Assembly: GCA_009760855.2 (NCBI GenBank) | Contig: WPIO01000119.1 | Location: 48,501 to 112,500 of the forward strand | Direction: 5' to 3' | From: Cristatella mucedo | Taxonomy: Eukaryota; Bryozoa; Phylactolaemata; Cristatellidae | DNA length: 64,000 nucleotides | Part shown: piece after piece, positions 1 through 64,000 of the stretch | How positions within the stretch are numbered: the first letter of the stretch is position 1 | Layout of the letters: each line of letters opens with the position of its first letter | The notes under the pieces: generated by a model | Seen by the model: only the letters and a program-made list of their open reading frames with translations | Told to the model about the DNA's origin: nothing | Database searches by the model: none | Position numbers and translations under genes: made by a program

Positions 1-585
1 CCAGTGCATTTAGGCCAGAAATGGTGTGATGTTGCAACTGCGACGCTCATGACAGAAAAATCTAGCTGCATAGATCTGCACCGGTTGTGAGCACCTGAGT
101 GCACAGGTCGGTGGACCAGCAAGCAGTGAGTTACAGAAGTCATAAAGGGAAGTCACAAATACATGGACCAATTTAGATGTGGTATCCCTGCCTAAACAAG
201 CCCGAATTCCAACACTGTTATGTAGCTGAAAGTAGGCGGACTTGACTGTGGAGCTGATGTGGGTGTCTAATGAAAGGTCACATTGGAGCATAATACCTAG
301 ATTGCAATCAGATTCAACAGAACTATGCTATTAGAGCCGATTTTTAGTGTTAGCCTGCCCAGTTTCTGAATCATACTTTGTTTTCCCATAATTGGTAAGT
401 TGGTTTTATCGTCATTCAATTTAAAAAAGTTTGCTGCCTTCTATGTGTGGATGCTTTATTCAGAAAGGGAGTTAAGAAAATACTTTTTGTGCTGGGGCTG
501 AGAGGGATCAAAGCAAAATTATAACTGAATGTCATTTGCACAGAAGTGAATGTCTGGATTGTGCTCGGCAATCACATCGGCAGCA
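1..585 (-). mobile_element. L2A LINE fragment, cut by window edge
   Basis: It aligns along its length with the copies at 19,196-20,196 and 24,452-25,770. On the minus strand it encodes pieces of the C-terminal part of an L2-type reverse transcriptase protein (LSLDTHISSTVKSAYFQLH; FVTSLYDFCNSLLAG). The frame is broken and the copy is 5'-truncated at about 585. Its 3' end lies outside the window. Confidence 0.8.
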
Positions 586-1837
586 GTACATTCACACCTT
601 CCTCTAAGTACAATCAGAGACTCGTTAAAATTGGATAATTTAATTCCCATACAGAAATAGCAAATTAATTTAACCCCAATGGCACAGCAATACGCAATTA
701 ATTCATCATTAAGCGCAGCTTTGATTCATTTAAGGAAGTAGTGAGTTACGTTGAATTGGGGTTTTCATGTGAGTGAGATATGACCCAACCCGCGCAGCTT
801 TCGATCGGCAGTTTTCAAATGCAGAAAAATGACAGAAATTGGCCCTGGAACTGATTGAAAAGAAAGTTGTCTTTTATTAGAAGCCAATCGAAAAATATGT
901 ATTTTTATATATACCAGTGCTGCACCTTCCTTTCTGCAGTCAATATAAACTGACTTTATGACGTACCGCCTATCAGATCGCCATGCGCGGCTCAATGCCT
1001 AGCCTGTAACTGGCTACTTCTTGGTCCCGCCGAAGCGCAGCCCAAGCGGATGTTGATGAAAAGTATTGTGAGCCAAGCTTTGAAAGACTGCCTGCTGTCG
1101 TTCACTACAGCATTGTCCAATCACTGTACGGCCGCAGTACGTGCACGAAAGGTCAGCAATATGCAGATGGAGCAACTCGTCGCGTGACTTGCATCTCTCC
1201 GCAATTCCGTACTGCAGGATCTCTGCGAATTGCTTTGTGGCCTTCAGTCGCGGTTGCAATAAGAGTATTAATTATCTACTATAAATACGTGAAGATCATA
1301 GGCATGGACAGGAAAGAACATTCTTAGCCACTGTGAATATTTGACTCCACATCAAGCTACCACTACTTAGCACGGGTATTGCTCAAACTCGTTTCGTCGC
1401 CTGGATTTTTACGACCAGTTTCGAGCGCGTCATAATAGCTGCATGAAAACGTGAACGCTAAACTGTGGATTAGTTTTGGCTGTTGTTAAGCTTGACTGGG
1501 ACGTCTTTCGATAATACCTTATCAAATCTCAGGACTCGATTGATCGGAGATCAACCTGCCTTACATAGTCATTAATTTCAGCCTACAAAATCTGGCCGAT
1601 AAGGTTTAAATTGGATAGGAATACTTTCTTATACCTTAAGCTATATTTCAGGCTCACCTTTTTCCGAAGAATTTACATACCTTGTGTGCCTAATTTTAAA
1701 TATGCTGGCAATATCTCGAAATCAGTCTGCGCTCAGCCTCTCTTGCCATTGAACGCTAGCCTTGTCAAGTGCTGCCAGTACCCTGGTTATGCTTCTCACT
1801 ATCAACCATCTATTTTGTTTTACCTAGCAACCAAATT
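586..1837. other. Stretch without firm features
   Basis: No repeat or confident gene was seen apart from the candidate minus-strand frame at 1,014-1,259. A short open frame at 1,611-1,916 on the plus strand shows no recognisable motif. Confidence 0.4.
1014..1259 (-). CDS. Possible last exon of an unknown minus-strand gene
   Basis: An 81-codon open frame ends in TAG, with balanced composition and higher G+C than its surroundings. It contains a CTYCGRTVIGQCC segment resembling a small Cys pair motif and ends PLGLRFGGTKK. No ATG opens it, so it would need an upstream splice acceptor, none of which is strong. Family unknown. It could share a transcript with the minus-strand segments at 3.4-4.0 kb, but no phase proof was found. 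Confidence 0.3.
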   Translation of the reverse strand: MQPRLKATKQFAEILQYGIAERCKSRDELLHLHIADLSCTYCGRTVIGQCCSERQQAVFQSLAHNTFHQHPLGLRFGGTKK

Positions 1838-2143
1838 AAAGTCATCCCCGACTTACAAAACTTACGAAACAGACACGGACCCAGAAATCTGTCGTAAGCT
1901 GAATTCTTTTTCGTAAGTCGGGAACTGTAAATGACTTGTTCAGTGTACACACAGTGCTTAGCAGTCAGACGTCGTTTCCTCCCTACTGTTTTCGGGATTT
2001 TCAAATCCAACGACCGGGCGCGGATTTTGAAAGTTTTCGTTAGTAAAATTTTATTTTTGATTCGTTTTGAGTGACTGTGGCTGAGTTCGTATTGGTGGAT
2101 TTTTTATAAGTCGAACCGTCGTAAGTCGTTGGGGCCGACTGTT
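1838..2143. mobile_element. pogo/Tigger-like MITE remnants
   Basis: A short unit at about 1,838-1,933 has imperfect inverted ends built on CCCGACTTAC (left) and GTAAGTCGGG (right), flanked by TA on both sides with CAGT-type termini. A second end at 2,088-2,143 reads, on the minus strand, CAGTCGGCCCCAACGACTT, followed by further GACTTA motifs. TA flanks and CAGT ends are typical of the pogo/Tigger group of Tc1/mariner elements. A small related trace (GGTCGTAAGTCGTAAATG) sits at about 30,987. Confidence 0.45.
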
Positions 2144-2265
2144 ATTTACTGCCAAGTCCAGCGCTGGTGCCAAGACTAGCCTAAATCTCGTATATGCTTA
2201 AATTGAATTGGATCCACATGTAAAAGCTAGGCTTTTCTATGGTTTGAGTCTCAAAATGAAGTGAT

Positions 2266-2442
2266 ATGTTGGGCTCCCAAGAGTTCCTGCGGTGTTTTTT
2301 CAAATTTCAGAATCAACTGACAGTGAATCCGGTTTATATATGCGATGCGATATGCGATACAATAGAGATTCTGGATCTACGACTAAATAGCGTACCTGTG
2401 CAGAAGAAAAAGCAGACTAGCATAAAATGTGCGTTCCAAGAG
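2266..2442 (+). CDS. Exon 1 of SRCR receptor (cytoplasmic N-terminus)
   Basis: ATG at 2266 is the first after an in-frame TGA at 2257-2259, with a purine at -3. The exon ends in phase 0 at CAAGAG|GTATGA. It holds a KKK cluster (PVQKKKQTS). An alternative is an internal exon starting at 2311 after a good acceptor (TTTTTTCAAATTTCAG), also phase 0. In that case the true start lies further upstream and was not found. The following intron is 111 nt. Confidence 0.55.
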
Positions 2443-4350
2443 GTATGACGGCCGATTGAATACTTAGGCAAATCATGACCGTGCACAACCTTTTAAATGC
2501 TCCCAGTGGTATTTTCACATAGATTCTTCAGTTCCATTTAGTTTCTTTCGCAGAGATCGGCAAGAAGAAGTGTGCAAAGGTTGTGCAAGATCTACGGGTC
2601 ATCTATTGGATTTCTGCTGCTTTTGGCTGCAATCGCCCTATTCCTTGGTAAGTAGTTGAATTTTTGTGTACATACCGGTATCGAGGAATGCTGCTGCATT
2701 GTTCGCTTGTTTAAGTATCTCCGTTGCATTGCCCTTGCTCCTTGCGACAGCCTCAACACCGTGCACGACAAGACAGAAACGGATGCACTGAGCACAATGA
2801 GAAGCTGCTATTTCCGAGTATACTCCTTGGTGAGAATAAGCTTTACTGGTGTCTCTGTAATATCCAGGGCTCTGGTTTGGCCCCTAAATGCTTTTTTGAA
2901 TATTCTCGTGTTTACACTATCAGGTAGCTGAGGTGCAGGGGCGAGGCTAAGAGCAAATTCTTGTACACGTCTCGAAGGGAATAAAATAGTCGCACTACAA
3001 TAAACTATTTAAAATAATTCTTTTTCAGTGATAGAAATTTTTTTATAATTTAACGCGACTCAAAAGTAAATTGAATGACCAGTACTCTCTGTGAAGTTTG
3101 TTTTTGTGACCTAGACTTCAACTACATGCTAACATATTTTTGATGAGAAAAATGACACATTTTTGTCCTGTGGCTAAAATACTCTCATAAATAGCCATAC
3201 ATTAATCAAATAAACATGTATTTACTCTGAAGTCATGGAAAAGGGCCACTCATAAGAATTTAGAAATGAGTAAAAATTCTTGATTTGTGGCTATCATGCA
3301 AATTGATTTCTAGAAAAAGCCCCTGAAAAAATATACCACGAAGTAATCGTTAAACTGCCCTTAGTAAACACCTTCCCCGTCTAGTAAAGTGTGGCGAAAG
3401 CACTCACCTTCTGAGCTCCTCCAAATAGTGCTCCATTTTCCCCTTGAATCTTTCAAGATGAGCACGCATCTAAGATATTGACTTTGACCGACATTTCTCA
3501 TCCATTTTGTCATCGGCCTTCGTGTAAGCCTGAATGATCCACTCATAGTTTTCAGCCTTGTAAATACTTAAGCAGCCGGGAGCCACTGTAAAAACTTATC
3601 GGAGCCGCTCTCTCCATCACTGACTAGGTGAATTCATCATGTGACACCGTATGACTTCAGTATCAGTGATCTGAAAAGTCCACCAGCTCTTACCTTTGCT
3701 TCTGACAGCTGTAGGGAGACATCTTGAAGGCATCTGTAAGCTGTTCGCTCACTGTGCAGAGCCGGGGAAAATTCACTGATGGGGCCTATCCATTGTGGAA
3801 AACTATGTCTTGAGGATCTTCCGAGGGTCTACCAGCTGCCACCCACTTGATGTCTTCTTTCAAAGAGAGAGCTCGATTCTCTAGAGCAAGTCCCTTTTGC
3901 GGTAGTGCGTCGTAAAGTTGCGACTGTCCCATTAAAAAAGTAAGCAACAGAACTTCGTGAAACTGCCTCAGAGGCTGACCGCTTAGAAGTTCCCGATGAT
4001 TCCAAAGTCGGCCAACATGCCTCACGGTAACCAGTAATATCAGTAACATTGGCATAGTTCTCTTATAGCGGCACGGAGTGAGCCAAAAGTAGAGAGGGGT
4101 ATACTAAAAAGCGCAATTCACCAGTGTTTCAGGTGATTCATGTAGCCTCTAGCAGACTGGAATAATTTCTGCACAAGAACAGCCCATCTGGCAGACTGAA
4201 CAAGTTCAAAAAATGTGTTGACACTTTCTTTTCTTGGTTACTTTCACGCAGTGATTAGGAAAACACAATTTTTATTGAAGGACAAAAAAGAATTGAATTT
4301 GTCAGCTAAATTTTTAGGACTCTCGTTGAGAATAGTTTGAAATTGTGATA

Positions 4351-4411
<61 letters not shown>

Positions 4412-4470
4412 ATGTGTGTGTGTGTTCGTGTATTTTTGTATGTATGCATGTATGTATATATATTTATATT

Positions 4471-4536
<66 letters not shown>

Positions 4537-5091
4537 CGTGTATGTGCAATTCATTTGCATAGCGCCCTAAGAGAACTTAGTCTTTATTTAGGGGCTCCAC
4601 ATATTCCACGGGGCTCGAGCCCTCTCCACCTAGGTCATTTACGGCAAGCGCCTTAACCACTTGGCCAAACCAGCACGGCATACTGTTTAAAATAAAGAGT
4701 ACATTTTATATTTATCACTTTCCTTTTCAAAAAAGCGAATATTGGAGAATAATTTTCGTTTTCTTAACTTTGAGGCATAAGCCATTGCAAAATTACACTT
4801 ACTACCCTGGAGCAAGTTTTCAGTAACATTTCTTAGTTGTTGGTGTTATGAGCGCCTAGTAGGCTGGCAGAATCGCAGTCTGTAACTAGAAAAGAAAGAT
4901 GCATGCATGCCGGAAGATGGAAATTGTGGATGCTATGTGCATTGGTTGTAGGACATCCCCCGGACGCTTCCCCGAGGACATTCTCCCCCCCCCCCCGGTA
5001 GACCCTTGGACATTTCCCTCCACGGGTAGGACATTTGTCCCCTAAGTTGATGAATGTATAACTAAGAATACAGGTATATATATATATATAT

Positions 5092-5122
<31 letters not shown>

Positions 5123-8100
5123 CATATATACATGATCAAATGAAGTTCACTATCTATTGAAATAAAATAAAATCTACTCAGTATTACTGGACGTTTTGTT
5201 AATTCCATATGACATATTCACTGGTTGGCCTTGCACTACACAGTCCATTTGAGCAGTCTCATGACAAAAACTGTTCTCTGCATAACGCATATTAGTATAT
5301 ATATAAGTATATAAACCCTATAGTCGGAGGTGGGGAATGTCCTACACCAGGGGGGGGAATTCTGGGGGAGGAAATGTTCGTACCCCAGTGCATTTCATTC
5401 CGCGCCCCTTCGGATCTCTAATACCATTTGGCGGCTTGGGTGAGCAACCCGCAAAGAAACTTTTAGAAATTTTTGACTAGCTCTTCCGCTTCTATGCAGT
5501 GCCGACCTAGAGATTACCGTTTCGACCTGCGAACCCCATAGGTGCTAAATTCAGGCACGGCGTTCCCGGTTCTCAAGCATGGATCGCTAAGCCAAGTGGA
5601 AAGTATTTATTGAGCCTTTAGCTCCTCCAATGAGAGCTCGACAGAGCTTGCGAGGGCGACTATGACTCCACCAAGGGGCCACCAGGTCTTAGACTTTAGT
5701 AAATACAATAAATGAGCATCAATTTCTACTCCAGTGACTTATCTGTGTCACAGATTCGAGGCAGTTTTACCATAAGGGCCAACTGCTTGTTTTCGAATGT
5801 TTCTGATTGGGCTAAAAGTGCTTAAAGACAACGCACTTATTCGGTGAGAACGCTTGCTGCATTAAGTTGTAAATTCATAGTTTTAGTACTACTAAATATG
5901 TATGTAAAACTTTTAAACGGGCTCAAAGGAGCATGTGGAGCGACCTGAGAGCCTCGGGCTCTCCCGATCGCGAGACAAGAATTATTTCGTTGTAATGAAT
6001 AAAAAGGCTTCGCGGCGGTGCGCCTTCGGTGAGGAACTAACAGGATTTCCAAACTTGTGCAGGGTTAAACTAGTAAGAGCATTTGACAGGTAAAATAGCA
6101 AAAAACCTGAAGTTAAATATTTCTAGAGGGACGAATACCTGATGTAAAATAAAACCTATGATGCTCACATACTGAAGGAAGAAAGCTCTGCTAGAGTAGC
6201 ATTTAAGGCTTCGAATTTAGTTGAAAACGACTCATCGATGCATCGGCTTGGATGGACAAGTGGATGCTTCCTAATGCAATCCCGCGATTACGACACTTGA
6301 GGTTGACCGCTGCTTTTGAACTGGAGACCCCATGGAAAATAGCCTTTGATCAACAGGCATGTGCGTCATTCAATATTTAATGGTGTGACCAGATGTAATT
6401 CTCATTAGGTATAAGATCTCACCGCTTCTGGCCGCACTGGCTCCCAGTCAAGCAACGCATGGAATTCAAAGTTTTGCCAATCACTTTCAGGACCCTTCAT
6501 TCTTTGGCTCCAGCCTACCTATCACGTCTATTCCCCCCACCAGGATATGCACCGTACCACTGATTTTCGCAATCTGTTTACCTACATTTTGTACTAATCT
6601 GAAATCCCTTGGAGACCGTGCCTGTAGTTAGTATGCTTCCAAAGCCTGGAACTCACTCCCGACTTGCCTCGCGGCATCTCCTGACTTGAACACATTTAAA
6701 AAGAAACTAAAAACGCGTCTCTTTATCACAGAATTTAGTGAGTCCCTGAGATTCGATCTTTATGTGCTTGTACGTGCTGACACTGTGCATGCTGCTACTA
6801 ACCATTCTTGCATGCTGACCCTGTGCCACTAACATTCGATCTTGCTTCCTTTGTAGCAAATGTAAAGTAACTAGAAAGAGATTGAATTCTCTGAGGGCAC
6901 TATATTAAATGTATTATTAGTATTAGTATTACTATTATTATTATTATTACCTTAGCAGTCCGGTGTACAGCATGCGAACCCGACCGAAGCAGCTTCATTT
7001 CCGGCTGCGATCTCTCTGTCGGTTAGTCCCTGCTCTTAGGCTTGGCGATGCTATACGTAAAATCGAACCTGCCTGACGTTTTCCGTCATACCAGCAATGG
7101 CAGACGGGGAAATTATCTGGACTTTCGCAAGTTTGGTGTCATTGATAGTGCAAGTTAAGGCATTTCTGACGCGCACACCTTACCTTTAACAGTTTCAGAC
7201 GTTGTGGCAGTACCTGAATTAGCACGGGTTACGTGGACATAACATAAGTTCTTACATTACTAACACTACCATAAGTGTGGCTCAGATATTGGCTTCGGGA
7301 AAGAATTGTGTTCCCTCTGTGCGATCGGAATAAGCTTCGCTTCTTTTAAGGTGAATTTGAATTATTCTTAATCCTCAGGTAAAGCATGGATTCTCTTGCA
7401 CTCTATTCAGACCCTTTGATATTTTACTAAGAGATGCCTAGAAAATAATAAACAAGTCAAAAGGATACAGACTGTTTGTTATAGATCTATTTTCTAAAAA
7501 CCGCCTGAAGGATAATGACATCTTCATATCGACCTAATACGTTCGCATGTGGTTTATAGAGTCATCTCCGACGGCATATCGTTGAAACCGCCATCTCTTT
7601 TTGCAAGCGCTACTCGGCTTTACAAACGAAGATGCTCGCTGTATTGACAAAGTTGCCTCCTCTGATCACATCCTGTGGTTGTCTACCATTTTATTGATTG
7701 CTATTAAAATTATCTTGCCTCAAGCGGGAAACTATCCCACAAATATTTCGTTTTCGGTTCCATGCTCTAATCCATTGAGCTACTGACACTAGTAGACTCG
7801 TCTCCACCGTATATCATTGTGGTAGTGCCCTTATCGTTGCAAGGTCCCGGCAAGGCCACGAAGAAGCAAAAGTATCTTCTGAATGAATCCCCTAAAACAC
7901 GATGGGGACGAAGTAAATGTATACTATTAGCCTAGCTTATAAGTACGTATAGCTCATTGGCTGGCGAAATCAATTATCAGAATCATTAGAAAATCAAGTA
8001 AGCAGAACTTCCTAAAGACTGCATTGATACCCTAAAGTTAACTTTCATCTCAGTCGGGTTCATCCGAGTACTTTCCCTAAACATGCTGAGAAGGAAAGCT

Positions 8101-11100
8101 AATGCAGGATATTGGGCGGCTGTTATATGTTAAATAGTACAGTTTTATTATGCTTGCAAAGGTATGCAGTATCTTATACAGGACCAGGCACTGTGTGCAC
8201 CAGTGCATTTTTGAGCACAAACAACGGAATTAGACCTAGTCACTTGCCGATGCGGATTGATTTGTGCATTCTAAAGTAGACCTCTTAATGCAGGATATCT
8301 TTCTGTTTGGTTGCCAAGCAAAAGTCGTTGGCTTATTGACAGGATGCGTAGGTCTCTAATAGAATATGCCTCTTGGTAGGAAATTGTATTAGCAAACTAC
8401 GCGAAATTTCTCATGAGCTAAGAACTGACATGCAACCCCATTTTATGCTGCTGTGCAATAAGTAAGCTCCTCCGCCATACTGTTTCTGGTCTGTTTACAG
8501 TTTTCTATCCATGGCTAAAAAGAATAAAGATGGAAGAGTCAGCCGTTGCCCAAATGTGTCAGTGCAATCCAGCCAGTGATATGGCGGTTTCTGAGGAAAG
8601 CAAGCTTGAAGAAGAAGGAGAAGGATGCCTTGAAGTGTCCTTCAAATGTCACTGGCAGTTGCTACGTAAGGATTCTTCTTTTGAATTTCACAATTCAACC
8701 TTCTGCCATTGCAGTTAACCTGTGACTTTTATGGCCAAGAAGATACGTGAAGATACAAGGCAAAAGTCCCACGCAAATATCTGCTTATTAGCGGCACACG
8801 TTTGGAGTGATGTACTTTGATTGAATTTTCTGTTCACACGTTGTTTACTTGCAATGGAATCATTTTGGAGTCTTGTTTAATCGGTATGCTCAAACTTGTG
8901 TTGCTTCCAAGTCTGGGCAGTTCTGTAGGGCACACTACTTGTTTGCAGCTAAAAAGAAGCTCATAGGCTTATCTATGCATAAGCAGAGATTTAGCTACCG
9001 TCATCTCTAATGCACGCTTCCATGCGCTGCAAGCATGCTCTCAGAGGTGGAGCCAAAGTAGTTCATTGTGGCGCTGAGAAAGATGGAGGGAATAGGGTCG
9101 TCATTAGCTGAGACCCTAATCATTTGAAGTGAATGTATGCGATGGCATGTCCCAGATGCGAGCTAAAGGCTTTCCATGAACTCGAACTGTTGGCCCAATC
9201 ACCAAACGATTTCCATTAGTGCAATGAACTGGTAAGCGAATGGATGCTATTGAGAGATGAGGGTAGAGCAACAACAGCAAAGTGAAGGAGTGCGAAGAGG
9301 TCAAATCGGTTGGCTGGTACAAGCATGTAAGCCAGATATAAGCCAGAGTGGTTATTAAAGTCGGTTTGACACCTAAGAGAAAGCCCTTTAATCCCAGTTG
9401 GAAGTTGAGTTGTGTGACAGCTACTCTAGTGAAGACAGGCTCAGCCACCGCCGCTGCTTCTGCGCTTTGCTTTGCACTGGTTGCTGATTGCTGGTTGCTG
9501 ACAAGCACACGCTAACCTGCATAATGAGGATTGCGGCGGTTGTGGTATCAGCGAAGCACTGCAGATGCTTAAGCTAACGTAGCCGTCTTACTCTTATCTG
9601 AACAGGCCTGATTGTGCCAATGTTTCTTCACTGAACGCTGGCCGACTTGATAGCTGATGTAATGTGCTCATCCAATGACAGTTCTTTTTGGAACGGTACG
9701 CTTAGAGTTTGCTCTTCTTGTCGTAATCAATTCAGCTGAGCTTCCGATAGCCCGGAGCACTAGTGGCGCTAGTTAATTCGTTTCTTTTGACGTCAGAATA
9801 TAAGCCGCGACAGGGCTGCCCTGGCTGCTTAGCGGCGGCAAAAAGACAGTGCAGTGCTCGCTATTAAGCCATCTCTGCTCACTTGGTGAATTATCCCTGC
9901 AGTGGTGTAAGACAAGTGTAAAATGCTCGGCAGCATCGTGCAAGCTCTGAAAACGAGCCAATACGCAGCCCGCGACACCGCTGAGCTGAAGAATTTAATA
10001 CACGCCCTAGCTTAGCTCAGTCGAAATTGTTCTAATCTGGAAACTGACCCACGTGAACGAAGTGACTAGACTGGCGTCTAACCAGTATATATACTGAACC
10101 CATCATTGGAACTACATTTGAACTCAACTTGTGTCATCATCATGTGTATGTGTTTCTGTCTGTAACACCGTAAAGCCACAAGGACTAGGTAGGTTTTATG
10201 CCAAAACTCAAAGACTCTAAGACCGTTCGGCCTACGGGGCTCGTATGGTAGCCAACAGACTCAGTATCATGCTACACTGAAAGCGTGGATAGCGTAGCTG
10301 AGTCACGAGGGTAGTCGAGGAAGTGAATAGCATGGAAGTATCAAGTCCAGTTGACCGGGTAAATATGCCACCTTCGACAGCCGGAGTGGTGTCATTGCGT
10401 AATAATTTTGGAAGCGAGTGAATTGAATGAAAACAACAAAAAATGCATTACATAAGAATTAATAATTCATAACATAATAACATAACATAACTAAATACAT
10501 AACATCCTGAGAACTTAATGTTTCTCACACACTTTGTATCTTCCTGCTAGATAATCCATGTCCAGGGGTTTGTTACAATGCACTGTATCAAGAAGCAAAC
10601 GCAAACAGGTTGGGCTAGCATGCTAAAGCCAACATTAAGACAATTGTGTGTACCGGTTATCTAGACTTCTGGCGAGTACCTTTCACTGAATCATATACAT
10701 GTAAGCAAACTGGATTCTGCAGACCAATAGCTTCTGCCAGTAGCAGACAGAAGCTTTTCTTAGCTCTTCAAGCTGCCTGCAATTTTAAACGCGGAAAGAA
10801 TTTTGTATTAGTCCTTAATCGCGCCTGCTTACCTTTAGCTTGATAAATTACCAAAGTGCAAAGCCCAGCTTTTATATAAGCCGCCATGCTTTGCTTTCTA
10901 CATACGCCGTCACATTTAACTTTTGCTATACGCTGCCTTAGTTTTCTTTCCTGCTCTAAATTACTTTTAGACGGTGCAGTCACACTCCGTCTGATTAAAG
11001 GTAAAGATCCCAGTCAGGGGCTCATTCAAGTATTGCACGCCGGAGTGTGCTACATGGTATGCGACGAGGCTCTCGGAGCTAAAATCGCAGTGTTGGCCTG

Positions 11101-14100
11101 CAGACAGATGGGCTACGAGTGAGTATCCGATACAGAACGTCCAAGTTGAGCTCAGCATGCTTTAAAAAATAACAATTTTGAAAACATAATTAGGTCTCAA
11201 ACTAGCTGCAATTGATAATTTTGATTCTTTCATTAGCACTGGAAACTTTGTCGCACCTTTTGAAGTAGCCGGACCTACCACTTCTTGGAACTCAAGCTGC
11301 AACTTTCGCAAACTTTCCACGACCTGCGTTTATTCTACTAAAGACCACACCGGTTGTCAGCATGCTGCTTGGAAAATATCTAGCGGATGTAAAACTAAAA
11401 ATCATACTGCCCTAAGCTGTAAGAATCAATCGACGTCTAATACGAACTCTAATTTGACCTTAAGCAGAACACAATCATCAAATGTCGTGACAAAAGATAC
11501 TTCTGTTTTCGATCAGCATCTGACGGTCGCATCTGACGTCCACCAGGAAGCTGCGATGGCGATGAACTCACTTCACAGACCAGAAGAGGCGTTGTCCAAT
11601 CGGCATTCAACAAAAGGCATTAGCATTTATATGACCCCAACCTTTTTCTCTTTTATCACTGCAACCAGGACGACGAAGATCACGGAACTCTCTCCCATAC
11701 CATCGACAGCAACCGAGCCCACGCTGCCATTGCGGGAATCCTGGGTAGTTATGCAGGGAGCTCCTACCGCGGACACGCGCCGAACAAATACCAGTGCCTC
11801 ACCATGCCTGTATTCAGCCAAGCCACCCGCTCGTGTAAAGGCGGAATCCTACATTCACCATACGTCATTACCAACTAAGCAGGATTTTACCAACACAACG
11901 GGAGCTTCAATAGGAATACGTGTTCCCTTGACTGCTTCAATGGGTCAGATAAGTAAAGAGATCTCAACATTGTCATTAAAATTGGCAGCTATGCAAGTGA
12001 TTGGCGGCACAACCAGAGATGCTTCAATCGCGTGGCAAGAGACTCAAACTCGTCGACCTGCTGAAGCGGCAGTCGACTCTTCAGCTTTGACCAAAGTATC
12101 TGTATCGACATCTTCTAATCAAGAAATCGCTGCAGGCTTAACTTCTTCTTTGCAGAATTCAGTTGCATTGGTCACTGGACGGATTACAGGAACTTATCCT
12201 TCATCTGCAGCAACTAGATTGATGCCTGTTGAGGCAACTCAACCCATCCAATCTCCTACCCTACTTCTGAGCGCAGTAAATATACTTTTTTCCGAAGGAA
12301 GTACTGGAGCCTCAATTCGGGCTCAAAAACCAGCGACTGTGTCGATTCTCAATGAATCAAAGGTGGACAGCTCAGTCTCATCCCCTTTGTCGAATTTGAC
12401 TTCGTTTCCTGTCGTTACGATCCAAGCCCCAAATATTTCACGTCTGCCTTTAATCATGCCTCTCAAAGCTCTTGACCTCATTGCTGCGAATGACTCGTCG
12501 ATGCCATCAAGTCCCACACAGGAGACTTCAGTGGCTGCTTCAGGACAGACATCCTCAGTGCTGCTTAATGAGACGCTGAAAAATCTGGCGACAGAGCCAA
12601 AGAACCACGCCAGGTCTACCAAACCGATTAATGACATCATGCTTAGAATGAAGACCACTATGCTGGCGCCGGCTGCCACGTCGACACCTCTACGTCACTC
12701 TAGTAATTTGCAGAGTGTGTACGCTTTTTATTGAGAACAGAGCCGCAATCTTTCCACAGGTGCTGCAAACTTGAGATTACTGAAAAGTAATTTGAGCTTT
12801 ATTTGACCTCTTAAGAAGTTCTTAATTAATATCCGCGATTTATACCATGTAAATTCGCCTCCCTTACTTAAATGCAAGCCTGAGGCTCCGTCGCTTATAA
12901 ACTTGATTCAAGGGAATAAATATTTGCAGTTATAATACTAAGACTAGGTTAAACTTAAAAAAACTGTTTACCCATAGCTTTTTGGATCTTCAATAAAAGG
13001 CTAATGAAAGAGCTCATCTTTTTATTTTTCATAAGATTATATGAATTTTCGCGTTCTATTGATAAACCTTTCTAACTATGACACCCAGTGTGCCATCGGG
13101 ATATAGCCCTTGCTATTGGTTTTTGTATCAGTTTAAGCTTCCCCATAATCCGAAGCGAGGTGCTCACGTAGGACTATGAAAAAGGCTGCAAGAAGTTGAC
13201 TAGACAAGAATATTATCGATTAGCTGCATATCTTCAGTATAAGCCTACATTCTTGCATTGCATTTTATTTAATTCTGCTTACATGTGATTGCTTGCCTCT
13301 TAAAAAACCGCAGTAATTGTACTCCACTTTATTTATCAGTTGCATTCCCACCATATGGTGGCCACATTAGGAAACCATGAAACAAAGACGTCCTCGATAT
13401 AGTTATGAAAACCTGAAATTATTCTCGAACCATTCCAGCGTGTTCAGATACTGAGACCGGAGCATCAACGCTGGCTAGACGAAGGCCTCTCTCCCATAAG
13501 TCAGTAGCAGCATTAGGCAGCGCATTAGATCGTTGTGAAAGACACATGTCTCGGTTTATAGCCATCCGTCGGGCTAGCTTGGTAGGAGAGGCTTGCTTTG
13601 CCCTTGAGTTTTTTGGTGCATATATGTGGAAATGCATTCGCCAATCGTGGTCAATTATGTTGCAGGCCCCCAGCTTCAGCTGAGAGCTGTCAGAGGTCAT
13701 AGCATAAAACTCCTGGAAGTATTCTACAATGGTGCTTGGGATCTCATATGCAAGAGAGGTTTACGAAGTGAGGACAGAGCGGTAATTCTTCGGCAACTGA
13801 GTTCAAGGTAGGCAGCCACGTGACTACTTTCCTTTCTTATATTGAACCTCGAATCGCTTCTGATCGAGTGCGAAAGCAGCAGCCTAAATATACAGTTAGC
13901 GTATGGAGCGCTTGCAGCAAGCACGAAGGCACGAAGTCATGGCAAATCGGTTCTAGACGTTACTCGCTGACATAGAGCTACCAAGAATAAACGAGGATGC
14001 ACGAGATTAGAAATGACAAAAAGCGGGAAATCGCAGAGTGCAGCGCCCCGAAATGTTGACCCCTGAGCTTTTTCACCAACTCTGGGCTAGAGACTGCTCA

Positions 14101-15293
14101 TAAAATATTCACAATGAGCAGACTTGTGAGCAGCAATATGTATTCATTCACGCAAACCGATTCAAGTAAGATTTCCGTCTTGGCCGGCATATGAGTATGT
14201 TGTGGCAGTAAGCAATCTCTCTCTTTTTCTCTCTTCCTGGTGAGCCGTAATGGCTCACTAGGTAAGGCGATTGCTTTTCACGATCTCGGCTCCGAGGTCG
14301 TGGGTTCAAATCCTGCGGGCGGGGATCGATCCTGTATCGCCACTGCAAGCATTAGTGATAGCCACAAACGCTCTTCTGTCGCTATACAAAAAGATGCTGT
14401 TAAATCAGCTAGCACTTTCCTAACAAAGGTCTAAAGGTTTATCTGGTGCAAAGCTGTAGCGAATCTGGCAGTAGTTAGCTTTCGTACCAGTTACAATATA
14501 CAGGCAATTATGTATGCTTAGAGATTTCGTTTTTATTAATAACATCGTTTGATAAAAGTGATTTGCCCCGTTTTTTATGTTTGTGTGTGTGTGCGTGTTG
14601 TATGCGGTGGTATGGGTGTGTGTGCGTAAGTTTGTGAGCCAGGTCAGCTCTTTAAACAAACATGTGTCTGCTGCCTGAACTATTGAGGTCTACTCAGAAA
14701 TAGCAGTGGTGTTCTTTCTGAAGGCCTCGTGTTTGCATGAAACTTTACATACCTAAGTTTATTTATCTTATGGAAATACTTATCATATGGAAATCCATGG
14801 ATTATGGAAATTATGGAAATAGAAATCATTTTTTAAATCTGTCGAAAAGCTTAGCTTTTCTTCACAAAGGCATCGTGTGACTACAAATAATCAGAAATAT
14901 TCTGCATGGCCTCAGCACTAAACTCAGTAATTAGATAAACCAAGTCAGTATGAATAGGCAGTGAGAGTCATTGTAAAAGACAAGCGCTGTGAAAAACAAT
15001 GCAGCATTGAAGCACACGATCAGCTACATCGCTCCGCTTATGTCTGCGTGACTGAGCGGAGCCCGTTGCTAGCCGCTGCATTTCTATCTTTTAGGTGCCA
15101 GTTTTTATCCGATGAAGCACTCGAAAACGATGGGGGAGTAGGCGATTTTCAGGCTAACGAAGGCCAGCATGTCTGGCTTTCAAACATGAGCTGCACTGGT
15201 GATGAGCCAAGTCTGTTAGACTGTCGTCAACGCGGTTGGTCTTTTGCAGATGACTGCACGTTCGATGAGAGTGTTTTAATGACTTGTTCGTGA
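2266..15293 (+). CDS. Type II transmembrane SRCR-mucin-SRCR receptor (7-exon gene model)
   Basis: Model: join 2266-2442, 2554-2647, 8501-8665, 10971-11118, 11237-12714, 13666-13807, 15095-15293. The exons total 2,403 nt, giving 800 residues plus stop, and every junction is phase-compatible (0, 1, 1, 2, 1, 2) with GT-AG ends. Order of parts: cytoplasmic N-terminus rich in K/R; membrane segment around residues 75-91 (GFLLLLAAIALFLV) with basic residues before it, so type II by the positive-inside rule; acidic linker; first SRCR-like domain; Ser/Thr/Ala-rich stalk; second SRCR domain with the typical CTGDEPSLLDC motif. SRCR domains are secreted or cell-surface binding modules. The layout recalls MARCO/SCARA receptors, which are type II with a terminal SRCR, but with a mucin-like instead of a collagen stalk. 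A role in binding microbes or debris is inference. The start at 2266 is the least certain part. Confidence 0.82.
2554..2647 (+). CDS. Exon 2 of SRCR receptor (signal-anchor)
   Basis: The acceptor is TTTCTTTCGCAG and the donor TTG|GTAAGT. The exon starts in phase 0 and ends in phase 1. It encodes a basic run (RSARRSVQRLCKIYG) followed directly by a hydrophobic stretch of about 16 residues (IGFLLLLAAIALFL), the classic layout of a type II signal-anchor. A 5.85 kb intron full of repeats follows. Confidence 0.8.
3408..3556 (-). pseudogene. Coding-like segment with internal stop, BAR helix-like
   Basis: On the minus strand the frame reads AENYEWIIQAYTKADDKMDE, then a TAG stop at 3470-3472, then MRAHLERFKGKMEHYLEELR, ending at a perfect donor (CAGAAG|GTGAGT). 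The pattern resembles the third helix of sorting-nexin BAR domains (LKADWERWKQNM type), from memory of the family. The stop in the middle suggests a pseudogene. The acceptor-like CAATATCTTAG before the second half would leave too little room for an intron. It lies antisense in intron 2 of the SRCR gene. Confidence 0.35.
3694..3785 (-). CDS. Candidate minus-strand exon, unknown protein
   Basis: An open segment between AATGGATAG and the strong donor GCAAAG|GTAAGA encodes PISEFSPALHSERTAYRC and CLQDVSLQLSEAK, which looks like an amphipathic helix. It probably goes with the neighbouring segments at 3,408-3,556 and 3,833-3,962. The family is not certain. Confidence 0.35.
3833..3962 (-). CDS. Candidate minus-strand exon, helical (BAR-like)
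   Basis: An open segment runs from CTGAGGCAG to CAGCTG|GTAGAC and encodes FHEVLLLTFLMGQSQLYDAL and LENRALSLKEDI. The heptad-like spacing resembles helix 2 of sorting-nexin BAR domains. Its donor is only 46 nt from the next candidate exon, and the helix order is unusual for a BAR protein, so rearrangement or decay is likely. Confidence 0.3.
4349..4525. repeat. (TA)n / (TG)n compound microsatellite
   Basis: TA runs at about 4,358-4,396 and 4,470-4,485 alternate with TG-rich runs at about 4,397-4,425 and 4,486-4,527. Open frames across it (poly-Tyr/Ile, poly-Cys/Val) are artefacts. Confidence 0.95.
4546..4676 (-). mobile_element. SINE2 (tRNA head, L2A-type tail)
   Basis: On the minus strand: a tRNA-like head with A box (TTGGCCAAGTGGTTAAGGCG) and B box (GGGCTCGAGCCC), then a tail with AGTTCTCTTAGGGCGCTATG. 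It is abutted by the microsatellite at its 3' end. Confidence 0.8.
4943..5392. mobile_element. C-rich inverted repeat, possible MITE
   Basis: The left arm (4,943-5,043) repeats GGACATTYCCC-type motifs with a C12 run. The right arm (5,328-5,392) carries the same motifs inverted (GGGGAATGTCC, GGGGGGGG, GGAAATGTTCG). The outer ends read TGCATTGG and CCAGTGCA. The centre holds TA and TTTA microsatellite. No target duplication was found. A hairpin-type non-autonomous transposon is inferred. Confidence 0.4.
5074..5129. repeat. (TA)n-(TTTA)n microsatellite
   Basis: TATATA is followed by about ten TTTA units and a short TATA end. Confidence 0.9.
5396..6404. other. Intronic stretch, nothing recognised
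   Basis: This is part of the large SRCR intron. A 71-codon minus-strand frame (5,837-6,052) has no motif. Confidence 0.4.
6405..6955 (+). mobile_element. L2A LINE, 5'-truncated, diverged
   Basis: It starts within the segment for HWLPVKQR (CACTGGCTCCCAGTCAAGCA), carries the end of the reverse transcriptase protein with many changes, the 3' UTR and the tail (AGAGATTGAATTCTCTGAGG), and ends in an ATT repeat. Confidence 0.85.
6956..8500. other. Intronic stretch, nothing recognised
   Basis: This is SRCR intron 2 up to the acceptor of exon 3. There are no repeats and no motif-bearing frames. Confidence 0.4.
8501..8665 (+). CDS. Exon 3 of SRCR receptor (juxtamembrane linker)
   Basis: The exon starts after CTGTTTACAG with two bases that complete the Val codon split by the previous intron. 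It ends in phase 1 at GCTAC|GTAAGG, 165 nt in all. It encodes FYPWLKRIK, then several Cys residues (CQC) and an acidic run (EESKLEEEGEG). This should be the first extracellular segment. No known domain was recognised. Confidence 0.75.
9590..9745 (-). mobile_element. Old degraded L2-type LINE fragment
   Basis: The block GCTGATGTAATGTGCTCATC plus CAATGACAGTTCTTTTTGGA matches, with many changes, the L2A block encoding LSLDDHISST (minus strand). The 130-codon frame before it (9,116-9,508) could not be linked to it. Confidence 0.45.
10135..10422 (-). mobile_element. L2B LINE 3' fragment
   Basis: It aligns with the 3' UTR and last codons of the L2B copies at 33.4 and 38.3 kb (GGTAGCCAACAGACT; GTAGTCGAGGAAGTGAATAG). 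It is diverged and 5'-truncated, and lies in SRCR intron 3. Confidence 0.7.
10971..11118 (+). CDS. Exon 4 of SRCR receptor (first half of SRCR domain 1)
   Basis: The acceptor follows a pyrimidine tract (TTACTTTTAG). The exon ends in phase 2 at CTACGA|GTGAGT. It carries the SRCR signature pattern: VTLRLIKG, then IQVLHAGVCYMVCDE (family form: VEV-hydrophobic-NG-W-TVCDD), then VLACRQMGYE (family form: VVCRQLGY). The usual Trp before TVC is replaced and an extra Cys sits in GVC. The next intron is 118 nt. Confidence 0.82.
11237..12714 (+). CDS. Exon 5 of SRCR receptor (end of SRCR 1 plus mucin-like stalk)
   Basis: The exon starts after CTTTCATTAG with one base completing an Asp codon. The first 65 residues are Cys-rich (SSC, TTC, TGC, SGC, LSC) and sit where the second half of an SRCR domain should be, but the match to the family is weak. 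The rest, about 420 residues, is open, rich in Ser, Thr, Ala and Pro, and lacks Cys almost entirely, as in an O-glycosylated stalk. The donor A|GTGTGT at 12715 is chosen because it gives the phase needed by exon 6. If it is not used, the frame ends at a TGA at 12732 and would give a shorter isoform with one SRCR-like domain. Confidence 0.78.
13666..13807 (+). CDS. Exon 6 of SRCR receptor (first half of SRCR domain 2)
   Basis: The acceptor is ATTATGTTGCAG and the donor TCAAG|GTAGGC. The peptide follows the SRCR pattern closely: LQLRAVRG, LLEVFYNGAWDLIC, then EDRAVILRQL. The Cys expected in the family motif VVCRQLG is a Leu here. A Cys appears six residues later, at the start of exon 7. Confidence 0.8.
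14240..14412 (+). mobile_element. SINE1 (tRNA-derived)
   Basis: GTGAGCCGTAATGGCTCACT is followed by a B box (GGGTTCAAATCC), then the tail AGCC...CGCTATACAAAA and a final AAATCAGCTAG. It sits in SRCR intron 6, sense orientation. Confidence 0.85.
14579..14632. repeat. Degenerate TG-rich microsatellite
   Basis: TGTGTGTG runs are broken by CG and GGTGGTATGG. Confidence 0.7.
15095..15293 (+). CDS. Exon 7 of SRCR receptor (second half of SRCR domain 2, C-terminus)
   Basis: The acceptor is TTTCTATCTTTTAG, with one base completing an Arg codon. It encodes VWLSNMSCTGDEPSLLDC, RGW, DDC and a final VLMTC, matching the conserved second half of SRCR domains. The stop TGA directly follows CS, so the protein ends with the domain. 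Confidence 0.85.
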
Positions 15294-15587
15294 TAGAAGA
15301 ACCGAAGGGGTCTCTGAGTATGACTGGTGATTGATGGCGTCCGCCCACTCTCTATTAGCTGTATAGACACTCTGTATTAGTGGGGTCTGTAAGTATGGCT
15401 TGATGGAGAGCCCTAGAGGCGGAAGTATGCACATTGTACTAGAAATCCAGTCATTGGACTTGCCATCATTTTAACCTCTCGTCGTCGTTGTCGGAGAAGG
15501 TCTCGAGTGACGTCCAATCAGTTAAACCGCATATAAAATAATCTAACAGCATACGGTCGATGAACCTCAACTTCTCTTCTAAATAAT

Positions 15588-15593
15588 AATAAA
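15588..15593 (+). promoter_or_regulatory. Candidate poly(A) signal of SRCR receptor
   Basis: AATAAA lies 295 nt after the stop codon, the first perfect hexamer downstream. Position and sequence are the only support. Confidence 0.4.
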
Positions 15594-15979
15594 TCACATT
15601 TTAGAAAGCTTTTCTATTCTTTTAGCTATTAATGCAAGCTCTTTTAGTCTTGTCCATTTATCGAGTACATAATCTTTTTTTATTCATAGTAAGCATCGTT
15701 GTACTATGCTATCGGGCGCAAATTATACCTTGTCGATGTACCGTTTGCCTATTTCTGTTTATCATTAAATACATTTTCCACAAATAATTAGGCTCCGATT
15801 TATTTAACAGCATTCTCAGCCGTTATAGAGTTTCGCGTGCCCGCCCAACCATGTGCGGCCCTGTCACAAACGAACGACGGTTATTGTAGTATCAATCCGA
15901 GTAGTGTAACAATAGGGAAATTGCAGAGAATACATGACGTTAAGTAGCTTTCCATTTTTGAAAGCAAGCATAACATTCT

Positions 15980-16180
15980 TTTTTACAAAAGTGCTGCTCA
16001 GCTTCCACGTCTGGACAGAACTAGGCCGGAAACACTGCCCTGGTAACGGAGCCAGTCTCAGCCAACACGCTAAGTATACTGGTGAGGGCTGAACATTGTG
16101 GCACGGATAGTGACTCGTAAGTGCAGCACCAATAAACGCTGATATGCCGACAGTATCCGGAACATGGTAGCGACGAGATG
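15980..16180 (+). mobile_element. Short solo-like LTR with primer-binding-like site
   Basis: It matches the minus-strand block at 39,863-40,041 over about 180 bp (shared GACAGAACTAGGCCG, GGAGCCAGTCTCA, CGACAGTA, CCGG). It contains AATAAA. It is followed at 16,163 by TGGTAGCGACGAG, which looks like a tRNA-primed binding site of the kind seen next to Ty3/gypsy (Mag-type) LTRs. Downstream sequence has a possible short gag-like piece (RLRDLELALAHM) but no intact frame. Confidence 0.5.
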
Positions 16181-16836
16181 CCCTCGTGCCTTAGCATAGT
16201 AAGTCAGTATTCATGATGTAGATAAGTCTATTCGACAGCAACGGAGGGTTAACGGAATTCAACGGCGGCCACGACGTGCATCAACGGCTACGCGACCTAG
16301 AGCTCGCGTTAGCTCATATGCCAATACCAAACTCGGAACCATAAGTCAGCCTATCTCATGGCGTCGCCGAGTATGCAGACGCGGCCGTAGATTATCGAAT
16401 AATATAATTCGAACCTGCCATCAGGCTAATATAAATATGCAAAAGCAGCAAGTAAAGTTAAGCAGGAAAACACAAGTAACACAAGTTCACTTAGACTAAG
16501 GGAAAGCTGAGACAGGCATACGCGTCATTAGCTGATCCTGAACCGATGCCGGGTCATTGCAGGTAGTAAACGAATGAGGAAGTGGATTACAGACTTTTGG
16601 TGGATTTGAATGGAAGTTCCGACCACCAAAAGATTTTAGTTTAGTGCAAGACGCGGCGTGGCGACTAGGTACTGAGGAGAGGGTTACGCAAGAGCGAGAA
16701 ATGGAGGAGCCATGCGGTCAGACATTTTGGCTGGCGCAAGCGAGCGAAACAACCTGCATGCCTGACACGGAGTATTGAAATAAATTTGACGCTCTGTAGG
16801 AAGCGAGTGAAGTTCAGGCGAGGTGCGGCGTGGCAG
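16181..16836. other. Stretch without firm features
   Basis: It may hold the decayed interior of the LTR element. No domain was seen. Confidence 0.3.
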
Positions 16837-17204
16837 CTAACCCTGCGACGGAAGAGCCGATGAGCTTCTGATTTTTTCGCCAGTTGCTGATGCTTGAGAG
16901 CGCCCACCAGAAGTCGTGAATACCTGAAGCTGATGTAACCTAGCCGCGATGTCGCAGACGTTCGAACTGGTGTCTCTTTTATATTCTGGTCTAAACATGC
17001 CCTCCCTGTGGCATAACTTAGCTAATTTTAAGAGTCTAGCATCCACAAGCATCAACTGCTTGTCCGGGTGGTAGAGATAATTATATAAGGTAAATAAGTT
17101 GGCATTTCCGTACCTGAAGGGCTCCATGTAGAGCTGTTTAGTCTCTAAAGAGACCGATTCAAAATTGAAGCCCTTAAAGTTTGCTTTCCGGAAGGCCCTG
17201 TGAA
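16837..17204 (-). CDS. Candidate exon of unknown minus-strand gene (3' part)
   Basis: The open frame after an acceptor (TTTGGTCCAG) encodes AFRKANFKGFNFESVSLETK, ...MEPFRYGNANLFTLYNYLYH and RLLKLAKLCHREGMFRPEY. It has balanced composition and is very protein-like. It may end at a donor at 16,924 (CTTCAG|GTATTC, phase 0) or run to a stop at 16,837-16,839. It joins the upstream exon 17,312-17,444 in matching phase across a 107-nt intron, the same size as the short introns of the SRCR gene. No family recognised. Confidence 0.42.
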
Positions 17205-17311
17205 CTGGACCAAAGTCTAATAGACTGGTCTAGATACACAGACCGATTATGCACCCGTCGGCCCTCTATAAAGCGATACGTAGCATACCTCATTTGTACA
17301 ATAACCTTTAC

Positions 17312-17444
17312 CTCTGCCCATTGAATGTAGACTTGCGGTCACCATCTTAGACCCTTTTAAAATGAAATAGTTGCACTTGTATAAAGAGCTTGATGCTTCG
17401 CCTGGAAGGCTCTTTACGTTTTTGCGGCCATTTATAAAAAAAAT
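17312..17444 (-). CDS. Candidate exon of unknown minus-strand gene (5' part)
   Basis: It starts after CCGAACCTCAG and ends in phase 1 at GGCAGAG|GTAAAG. It encodes IFFINGRKNVKSLPGEASSS and YKCNYFILKGSKMVTASLHS. It joins the exon at 17,204 with a Val codon split across the junction. Upstream exons and a start codon were not found. Confidence 0.4.
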
Positions 17445-17529
17445 CTGAGGTTCGGTTTTCTTTGGAGAAATACAGCCTTGCTGTGCACCATTTGCATGTG
17501 GCACAGAGCAGTGTATAGCCCTCTCCAAT

Positions 17530-18231
17530 AAAGATTGGTGAAATTCGTACTGCCAGAGAGCGTGAAGATAGATGCCTGAAGACCAGATATATTTAATTGG
17601 ACATGTCTAAATGTAAATTAGCATTTAAAGAATTTGCAACACACGGCAGAACGCATCTCTTATTAACCCTCATACTACCTAACTCGAAAAATAACTACAT
17701 TAAAATAAGTAAAATGTTCCAATAATTAAATTTGATAATTCATTCTAAAATAAATGATCGCCCTCTTTGTGTGCTGAGCGTACCTCTCTCTCGTTCTTTC
17801 TTTGCCGCACTATGTTCACACATAAATAGTATATTTATTTTATTGTCATTCCCTTTGAGTGCTATCGAAGTGAGAATTTAAGCAAACTATCTTACCACGG
17901 AGCTATGCGAGCTCCGGATGCGGGAAGACCAATGAGAACGATCAAAACACAAATACGACTTTTTTTCACTGCGAAAATAATTAAAACCAACGTTGCACTT
18001 GGAAATTACACGGGCAAGTGGGAGAATATAAATTGCGAAAATCGGTGGGTGTAGAACAGTTCCGTGGGGTTATCCCGTACTATCGCAAATCCGGTTCCAG
18101 GCTTTAAAGCCCTCACACACCAGACGATCGCTGGTTATTGAAACATCTATGCTCTGAAATTTAATTAATAATTACTCTCGATCAATAGTATAGAAATTGC
18201 ATAACACGAATATTTCTATATTGCATTATAG
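17530..18231. other. AT-rich stretch, nothing recognised
   Basis: No repeats or coding signals were seen. Confidence 0.4.
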
Positions 18232-18400
18232 GTGAGCCGTGATGGCACACTAGGTAAGGCGGTTGCTTTCACGACCTCGGTCCCGAGGTCGTGGGTTCGA
18301 TTCCTGCGGTGGGCGATTCTTTATCACCACTGCAAGCGGTGGTAATAGCCCTAAAAGGCTCTTCTATCGCTATACAAAAAGAGGCTGTTTAATCAGCTAG
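18232..18400 (+). mobile_element. SINE1
   Basis: A full-length copy: GTGAGCCGTGATGGCACACT head, B box GGGTTCGATTCC, tail CGCTATACAAAA, end AATCAGCTAG. Confidence 0.9.
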
Positions 18401-18587
18401 GATATAATTGCGATGTGGATGGAAAAACTACTATGGTCCCAGGAAATGTTTTACATGTGATTATAATTCGATCGGAGCAGTGACTAACTGGCTCAAAGCC
18501 ACCAGTGAATGAAAGATCTGTCTTTTTTGCGAAGAGGAGTGAGGCAGGGGCAGAAGGAGAATTTTGAGGTTTTTATAAAATATATAT

Positions 18588-18722
18588 AATTCATTTGTAT
18601 AGCGCCCCAAGAGAACTTGATCTCTATTCAACCGCTTCATATATGCCTCGTGGCTTGAGCCCAAGACCTCACCAGGCCTTGGTCGGGGCGAGCACCTTAA
18701 CCACTGGACCAAACCAGCTCGG
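18588..18722 (-). mobile_element. SINE2
   Basis: tRNA-like head (TGGTCCAGTGGTTAAGGTGC on the minus strand), B-box-like GGGCTCAAGCC, and a tail with AGAGATCAAGTTCTCTTGGG. Confidence 0.85.
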
Positions 18723-19067
18723 TTTGTTGGCCTATGTTATTTGGTAACGGCGAAACAACAAAGGTGAGCTGATTTAAAAGCCTCATTTATAGCGGGATAA
18801 GGACCAGACTAGAAATAGCCTGGCTTGCAGTTTGTAAGGAATGCCATTCTGACGACAGACCTGAACACGTGACCTTTGCCTTGAGTCTGGAGCACTTAAT
18901 ACACAGGTTATGACCCGTCCAGATGATTTTGATCGTACTTATATGCCTTAAACATTTTCGACACTGTAGTTGCCCAATCCGTGTGTCCTTCAATAGCTGG
19001 CTTTGCTGTTGGCACTGATTAAAAATCAACAACAGTGCTAGAAAGTTCCAAAAAATATAATAACCAT

Positions 19068-19180
19068 TATTATACATTTGATAAATTGCCCTCAGAGAGC
19101 TCAAATCTTTTTCTAGGCGCTTTACAATCGCTGCAAAGAAAGCAAGGTCGAATGGTCAGTCGTAGCGTTTTCAATAAACA
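19068..19180 (-). mobile_element. L2A 3' tail fragment
   Basis: Only the terminal hairpin region and the first part of the 3' UTR remain (GCCCTCAGAGAGCTCAAATC). It abuts the larger copy at 19,196. Confidence 0.7.
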
Positions 19181-19195
19181 ACAGGAATAATATAA

Positions 19196-20196
19196 TAATA
19201 ATAATAATATTGCACTTGATAAAGCGCCCTCAGAGAACTTAATCTCTTTCTAGGCGCTTTACATTTGCTGCAAAGTGATACGCAATAGAATAGTAAGTAA
19301 AATCATGCTTGAAAAACAAACAAAATGAATAACATGGTTAGGGGTTACATGCACTGGGTCAGCATGCAAATGTGGTTAGTGGCAGCATGAACAGTGTCAG
19401 CACGCATAAGCACATCGAGGACGAATCACAAGGACCCACTAAATGCTGTCCTAAATAGGTATGTTTTTAAGTTTCTTTTAAATGTGGTCAGGTCAGGGGA
19501 TGTTCTGATGCAGGTCGGGAGGGAGTTCCAGGCTGTGGGAGCATACGAGCTAAATGCACGGTCTCCAAAGGATTTAAGGTTTGTACGAGGTATTTCTAGA
19601 CTGTTGGATTCCGAAAAGCGAGTGGTACGATGCTTTGCCTGATGGGGTAGTATATCTGAAAGATAGGCTGGAGCCATAGAATGAAGAGACCTAAAAGTGA
19701 GCGACAAAACCTTGAAGTCAATCCGTTGCTTGACTGGTAACCAGTGCAGGTCGGCGAGAAGTGGAGTAATGTGGCAACTGCGACGCTCACGACAGACAAG
19801 CCTAGCTGCAGAGTTTTGCACCAGCTGCAATCGCCTGATCGCACATGCTGTTAGGCCAGTAAGCAGTGAGTTGCAGAAGTCGAGACGAGATGTCACGAAT
19901 GCATGGACCAACTTGGACGTGGTATCCTTATCTAAACAAGCCCTAATTTTAGCAATGTTATGAAGCTGAAAATAGGCTGATTTGACTGTGGAGCTGATGT
20001 GGTCGTCTAACGAGAGGTCGCTTTGGAATATGACACCTAGATTTCGAGCTGATGCAACTAAAGATATGCTGGCAGAGCCAATTTTGAAAGTCGGCCTTTC
20101 CAATTTCTGAATAACACTAGGTTTGCCCATAACTAGTAAGTTAGTTTTATCATCGTTTAGTTTTAGAAAATTTGCTGCCATCCATGATCGGATATA
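19196..20196 (-). mobile_element. L2A LINE, 5'-truncated copy with long open frame
   Basis: A 3' end with ATT repeat and tail hairpin, a 3' UTR, then an open frame (minus strand, 19,426 to about 20,196) for the end of the LINE protein: WMAANFLKLNDDKTNLLVMG, LDFCNSLLTG, HWLPVKQR, LKTYLFRTAFSGSL. In L2/CR1/Jockey proteins this segment follows the YADD catalytic motif of reverse transcriptase, which is absent here. The intact frame marks it as fairly young. The 5' truncation at about 20,196 joins another L2A copy. Confidence 0.9.
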
Positions 20197-21040
20197 CATG
20201 GTTGGGGTGACATGCACAGGATCAGCATGCAAGTGTGGTTAGTGGCTGCATGCACAGTGTCAGCACGCATAAACACATGAAGGACGAATCACAGGGACCC
20301 ACTAAATTCTATTCTAAATAGGTGTGTTTTTAAGTTCTTTTTAAATTTGGTCAGGTCAGGGGATGTTCTGACCAAAGTCGGGAGTGAGTTCCAGGCTTTG
20401 GGAGCATACGAACTAAAGGCACGGTCTCCAAAAGATGTGAGGTTTTTTTACCAGGTATAGGTAAACAATTAGATTCAGAAAAGCGGGTGGTACGTTTCTT
20501 AGCCTGGTGAGGGTAGATCTGATAGCTAGGCTGGAGACAAAAAATGAAGGGAACCTGATAGTGAGTGACAAAACCTTGAAGTAGATCTATTGCATGAGTG
20601 GTAGCCAGTGCAGGTCGGCGAGACATGGTGTGATGTTGCAACTACGAAGCTCACTACAGACAAGCTTTGGTGCAGAGTTTTGCACCAGCTGCAAACGCCT
20701 GAGTGCGCAGGGTGGTGGACAGCAAGCAGTGAGTTACAGAAGTCAAAACCGGATGTCACAAATGCTTTGACCAACTAGATGTGGTATCCCTGTCTAAACA
20801 AGCTCGAATTTTAGCAGTTTTATGTAGCTTAAAGTAGGCAGACTTGACTGTGGAGCTGATGTGGTCGTCCAATGAAAGGTCACTTTGGAACATGACACCT
20901 AGATTTCGTGCAGATTCAACAGGCGATATTCTGGCAGAGCCGATTTTGAGCGTCAGCCTTTTCAATTTCTGAATTACGCTTGTTCGCCCATAACTAGGAA
21001 GTTAGTTTTACCGTTATCAAATTTAAGAGATTCAGAAAAC
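20197..21040 (-). mobile_element. L2A LINE, second copy, joined to the first
   Basis: It has the same family 3' UTR and C-terminal coding block, with more frame breaks. Its own tail hairpin and ATT repeat are missing, because the neighbouring copy starts within its 3' UTR. Confidence 0.85.
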
Positions 21041-22224
21041 TACAAGCCGTTGAGCCTTTGACAGATATCAAAACATCAGTAGGATTTCGCTACTGGTACA
21101 GAAGTAAAGAGTAAAGGAATTCACCACAGTAATTGTGCAGGTCCTCAAAAATCGAGTTAACTCATGCGTCGATATGGAAGTGAAAGAAGCGTAATCAAAA
21201 CAGACAAGCGTGTGTTACTCGTAATTAATGGTTTACCTAAAAACCCGCATTCTTATCATTTGAGGAAATCATTTTTCCAACGGAACTTAAGATGAGCCTT
21301 AGGCAAACAAGCAAGAGGTCATATGACAGTGGACATTCAGTCGAGGTTGTGACCAAACTTAAACAGCCCAAGTCCTTGGCCAAGGCTCGCTTTTATGAGT
21401 ATGCTGTACGTGAATCCGAAGAACTGGTCAGCACGATAATTTAAGAAGGTTGACATCTGCTTTCCATCTGCTATCAGCTTTCTTCATCATCTTTTCACTC
21501 TGTCCTCTTCCTTCACTTGAATGAAACAAAAGGGCGGTAGTTCTTTAATTCCTACCCGCATGCAGACATTGCCGTAAGCAGATCTTTTTTTCGTTTAGTG
21601 ACACGTGCAGAAAAAGAATCGGCTAAGACTTCTTGGTTGGCGCAGTCAGATTAATGATCTGCCATCTTTGGCTCCCTGCTTTTCCTCTCTCAGTTGGTGC
21701 TGAGGCTGCAATGATACTTAGTTCAGCCGATGCAAGGTGGCACGACAAGATCGGAATGTCGAAGCAGTCCTCTGCGAGTGCACCAAACAGCTACTGCAGC
21801 GGCTGCTAGTGGGAGACGGATGGTTGGCCTTGACAACTCTACGACTGCGTTGACAGCTGGCAGGAGATATCAACAGGGCGATACGGATGGCGAGCGACGG
21901 GCACAATTTTTAAAGAGATGATAATGCAGTGACCCGTGATTACGATCTTTGAGCGTGGTTACCAATTTTGAACAGAAGACCGCTTACGAAAAGCAGCGAT
22001 ACGAAATCTAAAGAGCGCTACGATATTTTTAGGGAACTCTTTCTATGTAGGACGTCCTATACGGCACAATATAAGAGAGATACTGACCAAAGCAGTTCTC
22101 TTTTTGCGAGTGCAAAAAACTACCGCAATTCACCACAATCCACCCTAATTAAGCAAACGTTCACCGGAAACCGTCCAAGAAAAGCTTGAATTTCGAATGA
22201 ATATTGTAAGATACCGTTGAAATC
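21041..22224. other. Stretch without firm features
   Basis: Short frames at 21,718-21,921 and 21,968-22,189 carry no motif. Confidence 0.35.
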
Positions 22225-22482
22225 ATGTACCTATCAAATATCATGTCATTGCGCCCTCACGTTCTCACACAATTGGCGTTTAAAGACATGACGGAAATCG
22301 ACTCAAGTCCACGGCAAATCTACCAGAAATCTGCTGAGCGAAGCTCCGATTATAATTGCATATACACAAAGCAGTTTGTCAAGTGTGCCCTCGAAGATTT
22401 TGACCCATTTCGTATTCATGTTTCCCATGCAATTATTGCGGTATTGGCCCTGGCCGCTGCAGTATATAGCCGCGGGCTGTAA
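22225..22482 (+). CDS. Small ORF with hydrophobic C-terminus, unknown
   Basis: 85 codons with ATG. The C-terminal 20 residues include a membrane-like stretch (HAIIAVLALAAAVYS) just before the stop, as in a tail-anchored protein. The part before it (IYTKQFVKCALEDFDPF) is protein-like. It could be a last exon. No family recognised, and chance is possible. Confidence 0.25.
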   Translation: MYLSNIMSLRPHVLTQLAFKDMTEIDSSPRQIYQKSAERSSDYNCIYTKQFVKCALEDFDPFRIHVSHAIIAVLALAAAVYSRGL

Positions 22483-22495
22483 TATAATATATGAA

Positions 22496-22625
22496 TCACG
22501 GTCAGTAACTCCACAACGCCGTTAAGACTAAGGAGGTATTATGCGGTAGACTATTCTAGACCCCACTGATAGCCAAAGCGGCTTTCGGTACGCATGCGGT
22601 AGCCAACAGACTTCTTCGCGCCGAT
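22496..22625 (-). mobile_element. L2B LINE 3' tail fragment
   Basis: GTCAGTAACTCCACAA and AAGCGGCTTTCGGTACGCAT match the L2B 3' UTR. Nothing upstream of it remains. Confidence 0.75.
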
Positions 22626-23750
22626 CGCAGAAGAACGCTTGAGCCTAACGGCATGCAATTCGGTGGGCACGCTCCAATGAGGATGAGCGTCGGGATTCAA
22701 TCAAAATTTGCGCTCGGCGCCTCCGAGTTCCGCTCTCTTTATACTCGATTAGAACAGATTGCATCGGATTGCGGTCATTCTTTGCACTCCTCTCGGCGAT
22801 GGTCGTTCTTCACACACCTCTCGGCCACGGTCTGCTGGTAGGTGAGTCATTGCTGATCGTCGGCTATTATAATCTAGCGACGAGTCGCGGTAAGTCTCCT
22901 GCCCTAGCAGCCGGCAACATAAGCAGGCAAAATTTCATCGCACTTTCGAGATACCGGCGATGCTACCGAGCATCGCTACCTGGGCAAATCTTGGGCGCTC
23001 GGCGCGCTACCGATCGACGCCGGGGCTCGGCACCTAGCACGCTGCACGCGTCGGCCTGCGTCCTGCTATAGATCGCCTGCGCGGCCACAATACCGACGAG
23101 AGTACGACATGCTGCTGGCCCGCTCAATCTACGAGCACAGTGAATATCACTTTTCTTCAGGCAACCACCTTCAGCACGAGAAGCTAGATAGACGTTGGCT
23201 AGAAATATTTGGAGTCAAAATCTCAGTCGAACCAGCGCTTCATTGCACGATTTGCTGCAGATAATGTCGACCATCTGCCTAAATCTGCTCCGGTTGCTTC
23301 GGAGGGCAGGCAGGCAACGTGAGCTTTCTGCGGCTCAGCGGCACAAAGGGATCTGAATCGAAGAGCACTCCGAACTCGTGGCTATTCTCCGAGTTATTAG
23401 TAAGAGCTCAAGACTAGAACCCTAGAACTCCACGAAACGCCCAGAACGCCGAGAGAGTGTCTCTGCTAACGTGCCGTCCCCGCTGGGACGGAGACGGAGG
23501 CCCATAGCGGCTCTCTTCTAGTCCTCTCTCGCAGCAGATATTTCCGCCCTTGTCGTCGAAACGCTCACAGTTCCGAAACACGAACGCTCGGCCGGCGCAC
23601 TCACACCAACGGCCGAAACCTTCGTAGCCAAAACGCAAAATTGTCCGCAATCGTGATGACTCGTCGCCGAAAGGCGAGCTAATACTTCCGAGCCGTCGAG
23701 ATGTCGGGCGCCGAATCGCCTGCATCCTGTGGCGGATGAGGGGAATGCGA
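22620..23750. other. CpG-dense block
   Basis: CpG is clearly denser here than in the flanks (for example GGCGCTCGGCGCGCTACCGA near 22,993). Overlapping minus-strand frames at 23,414-23,880 are open but unrecognised. It could be an unmethylated promoter or a decayed exon region. Confidence 0.4.
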
Positions 23751-24451
23751 CCTTTATCGGGTGATTCGAGACATTTTCTGAAGGTTTCGACAATTTTAGA
23801 AAGCGTTCGTTAATGAACAAGCATCGTATGTGCGAACAACAGAGCGTCAGTCTGGGCGGAGACAAAAATATTTCATGCACTGTGGTAATGCCTAAATTTA
23901 ATTAGACGGTGCCTTGGCTATGCATTAACATCCAATCGGAGAAAGTCAAACGATCAAATTTCTATATAACGATCACGAATTTTCTTCTACTCGCGCTAAT
24001 TCTCTTAATTTCTTCCGTTGTTGCGATAGTTGAATGCAAAATTATTTATTTCCTTAACTATCCTCCTAATTTGCGAATGCTTCTCTTTGTGCTGTTTTCG
24101 GTGCGATAGAAAATCCTGATCCGCCTATTGAGCGGACGAATACTGCTGAAGCTGGAAATGAGCTATAAATAACTCTTTAACGCTTGAATCGGTTAGTCTT
24201 CTCCGCTATGCGAGTTATTTTGACGCTAATGCATAAGCAAATTTCCGCGTATACAAATTTATAAGGCTCGCCTATTGTTTCATACTACATTGAATGCTGC
24301 TTAAGGCTACCAACCAAAATAGTTTGGAGTGTACTTAAATAAAAGTCAATGCTGATAAGCTCTTCGGCGCTGACTGATGGGACGATACTCTGCCTTAAAC
24401 CAACTAAAAAAAGGCGTCTTTTATGCAAGGAGCTAGCTCATTTTCGGCTAT
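23751..24451. other. AT-rich stretch, nothing recognised
   Basis: A 66-codon hydrophobic frame at 23,909-24,109 (TNFLLLALILLISSVVAIV) could be a membrane segment but has no splice or homology support. Confidence 0.3.
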
Positions 24452-25770
24452 ATAATAATAATAACGCACTTGATAAAGCGCCCTCAGAGAACTCAATCTC
24501 TTCCTAGGTGCTTTACATTTGCTGCAAGGGGAAACGCGATTGAATCGTGAGTAATATCATGCTTGATAAACAAACAAAATTAATAACATGGTTAGGGGTG
24601 ACATGCACAGGGTCAGCATGCAAACGTGGTTACTGGCAGCATGCGCAGTGTCAGCACACATAAGCACATGAAGGACGAATCACTGGGAGCCACTAAATGC
24701 TGTCCTAGATAGTTGTGTTTTTAAGTTCTTTTTAAATTTTGTCAAGTCAAGGGATGTTCTGACGCAAGTCGGGAGGGAGTTTCACGCTTTGGGAGCATAC
24801 GGACTAAATGCACGGTCTCCAAAGGATTTGAAGTTTGTACAAGGTAGTGGTAAACTGTTGGATTCCGAAAAGCGGGTGGTACGATACTTGGCCTGGTGGG
24901 GAGTAGATCTGAGAAATAGGCTGGAGCCAAAGAATGAACTTTGAAGTCGATCCGTTGCTTGACCGGTAGCCAGTGCAGGTTGGCGAGAAATGGTGTGATG
25001 TGGCAACTGCGACGTTCACGACAGACAAGCCTAGCTGCAGAGTTTTGCACAAGCAGTTATCGCCTGATTGCACGCCGGTAGACCAGTGAGCAGCGAGGTA
25101 CAGAAATCAAGTCGGAATGTCACAAATGCATAAACGAATTTTGACTGTGGAGCTGATGTGGTCGTCTAACGAGAGGTCACTGTAGAATATGAAACCTGGT
25201 TTTTCAGCTGATTCAACAGGAGATATGCTGGCAGAGCCAATTTTGAGCGTCAGCCTTTCCACTTTCTGAATCACACTGGGTTTGCCCATAACTAGCAAGT
25301 TAGCTTTATCATCGTTTAATTTAAGAAAATTTGCTGCCATCCATACGCGGATGTCATCAATATATGCAGCGAGTGAGTTGAGAGAAATCAGGGAGCTCGA
25401 AGGCTGGGAGGGATCAAAGCAAAGGTACAACTGAGTGTCATCCGCATAGAAGTGAAAGCCTAGATTGTGCTTGGCAATCACATGAACAAGAGAGAGAGCA
25501 TAAACCCTGAAAAGAGCCGGACCTAGCACGGAGGTACCTCAGATGATCTTTGTTCCTTCACGTCAATACTCTGGAGTCTCCCACTGAGATAGGACCTGAA
25601 CCACTGCAGAGCAGTGCCAGTGATGCCCAGGCAAGATGAGAGGCGCTCTAGAAGAAATTTGTGATCGATAGTATCACAAGCTGCCGAAAGATCGAGCAAA
25701 ACAAGCCGAGACACTCTACCTATGTCTGCATTCCTTAGTAGGTCGTTGTACACCTAAAGCAATGGTTAGG
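24452..25770 (-). mobile_element. L2A LINE, longest copy, with reverse transcriptase motifs
   Basis: This is the only L2A copy reaching the reverse transcriptase core. From the 3' side: ATT repeat, tail hairpin, 3' UTR, C-terminal block, FHFYADDTQLYLCF (catalytic motif C, YADD) and, further upstream, VLLDLSAACDTIDH (motif A with its catalytic Asp, where the family usually has AAFD). Frameshifts separate the pieces (frames at 25,107-25,529 and 25,523-25,753) and part of the C-terminal block is deleted near 24,940. The copy is not active. Confidence 0.9.
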
Positions 25771-25772
25771 GC

Positions 25773-25805
25773 AGTCTGCTGTGGGCAGTGTGCCCACAGC
25801 AGACT
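25773..25805. repeat. Perfect 15-bp hairpin with 3-nt loop
   Basis: AGTCTGCTGTGGGCA, loop GTG, TGCCCACAGCAGACT. It sits right at the 5' truncation point of the L2A copy. Confidence 0.9.
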
Positions 25806-26130
25806 ACTTTATGGCCGCCAAGGTCTGTTTATATTTCTGTTAAATAAACACGTTTTAGAGCTGTGATTTTAGCTGAGAAATTAGGATTGTGTATGTAGTG
25901 TTTAGTATGTTGTATGTTTTGGGTTTGCAGTTTAATATTTTCAGATTAGATTGCTTGGGAGTAGTATGCTTTAGGTTTATTGCTTAGGTTAATAGAGCTT
26001 AGGGTATAGCTTCAAGCTTTGAGGGAGAAATTCTGAGCACTAAAGGTGTCTCAAAATTTCTTTATTTAACGTAAATAAAAACGGACACTGGCGACCATGT
26101 TGGCCAGCCCGTTGGCTGTATGCATGAAGC
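25806..26130. other. Stretch without features
   Basis: AT-rich, no motif seen. Confidence 0.4.
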
Positions 26131-26332
26131 CGCAATGAGTCGTGATGAGCCGTGATGAGACGCGATGAGCCGTGATGGCACACTAGATAAGGCGGTTGCT
26201 TTTCACGACCTCGATCCCGAGGTCATGGGGCCGAATCCTTCGGCGGGCGATCCTTTACTGCCGCTGCAAGTGGCGGTGATAGCCATAAAGGCTCTTCTGT
26301 TGCTATATAAAAGAGGCTGTTAAGTCATCAAG
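26131..26332 (+). mobile_element. SINE1 with repeated 5' end
   Basis: The SINE1 body starts at about 26,166. Before it the head motif is repeated (GTGATGAGCC, GTGATGAGAC, GCGATGAGCC). The B box is mutated (GGGGCCGAATCC). Confidence 0.8.
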
Positions 26333-28078
<1,746 letters not shown>

Positions 28079-28226
28079 GGCCTAGAGCTTCATGGTTGTC
28101 TATCGCGCCTCCGCAGGATAGGGCCTACCGAGCAATAGCTGTCGGCCGCGGTCTTTAAGTGGGGACCGGAGGGAGCCCTAAGTGTCTTCACGTGTACATG
28201 TTCATTAAGGTTTAAGTATGATATAC

Positions 28227-28228
<2 letters not shown>

Positions 28229-28314
<86 letters not shown>
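28229..28314. repeat. (TA)n microsatellite
   Basis: TATA runs broken by one TGTGTG segment at 28,258-28,266. Confidence 0.95.
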
Positions 28315-28317
<3 letters not shown>

Positions 28318-28599
28318 TTCTCATCCTTAATAATAATCCTAAAGTAGATGCACACCGTTATAAATCACTATACAGCTGCATTACAACTCATTTCAGGAGA
28401 ATCTATTACTAAAGTTGACTAACATACAAGCCATATTGCTTAGATGGGTACGCATTAGCGAACAAGAATTATGCTCAGGCCACAATGCTAAACCACACAG
28501 AAGACACTCGGGATCATCAGTTAAGCGGACCTCTGGCTAGTAAATAAGCGGAATCGTGCACAATTAGTCCTTCATAGCACATATTAACAACGAAGACAA

Positions 28600-29090
28600 T
28601 GTCACTGGGCGAAGAGATAGCTGAGCAGAACAGATGCTTCTTCAGCTGAAATATTGCCAAGTCGGTTCATGTAATCACTAAAGCTGGAAGCGAGTTTCAG
28701 ACTTTCGATGATTATGAACTGGAGGCCGGGTCAACTAAAGATTTCAACTAAGCCCGAGGGATTAAGGCGATGGGACTAGAAGCTGAGGAGCATTTCGTGC
28801 GAGAGCATTGCACCGAAGGAGCGTATTCAGTAGGTCTGATCGGTAGGTTTGTACGAGTGAGTGAAGCGATCAGCAAGCCGGAGGATCTTGAATTCGATTC
28901 GAAGCTTGCTAGAGAGCTACTGAAGCTTACCCAGAACGTGTGCCATGTCACGGCTATGCCGATGATGACAGACGAGACGATCTGCATAGTGTGACACCAA
29001 TTGCAAACGATTAGTTGCTCATGCCGTAAGACCTGACTGAGTACATGGAATAGGAGCGATCCAGACTCGATGGTTGTCCAAGCATAAAAC
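28600..29090 (-). mobile_element. Diverged L2-type LINE fragment
   Basis: Collinear but weak match to L2A: GGAAGCGAGTTTCAGACTTT (family: GGGAGGGAGTTCCAGGCTTT), then CACCAATTGCAAACGATTAG (family: CACCAGCTGCAATCGCCTGA). An old copy or a related family. Confidence 0.5.
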
Positions 29091-29114
29091 CGTACATGCC
29101 GCTAACCCTTTGTC

Positions 29115-29918
29115 AACCCAGTGTGATCCAGAGATTGGACAGGCTGACTCTCAAAATTGGCTCTGCCAGCATATCTCCAGTTGAATCAGCTTGAAATCTA
29201 GGTGTCATATTCCAAAGCGACTTCTCGTTAGACGACCATATCAGCTTCACAGTCAAAACCGCCTATTTTCAGCTTCATAACATTGCCAAAATTCGGGCTT
29301 GTTTAGATAAACATACCACATCTAAGTTGGTCCGTGCATTCGTGACATCCCGTCTCGTCTTCTGCAACTCACTGCTTACTGGCCTACCAGCATGTGCGAT
29401 CAGTTGATTGCAGCTAGTGCAAAATTCGGCAGCTAATAACAATAATAATAATATTGCACTTGATGAAGCGCCCTCAGAGAACTTAATCTCTTTCTAGGCG
29501 CTTTACATTTGCTGCAAAGTGATACGCAATAGAATAGTAAGTAAAATATAAATTAATATAGTATAGTAAAAAGCCTGGAACTCCCTCCCAACCTACGTCA
29601 GAACATCCCCTGACCAGACCACATTTAAAAGGAACCTAAAAACACACCTATTTAGGACAGCATTTAGTGGGCCCCTGTGATTCGTCCTTGATGTGCTTAT
29701 GCGTGCTGACACTGCATGCTGCCACTCACCACATTTGCATGCTGACCCTGTGCATGTCACCCCTAACCATGTTATTCATTTTGTTTGTCTTTCAAGCATG
29801 ATTTTACTTACAATTCAATTGCATTTCACTTTACAGCAAATGTAAAGCGCCTAGAGAGAGATTAAGTTCTCTGAGGGAGCTTTATCAAGTGAATTATTTT
29901 TATTATTATTATTATTAC
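29115..29918 (+). mobile_element. L2A LINE copy interrupted by an inverted L2A tail
   Basis: Plus-strand coding block at 29,115-29,434 (LINE protein up to the Ala-Ala-Arg-Leu region), then a minus-strand L2A 3' end at 29,435-29,549 (ATT repeat and hairpin first), then the plus-strand end of the family from 29,570 to its own hairpin and ATT repeat. About 300 bp of coding sequence between the two plus parts is missing. Confidence 0.85.
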
Positions 29919-30003
29919 TTCTGATACTGAGAGTTGCAAAGCACCTGAATAGAGCTTTGTCTCTTTTTGTTGGCTACGCGACCAACCTAATGTTCTTATT
30001 TAT

Positions 30004-30061
30004 AAAACTTCCCTCCGTCCCTCCTCTCTCTCTATTATTTATTAAACTCTCCTCCGTCCCT

Positions 30062-30149
<88 letters not shown>

Positions 30150-30225
30150 GCTCTCTCTCTCTCTAGCTCTCTCTCTTTCTCTATAGCTCTCTCTCTCTCT
30201 CTCCCGATCTCTCTCGCTCTTTAAA
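30004..30225. repeat. (CT)n microsatellite, degenerate edges
   Basis: CT runs with CCTCCGTC, TAGCTC and CTTT variants. Confidence 0.95.
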
Positions 30226-30548
30226 ACCTTAAGCTCAGAATAGCTTCTTGATAATTTTGACCCTCAAAAGCTTGCATAAGGGCTGCTGAGGTATATTTGC
30301 GTCATAACAGCTATTTCCCATACGATTTTACTGGAAAATGATAGCTCCTTTCAAATGTGAAGGCCTATCCGGACAAAGTAGCTGCGGCCGAGATTTTTTA
30401 GAATAATTCTTAAAACTCAGTCCACAGGAGTTTCTAGTATTTTTAGCTCGATTGGTAAGCTTCCCCCTTCTCATCTACTACTGCATGTACTGTGGTGCAC
30501 TACTTATTGAAGAAAAATACTTGAGCGAGTGGATTTTTCTTCTACACC

Positions 30549-30690
30549 TTGTATCTCCGTCAGTAACTCCACAAAGTCATAAAGACCATGTGGGTGTTAC
30601 GCGGGAGAGTTTTGTATAGCGCACTCACAGCCTAAGCGGCTTTCGGCACGCATTCGGTAGCCAACAGACCTTGCACATAGCCTGCCTTTA
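30549..30690 (-). mobile_element. L2B LINE 3' tail fragment
   Basis: Close match to the L2B 3' UTR (GAGAGTTTTGTATAGCGCAC; GCATTCGGTAGCCAACAGAC), strongly 5'-truncated. Confidence 0.85.
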
Positions 30691-31056
30691 GGATGGCAGA
30701 TTTTTTCCGATAGGCTGACTACACGTATACTTAGGCTCTAACGAGCAAACACTAGCTTAATCTATTGAAAATTACTTAAATATGTTAAGCTTGCACGCAT
30801 GGTCGTAAACTTCATGGAATAACACACTACTCATTGGACTCGGAGTTAGCAAGGATCTGGATCACGCCTTTTCAGAACCATGGGGTCCACATGATCCACG
30901 ACAGTCGTTTCCGTCGAAGAACGCATGAGGACATCATCCTCAATACTAATAATTTTTTATCAATTCAATATCAATAATAAATTATAGGTCGTAAGTCGTA
31001 AATGTATAGTTAAGTGTTCCAAGCTGCTCAGAGCTGTCATAATTCTTGTTCTTCAG

Positions 31057-31189
31057 TGGAAGAATGTGGATTACTCATGGCATTTGCTTCGAATGAAAGA
31101 ATTTTGTTCGGTATCCGTAAAGCAGCCGGAACCCATTGCATCAAATTAGAGAAGAAGACGCACGATTATATTTCCTCTAGTTTCAAAAG
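31057..31189 (+). CDS. Candidate internal exon, unknown gene
   Basis: Good acceptor (AATTCTTGTTCTTCAG) and donor (CAAAAG|GTACTT). It encodes EECGLLMAFASNERILFGIR followed by KAAGTHCIKLEKKTH. The LLxAxxxRIxF pattern faintly recalls the start of LDL-receptor class B (YWTD) modules, but one exon is too little to assign. No phase partner was found. Confidence 0.33.
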
Positions 31190-32229
31190 GTACTTGACGG
31201 CCACTTTCATCACTAAATAATGCAAAGGCCCTGTGGTTTCTTTCAGAAAATGTGCCATTACTAATGTATAGCTATCTAGTATATAGAGAACTGGGAGCAA
31301 GGATTCTCCTTTAACTATAAGCAGCCCTGATGCTTGGTTTTAAGGATCGAAATGGTAATTAGTTTTGAGTGTGTTCTTCTGAATAACTCTTTGAATCATG
31401 TAAGTAGAACGCCTGAGAAAATAGCACTTTATAACGGTTGCACTACAGCGCCTCCAATTAGGAGAGCAGTCAGACGATCGTGGTAGGCCATACGTGTTGA
31501 GCCATACGTGTGACGTAGCTGATATGGAAGAGATCGCTTTTCTAAATCAGGTAGTTCATTTTAAAAAGAAGACATCCAGTTTTGAATGTCTGCAATTCTG
31601 CCTTTCAGGCCATCAATAGCCAGAGCTGATTCTTCGGGGTCAAATCATAAATACCGCTGGCTGTAGTTCGAATTTATGTGACGACTAATGTTGTGGGCTG
31701 CATTACTAAACTGTGTATAAATGTAGAACGGAACCGGAAAAGAACGGCCATGCTGGAACTCAGCTGGCCACGGGATCTTCTAGATGAGACCCCACTGCTC
31801 CTCGGCCTGGGCACGATCTTTCAGCTGATATTCGAAGCCACATCAGAGCCTCATTAGCAAGTCCGATCGTGGGTATCTAGCGAAAGATGAAGCAATCATG
31901 AATATTATATTGTGAATTCTAGTTTTGCCATCAAGATATCTTGATTTGTACCCAAAGACCTGCTGCCAGCAGTAATTGTTACTTCGTCAAAGGAGGAGAG
32001 CACCTGACCATGTATGCTATACACTCAAGTAGCAGCACGACTATTTAATGAAATTAGGCACCCAAAGAGGGCATTTTTGCAAGTAACCAGCTAGCCATCT
32101 TGCTATCATCTTGTCAATAAGCGTCCTGTTGACCTTGTTTTGGATATATATGTTATGATAAATCTCACCAGAGCTGCACGACACGTGGAAGCTTTTTAAA
32201 TTATGTCAGTCTACCAAGTCCTGGCACCA
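31190..32229. other. Stretch without firm features
   Basis: No repeats or coding signals were identified. Confidence 0.35.
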
Positions 32230-32425
32230 ACAAGTACTGCCACTAACCATATTTGCATGTTTACACTGTGTATGTCACCCCTAACTTTGTTATGCTTGTT
32301 ACAGATGTTTTTTATACAGACGTTACCACCAACCAACATATCATGATTCCCTTACAGCAAATTCAAATTGCCTAGACAGAGATTAGGTTCTTTGAGGGCG
32401 CAATTCAAATGCATAATAATTAACA
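32230..32425 (+). mobile_element. L2A LINE 3' UTR fragment
   Basis: Matches the family 3' UTR (CCATATTTGCATG, GTATGTCACCCCTAAC) and the tail (AGAGATTAGGTTCTTTGAGG). Confidence 0.8.
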
Positions 32426-32539
32426 TTATTATAAGCACCAACGGCGCTATGCGCACACTAAGTCTGCTTGCATTTGGCTCAAAACTTGACACATAAACGT
32501 TCTACACTAAATTTTACAACGGAACGTAGTAATAACAAA

Positions 32540-32620
32540 TATTTTAACCTACAGTGCTCCCGAGAATACATCTCTTTCTAAGCACATTTCTTTACATTTG
32601 CTGTAAAGAAAATGCATGAC
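32540..32620 (-). mobile_element. L2A tail trace
   Basis: A diverged match to the hairpin end (ATCTCTTTCTAAGC and TTTACATTTGCTG). Confidence 0.5.
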
Positions 32621-33414
32621 ACCTTCTCTAGACCTTAGCTGATTCCGTATCAAGCAGAGCAGCGACTTCAATGTCTCTTTATTTTTTCGCTGTACTTTAC
32701 CTGTCAGAAATATTTGCTCTCCTGACCTTCTATCGTACGACTACTCCTCTTACTCCTGCAGTCCAGCTTTGTCTCTGACTATGCCTCATATCTTTCAGAT
32801 ACTGTGACTTAACTTGCTAGGCACCTCAAGCTTTGTTGCTACTACTTCAGTACGTAATCCATCGACTTGGCATTAAAGCACAGCCATTGCGCATAGTTCT
32901 TTGTTTTGCTTCGATTGGTGCAAGCGAATCTTCCTTATGTGTCAGTCCCTGCAGTAATGTTCCTCGCTATTCTCATTAACTAGTTATTGTGCTCCGCATC
33001 CAGCCTATATAAAGTGCATACTAGAAGAGTGAGGCTTATTTCTCTTAGAGTGCTACAAAAAAAACATTTATTGGACATTATTTCCAAAAGCTTTAAGTCG
33101 CTCGAGTTATCAATCCTCAGGGCCTAACGCTAAATCAAAGAAATTGACTCAATCTATTATGACAATCGTGATCTCTTTCGCAATGTCTGTCCACAGGTGC
33201 ATCGACGGAGCAATATTTCGTGCTGCAGTAATTTAATACCTCTCTGAGGTCCTTCAGTTGCTCAGGGCGTTTGATCTGCCTGTGATGGTTCATACAAATT
33301 TATTTGGGCCACTGAATATTCGAATTTGATTCAACTACATCTACCTTCCTCCTTGCAGGAACGTAATTACCAGTTGTTTGGAATGAATCATTTCTAAAAG
33401 CAGGCTAATGTAAC
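32621..33414. other. Stretch without features
   Basis: Nothing recognised. Confidence 0.35.
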
Positions 33415-34065
33415 GTAATGTATCTCCGTCTGTAACTCCACAAAGTCATAAAGACCAGGTGGTTGTTACGAAGGAGAGTTTTGTATAGCGCACTCACAGC
33501 CTAAGCGGCTTTCGGTACGCATTCGGTAGCCAACAGACTTCGTCTCACGCAACAAAGAGAAAGTGGGAAGCATAGCCGAGTCAGGAGAGCAGTTGAGGTA
33601 GTGAGTAGCATGGAAGTAGCAGCTCAGGACCGCTGAAAAGTATGTGCCATAGTCGGCAGTAGGAGAGTAGTTGTCGTTGCGTAAGAATTGAGGAAGCGAG
33701 TTCCACAGTCTAGGACCTGCAGTGCTAAAGATTCTGTCGCCAACTGTCTTTAAGCGGAGGAATGGGACAGCTAATTTATTATCCACACAGGACCTGAGGG
33801 CGCGAACAGGCTGAAACTGATGCAGCGGTTCAGCTAGGTGTGAAGAAGCCAAGCCGTGGCGGGCCTTGTGGGTCAGCTTAAGAACTTTGCTCTGTATCCT
33901 TTGCTCAACCGGCAACCATCCTAGCTCTTTCAGCAAAGGAGACACGTGCTCAAACCGCTGGGACTTGAAGACCAGCCTTACAGCCATATTCATCGTCCGC
34001 TGTAGTGCCATAATAGCTTTCTTTGGCAGCCCAGCCAAAATGGAATAACAATGATTAGGCTCTAA
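33415..34065 (-). mobile_element. L2B LINE, 5'-truncated, open frame
   Basis: A minus-strand open frame (33,466-34,038) encodes the end of an L2-type LINE protein distinct from L2A: GLPKKAIMALQRTMNMAVRL, LGWLPVEQRIQSKVL, RLWNSLPQFLR. The 3' UTR contains GCGCTATACAAAA. The 190-codon frame runs past the usual end into the 3' region. Confidence 0.88.
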
Positions 34066-35239
34066 TTTCTAAAGATATCATGATGAGAAGATTGCATTCC
34101 ATGGATCCACTTTCCACTCCTGTAAGACAGTCGGTGTATGAGGTTTTATAAATCCAATGCTAATTCATTTTCTACATTGCCGCTACATCAGGTCTTAAGA
34201 TGAGTACCACTTACCGTCTTAATTAATCAAATTATAAATAGTTGGTGTATTAATGACTACCCGTCCGTGCTTAAGCTCGTTCTTTGGCAGTGCATCATAA
34301 TGGTATAAAGTCATTGCCTACACATATACGATCATGACATAGCTCCAGAGTGATACTTGTGTGCAACATTGTATGTAGCACTATGGAACGACGCAAAACC
34401 AGAATTTGGTTAATTGAATTGTTCAGTGAAGCTTAGTTGCAGTAAGGATGAATGGATGGCAAATTATAGCCCGACTACTTAATGTAGCTATGTTCGTCAA
34501 GTTAAGCAACCAAGCCACTGTTAATTTTTTAGTGTAGCATAGCTGAGCCATATATAGAAGTGCAAATTTCATTGTACATAGTTGCCAAATTTTCAAAATA
34601 AAAAGCTTTTAAATATTGTATTCTCTAAGCCCAAATCCACCAAGTTGATTTTGCTTTGTAAATACAAATGAAAAAAGAAAGGATTAATTGTTATCCGGCA
34701 CTGACAGCCACCTAGAGATAAATATTAGCACGGTCGGCTTCTACTTGCTTGCGATAATCAGAAACTACTAGAAATCTATGTCTAGCGATTAGGTCCGTAA
34801 ACACAAAGTTGATGTTACTTTTAAACTGTGCCCTTAGTGATATTTTTAATGCTACTACGATGGTACAGCTATTATGAGCTTCCTTTCAAGCACGGCAGGG
34901 AAAATTATTTACTAACTTACCTACGTAGCTACACTATTCATTCTCATAGTCGAAATGTTGTACTGAATTTTGCGTTGAATTATGAAATAGCGGGAGCAGA
35001 CCTTAGGTTTATGCTTCATTTGATTATGAAATTAAAGTATGTAGATTATTTTAGTTGAATGGATAAAAATTTAGAGCTTAAATAGGGCAGTCAGTCTTAG
35101 CACCGGTCCGCCGGGTCAGTGAGTCATGCCGGCTTTTAAGTTTTGAAGTAATTTAATATCGTGTGCCGGCAATTTGTCACCGGTACTAGATGATATAAAA
35201 ATATAAAGAGTAATAAAAAGTTGGTATGGCTCTGCAAAA
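34066..35239. other. AT-rich stretch, nothing recognised
   Basis: A frame at 34,828-35,058 has no motif. Confidence 0.35.
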
Positions 35240-35945
35240 AACCTAATTTTCTTACTAAGCACTTTACGTATGCTGAAAGAGAAGCATTTCCATTGGTTAG
35301 TCATACCATACACAGTTTAAGACACGGGAAAATTAGGGCAATTATCTTGGTAGAAGCAAATGCTGTGATGAACAGCCTGAACGGCAAGATCGGAGATGAC
35401 TGTGCACGTGGAGGTCTGGGGGAAGTATTTCTTATTGGTTTGCTGGAACAAGAGAATGAAGAGACGATGACGTGATCAACATGAGCTTGACATTGATACA
35501 CCTCTTGGTGGCTAAGCCGGTGTAAGTCGAAGATACGTGCTGCTATCGGGACGTTTGCGACAGATACGTCTAGCGTCTGACCTTTGCAATATAGGCGTGA
35601 ATCTGAGTAAACAGCCACGAAGATGACCTGCTGGGAAAACACTGCGGAAGTCCAAGTGCGATGTCACCGACGCTCAAAAATCTTAGCTGCGGTACCTTCA
35701 TCTAAGGATGCCCTGGCTTTACGATGCAACTTAGCTGTAAATGAGTAGACTGCCTTGTTCCCCTGCTACGTTAATCTAGCAAAAAGTCGTGATGGAGCCA
35801 ACATGTAGACTCCCTGCAGAGACAGCACAGCTTAGGTTTGTTGAGCCCCTTTCAAGGGTTAGGCATACGAGTTTTTAAATCTCGCTAGTTTGCCCATTGT
35901 TGATAAATTTTCCTATCGTCATTTAATTTGAGATGCAACTGAGAA
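35240..35945 (-). mobile_element. Ancient L2-type LINE copy
   Basis: Collinear, heavily diverged match to L2A: CACTTTACGTATGCTG near the 3' side, ARIFDLHRLSHQEVYQ (family: LLADLHWLPVKQRIDF), GAAGTCCAAGTGCGATGTCA, and TTTGCCCATTGTTG plus TCGTCATTTAATTTGAGA (family: LKLNDDKTNLLVMGK region). Confidence 0.6.
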
Positions 35946-38261
35946 TAGAGATATTAACCAGTCACCACTCCATGCAAAACTACGGATGTAGATTGGGTGC
36001 CAATGCTTACTCACTACATACCGGTCAGCGGTCCGTTCCGATCTGCCGAACAAACGATAACTTTTAAATTGCGAGCGTATCTGAGCTCGGCTGTATTGGC
36101 TAATTCTCCGACAGCTTGCTGCAATTGTTTAGCCCAAAAAACCGATACCCACGATATAAGAAGTCGTTGACCAACATGAATTCGTGCGCCAGCTTTAAAG
36201 ACAAATGGTTCACATCTCCCTCCGTTCCTCACTGGCCAAGTTCCCTCTATTCAGTCCTCATAGTAACTAATTGCATTTTGAGTGTCACTCCGTATTATCT
36301 TACCAAGGCCCAGTCGGCTGAGCGAGGATTTAGTAAGAGGTAGACCGGCTTAAGGTGCCATATGCAGGTACCAAATTGAACTCGGCCACCACCCGTAGCT
36401 ATGCATCAGCCTAAGCTGGGCAACGAGAAGCCTTACACGGGAAATCCATTCCTTCTTTTCTCGAATAGAGCTGACCGTCGCCTCTTGCCCTTTCTCTCCT
36501 GTGGACCACTGGGAGCCAGAGCCCTCCGTGGCCATTTTGGCGGATACCCATGAGCAACCACTGCTAAAGCACCCAGGCCCTGCCCACTCAAGCGCACCAA
36601 TCGTCCCAGAAGCTCGGTCGCCCCGGATCTCCCACACCCCATACCCATGCCCATACCAAGATCGCCTCGTTCTCGCACGAGTCTCCTATCACATAAGGAG
36701 TTGTCTCGCCACCCGCATGCTTCTTCTTCAGCTCGCGTTCGATTTTGGTGGCGTCGACACGTTCATCGCGATTCAGGCGGTGTTTGGCAAGTGTGCTTTG
36801 AACTTTGAAAGCCCGTTCTCCCGATCCCAATCTGACGTCCGAATCTGGAGACCCGACCGAAGCTCAGCCAAACTCCACCCGACTGCAGATTGACATGGGC
36901 GCTTTAACTCCTAAAGGCACCCTTAAGTGTGATTTTTGTAAGGCAGGCCTATGCGCACCTATAAAATAGCAGACGCAACCCACGCCCACCCAGAACCCAT
37001 GGGTATGAATAGGCATAGTTGTGGGTTTGGGTACGAGTGCACAGTTGAGGGCTTTGTTGGGAACTGCATCATCGTGCTCTATTTCCTTTACTTTGACCAC
37101 CTGTTTCTACAAGACTCTTAGCCGCCGCGACTGTGTCTCCACCTGTTCATTCCTAAGCTAATAGTTCCTAAAAAAGCAGACAGCATGTGCTCTTACGATG
37201 CGACTGCACAGAGTCTCAGGCACCTGGTCTATTCACGTCGCTTAGGCCTGACCTACTTGCACAGTGATGAAAACTGGCCACGTGTAGCACCACCACAACT
37301 CGATCTGGCTCAGGTTCTATTCATTGCAGCTGGGTTGGTGCAATCTTAGTTGATAGCTGTGACTTCCAAGTCATCCAGCAACCCTGCTCGGATTGCTGTA
37401 CTCGTTCTACTTGTCTATCCTCATTTACTACTGCACGCCCGGCTTCCTATCTCTTTCCCTCCCTCCGTTCTTCCCGCCCTCCCTTCCTCCCTCCCCCTCC
37501 TCCCGCCCTCCCTTCCTCCCTTTCTCCATTATTTACGAATCCCGTATCGTTCTGGAAGACGCCAGCACAGTTCGCATTTTGTAATTGCCCTAGCTCTGCC
37601 TGTCCTGTTGAGGCAGCACTACTAGGTCTTTGAAAGTGCAAGATACAAGCTGAGATCTTATATAGTTGCTTTGAAATGCCAGGTTCACCAAGTGAACAGC
37701 TTTAGCCAATTTTGGCCAGCGAGAATTCCCTTTGATATTGTAGGCATACTTGCATTAGAGCCTTTCTGATTGTGTACTCTTTAGCAAAGGGCCCAAGTCA
37801 GAAACTTCAAAGATGACACGTGCAATACAGTTGTGCTGACATTGCGTTGTGTGTCTTGCCACTGCGAATGTGACTGCTCTATTTTTGCTCAATCGGCTAA
37901 ATTGGGCTCAGCAGAATATCACTCACAGAGAGATGCCATGCTGCACTACGTGGAAACCCGAACTGGTGGAGCCTCACTTTATGTTTTCTTGATAAAGCAC
38001 GGCTTGCAACGGCTCGAAGATCTGCTCTGGCCTCTTGCTAATATATCTCTTCCGAAACCTTTCCGTGTAGAGAACTAAGTACTCCTTCAGTAGAATTAAA
38101 ATACAATTTCTCTTTACGAGTGGGCTTACGACTCCTTCAACAACCAAGCATTGCTTGACCACTTTTTAGTGTGAGCCCCTGCAACCAGTCATCAGACAAG
38201 ACGTCCCAAACAGTTTCCCTAGCCAAAATTAGCCAGGGCAGCTTGGATTACCTTGCAATAA
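35946..38261. other. Stretch without firm gene
   Basis: Contains a CCT-rich low-complexity tract (37,440-37,530). Overlapping open frames at 36,350-37,100 and a terminal-exon-like plus-strand frame at 37,833-38,078 (ETRTGGASLYVFLIKHGLQR) were not identified. Confidence 0.35.
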
Positions 38262-39415
38262 TAATAATACGCTTGATAAAGCGCCTTCAGAGAACTTAAT
38301 CTCTTTCTATGAGCTTCAATGTAATGTATCTCCGTCTTTAACTCCACAAAGTCATAAAGACTATGTGGGCGTTACGCAGGAGAGTTTTGTATAGCATACT
38401 CACAGCCTAAGCGGCTTTCGGTACGCATTCGGTAGCCAACAGACTTCGTCTCACCCAATAAAGAGAAAGCGGGGAGTATAGCAGAGTCAGGAGAGCAGTT
38501 GAGGTAGTGAGTAGCATGGAAGTAGCAGCTCAGGACCGCTGACAAGAATGAGCCATAGTCGGCAGCAGGAGAGTAGTTGTCGTTGCTTAAGAATTGTGGA
38601 AGCGAGCTCCACAGTCTAGGACCGGCAGAGCTAAAGCTTCTGTCGTTAACGGTCTTTAAGCGGAAGAATGGAACAGGTAATTTATTGTCCACACAGAATC
38701 TGAGGGCGCGAAGAAGCTGACACTGGTGCAGCAGCTCAGCTAAGTACGGAGGAGCCAAGCCGGGCCTTGTGGGTCAGCGTAAGAACTTTGCTCTGTATCC
38801 ATTGCTCAACCGGCATCCAACCTAGCTCAGTTAGCAAAGGAGACAAGTGCTCAAACCTCTGGGACTTGAAGACTAGCCTTGCAGCCATATTCATAGTCAG
38901 CTGCAGTGGCCTATTTGCTCTCTTAGAGAAAAAGGGAATTGTGATAATCAAGCCAAGACCGAACTAAGGAGCTAGTTAAATTTTTCGTAAGCCATTGCTG
39001 AAGACAGCTCCTAATCTTGGATAGGGATCGGACGTGATGGCTAACTGTAGAAGCAGTCTTCTGAATGAAGCATTTAAAATTGAGGCATCTATCGAAAACC
39101 ACACCTAAATTTCGAGCATGTGATGATGGTCGCACAACATCATCACCTATTAGAAGAGCAAAGCCTTTTAATCCAGCCACACGCTTAGGATGTCCTATGA
39201 GTGGCAGTTCGGTTTTATCGTCATTTAGTTTCAAGAAGTTTTCCGACATCCAAGATCGAATGTCGGCAAGGCTAGCATTTAGTTTCTCAGTTGCTGCAGC
39301 AGATTCAGGCGGTTTGAATGACAAATACAGCAAAGCATCGTCAGCATTTACTATTGCTGCAAAGGAAACACGATCGAATGGTCAGTGGTAGCATGCTCAA
39401 CAAGAATGGGCTTGT
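38262..39415 (-). mobile_element. L2A tail split by an L2B insertion
   Basis: 38,262-38,318 holds the L2A ATT repeat and hairpin. The next part of the same 3' UTR (TTGCTGCAAAGGAAACACGA) resumes at 39,352. Between them lies an L2B copy. Confidence 0.75.
38325..39350 (-). mobile_element. L2B LINE, longest copy
   Basis: From its 5' end it begins at the catalytic motif C region (NADDALLYLSF, family YADD), then WMSENFLKLNDDKTELPLIG, ARNLGVVFDRCLNF, RSWLDYHNSLFL, LGWMPVEQ, LWSSLPQFL and the 3' UTR. The frame is broken near 38,750 and 38,940. Confidence 0.88.
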
Positions 39416-39862
39416 GACTACTGAGCCCTGAGTTTTAGCAATGTCAAGCCAGCAAGTAGCAAGGTCATGCCAGCATTAGTCCTTTGCTTACAACTGATTC
39501 TAATAACGTTCCAAATCTAGTCTGAGAAACAATTGCCTACTACACCTGCCAGATTATGACTGCCGAAATATTTTTTGCAGTTACTGAATCATCATGAATA
39601 GAGACAGCTGAGTGACAATTTGTGGTCGGGTAGCATACAAGCCCAAGTCATGTAATACTCAGGACGCTGAGCTCTAGGCTTTGAGCTAGGCAAAATTTTC
39701 GCTCGCTAGTGCAATTAAGGTAGTTGAAAGGTACCCTGTGAGTTTTTCTACATTGGGGCTGATGTTGGCCGCTTGCAGCCCCCTCTCGATGTTGAATGCA
39801 CAGCTCAGTGCTATGAATATGGACTTTCTATCTTAAGATATGTGCCGTCTTCGTTATTGCAG

Positions 39863-40041
39863 TTGCCCGGTACTGTCGACACACCTGCATGCATTAATGC
39901 TCAGCGACTAGCCATGATTCCAAAGCTGGATGGGTTTGCTGGCATTAGTCGCTCTTCGTTTGAGACTGGCTCCATTATGAGCACTACGTTTGCGGCCTAG
40001 TTCTGTCTGGATGCGGAAGCCACGCCATCCCATTTGTAACA
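39863..40041 (-). mobile_element. Short LTR, related to the one at 15,980
   Basis: Starts TGTTACAAATGGG on the minus strand, as gypsy LTRs often do, and shares GACAGAACTAGGCCG, GGAGCCAGTCTCA and CGACAGTACCGG with the other copy, in order and spacing. No partner LTR was found nearby. Confidence 0.5.
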
Positions 40042-40349
40042 CTAGCACTTCGATGCATCCCGGATTACCTAGGGTACCAGCTTTCTGAACCGCTGGATCT
40101 GATATACCCATTCCCGTTGTAAAATTGATTAACCTCCTTTAGATGTTGCGGAAAAAATACCTTTGCCACTACATTAAGGGGTGATGGAAAGACTGGGTAT
40201 CTCGGTATCTCAGACCTCTCGTCCTCGGCAATGTACATTCCATTTGATTGGCAGCATTCTACAGGCACACTGCTCCTGGACCGCATTAGATTTAGAAGTT
40301 CCAAAAAGAGATCCCGAACTGGGCAAAGTCCTGGCATTCCTTCAAGCAA
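40042..40349 (-). CDS. Protein-like minus-strand frame, unknown
   Basis: Encodes PVRDLFLELLNLMRSRSSVP and ERSEIPRYPVFPSPLNVVAK, followed by a donor-like GCAAAG|GTATTT. It lies directly upstream of the LTR on the same strand, so it may be the decayed interior of that retroelement or an ordinary exon. No polymerase or integrase motif was seen. Confidence 0.28.
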
Positions 40350-40628
40350 ATGCCATTTAGCCTTGGAGTGCTGCCAAACCTTGCTACGAGTAAATACTTC
40401 TCAACTAGTGGCCCGACCTAATTCGAATTGGCATCAGGCTCAGTAGGGCTTCTCAACCTTACGAATTCCACAGTCTGCGAATTAAGGTCTACGTCCATCT
40501 AAGTTTTCCTAAGATATTACTTTACATGCTCATTGCTTTTAGCGATTCACTTGCAGTAGCCCCAAACAGGCTTTTTGCAACAGCATAAGGATCCTAAATT
40601 AGCCCAACTAGAGTACTGTTTTTTTTTA

Positions 40629-40913
40629 TTACCTTAATTTTTGGTAGGATTCTGCTCTGACTAGTATCTTGAGTCGATCCCCAGCTTCGTTATAGGGACC
40701 CGTGTACTGCCGTTCTTGCAAGATTTGCTCACCAGAAGTCTCTTGCTCACCAACTTTAGCTGAAAGCAGGGTCGCCCACTGCTTCACCAGCTTCCTTTGG
40801 ACCAGGTTGCAAGTGTTCCTCAGTCCAATGTGTGGCTTCGCTACAGAACTCCATGTAGACAGCCCACACAAATCGCGGTGAAGTCGGTCGTTCGTCTCTG
40901 AAGGCCTACACAC
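40629..40913 (-). CDS. Protein-like minus-strand frame, unknown
   Basis: Encodes LRNTCNLVQRKLVKQWATLL and QILQERQYTGPYNEAGDRLK, with a possible donor (ATTAAG|GTAATA). It may go with the frame at 40,042-40,349. No family recognised. Confidence 0.28.
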   Translation of the reverse strand: MCRPSETNDRLHRDLCGLSTWSSVAKPHIGLRNTCNLVQRKLVKQWATLLSAKVGEQETSGEQILQERQYTGPYNEAGDRLKILVRAESYQKLR

Positions 40914-41499
40914 AAGCAGCGAGCTGCTGGCTCTCTAGAAAATTAACCTGCTCCCATTGATCTGCATTGCTCAGCACTGACTTTGAATCCGACTGGCCAT
41001 AAGCCTATCCGAGTTCCTATGAAGTCGTTGGGTTTGTATTTGACCATCGCTGCATTAAGCTAGCTGGGCCGGTACTTAATCTGACGTCAGTGCTTGAAGA
41101 ATATGGCTGTCGGCCGGCTTCAATCGGTAGCAAGCTTTTGTTCCTAGGGCTTTCGTGCTAAATTTTGCCTACACCTGTCACCTAATAACTGTAATACGCC
41201 ACAACTCTTCATTACCATTCACTTTTAGCAGTTTTTTCTGCCTGTCCAACACTCACTTTAGCTTCTGCTACTACAATTTTAGCTCTAAGATTTGGGCTTT
41301 TAAAGCCACTCCCCCACAGCTGTTTGTATCATTTAATAACAAATCCTTGATTGCCTAAGATCTTGTCTGGACATTGCTCTGTCGAAAGGCAATAGCTTAG
41401 GTCCTATCTCAGTTAAAGATTTCAGAATTTAAATATCAATATAGTTTAAATATCACATAGTTAGCCTTTCATTCACTTCTTGGAGGCCTTCCACTCCAG

Positions 41500-41800
41500 T
41501 AGGCAAAGCTCTGCAGGTAGCCATGGCAATCGTCTACGTCATTACAGTAACGAGTCTCACCTTCATCGGCCTGCGCTGCTCATCCAACAAGAAGCGGATC
41601 GACCTTAATGTCCTGTCATGCTCCCTTGCTCTGGCTTACTTTTCTCAAATACTTACTGCTCACGCCGTCCATCGAAACTCCATATCCACTGACCTATGTA
41701 ATTTTGCTGTGCTCATAACCAAGTCAATCGTTTTAGAGATTTAGCCGTTGCCTTCTTTCCGTTGAAACCCTGAAGCCAAATACCGAAGGTTGCCGCGACA
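41500..41800 (+). mobile_element. Ancient L2-type LINE trace
   Basis: The frame NKKRIDLNVLSCSLALAYFS is collinear with VKQRIDFKVLSLTFRSLH...PAYLS of L2A. Nucleotide identity is low. Confidence 0.5.
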
Positions 41801-42204
41801 TTCCCAGGCTTGGGTAAGACAATTACAGACAATTAGCAGTGGCCAAAAACGCGTACTAATTTTCAATTCGGGAGCTTTACACCAGGGTGCAGCTCTTCAG
41901 CATCACTTTCGATGTCTTCCACGTTAGCTTATACTGCAACACTCGTGGCAGGTGTGCAGGTCCTTACGTGAGATTTATTACTAACCAAGTCTAAAGAAAA
42001 CTTTATGTAATTTGAATTGGACATTGGATAAAGTAAGCACTATATACCGATGCCTGTAGAAGCAGACCTAGAGAAATATTCAGCTCTATAGCTTGGGTTT
42101 CGCAGTCCTAGTCCTTCTTTAGCGTCTAGCTTAAGAATACAATGAAAATGAATTGTAAGACTTGGTAGGTATAGCTCGTATCTATTCTTACGTGTATGTA
42201 TACC

Positions 42205-42325
<121 letters not shown>

Positions 42326-42498
42326 TCTAAATAAATGTATATGCAATTTATTTAACAGCACTACAAGAACTCAATTTCGAAGGCATGCTAATGCATACGC
42401 TCTCTAAGTACAGGTATACATGTATAAGATTTTACCGAGAATCTACGACAGACGAAGATATGCAACCGGTTGAGAAACTGGTCCTGCAAACTAAGCAG

Positions 42499-43290
42499 TC
42501 AAATCAGCCTATTTTCAGCTTCATAACATTGCTAAAATTCGGGCTTGTTTAGATAAAGATACCAAGTCCAAGTTGGTCCATGCATTCGTGACATCTCGTC
42601 TCGACTTCTGCAACTCACTGCTTACTGGCCTACCAGCATGTGCGATCAGGCGATTGCAGCTGGTGCAAAACTCTGCAGCTAGGCTTGTCTGTCGTGAGCG
42701 TCGCAGTTGCCACATTACTCCACTTCTCGCCGACCTGCACTGGCTACCAGTCAAGCAACGGATTGACTTCAAGGTTTTGTCGCTCACTTTTAGGTCCCTT
42801 CATTCTATGGCTCCAGCCTATCTCTCCGACATACTCTCTAATCAGGCTAAGCATCGTACCGCAAGCTTTTCGGAATCCAACAGTCTAGAAATACCTCGTA
42901 CAAACCTTAAATCCTTTGGAGACCGTGCATTCAGCTCGTATGCTCCCAAAGCCTGGAACTCCCTCCCGACCTGCGTCAGAACATCCCCTGACCTGACCAC
43001 ATTTAAAAGAAACTTAAAAACACCTATTTAGGACAGCATTTAGTGGGTCCCTGTGATTCGTCCTTGTTGTGCTTATGCGTGCTGACACTGTGCATGCTGC
43101 CACTCACCACATTTGCATGCTGACCCTGTGCATGTCACCCCTAACCATGTTATTCATTTTGTTTGTTTTTCAAGCATGATTTTACTTACTATTCTATTGC
43201 GTATCACTTTGCAGCAAATGTAAAGCGCCTAGAAAGAGATTGAGTTCTCTGAGGGCGCTTTATCAAGTGCAATATTATTATTATTATTAA
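42499..43290 (+). mobile_element. L2A LINE, young 5'-truncated copy
   Basis: Intact C-terminal frame (42,573-43,031) with DFCNSLLTGLPACAIRRL, HWLPVKQRIDFKVL and PKAWNSLPTCVRTSPDL. The frame ends slightly early at KRNLKTPI because of a small deletion. A complete 3' UTR, hairpin and ATT repeat follow. Very close to the copy at 19,196. Confidence 0.92.
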
Positions 43291-43649
43291 GTGAGAGAAA
43301 GAAAGTTTCAAGTAAAGGCATTTACCAGAAGTTGTATCTTCCTATTGGGTGCCCGGACTTCATCACTTTACTTACTTGACCTGCATGTATTTGTCCGTGC
43401 TGTTTTTCAACAATCTATAGCTCTCAGCAAGTACTATTAGTTGTAGAAAGCAGGAATTTTTCTCTCTACCAGCCTAGCTTTGGTTTGAGATCAGTTCTGA
43501 CCTTAGCTTGTCTTTTTATTTCCCTTTTAAGGAATCACAAAGTCGTTTTCAATGAAAGAACTGTAGGCACTTGCTTGCTTGCCGTTGTATGCATACATCA
43601 CAATAGCAGAACCTTTCTATTCGATTTCACTTTTTGCACTGATTTTAAG
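43291..43649. other. Stretch without features
   Basis: Nothing recognised. Confidence 0.35.
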
Positions 43650-43825
43650 CGCCTCTTTGTGCAGGTCGGGTAACTTTCGAATGGTGAGTTACATACGTAG
43701 ATGAGAGGTCTCACAAAAGCACCGACCAGCGTGGATGTTGTATCACTGTCTAAGTTGGCCCAAATTTTCGTACTACGGTGTAGCTGAAAGTGGGCAGACG
43801 CGACTGCGGAGCTGATCGGTATCTA
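43650..43825 (-). mobile_element. Diverged L2A fragment
   Basis: GTATCACTGTCTAAGTTGGC, GTAGCTGAAAGTGGGCAGAC and CGGAGCTGAT match the family block for SAYFQLH. Confidence 0.6.
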
Positions 43826-44309
43826 GAGTCGCTGTCAAGTCAGGTCACACCTTCCAGCTAGTCTGATAGCCTTCACGGATGGCTACGAGGCTTCAGGGGA
43901 AGCGCTAGAAGAGGCATTTCCGGTGAAGCCCCTTAACTCAGTCTCTAAAGGTACTTTCCAGTGGGACAGCAGTTCCAATTTGGTCGACTCTCGCCTCTGT
44001 CGGTGGGTCGGCAATATAAATATCATAAATCTGACAACCTTTGACCACGTCGTGCTTTCGGTAAACTGCCCGAGGCTACGCCCGTAGGAAAAGCCTGCTA
44101 TATAGAGTTCCGTGTAAATATAGATTGTTTAATAGTCAATCAAGTATTTTCAGTTTTTGCATTTACTCAAAGGGTTAGTTCATATCCATGAATAGGATGC
44201 CGAAGCACAGGAATATTTAAGATCTGCGTGCCGCCGTGTATCTTTCCCGTCAAAGCGATTTAGAATTGCCTATGCAGCGTCATGGAAATAACGCTATATT
44301 TTCCGAATG

Positions 44310-44610
44310 CCTAACGGAATAGCTCCGACACCGTGAAGCACTTGTAGCTTGTTACTGCCACTGAGTACCAAAAGGGTGAAACGTCTCTGTGGGACTTGAC
44401 ACCGAGATTTCGTCCAGCTGCTAAAGTAGACGTGCTGGTAAAGCCCATTTTTAGGGTTATTGTTTCCAATTTCAGAGTAATGCTAGATCTGCCCATAACT
44501 AATAAGTTATTTGTATTGTCATTCAATTTGAGAAATTCTACTCCCATAGGCATGCATTTGGTCAGCAACACGTGCAGCAAGTAATTTAAGAGAGTTTATC
44601 GTACTGGAAG
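44310..44610 (-). mobile_element. Diverged L2A fragment
   Basis: Minus-strand frame EFLKLNDNTNNLLVMGRSS and AAGRNLGVKSHRDVS, the block after the YADD motif in L2A. Confidence 0.7.
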
Positions 44611-45790
44611 GCCAGAAGGGATTGAAGCCCAGGTACTGCAATATGCCATCTAGATAAAAATGCAAGCTTATATTATGCATGGAGTTTACATCGGCAAGAG
44701 AGACTGTTTATCAATTTTGAGCTTGTTTCCTCTCTCTTTTATTGTGCAGTACAATTGATTTTATTTTAAGACTTAGTAGATTGCTGATTTTTGTCAGCAA
44801 GCAGCCGTAAATAGCAAAGACGCTCGGGCAGACGTAGCTTACTTGTATAAATAAGGAGTCGGGCCAGAGCCGCCTCCGTACTGGCTCAGCAACAACCAAT
44901 GAGCGTCCCCACTGGTGCGTCTGCTGCTCTCAGCCGGAAGAGGGCGTTGGCTGAACAAGTCGGGATGACCCAATATACTCTGTTCCCACCAGTGGCCGGT
45001 AAAGCGTTACTCTCGCGATACATAATGCCCCCATAGGTAGGCAGCAGGGCAGTGTCCTTAGTTGCTATAAGTCGATGTGCTTTGCCTGTAGGCTTGAGTC
45101 GTTGGCATGGCTGTTCGCGATGAATCCAGCTCCGATGTTCGAGGTATTCGCCTCCAAATGTCCGCGACAGCTCTCCGTAGGTGGGCTTGTAATAAAATCA
45201 CTAGTGTCAGCAGTATCGAGGTGCAGCTGCGAGTCAGTATAAACTTTGGCCTTGTTCGCTTACATTGTGCAGTACAGCTAGGTTTATTTATGCTAGAGCA
45301 GGTCATACGCTCATTTTCGACTCGCCTGCTACCATTTTCTGTACCTTGCAGCAGTATTCTATATGTGCATGAGTCAGGTCATGTTGATAGTGGACCCGCC
45401 GGTCACGGCTTGGCTACGGCTTGCATGGCACGATGCTGCCGTACTATCAGCGATTTGCAATAGCTTATACATCATGTATTATGTACAGCTCTTATATAAT
45501 TGAATAACAGTCGCGCTGCTCGCGGGTCTCTAAATAGATAATCTACTAACGTTTCACTTTGTGCTTTTCAGTTGACCCTACATTAACGTGCACTCAAAGC
45601 TAGCCATTGGCTAGGTCGGTTCTCCCTTGGGCAGCAGCAGAGTACAGCACAGCGCTCAGGGCCGTAACCGACATGCACGGCTGCTTGACATCAGCCAAAG
45701 CTTTGCACCGAAACGCATCGCTGGCCATCACTGGCCCAGTAGAATAGCCGATCAGTCAAGCGCACTGCTGGTGGGCTACTGATTGTGTCA
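44611..45790. other. Stretch without firm features
   Basis: A frame at 45,107-45,463 has no motif. Confidence 0.35.
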
Positions 45791-45799
45791 GCCAGGCTA

Positions 45800-46041
45800 C
45801 CTTATGGATGCTGGGGGAACAGTCGGGGCTGGCAGCACGGTAAAAGTGAAGCTTGAAAAACTGGCTGTTAGTAACCAGGCTAAAAATGAACACGTCTTTT
45901 CAAAAATAAACCCCTTCGTTATTAAAACTTTGAATGGCAAACTTTCGTATCACGAGATTTCGAGGATTTCGACAGCACGTGAAAGTTTGAGGTATTGCTC
46001 TACCAAGTTCGGTCTGCTTATAGGTTACCACCAATCATTTG
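45800..46041 (+). CDS. Candidate exon, unknown gene
   Basis: Open frame ending at a consensus donor (TTTG|GTAAGT, phase 1). Encodes KNEHVFSKINPFVIKTLNGK and LRYCSTKFGLLIGYHQSF. The acceptor is unclear. An L2A tail follows at 46,055. No family recognised. Confidence 0.33.
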
Positions 46042-46054
46042 GTAAGTCGTTATA

Positions 46055-46131
46055 TGCAGCATCTGTAAAGAGCCTAGAAAGAGATTCAGTTCTCTGAGGG
46101 TGCCGTGCAAGTGTATTATTTTATTATTATC
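46055..46131 (+). mobile_element. L2A 3' tail fragment
   Basis: Only the hairpin (AGAGATTCAGTTCTCTGAGG) and the ATT repeat. Confidence 0.75.
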
Positions 46132-46138
46132 ATGCAGC

Positions 46139-46660
46139 GTCTAAGTCCCTTTAGGTCCCTTCATTCTTTGGCTCCAGCCTATCTCTCAGATATACTCCCC
46201 CATCAGGCCAAGCATTGTACCACCCGCTTTTCGGAATCCAACGGTCTACAAATACCTCGTACAAACCTCAAATCCTTTGGAGACCGTGCATTTAATTCGT
46301 ATGCTCCCAAAAGCCTTGAACTCCCTCCCGATCTGAGTCAGAACATCCCCTGACCTGACCATATTTAAAAGGAACTTAAAAACACACCTATTTAAGACAG
46401 CATTTAGTGGGTCCCTGTGATTCGTCCTTGATGTGCTTGTGCGTGCTGACACTGTGCATGCTGCCACTCACCACATTTGCATGCAGACCCTGTGCATGTC
46501 ACCCCTAACCATGTTATTCATTGTTTTTGTTTACCAAGCATGATATTACTCACCATTCAATTGCATTTCCCTTTGCAGCAAATGTAAAGTGCCTAGAGAG
46601 AGATTAAGTCCCCTGAGCGCGCTTTATCAAGTGCATTATTATTATTATTATTATTATTAA
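46139..46660 (+). mobile_element. L2A LINE, 5'-truncated
   Basis: From the segment FRSLHSLAPAYLSDILPHQA to the hairpin and ATT repeat. The frame is shifted near APKSLE. It follows immediately after another L2A tail in the same orientation. Confidence 0.9.
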
Positions 46661-47076
46661 ATGTTGGGAGAACAAGCATCCGGAGGCAGCATCGTGAACT
46701 TGAGTCGGCTTTATTGCTGATTCTACATGGCAGAAGTGGTATAAAACAGTGATTACTGAGAATCTAGTTTGGCATAACAGATGTATCATTGTATCTCTAG
46801 CATGCTCATTTGCAATGTGTGAATTTATTAGTTTCAGATAATCAAGCTTCCTTTTTTCTTCTTATGTTACTTTGACAACCTGTTGGTTTACTTTAACTGC
46901 TTCTCTTATGGCATGTCATGGCAAAACGAGGATATCGCCAGGTTTTATTCATGCTGTAGTCTTTCCAGAAATCACTAGTTGATGCTGTGGATGCTATTAA
47001 GACTGAGATTGGCGTTCGGCGTGTTCCCTTCTGGCGATCAGTTTCCTTAAAATTTATTGAGTTAAGTAATAATGCC

Positions 47077-48003
47077 GATACATTTGATTTAGCTCTCTCG
47101 AAGAATTCAATCTCTTTCTAGGCACTTTACATTTGCTGCAAAGGAAGCAAGATCGAATGGTTTGTGGTAGAATCTCAATGATAACAAGCATAAGTATGTA
47201 AAGTACGAATCATGTGGACCCACTTAAATGTAGTAATAAATAGGAGCGTCTTTAGTTTCATTTTAAATATGGTGAAGTCGGGGATGTCGTGACCCAAGTC
47301 TGAAGTGAATTCCAGACTTTGGGAGAGCATACGAATGAAAGGCATAGTCACCAAAGAATCTGAGGTTCGTGCGAGGTAAAGGTAAACGATTACATTCCAA
47401 AAAGCGGTGGTACGATGCTTAGCCTGGTGGAGTAGTAGATCTTATAGGTAGGCTGGAACCAAAGAATGAAAGGACCTAAAGTTGACTGGCAGAACCTTTA
47501 AGCCACCTAAAGTTGAGTGGCAGAACCTTGAATTCGATGCGTAGCTTGACTGAGAGCCAGTGCAAGTCGGCGACAAATGGTGTGATGTGGCAACTACAAC
47601 ACTCATGACGGACAAGCCTAACTGCAGAGTTTTGCACCAGCTGTAAGCGCCTGAGTGCACATGCCGGTAGACCAGCAAGACGGGAGTTACAGAAGTCGAG
47701 ACGGGATGTTACAAATGCGTGGACCAACTTGAATGTGGCATCTCTGTCTAAACAATTTAAGCTATGCCATGTAGCTGAAAGTAGGCAGACTTGACTGGAG
47801 CTCATTTGGTCATCTAACGAAAGGTCACTTTGGGACAGGACACCTAGATTTCGTGCAGACTCAACAAGATGTATGCTGGAAGAGCCGATTTCGAGCGTTA
47901 ACCTTTCCAATTTCTGAATCACACTTGATTCACCCATAAACAGTAAGTTTGTTTTATCATCTTTCAATTTAAGAAAGTTTGCTGCAATCCATATGCTAAT
48001 GGT
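47077..48003 (-). mobile_element. L2A LINE copy with internal tandem duplication
   Basis: Carries hairpin to WIAANFLKLKDDKTNLLFMG. About 32 bp are duplicated at 47,472-47,535 (CCTAAAGTTGASTGGCAGAA twice). The ATT repeat is lost. Confidence 0.85.
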
Positions 48004-48640
48004 AATGTATGCAGATGAATCATGCCGTCGTAAGTTACTAAAACGTATGGCAACATATCTGTGTAATACTATGATCATTAATTACATTTGTAGACAATAT
48101 AGACAGATGAAGTTCAATGCCAGTGGGATGATCCTAGCTAGTGGTTGATACCACAAATAATAGCGACCCACTTGGGGTCCAATACAAACAGCTTCGCAGA
48201 ACTCAAATACAGTTTGCATATTACACACCAGCATGTGCGAAATTAACCTGTCAAATTAAATCTACTTTCTTTTTAAATGGATTGCAAGGTTCAGCTGATC
48301 AGTTCATTTATGCGGCCAGCCATTCCTTCTTGCAGTACAATCAAATACTTTGCGATCCATCTTCCAAGGAATGCCCAGCAAAATTCATAATCGTAATACG
48401 TATTCGTCATTTGAGCTTCATTCATGCTGCCAGTACATATTTTTGCAATTGGATTGCACTGCTTTGGTGCTGCTGAGTGATTAGACAGAACTTTGCATCC
48501 AGTTTATTGATAAAGTACACACAGAATGACTTTGCATTTGGGAGAGAATTAATTAACACAGTTCACTATCCCAGGCAGCATTTGAGTACAGTACTGCTGA
48601 TTTAACTGGATTGAAGTGGATACAGTGGTTGTAACAATAA
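48004..48640. other. Stretch without firm features
   Basis: A 111-codon frame at 48,141-48,476 has no known motif. Confidence 0.35.
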
Positions 48641-48649
48641 TAATATCAT

Positions 48650-48715
48650 CCTTAATAATAAAAATTATATATTACCTAAAGAGAGCTAAATCTCTTTCTA
48701 GGCGGCTTACATATA
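48650..48715 (-). mobile_element. L2A tail trace
   Basis: AAAGAGAGCTAAATCTCTTTC and GGCGGCTTACAT resemble the hairpin end, with AT-rich repeat on the expected side. Confidence 0.55.
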
Positions 48716-49262
48716 AATGAGGCAAGAACTGCTATGAGCCTTTTGGCCTACATCTAGGTCGACTAGCTTGCCAAGAGCTAGTTATTTGGGAATTTTCTTT
48801 AAAGAAAGGATGGAAAGTTTTGCCTGCAAACTGTGGCCTAGCAGTTAGCTCATGTAGCAATATTATGCCTTTGACTAGAAAAGCAACCGTGAAGCTACAG
48901 TAATACAGCAAGTCCAGTGAGCCACTGGACAACACTTGTATACCAAGCAACATTTAGTGCCGACACCTGTCGATCCAGAATATTATTGTGGTTCAAAAGA
49001 ATACTAACCTTATTTAGAAGTCTGAAACAGGAAGATCACTGTGGATGACTGAACATTACTTGATTCAGTTTGGCCGCATCTTGATTGGAGCGATACAGTC
49101 GGTAGAAATCGCCTGTGGTGTCCGAGGCTATGTACACAAACTGAGAGCTGAGGGAGTTGAGACACAAGTCGAGAGAGCAATGCATGTCATAGCTAAAGTT
49201 AATGTGTTATCGCCAGGCTGAGCCTCGATGTCGGGCCCACCAGCACCAATTCACGTGCATTG

Positions 49263-49416
49263 GTGAGCCGTGATGGCACACTATGTAAGGAGGTTGCTTA
49301 CGACCTCGTTCCCGAGGTCGTGGGTTCGAATCCTGTGGTGGGTGCTGCTGCAATCGGAGGCGATAGCAGTAAAGGTCCTTCTGTCGTTATACAAAAGAGG
49401 CTTTTAAATCAGCTAG
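49263..49416 (+). mobile_element. SINE1, first of a tandem pair
   Basis: Head, B box (GGGTTCGAATCC) and tail present. A few bases are missing after the B box. Confidence 0.9.
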
Positions 49417-49461
49417 TATTTTTTATTGGCTACTTGTTGCTATGGGCGATCAGGCTGCACT

Positions 49462-49629
49462 GTGAGCCGTGATGGCACATTAGGTAAGGCGGTTGCTTTC
49501 ACGACCTCGGTCCCGAGGTCGTGGGTTCGATTCCTGCAGTCGGCGATTCTTTATCGCCACTGCAAGCGGTGGTGATAGCCGTAAAGGCTCTTCTGTCGCT
49601 ATACAAAAAGAGGCTGTTTAATCAGCTAG
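49462..49629 (+). mobile_element. SINE1, second of a tandem pair
   Basis: Full length and nearly identical to the copy at 18,232. Lies 45 bp after the first, same orientation. Confidence 0.92.
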
Positions 49630-50025
49630 GAATTATTATAGGAATTATTATCAAAAGACTCTTCAGTGCTATGGAAAAAATGAGTCGATTGCTAAAACCT
49701 GGAGCAGGCATAGAAGCAATGATACAAATATATATATATATAATGAAACTTGATTTTGCATGCCTTCATCAGCATTCTGAGGCAGGTCAACTGGTCCTCG
49801 AACCTCGTATAAAAATGTCCTAGCCAGGCATCCAAGTGTGGAGAGGGATCAGCAAATGCATTAGTGCATAGCCTGATCAGTGCGATTGCCAGCACCTACT
49901 GTACATGCTACTCTAATCAATACGCACAAGTCTACTTGAAACGTGTCACAGCAGAGTCAACCATCCCGCCTTTGTATGCATCGTCAAAGAAACTTGTCTC
50001 ATGCTAGCTGAGGTTGGTTGTGGGG

Positions 50026-50215
50026 ATGCACCTGCTGCCACTGCTTATGCTGCTTCCGTTATTGTTTTTGTCATTACTGTGTAACTCATACTTCTGCCAC
50101 TGCATTTGCCGATACATCTGCTGCGGATGCAGCTGCCGATGCTGCTACCGGTACTGCCTTTGCTACTGCTGCCACTACTGCTGCCACTGCCTCTGCCCCA
50201 GCTTTCCCATTACCA
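50026..50215. repeat. Degenerate GCTGCYACT-type triplet repeat
   Basis: Imperfect CTGCCACTG / GCTGCCGAT repeats. Ala-, Cys- and Leu-rich frames arise in all three phases. Confidence 0.7.
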
Positions 50216-50403
50216 AATCAGCTTGTATATCACACTTATTGCTGTGATTAAGAGATCAGAGCCAAGGATGGCCTCGATGACAAAATACGCACGTCCAACA
50301 AACACCAAAGAAGGACACGTAATGCTATCTGATATCTTGCTGGTGCTTTTGGTTTTTCTCCTTCAGTCGGCCTGCATTTCATGGTGCTTAATCAGGCTTA
50401 AAG

Positions 50404-50540
50404 TTTGTTTGGTCCGGTGGTTAAGGTGCTCGCCCCGAACCAAGGTCTGGCAGAGGTCATGGGCTCGAGCCCCGTGGAACATGTGAAGTGCCTGAATAGA
50501 GATTAAGTTCTCTTAGGGTGCTATACAAATGAATTATATA
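50404..50540 (+). mobile_element. SINE2, clearest copy
   Basis: Head TTGGTCCGGTGGTTAAGGTG (A box), GGGCTCGAGCCC (B box), tail GAAGTGCCTG then AGAGATTAAGTTCTCTTAGG, then GTGCTATACAAATGAATTAT. Confidence 0.9.
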
Positions 50541-53500
50541 AAGTTTATTATATATAATTTTTGGCAAGGCAGCGCCTCGGTCGTCGTAGCTTTATGGGGG
50601 TGCTTTGACGAAGGCATTTACACATCTGGCACACTCAAATGGTCGCCCGCAGCCGGCATTCCAAAACAAAGTAGATCCTGAGATGAACTTGCCAATTACT
50701 ATTCGTCAAGAGGCGTGATATGACCGTGAGGTAGTTTTCGGAGAATAATGATACGCAGACATCACATGAAGGACTTGGGTGGAATTTAAACGGTATTTGC
50801 AGAACGTTTGCTGGGAACACAGACCTCCACCATGGTGGTGCCCCCACACAAACTGACCGTGGCATCAAAGAAATTCCCAAAATACTGAGGCAGCCCAAAC
50901 GTTCAGTAATTCAGTAAAGAATTGCCTGCTGGATGCTAAAAGGTGTGGTTTGCTTGGTTTGTTCTGCTAAATCACCATACAAGTGAGACTGGTATGGCCA
51001 AGGAATGGTGTTCAACTTTTGCAGTAGGCTCATAAGAGATTTCATACCACGTAGAGACCTGTGTTGCTTTGATTATTAAAGAAGCCGACGATGGGGGCAA
51101 GACACCGCTTTTCTCATAGGTGAGCCAATATTACCATGCCTGGATCTGAATGGGTCTAGGTACCTTAGCTACGACTTCAGCATGTTGTGCAGTCAGGGCT
51201 GATAGCAGAGTGTCACCTACAATGAAGCAGTATGTTGGGCGTTGGTCCTCACATGCAAACCTTCGATAGACCCTGGTTCGTGGCCAGCTTTTCTGCCCCG
51301 AGTCCATTGGCAGACGGTGTTCGGTCATTCTGTAATTTGCCAACTGGCCAACTTCGATCACCAGATTTCCCAGTTCACTGCATGCTGCTATGCCCACTGC
51401 CAAGAGCTGCTCACTTGCCAGAATGACCCACGGCTAGGCAACGCTATGCAAATAGCTGGGCTAGGCATGAGCCTAACATGGCGCAAGCAGAAACAGGCCG
51501 ACAGCACAGCAAACCCGCTACAAAGGCAGAGTGGGTGAGCAAAGACACGCAGTCGTTCGGCCATTGAGCTTCGCATGAAAACACCGGCGTCTGGCATCGT
51601 CTCGGCGTTAATGTTCCATTCACGAGTCGGGCTCCAACAGCCTCTAGGCACGGCATCAGCTCTCATTATGCAGGCACACGGAGACACTAGCCTATTCTAT
51701 TTGGCTTTTATTTTATTCGTCCATTCAGCAGACGAGTTGATGCAACTGCCAGTGGGTTCACATGCCACGGATGCAGCCCGCAGCGCCATCGGCCGAGCAG
51801 AGCTTTATATAAGTGTGTATGTATAGGAAATCGCAGCTGCGTCAGTGGTGTCAAATCACTGACCATGCTGCCTATGTTGGAGCGCTTGTACAAGCCGTCC
51901 ATTGGGCTTTTCCGTAAGAGAGCCCTATTAAAATGGACTAATAGGGCATTGAATTTATATTTTATATTTTATTTATTTTTTCGCAAGACAAATGCATAGT
52001 GATCTCTTCTGTCTTCAACTTAGCAAGACCATGAAAATAAGTACGAGTCACACGTTCAGGTTAAATTCGTTGGCGCATGTCATAGCAAGCAGATGCTTTC
52101 TTCATTTTTTGAAGGAAAATTGCGTCGGGGGGGGGTACTAAATTAAACTACTGTCACCCTATTTCAACATGGATCATTGCAGATCTGCCACGGTGCCCCA
52201 TGTTGCACTCAGGTATGTTGCTACTTACTGCAATGGGTCACCTGTGTTATTCTGCAGAGCATTGGTTGGCAAAATCTCAGGTGGACACCTACTACTCCCA
52301 AAAGAATTTAACTAGACGGCTGCCACCTACTTCTGGGTCGTGTATCTTGTCCTTATTACATCGGTACACCCACCACAAGACAAGCAGTGACACGTGTCTT
52401 TGACTAAAGTTCTGCCTTTCTAAGGCAAGCTCAGCAAGCAATTACAGGCAGTGTATTAACAATTGTTGTCAGGCCAAAATTAGTAACAGATTGTGAGCTT
52501 GGACCATTCGACCATTCATTAGCTCTCGAATGTAAATGGCCTTGTTTATGTCGAAAAGAATTTCAGCAGGAGCTTAAACCGAGAGCTGATCGAGTTTTCT
52601 GTCTTTTCTGCTGCTTCCGTCATCCCGTCATCACTGCTGGCAATCGGACTTCGGGCTTCTTGCGTTTGCACGGCAGCAATGCTTAGTCAACATGGCATGA
52701 ATCCCGTGAAAACCTCGATAGATAGGATAGGTAGGCTGGAAGTTTTAGCCAACGACGTGAAGTCCCTCTGAGGCGCCTCAAGCAAAGGTCAGAGTGAGAA
52801 AAGGGCAGGGATGCATTTGCAATAGCAGTCAAAGAACAAAGTGGCAACCTTTATAATTCCGATCAGCGCTCTAGCAGCCGAGCTCGGAACCTGCTTGCAT
52901 AGTATTAGCAATATGCTTACAGCCACCAACCTGCTCATCCCGGATCCAGCCTTGGGGCACTCTCGAATCTACATGTGTGCACATGTGTGTGGTGTGGATG
53001 CCCTGCATGATCCTTTGTAAGTGATGATGGGCTGCTGAACGTTTGGGAGCTTGAATGTCATACATGATGAGCCAGGCTCATCTGGGCTTCAATTCAGATC
53101 CACCAAGGGAGCTGGCCAAGGCAGCAGGGTGGCCAGCATTTCCTGTTTGGCTATGGGGTAGAACACCTGACTGCCCCTTGGCATTTTGGCCATACCTTTG
53201 GCCATGTTGACAGACAGCTTTGTTCGCTTCGGGTCCACCGATGAGAAACCGGTTATGAGAAAACTTAAGCAGCGGGCTCCACTCACTGGCCCAGCAGTTG
53301 GCGCTGACCGTTGGCTGATCGGCTTCCCCAGCGAAGTGCTGCAGCGAGCAGCACGGACTGACTGCAGCGGTTTGCCTCTGAGCCTAGAGAGACTTGGACC
53401 GACGCCTCGAAATGCGCAGAGTTTCCTGTTTGAGTTCTATGTAGAAAGTCCCTGCAGCATAGCTCAGGCGCTGTGTAAGTAGAGCTTGCAACTGAGCTCC

Positions 53501-54278
53501 ACCCAGCCCGTGCTAGCGAAAATGCCATCTAGCACCGACTTCTGCTGCTGGCTAGCAAAATCAGCAGCTCATGGAGCATGCCACGGTACTATCTGTCTGT
53601 TCTCCCCAAGTGTCGTGACCTTGTCCGGCCATGACCGTGCTGACCTTGTGGAACTGCTGGCCCACAGGCCGATCTAACTAGGAGCTCAGCTCATGCCTAA
53701 GACGACCACTAACGGCCGATCCACTACTGTCCATCGCTAGCTGTGACCATTAAAGCATCAGTGCTTTCCTTCGGTGCACGTTTGAGGCAGCTTGGGCTGC
53801 AGGTTACCCGTCGGCACTAGCAGCTGCACAAGCAAATACACAAGCATCTTGCTCGGAGCACCTCATAATGCAATGAAGACTGGGGTGCTGCCATGGCAGA
53901 GAGTTCTCTTTGTTACACTCCAAGCCCGAACGAGAAGCATTGAGTACAGAAAGCTGAACAGGAAAATGCAAAGCGCTCAGCAGGAGATCGATCGTGTCCG
54001 GCTTCAATGGTTGAAACTGTGTGTGCACATTCCTGTAAAAGCCGACTTCAGTAGCACTGTAGAGAAAGATCTAGATAAGCAGCAAATCACTTGAGTGGTT
54101 TGGGCCAGTCCGAGGACTGAATGTGAGCTGAAGTTACTTTCGGGTACAGACCTGTAGGCAACCTATTACAACTACTTTCCTTGTGCATGCATTCGAAGAA
54201 ACTTGTTGACTTGCCTCCCAATGCAAGCAAGGTTTTAGCTGGGGCATCGACTTTAAGCAAACTTAATATAATAAAATA
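50541..54278. other. Stretch without firm gene
   Basis: Many overlapping frames on both strands because of higher G+C. One plus-strand segment, 53,214-53,474, is flanked by acceptor (CATGTTGACAG) and donor (CTGT|GTAAGT), phase 1-1, and encodes SFVRFGSTDEKPVMRKLKQR. It is not recognised. Confidence 0.3.
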
Positions 54279-54436
54279 CAACTCATTTGTATAGTGCCCT
54301 AAGAGAACTTAAGTTATATTCGGGCGCCACCACAAGTGCCGTGAGGCTCAAGCTCATGCGATCTCAGTCATCAAATACATTCTCCTTGACTTTGGGCTGA
54401 GGTGAGCACCTTAAACCGCTGGGCCAAACCAGCCCG
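54279..54436 (-). mobile_element. SINE2, long subtype
   Basis: Head and tail as in the family, plus an extra segment (CATCAAATACATTCTCCTTG) shared only with the copy at 56,377. Confidence 0.85.
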
Positions 54437-56376
54437 GGAACTTGGATCAACATGAAAGAAAGATTCTGCTGCTCCATACTTGGAAATGGTGGCAGAACCG
54501 GATGCTCCCTTCTCTTGATCCTACTCGGCCACTCTACCCTACTCAGCTCACGCTCCAGGATGCGAACTGAGTGGGAGCAATGGGGCTGCTGCAGTGCATT
54601 CTCTATGCACTCCTCCCAGCTCAAACGTCAGGGAGCTCTCTCATCTGTCGAGACGTGGTAGAGAAGACTCTGGAAATCGTTGCAGTGCTAGAGCAGTACA
54701 CATGCACACTGCTACTGGTAATGTGGCAGAGGCATAGGTGCAAATACAGACTGACAGTGGTACTGTGGGCGTGTCATCGCCATCACGTGGTTCCCCCCCC
54801 CAGCAGCAGTTCCATCCTCCCAACGGGTGCTCCTTGCCGGCACCTGACATGCTCATTGCCGCGAAATTCACTTTCTGCCTTTGCGTCGGCCTGTACTTAC
54901 GCTATCCATTCTCTTCTCTCTTATCACCATGTGCTCTGGAGGAGCATGCACGACGACTACTATATCATTATGTACGCTTGCTCGCTTGCCTGTGTGCGAT
55001 GCAATACAGCCGTCGTCGACAACTCACTTGTCGGGGCTCTGCTCTTCGTCGTGCCGCCATCGAGCTCCCGTGAGCCCGTGCAGTACCATTGCGAATGAGC
55101 CGGGCAGTCAGCAAAACGTACTCTGAAAAAAACGCCTAGCAAGCATTTAGGTGGATGGATTCTAACAAAGCTAAACCATCAAATCGCATTCACTTACGGC
55201 TGACGGAAAGCCCCTGCTGACGAGTTGCTGCTTGCCGTGGCCCCTGCTTCCGGATCAGGAGCTGCATAAAGCTGCTGCCAGAGAACGTGACAAGGCCTTG
55301 GATCATAACCGCCGATGCCGCTGCGCTGCAGCAGCAGCAAGCTCCACGCAACTGGCTGCTGGCCCTGGGGTGCTGCTCAGCCATGCCTAACTGGGTTCAT
55401 CCGGCTAGTGACCAGCGGCTTCTGCCACAGCAATGGCTGCCATTTGCATTGATTGTCAGCAGCAGATGCAGCATCGTCAGAATTGATCTAGGAGTATCTC
55501 AATCCAAGAATGGGCAGCACCAGCACATCATGACTTCGAAACAGCATCTGCCCAGGACAGTGCCTTGTCCTAGCTGACAGCTCACACTCGGCAGGCTATT
55601 AAACAGGTGCCCCCTCCCCCCCCCCCCCCCCCCCCCCCCCCCGCGTTTTGGTGTTAGCTCCTCAATTTTATTCAGGTGCCTCTGCTTCGGCACCCCCATT
55701 TCATTTCCTCTCATCACAGCCCCTCGGAATATGAACAACTCTAGTAAAACTATTAAGAAATAACTAGTCGTCTCAATGGGCGCTGTCGAAGATTGCCGAG
55801 TCGGCTGCTGGAGAGTGAAATGAAGTGGTGGTTAAAGGTCTGGGCAGTAAATGATGACAGTGACCTGCTATTCTCAGCCGAGGTCTGCAGTACTGATTCA
55901 GCCGATTCATTGAGCTCCAGCTGGTACCTTACCGGAAGCCACTGGTTAGCAAGCATTGCCGTCTGGGCAACGGAGCTTTAGCCAGACCACCATTAAAAAT
56001 GCACTACTCACCCAGCACTTGAGGAACTGCGGCAGAATGCTCAGCACGGCTGCACGGCTTTCAGCATAGGCTAGGCTTAAGCTGCTGATTGCGATGTAGG
56101 GGAACGTGAATGTTTACTCAAACAACCACCTGTCTTTAGTGACTGCTATGTAAGCCAGATGGTGATCTAAAAGTGAGTTCCAGAGAAGAAGAAGAAAGAG
56201 CCCTAGCGGCTCTCACGCTGCATGCAGCAGGTAGAAAAGGACTCGAATCCGAAACCTGGGTTGTGGAAGTGGGAGCAGCACAGTCGATGGATGCATCTCC
56301 CAGTGGGAGGTGAAATAGAGAAAGCTATCCTGTCTGGCGAAAATTGGCTCCTAATGTATGTATAATATATAAATAT
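54437..56376. other. GC-richer stretch without firm gene
   Basis: Contains many overlapping frames (54,571-55,098 is the longest, 175 codons) with no motif. Confidence 0.3.
55616..55642. repeat. C27 homopolymer
   Basis: 27 consecutive C after CCCCT. A minus-strand poly-Gly frame across it is an artefact. Confidence 0.9.
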
Positions 56377-56528
56377 AATTCATTTTTATAGAGCCCCAAG
56401 AGAACTAAATCCCTATTCAGGCGATTCACACGATGCCGCGATGCTCAAGCCGACGACTGCAGCCATCAAATACATTCACCTTGATTTTGGTTGCCGGGAA
56501 CACTTTAACCACTGGGCCAAACCAGTGT
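56377..56528 (-). mobile_element. SINE2, long subtype
   Basis: Shares CATCAAATACATTCACCTTG with the copy at 54,279. The tail is diverged. Confidence 0.82.
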
Positions 56529-56684
56529 GCACCGATAAAGTGCTGCACACGGGTTCAAAAGAAGGTAGAAAAACTCACAGCTGGTAAGCCCAAAGCCCAG
56601 TGCATTCCAAACAAACGTAGCTGAAATGTCCGCCGGGTTAGTCTGGCCACCATAGCCATGTAGATCCTTCATGCAAACTAAGCA

Positions 56685-57112
56685 AACGATCTCCAAAAGA
56701 ATTAAGGTTTGTCGGAGGTATAGCTACACGGTTTGAGTAAGAGCAGCAAGTAGCACGGTGCCTAGCCTGGTGGTGGAGTTGATCTGATAGGTAGGCTGGA
56801 GCCAAAGGATGAAGGGACCTTAAAGTGAGTGCCAGAACCTTGAAGTCAATAAGCTGCTTGACTGGGAGCCAGTGCAAGTCAGCCACAAGTGGTTTGATGT
56901 GGCGACTGTGCCGCTCACGATAGACAAGCCTAGCTGCAGAGGTTTGCACCAGCCATAAGTGCCTGATTGTACAGGCCGGTAGACCGGCAAGCATGGAGTT
57001 ATAGAGTTACAGAAGTCGAGATGCGATGTCACAAATTCATGGATCAATTTAGACATAGTATCCCTGTCTAAACAGGCCCAAATTTTTGCAATGTTACGTG
57101 GCTGAAAGTAAA
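56685..57112 (-). mobile_element. L2A LINE copy lacking its 3' end
   Basis: C-terminal block (GLPACTIRHLWLVQTSAARL; HWLPVKQLIDFKVLALTLRS) truncated on both sides. Confidence 0.85.
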
Positions 57113-57144
57113 ATAGGGTCGTTCGGGAACCTTGCACTAAGAAA

Positions 57145-57657
57145 TAATAATAATAATGCACTTGATAAAGCGCCCTCAGAGAACTCAATCTCTCACTAGG
57201 TGCTTTACATTTGCTGCAAAGGGAAATGCAATTGAATGGTGAGTAATATCATGCTTGATAAACAAACAAAATGAATAACATGGTTAGGGGTGACATGCAC
57301 AGGGTCTGCATGCAAATGTGGTTAGTGGCAGCATGCACAGTGTCATCACGCATAAGCACATCCAGGACGAATCACAGGGACCCACTAAATGCTGGGATAA
57401 ATAGGTGTGTTTTTTAAGTTCTTTTTAAATGTGGTCAGGTCAGGGGATGTTCTAACGCAGGTCAGGAGGGAGTTCCAGGCTTTGGGAGCATATGAACTAA
57501 ATGCACAGTCTCCAAAGGATTTAAGGTTCATACAAGGTATTTGTAGACTGTTGCATTCCGAAAAGCAGGTGGTACGATGCTTGGCCTGATGGGGGAGTAT
57601 ATCTGAGAGATAGGCTGGAGCCAAAGAATGAAGTGACCTGAAAGTGAGCGACAAAAG
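57145..57657 (-). mobile_element. L2A LINE 3' copy
   Basis: ATT repeat, hairpin, full 3' UTR and the last codons (PKAWNSLLTCVRTSPDL). Truncated at LTFRSLHS. Confidence 0.9.
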
Positions 57658-57734
57658 AAATGGTGGCCAGCGCATGAGGGGGAGAAGAGCAAAATTGAGT
57701 GTCAGAAGAAATTAGCAGGAAGGGTCGTGTAGCA

Positions 57735-58049
57735 TCAGCCAGCATTCTCTGCCAACCTGTCCTCCCTTTGATCATTCTGCATTCGTTCCAACAGAGTCAA
57801 CGCATCTAGCAGATGTTCACTTTTGGCTTGCGTGACACGTGAATTCGGATCGCCCTCCGGTAAGGCAGCCGGCAGTCTGCAGGGCCCCCTAACAAGGTAG
57901 AGCTGGTTTATCCCATTCCCCAATTGATTATGGCAAGATTGTTTATCGACTGCTGGCAGGGTGATGAGAGCTGTCTTCCTTTGAAGAGGCCTCCCAGTAT
58001 TAGCTAGAGCTCGGCCTGCTCGCACGTGAATGCAGCTCCTCTGCTGCAT
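57735..58049 (-). CDS. Protein-like minus-strand frame, unknown
   Basis: Encodes LPAALPEGDPNSRVTQAKSE and HLLDALTLLERMQNDQREDR between an acceptor-like GGGCCCTGCAG and a donor-like GGACAG|GTTGGC. The polar helical composition looks real, but no family is recognised. Confidence 0.27.
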   Translation of the reverse strand: MQQRSCIHVRAGRALANTGRPLQRKTALITLPAVDKQSCHNQLGNGINQLYLVRGPCRLPAALPEGDPNSRVTQAKSEHLLDALTLLERMQNDQREDRLAENAG

Positions 58050-59164
58050 TAAGTCGCCTCGGCCTAGGGCCCCCGAGTCTTTGGTGTTGGCATTTCGATG
58101 CTCTGCTCTTCAAATTGAGAGCTCATTACTAGCCGATGCGGTTGGTCGACCTACTGCTAATTCGGTGCTGCAATGACACTGCTGCAGGCTTCGGCCAGCA
58201 GACGGCAGCTCTCGGCAGCCAGCGGTTCATCAACGATCTCTCTCCCCCCCTTCCTTCTCCTGCTGGCTGCTGCTCTTCACGTGCTACAGCCAATTACGAT
58301 TCTCTCTCGACTGCAGGTGCATAGCTGAAAGCTTTCGAGCTGGCTGAGAATGGCTGAGAGCCAGCTGCCGATAAGGTCACCGGTCTCACCACTTTATCGA
58401 GGAAGCTCTCCCAATAACGACCTTAGACTGACAACCACGAGCCTACCTACCATTGCTTACACACAGAGTATAAAAAGAGCCAGTTGTTAAGCCGGCGGCA
58501 TGTGACTGGTGGATCGCCTTCTCGTTGGCCTTCACCGGTCGAGTGCTCTCTCTGCGAAATCGAAATGAGCAAGAAGTCACAGCCGTGAAATCTCTATGTG
58601 CATTATATGCACGTAGAGTCAGCACGAGTCAAAGAGGTCGATGCCTGCGCCACAGCAGCAGCCTAGCTCTGTTTGAAAGCCGTAGGCACATTAGCACCAC
58701 GAATGAAATTGAGTATGTAACAGAATCAGCTTGAGAAAGAGTCCGTGGTATACTGCGGCCATATCCATCCCCTATGCAGTGCTGATGCTGCAATAGAATA
58801 TCGCTCTACACTGGCAGAGCACAATTTTGACATCCCCTACCCGAAATTCGACGCCAGTACTAGCTAAGGCTCCTGCTTATCCTAACCCACCCCGTGGCCC
58901 AGGTTAGCTTATACGAAATCTCTCGAAAAAAAGAGTATTCTAGGCAAGACTACTCCCAGATGCCGTTCGAGCTCGGTGCTCGTTTAGCCCCTTAGCTTTG
59001 GCCTCACCACCATAGGAATGCCTGGGAAACCTGTGCGTTACCACATCTAAGCATTGCATGCAGCTTCCCCAGCAGCTGGATGCACGTGACTCTTTTTACC
59101 GAAAAATGCCAGACTGTCATGCCTCATATGCTCTGCACTGCAGCGCTGCTCTTCAAAAGAAATA
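58050..59164. other. Stretch without firm features
   Basis: Nothing recognised. Confidence 0.3.
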
Positions 59165-59333
59165 CTAGCTGACTTAGCAGCCTCTTTTGCATAGCGACAG
59201 AAGAGCCTTTACGGCTATCACCACTGCTTGCCGTGGCAGCAAAGTATCGCCCACAGCAGGATTCGAACCCGCGACCTCGGGATCAAGGTCGTGATAAGCA
59301 ACAGCCTTACTTAGTGTGTCGCCACGGCTCACC
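59165..59333 (-). mobile_element. SINE1
   Basis: Minus-strand full-length copy with B box GGGTTCGAATCC. The tail reads CGCTATGCAAAA. Confidence 0.9.
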
Positions 59334-60213
59334 AAAGCTGCTAGGGCCGGTATTTTGCCTGGGTGTGGCTCGGGCTATCGCATTCACTCATTCTACAGTG
59401 GCTAGGGAATGCATCGTGACAGCCATTGAGCATTCGCGACAGCAAACAAGCGTCTCTTCTTTTGACACGCCTTGCACCCGTTGCTGCAGTGCTGCCTGAG
59501 AGCGATCGGTGCCAGGAAAGCAGCAGGCATGCAGACAGCATGCGAGAGAGCTCCGTGGCGTCGCCAGCCGACCACCCGTGCCATGCCAACAATGGGATTG
59601 CTACGGGGGACAAGGAAGCAAAAGGTTTGCTCTCCTTTTCTCTCCTCCCACAGAAGAAGAGAGAGCTTGCCACTAAATCTATTGTCCGAATAAGTCTTCG
59701 ATAACGCAGCTAATGGCCTTCCCAGAAAGCTGTAAAATTAGAAGGAATTGGCATTGACAAGGTTGCAGCATTGGCGCAGCAGCAGAACCGTGCTTTGAGA
59801 CAGCGCCTTACGGTAAGGCAGCGGCAGAGCTGCAGCAGACCAGCATACCTGCTGCAGCGCTTGGGCAGCGCTGCAGCAGCGGCTGCTCGTGGGGCCTAGG
59901 AATGCTGACTGGAAAGCAGACTAGCGTCACGAGGGCAGTCCAGATCTCGTTGCCCAGACATAGTGTCTTCGTGTCATAGTGCATTCGCTAACCTGGCCCA
60001 TTATTTTGCTAGAAACCTCGAACAAACCTTGATAGAAATCACTGGTGTGTCATTTGGTCGGGAGCCAAGCGAAGGCTGCCTGTCTGCCTATCCTAGAATA
60101 TTGTGGATAGGCTTACCGTGGGGGGCAGCTGCCAGCATTCGGCCAAGAAATGCAGACCTTGCAGGCAGTGCGCACGGCCATTACAAGTCACGAAAAGCAG
60201 TTTGGTGGGTCGG

Positions 60214-60390
<177 letters not shown>

Positions 60391-60939
60391 AGTGAGATGC
60401 AGTTGCGAACGAGCCGCACGGGTGCACAGCTCTGCTGAGACCAGAAATTCGTCATCGTGCACTGAAGTGCAGAACGAATGGCCAGCCAGCAGAGCATAGA
60501 AAATTAGTGTCAACTTACTTGGCATTCATCATGCTTGCTGGTTTTTGTCACCGGCAGCCGATACGATCCGATGAGCCGATATGCTACCGAGGCGGAGGCC
60601 TCAGTCAGCAGGGCTGCTTGTTAACCTGTATGGCGATAAAAAAGAAAATAGTGCACAGTCACACTGCTCTCTGATTGGTGGAAAGTGGCATAGAAGCCAC
60701 CCTACTGTGCTGGTACGGAATGCTTGGAGGACATCGGTTTTGAGCAGCAAGACTATTTGTTGGCAACAGGAAGTAGTATGCTGCCTCAACCAATACATCC
60801 GTTAGGAGGTCGGCTTCATTCGGGGGAGCACTCGGTCCTGTGTAGCAGGAACTGCCCATGAGTAAGCAGAGCACCGAAGAGGACGGCCCTCTGAGACTCA
60901 ACTCACTAGCTGGATCACAGAGGAACACCAACTGAATAC

Positions 60940-61035
60940 CTCTGAGGCAATTCTTCAGGCCGAGCTGGTTAATCTGCTTTAACAATAAGTCATTTCCCTC
61001 GACTGCTTCTGCATCCTTTGCTGTAGCATTTGTAT
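60940..61035 (-). CDS. Candidate small exon, unknown gene
   Basis: 96 nt, phase 1-1, acceptor GGTCTTGGCAG and donor CAGAG|GTATTC. Encodes AKDAEAVEGNDLLLKQINQL then GLKNCLR. No family recognised. Confidence 0.3.
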
Positions 61036-61056
61036 CTGCCAAGACCTAGGCTCATC

Positions 61057-61368
61057 TCAGTGGCATAATTCTCCTAATGAAGTAGCCAAAGGAGCAAGTG
61101 TAGACTTTATAAGGGAACATAATACAGACGAGATTTGCGACCGATTTGACATCGGAAACCATACAGATTCGAGTGCACACGTTACGCATTCAACGCTTAG
61201 CAGATGCTGGCTTATCTTTGGGTATCTCATCTTAAGGTTTTTCAAGTATCCCTGGAACATATTGATGAGCTGCAGTTCGAGCCAATGATATCTCAGCTCT
61301 TCGTGCAGCCAGTGGTTGGCTGTCAAGAGTCTAGCAGTGGTCCAGATAGAGTCCAGATAGGAATGCAA
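61057..61368 (-). CDS. Protein-like minus-strand frame, unknown
   Basis: Encodes LLTANHWLHEELRYHWLELQ, MFQGYLKNLKMRYPKISQHL and QISSVLCSLIKS before a stop. It looks helical and coding. Could precede the exon at 60,940-61,035, but no clean phase-1 donor was found. Confidence 0.3.
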   Translation of the reverse strand: MHSYLDSIWTTARLLTANHWLHEELRYHWLELQLINMFQGYLKNLKMRYPKISQHLLSVECVTCALESVWFPMSNRSQISSVLCSLIKSTLAPLATSLGELCH

Positions 61369-61380
61369 TAAAAACGACTC

Positions 61381-61698
61381 CTATGCATTAGATTTTTTGT
61401 TTCTGCCCTTTAAGGTGCAGCAGATCAATGCAGCTCTCAGCTGCACAGGCGCTGATAAGCTCTGCCCCGAGTAGGCTTGGCCAGGATCAGTGGGTGACCT
61501 CGTGGAGAACCCTTTGGTCGTCCGGTCGGCGATGCCTCCAGATGCCGGCGGGCTTTGCTGTGGGCTAACTTCGAGTTGGGCAGCTGCATCAACCATGACA
61601 AACCCCAAGATGACAACCACTGAATACCGGCAGATGGCTGCACACAATTTGCTGCCGTTTTGAGCATTTCGAGGGTGCGTTGAGCAGCTCTCGAGCAT
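61381..61698 (-). CDS. Small ORF with signal-like hydrophobic segment
   Basis: 105 codons with ATG. A hydrophobic stretch (YSVVVILGFVMVDAAA) at residues 25-40 is followed by a Ser/Pro-rich part. Could be a secreted-protein first exon or chance. Confidence 0.22.
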   Translation of the reverse strand: MLESCSTHPRNAQNGSKLCAAICRYSVVVILGFVMVDAAAQLEVSPQQSPPASGGIADRTTKGFSTRSPTDPGQAYSGQSLSAPVQLRAALICCTLKGRNKKSNA

Positions 61699-61844
61699 TC
61701 AATCGTTAGTCCCCAAGCAAGCAGCTGCTCCCTGCTGCCTGCTGTCTGCCAGCTGCTGTCTCAGTCTGCCCGCCTGCTCAGGAACCATACTGGCTGCTGC
61801 TCATCCCATGCGACTGGATATCTTGGCCATCGAGCTGAGTATTT

Positions 61845-61930
61845 GCCTAAGCATTTGTAAAGTGCCTAGAAAAAGATTATTAAGTTATCTGACGGTGCTA
61901 TACAAATGTACTTTACAAATATTATTCGTA
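61845..61930 (+). mobile_element. L2A/SINE2 tail fragment
   Basis: GTAAAGTGCCTAGAAAAAG, then GTGCTATACAAATGTAC. The head is missing, so LINE and SINE origin cannot be separated. Confidence 0.65.
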
Positions 61931-63004
61931 TTTGTTGAGCATTCGCTGATCATTTGCTGAGTAGTCGGTGTTGCTGCTGCTACTTTGGACAGTGGTGGCA
62001 AGAAATCTTAAGGCTGTAGCCATGACAGCTACTACTTTTTCTCCAGCAGACGATTGTTGCCCTTGTCAGTAGGGTAGCCACAATTGATGGCCCCAAGGCA
62101 CTGAATCCGAGTTGTGGTAACTAGCAGGAGCCGAGATGATTTAAGTGCGGATCCTGCTCACGGGAAATAGCCAGTGTGGAGAAAAAATACTGACTCACCA
62201 CTTTTCAACTAGATCCACGAGTGGTTTAGATGCATATGATACCTTGTGGTCACTGTTCTCCAATGGGGATTGCCCCGGAAGCTTGAGCCCGGCACTCGGC
62301 TGACTCATCGAGAAGAGTTCATGCACACGGCAGCGGTTTTGCTCTCACAGCCCTATGCATCTAGCAGCAGACCCATTACTGCATGACTCCATCGCCTGAT
62401 TCATCTCGGATCCCTGAACGAAACCAACTGAGCCCTGATGAGCAGGCAGCAGTTCTGTCATCGAAACTCATGCTAGGCTATGCTTGGTTAGACATTGGAA
62501 TCCCCCACCACCAGGTCCAGTCCAAGTCGCACGGCTCCTGATCGGACCGGATCTGACCGGGAGTGCTAACAAGACGGCTTTGTCGACACGCCCCACCAGA
62601 GCTGTGCCTCTCTTGCCTGTCACTGGCCATTGTGTTATAGGTGCGCTTCAGGACACGTTGAAAATAAAATGCCGAGTAGCCTGTTTAAAATTCTCTCTGC
62701 AGGAGCGTGTTTTCACTCATTAACTGGACCATCAAAACAGCAACGTTAAGACACTTTAAGAAATGAAGAAATAATAGCTCCAGCATGCTCTTACAGAGCA
62801 TTGCCACATTTCCATCACATAGCCAAGTTTGCCACTTATCGAACGAGCGAAGAGATTAGTATGTTTTGAGGCTTGGCTGATCAATACTATTAAATGTTAA
62901 GCACCCATAAGGCAATTAATTTGTATAAGGAAAAATATGCCCAAAGCCAATTGCTTAGCCGACGACAAGCTATGTACTTAATACTAATACTAATAATAGC
63001 AATA
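61931..63004. other. Stretch without firm features
   Basis: Nothing recognised. Confidence 0.3.
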
Positions 63005-63100
63005 TCGCTTATTCAACAGCCTAATCTGTGTAGCAGCAGATGAGACTTAACGGCTATTGTCACTCGTAGTTGGCAATACATGATCGCCCAAAGAGTGGTC
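63005..63100 (-). mobile_element. Degraded SINE1 trace
   Basis: GTAGCAGCAGATGAG, AACGGCTATTGTCACT and ATGATCGCCC follow the SINE1 3' half in order. Confidence 0.45.
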
Positions 63101-64000
63101 ACCCTACCTCCTGAGCCATCACGGTCCAAGTGCCAATGCCCCTACCTAGTAGACGTTTCAAGCATAAAGAGGCAGCCAAGTTTGAACATGGCCTCCACGG
63201 TGGCCCATCAATCGCACCACTGCTGGAAGAGCTTGCTTGCATGGCCATCCTTTGGGCCTGGACCTTTCGATTGGCCCAAGAAAGAGCTAGGACCTGCTTG
63301 TGCTTTGGTAGGCCGATCTTGCATCCGATGACTGTTCTGCAGTTGGAGAATCGGAGCACAGCATGCAAGCATATATGCAGCTGAACACACAGATGCCACC
63401 ATACTGGGTGGGGTGTCGGGCATCTGGTGGCGAATCCTACCAAAGCACAGCCAAACCGGAAGGAATCTCGTGGCCAATTTGGAGACAGCCAGTAAACTGG
63501 GCTTTGCTAGGATCAAAGAAAAGATGACAGCTGCTATCCCTCGAGCTCGGTCTTTACGATGATTTATGGCTTTTGACTAGGCTAGCTCGTATCCGGCTGC
63601 CCAGGCAGCCAGTGGGTCGGCAGGCATCGGTCTGCCTCAAGATCCATGACGCCAATGTTCCTAAATTAGTCAGCCATCAATGAGGAGCCAGAAGGCTTCC
63701 TGCAGGGCAGGCTTACGTGCGACCCACCGGACGGTGCACGGCTGACAAACAGGTCTCCTAGGTAGGAGATCTGAGCAATGCCTGACGTGCAGCAGCAACA
63801 GTGCAGCCTTGTCAGCCATCGTCTCACGGCTGCACTGACGAGGCAACAGCTGCTAGCAGCTCTGGGCTGCCAACAGAGACATTTGCTTCTTAGATTCGTG
63901 CTGCACTGACTGCTGCATTGGTAGATTGATGCTGCACTTCCGTGCGCACATCTCACTGCTCGTTGCGTGCCTCCGAGCCTGCAGTGCACCGGCCGGACAG
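63101..64000. other. Stretch without firm features
   Basis: Overlapping frames only, nothing recognised. Confidence 0.3.

Follow-up and report, generated by a model that had tools for sequence, protein, structure and literature searches.

The window analyzed here, a 64,000-nucleotide stretch of Cristatella mucedo DNA, carries on its forward strand seven exons (2266–2442, 2554–2647, 8501–8665, 10971–11118, 11237–12714, 13666–13807, and 15095–15293) that splice joining brings into one frame. All six introns have GT/AG ends, the phases are 0, 1, 1, 2, 1, and 2, and the joined protein is 800 aa long with a TGA stop at 15291–15293, so the seven correctly phased exons claimed by the sequence-only reading are borne out. 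An AATAAA lies downstream of the final exon at 15588. When the joined protein was compared with the 572 Mb genome, 13 of 13 non-self matches at E ≤ 0.01 fell on contigs bearing arrays of SRCR domains. Elsewhere in the window, a tRNA search with bacterial settings and an Rfam search returned nothing, and Pfam on nine further ORFs gave nothing beyond a reverse transcriptase match below the cut-off and weaker chance-level matches. Splice-site scores reported below use weights entered by hand.

The joined protein matches the SRCR profile PF00530 in two stretches (77.1 bits against a cut-off of 26.1, E 1.4e-21), as the claim of two SRCR domains predicted, and its relatives in the PDB include M130/CD163, MSR1, MARCO, and DMBT1. 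The first half of SRCR1 (10971–11118, phase 1 to 2, from Pfam and alignment) follows a weak acceptor (top 13.9%), and the second half (11237–11420, from alignment) runs to the Cys at residue 256. This domain has all six shared cysteines (C2, C3, and C5–C8) and two extra ones at residues 172 and 216, eight in total, with spacings C5-x9-C6-x10-C7-x9-C8 identical to those of an array SRCR of contig C21. The first half of SRCR2 (13666–13807, phase 1 to 2, from Pfam and alignment) has AVILRQL in place of the canonical C3. Its second half, with the stop, occupies 15095–15293 (from the joined frame and alignment). SRCR2 has six cysteines, one of them displaced to residue 736 at the start of the last exon, where it is the sole spare partner for C8, so that a 736–799 pair is expected. 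Because the canonical C3 is missing, the SRCR2 fold could be compromised. Group A SRCR domains have six cysteines and more than one exon, and group B domains have eight cysteines and one exon; each domain here lies on two exons split by a phase-2 intron, unlike the single exon of group B. The window protein stops one residue past its last Cys, and so does the final SRCR frame of the C21 array.

Between the two domains, and within the same exon as the second half of SRCR1, lies a Ser/Thr-rich stretch (11421–12714, residues 260–688) of 429 aa with 28% Ser+Thr, 7% Pro, eight N-glycosylation sequons, and no internal repeat that we could find. The stalk proposed earlier thus holds as a prediction from composition. 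Among the 117 window ORFs of at least 90 aa, two have an S+T fraction of at least 0.282 and three an S+T+P fraction of at least 0.350, with the full exon 5 frame at 0.272 and 0.333. At the window stop frequency, a 514-codon open frame like exon 5 is expected by chance about 2e-12 times per start position.

The donor that ends exon 5 at 12714 is weak (score −0.2, top 13.2% of 3500 GTs). An alternative donor, GTAAGA preceded by T, lies in the last Cys codon of SRCR1 (11419–11424, score 0.7); it is the best phase-1 donor in exon 5, has the same phase as the donor at 12714, and sits at the exact end of the domain. Joining 11418 to 13666 retains the Cys (TGC) and loses the stalk, and several other SRCR second halves in the genome have short open tails only; the main product could then be stalk-less, with the Ser/Thr-rich frame confined to a minor form. 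We regard this as unlikely, because the frame beyond SRCR1 stays open for 447 codons (chance about 6e-11 per start), which indicates that use probably maintains it, and because S/T/P-rich read-on recurs in this genome. An improbable reading is that the gene stops in exon 5, where the unspliced frame ends at TGA 12732 and is followed by AATAAA at 12915 and 12992 (12732–12997). The product of such a gene would be type II, with a single SRCR and a C-terminus rich in Ser/Thr, and the SRCR2 exons would belong to another transcript. The weak donor at 12714 and the poly(A) signals fit this possible early 3′ end, but the phase-1 junction and the phase-2 junction within SRCR2 match those of SRCR1, and AATAAA occurs by chance about every 2 kb (an estimate), with five copies in 12701–16200, one of them inside an intron of the model.

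Upstream of the SRCR exons lies a predicted signal-anchor exon (2554–2647, phase 0 to 1). Apart from a variant of it that uses a weaker acceptor at 2542, a scan found no other TM-like exon with good splice sites in 1–10970. The strongest hydrophobic run of the protein spans residues 74–96 and is preceded by basic residues; past residue 110, the top 19-residue hydropathy mean outside this run is 1.51, within SRCR1. Hydropathy, flanking charge, and the TM exon thus predict the type II topology that had been proposed. The 209.6 kb of other strand sequence held no TM-like exon at the strict threshold and five at the loose one, so that chance seldom yields such an exon. Similar exons precede SRCRs at C337:4883–4982, C47:28082–28205 (minus strand), and C289:34887–34989; these three were hand-picked from the 23 candidates that a looser threshold gave in six array stretches, the C47 exon scores just 6.2, and the best score for the C289 exon comes with another acceptor and another phase. 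Thresholds for the TM and S/T/P scans were set after examples had been seen, and the same scan of C289:10001–20000 gave TM-like candidates up to a sum of 9.8 (h 2.15), so the TM/NPxY exon scan gives some false positives. Exon 3 (8501–8665, 165 nt, symmetric phase 1-1) encodes the end of the TM run, KRIK, and an acidic spacer with a Cys, and is the better of two phase 1-1 candidates above threshold in its interval. We sought a counterpart in C337, C47, and C289 and found none.

Exon 1 was first read from the first in-frame ATG, at 2266, which is unproven as the start codon. A rival acceptor at 2310 (TTTTTCAAATTTCAG followed by AATCAA) scores 3.9, a value equaled or exceeded by 67 of 4426 AGs. 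Because this acceptor falls on a codon boundary, exon 1 may begin at 2311, and its first 15 residues (2266–2310) may be intronic. The remainder, 2311–2442, aligns with the tail exon of C47 and encodes a predicted cytoplasmic tail with NPVY at 2326–2337. The alignment score of 51 was equaled by none of 2000 shuffles, which suggests that the type II anchor is shared by a local family; comparison with the C415 and C337 copies gave 5 and 45 of 2000, whereas the candidate tail exon at C289:34621, which reads MIGNRAY, fails to align (201 of 2000). An NPxY arises by chance in 383 of 200,000 shuffles of exon 1. The search motif was chosen after examples had been seen. The window LTVNPVY corresponds to MVVNPAY in the copies at C337, C415, and C289:2907, and a VNPxY tail exon is common to the window, C47, C337, C415, and C289:2907, the copies at C289:2907 and C415:28617 being broken.

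Codon usage gives exons 1–3 (−0.123, −0.075, and −0.005) no advantage over chance open stretches (means −0.002 to 0.017, SD 0.13–0.16), which counts against their coding status, although the test is weak: its training set partly consists of exons 4–7, and for exon 6 as well (0.062) a different frame scores higher (0.084). On this ground, exons 1–3 might lie outside the gene, with exons 4–7 encoding a secreted SRCR protein whose signal peptide exon escaped us. We find this the least probable of the readings weighed here, because other family members also have tail and TM exons and because a 51.3 kb scan, starting at C21:8201 and ending at window position 10970, found no phase-1 signal-peptide-like first exon with a donor score of at least 2 that could replace the anchor. 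At a donor score of at least 0, the window has two such exons, both within a simple repeat.

The sequence-only reading could match the domain order to no named family, but related genes in the same genome point to one. On C47 and C337, and less clearly on C289, SRCR arrays follow the same 5′ kit, a TM exon preceded by a tail exon that reads VNPAY on C47 and C337. As in these arrays, the tail exon of the window gene carries VNPxY and ends in phase 0, and a phase 0–1 TM exon lies before its SRCRs (the C289:34621 case is weaker). Arrays on C47, C337, C289, C359, C415, and C21:1–8200 also carry SRCR halves on separate exons, and after some second halves the exon runs on in S/T/P-rich sequence. From the shared kit and the recurring run-on, the window gene seems to belong to a local tandem family, as a member with two SRCRs and a long stalk. 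The arrays differ in having more SRCR halves, short linkers, SRCR halves just 30–47% identical, no exon 3 counterpart that we could find, and, among those examined, no run-on near 429 aa (the longest is 134). In the 9.7 kb upstream of the C442 SRCR gene, we found neither a TM nor an NPxY exon.

Known receptors share parts of this layout. TMPRSS2 and its kin are type II serine proteases with an anchor and an SRCR, but Pfam places no protease domain in the window protein. CD5, CD6, and DMBT1 combine SRCRs with mucin-like sequence as the window protein does, but they are secreted or type I and have group B SRCRs. SSc5D makes the same combination and is soluble with its mucin-like part C-terminal (PMC5061727). 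Class A scavenger receptors (SR-A/MSR1, MARCO, SCARA5) have a cytoplasmic N-terminus, a TM segment, and a terminal SRCR split over exons (PMC4491621). Features that define the class also include a collagenous domain, an alpha-helical domain separating it from the TM segment, and, in members that have an SRCR, just one at the end of the protein. The window protein resembles them in its predicted cytoplasmic N-terminus and single TM segment, its SRCR at the protein end, and its split SRCR exons, and differs in having two SRCRs (one terminal), a Ser/Thr-rich stalk, and extra or displaced cysteines. The contrast drawn earlier with MARCO, which has collagen and one terminal SRCR, agrees with that text; Pfam gave no collagen match in the window protein at E ≤ 1.

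From the sequence, this is believably an animal cell-surface receptor gene with two SRCR domains, a Ser/Thr-rich stalk, and an uptake-type motif in the tail. On balance, we favor a single-copy gene of the local tandem family whose product, a predicted type II membrane glycoprotein with SRCR domains, would act as an endocytic receptor in scavenging and pattern recognition; a candidate lineage-specific role in immunity or adhesion is plausible. The predicted order is a cytoplasmic NPxY tail, a signal-anchor helix, a short Cys-containing spacer, SRCR1, a long and presumably glycosylated stalk, and a C-terminal SRCR2. The stalk would raise SRCR2 away from the membrane, the ligands of the SRCR domains may be polyanionic or microbial, and the tail, judged by its motif, which is likened to the LDL-receptor type, could drive uptake by recruiting PTB adaptors and clathrin. 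More speculatively, and in our view doubtfully, the genes would make up a protostome family in tandem arrays, encoding type II SRCR receptors with NPxY tails that differ from class A scavenger receptors. The window gene would be its two-headed member, using the two same-phase donors of exon 5 (11418 and 12714) to make either a compact SRCR1-SRCR2 protein or one with the long glycosylated stalk, and its SRCR2 would have a rewired disulfide. If the receptor reading is right, a protostome has type II scavenger receptors of its own making, which lack a collagen stalk and have an uptake motif within a tandem SRCR array. A MARCO-like layout would then have been reached by a second route, one that offers a ready test of stalk and tail roles; a domain order that seemed orphan would be explicable from its neighbors. 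Among the array SRCR exons, dN is mostly below dS (for example, 0.01 versus 0.19 and 0.05 versus 0.45 for C21/C289a), though exon B of the C289a/C289b pair has zero synonymous and five nonsynonymous changes.

The seven exons predicted at 2266–15293 hold together on inspection: all six introns are GT–AG (phases 0, 1, 1, 2, 1, and 2), and the phase-correct joins encode an 800-residue protein that ends with a TGA at 15291–15293. The assembly containing the window (G000:C21:48501-112500) comprises 572,011,866 bases in 688 contigs. A Pfam profile search likewise bore out the two proposed SRCR domains (PF00530, E 1.4e-21, two stretches), with sub-threshold matches to SRCR_2 and FTO_NTD. PDB matches with E up to 1 comprised 22 distinct sequences, led by M130/CD163 and including MSR1, MARCO, SCARA5, DMBT1, and neurotrypsin. 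A phase-2 intron splits both domains. Aligned with two array SRCRs, SRCR1 (10971–11420) carries six canonical cysteines (176, 189, 225, 235, 246, and 256) with the C5-to-C8 spacing of the array SRCR on the same contig, C21, while SRCR2 has Leu at C3 and Cys at 736 instead. SRCR1 has two extra cysteines (172, before C2, and 216, between C3 and C5); this pair recalls the extra pair of group B SRCRs, although, unlike group B, SRCR1 spans two exons.

Exon 5, which completes SRCR1 and continues as the stalk to 12714, has a 514-codon open frame (chance ∼2e-12 per start). Its donor is weak, and a competing same-phase donor at 11418 sits inside the codon of the final SRCR1 cysteine; use of this donor would fuse SRCR1 to SRCR2 with a Cys retained. 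With AATAAA motifs at 12915 and 12992, the gene could end early. Two in-phase candidates exist for exon 3, of which 8501–8665 is the better; because its phases are symmetric, it could be an optional exon. No counterpart was found in the SRCR-array contigs C337, C47, and C289. Because the window has LTVNPVY where several tail-exon copies begin MVVNPAY, we infer that the gene must start elsewhere, either at ATG 2266 or in an exon that lies 5′ of acceptor 2310. No signal-peptide first exon, which would give a secreted protein, was found in the 51.3 kb scanned.

The principal hydrophobic run, by hydropathy, spans residues 74–96 and is preceded by basic residues (RSARRSVQRLCK) and followed by KRIK; past residue 110, the top 19-residue hydropathy mean is 1.51, within SRCR1. 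When window positions 1–10970 were scanned for open exons that combine a TM-like run with good splice sites, exon 2 (2554–2647) was the sole hit at the strict threshold, at which 209.6 kb of control strand sequence gave none; at a loose threshold, in any phase, the controls gave 5 candidates.

Under a looser scan, six array stretches yielded 23 TM-exon candidates, from which we selected three lying ahead of SRCRs (the other 20 include variants of these three, SRCR exons, and low-complexity stretches). The three are C337:4883-4982 (phase 0 to 1, sum 11.5), C47:28082-28205 on the minus strand (phase 0 to 1, sum 6.2), and C289:34887-34989 (7.6; an alternative acceptor and phase scores higher, 11.3). 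Upstream of each of the first two lies a short exon with VNPAY, ending in phase 0; the sequence upstream of the C289 exon is MIGNRAYRVDAEDL. A tail motif shaped after the C337, C47, and C289 tail exons, scanned across most of the loci analysed (all but L002, L003, L007, and L029-L042), gave 6 hits: C415:28626, C47:28521, C337:4658, C289:2916, C289:34630 (NRAY), and window 2326 (NPVY). Exon 1 (to 2442) aligns as VNPVYICDAICDTIEILDL with the C47 tail exon, VNPAYDAD---DSIELVDS. Its alignment score was reached by 0/2000 shuffles for C47, 5/2000 for C415, 45/2000 for C337, and 201/2000 for C289:34621; NPxY arose by chance in 383 of 200000 exon 1 shuffles. Although codon usage lends no support to exons 1 and 2, the tail-exon alignment and the like TM exons before SRCRs support both, by homology and position. 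Two VNPAY tail-exon copies are broken, C289:2907 (L025:2907) and C415:28617 (L015:8617): the tail exon of the former contains a stop, and neither copy is followed by an intact TM frame. Both are likely pseudogene copies.

The stalk (residues 260–688) had been described as mucin-like. It contains 28% Ser+Thr and 7% Pro, with no internal repeats. Among 117 window ORFs of at least 90 aa, its Ser+Thr fraction is reached by 2 and its S+T+P fraction by 3 (the complete frame of exon 5, itself counted among the 117, has 0.272 and 0.333). The stalk is therefore S/T-rich, as proposed, but not classically mucin. Twelve of 27 SRCR second-half exons, exon 5 included, continue for 40 aa or more past the domain, and their S+T+P is at least 0.32 over the first 60; overlapping loci L002, L003, and L007 were removed before the 27 were counted, and among the 12, L044-L046 were picked for promising frames or places, while several more represent copies of a single unit. 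Given this recurrence, the stalk sequence is best read as an extreme case of a linker habit of this genome.

The sequence-only reading could match the domain order to no named family, yet the gene is not an orphan: its relatives lie on SRCR-array contigs of the same genome. PF00530 gave 82 matches among 113 scored candidates genome-wide. For the joined protein, 20 of 37 candidates matched at E ≤ 0.01. Seven of these come from the gene itself; the remaining 13, on C289 (5), C47 (3), C337 (2), C359 (1), C415 (1), and C21:3311 (1), all fall on SRCR-array contigs. Half-domain SRCR identities are 30 to 47%. The start of C21 (1–8.2 kb) is an SRCR array on the same strand, ∼43 kb upstream of the window gene. 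Similar array units are scattered on several short contigs and contig ends (C21:1-8200, C47:1-28600, C289, C337, C359, C415, and C284), suggesting either that the assembly fragmented a single large tandem array or that these are haplotigs.

The window gene is an ordinary-looking yet coherent receptor gene, and its interest lies in the type II NPxY kit common to its tandem family. From its layout, the product would be a type II protein with predicted glycosylation. Its stalk would hold SRCR2 at a distance from the membrane, and its NPxY tail would direct predicted uptake of a putative ligand. The corresponding signal of the LDL receptor is FDNPVY. Published reports describe bacterial binding by SRCR proteins (PMC5061727), SRCR expansions, variable in cysteine pattern, in sponge, sea urchin, and others (PMC10855680), and the class A layout with an exon rule for SRCR types (PMC4491621). 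In open-licence literature on type II or mucin-like SRCR receptors, SRCR expansion, and SRCR–NPxY combinations, neither titles nor abstract openings described a family of this kind.

Elsewhere in the window, 19429–20238, 42495–43028, 47479–48081, and others are the many fragments of a repeat bearing a reverse-transcriptase-like protein and common to many loci, and an ORF at 25110–25538 has a below-cut-off Pfam match to RVT_1. Short dispersed repeats at 14242–14430, 18232–18390, and 49417–49620, common to other loci, look tRNA-SINE-like; ARAGORN found no tRNA at them. COX1 on C688, compared with conserved COX1 positions, fits best when AGA/AGG encode Ser, AAA encodes Lys, ATA encodes Met, and TGA encodes Trp; this is the invertebrate mitochondrial code and makes a protostome source likely. 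Further COX1 matches outside the mitochondrial contig, at G000:C166:4375626-4376390 and on C83, are probably nuclear copies of mitochondrial DNA.
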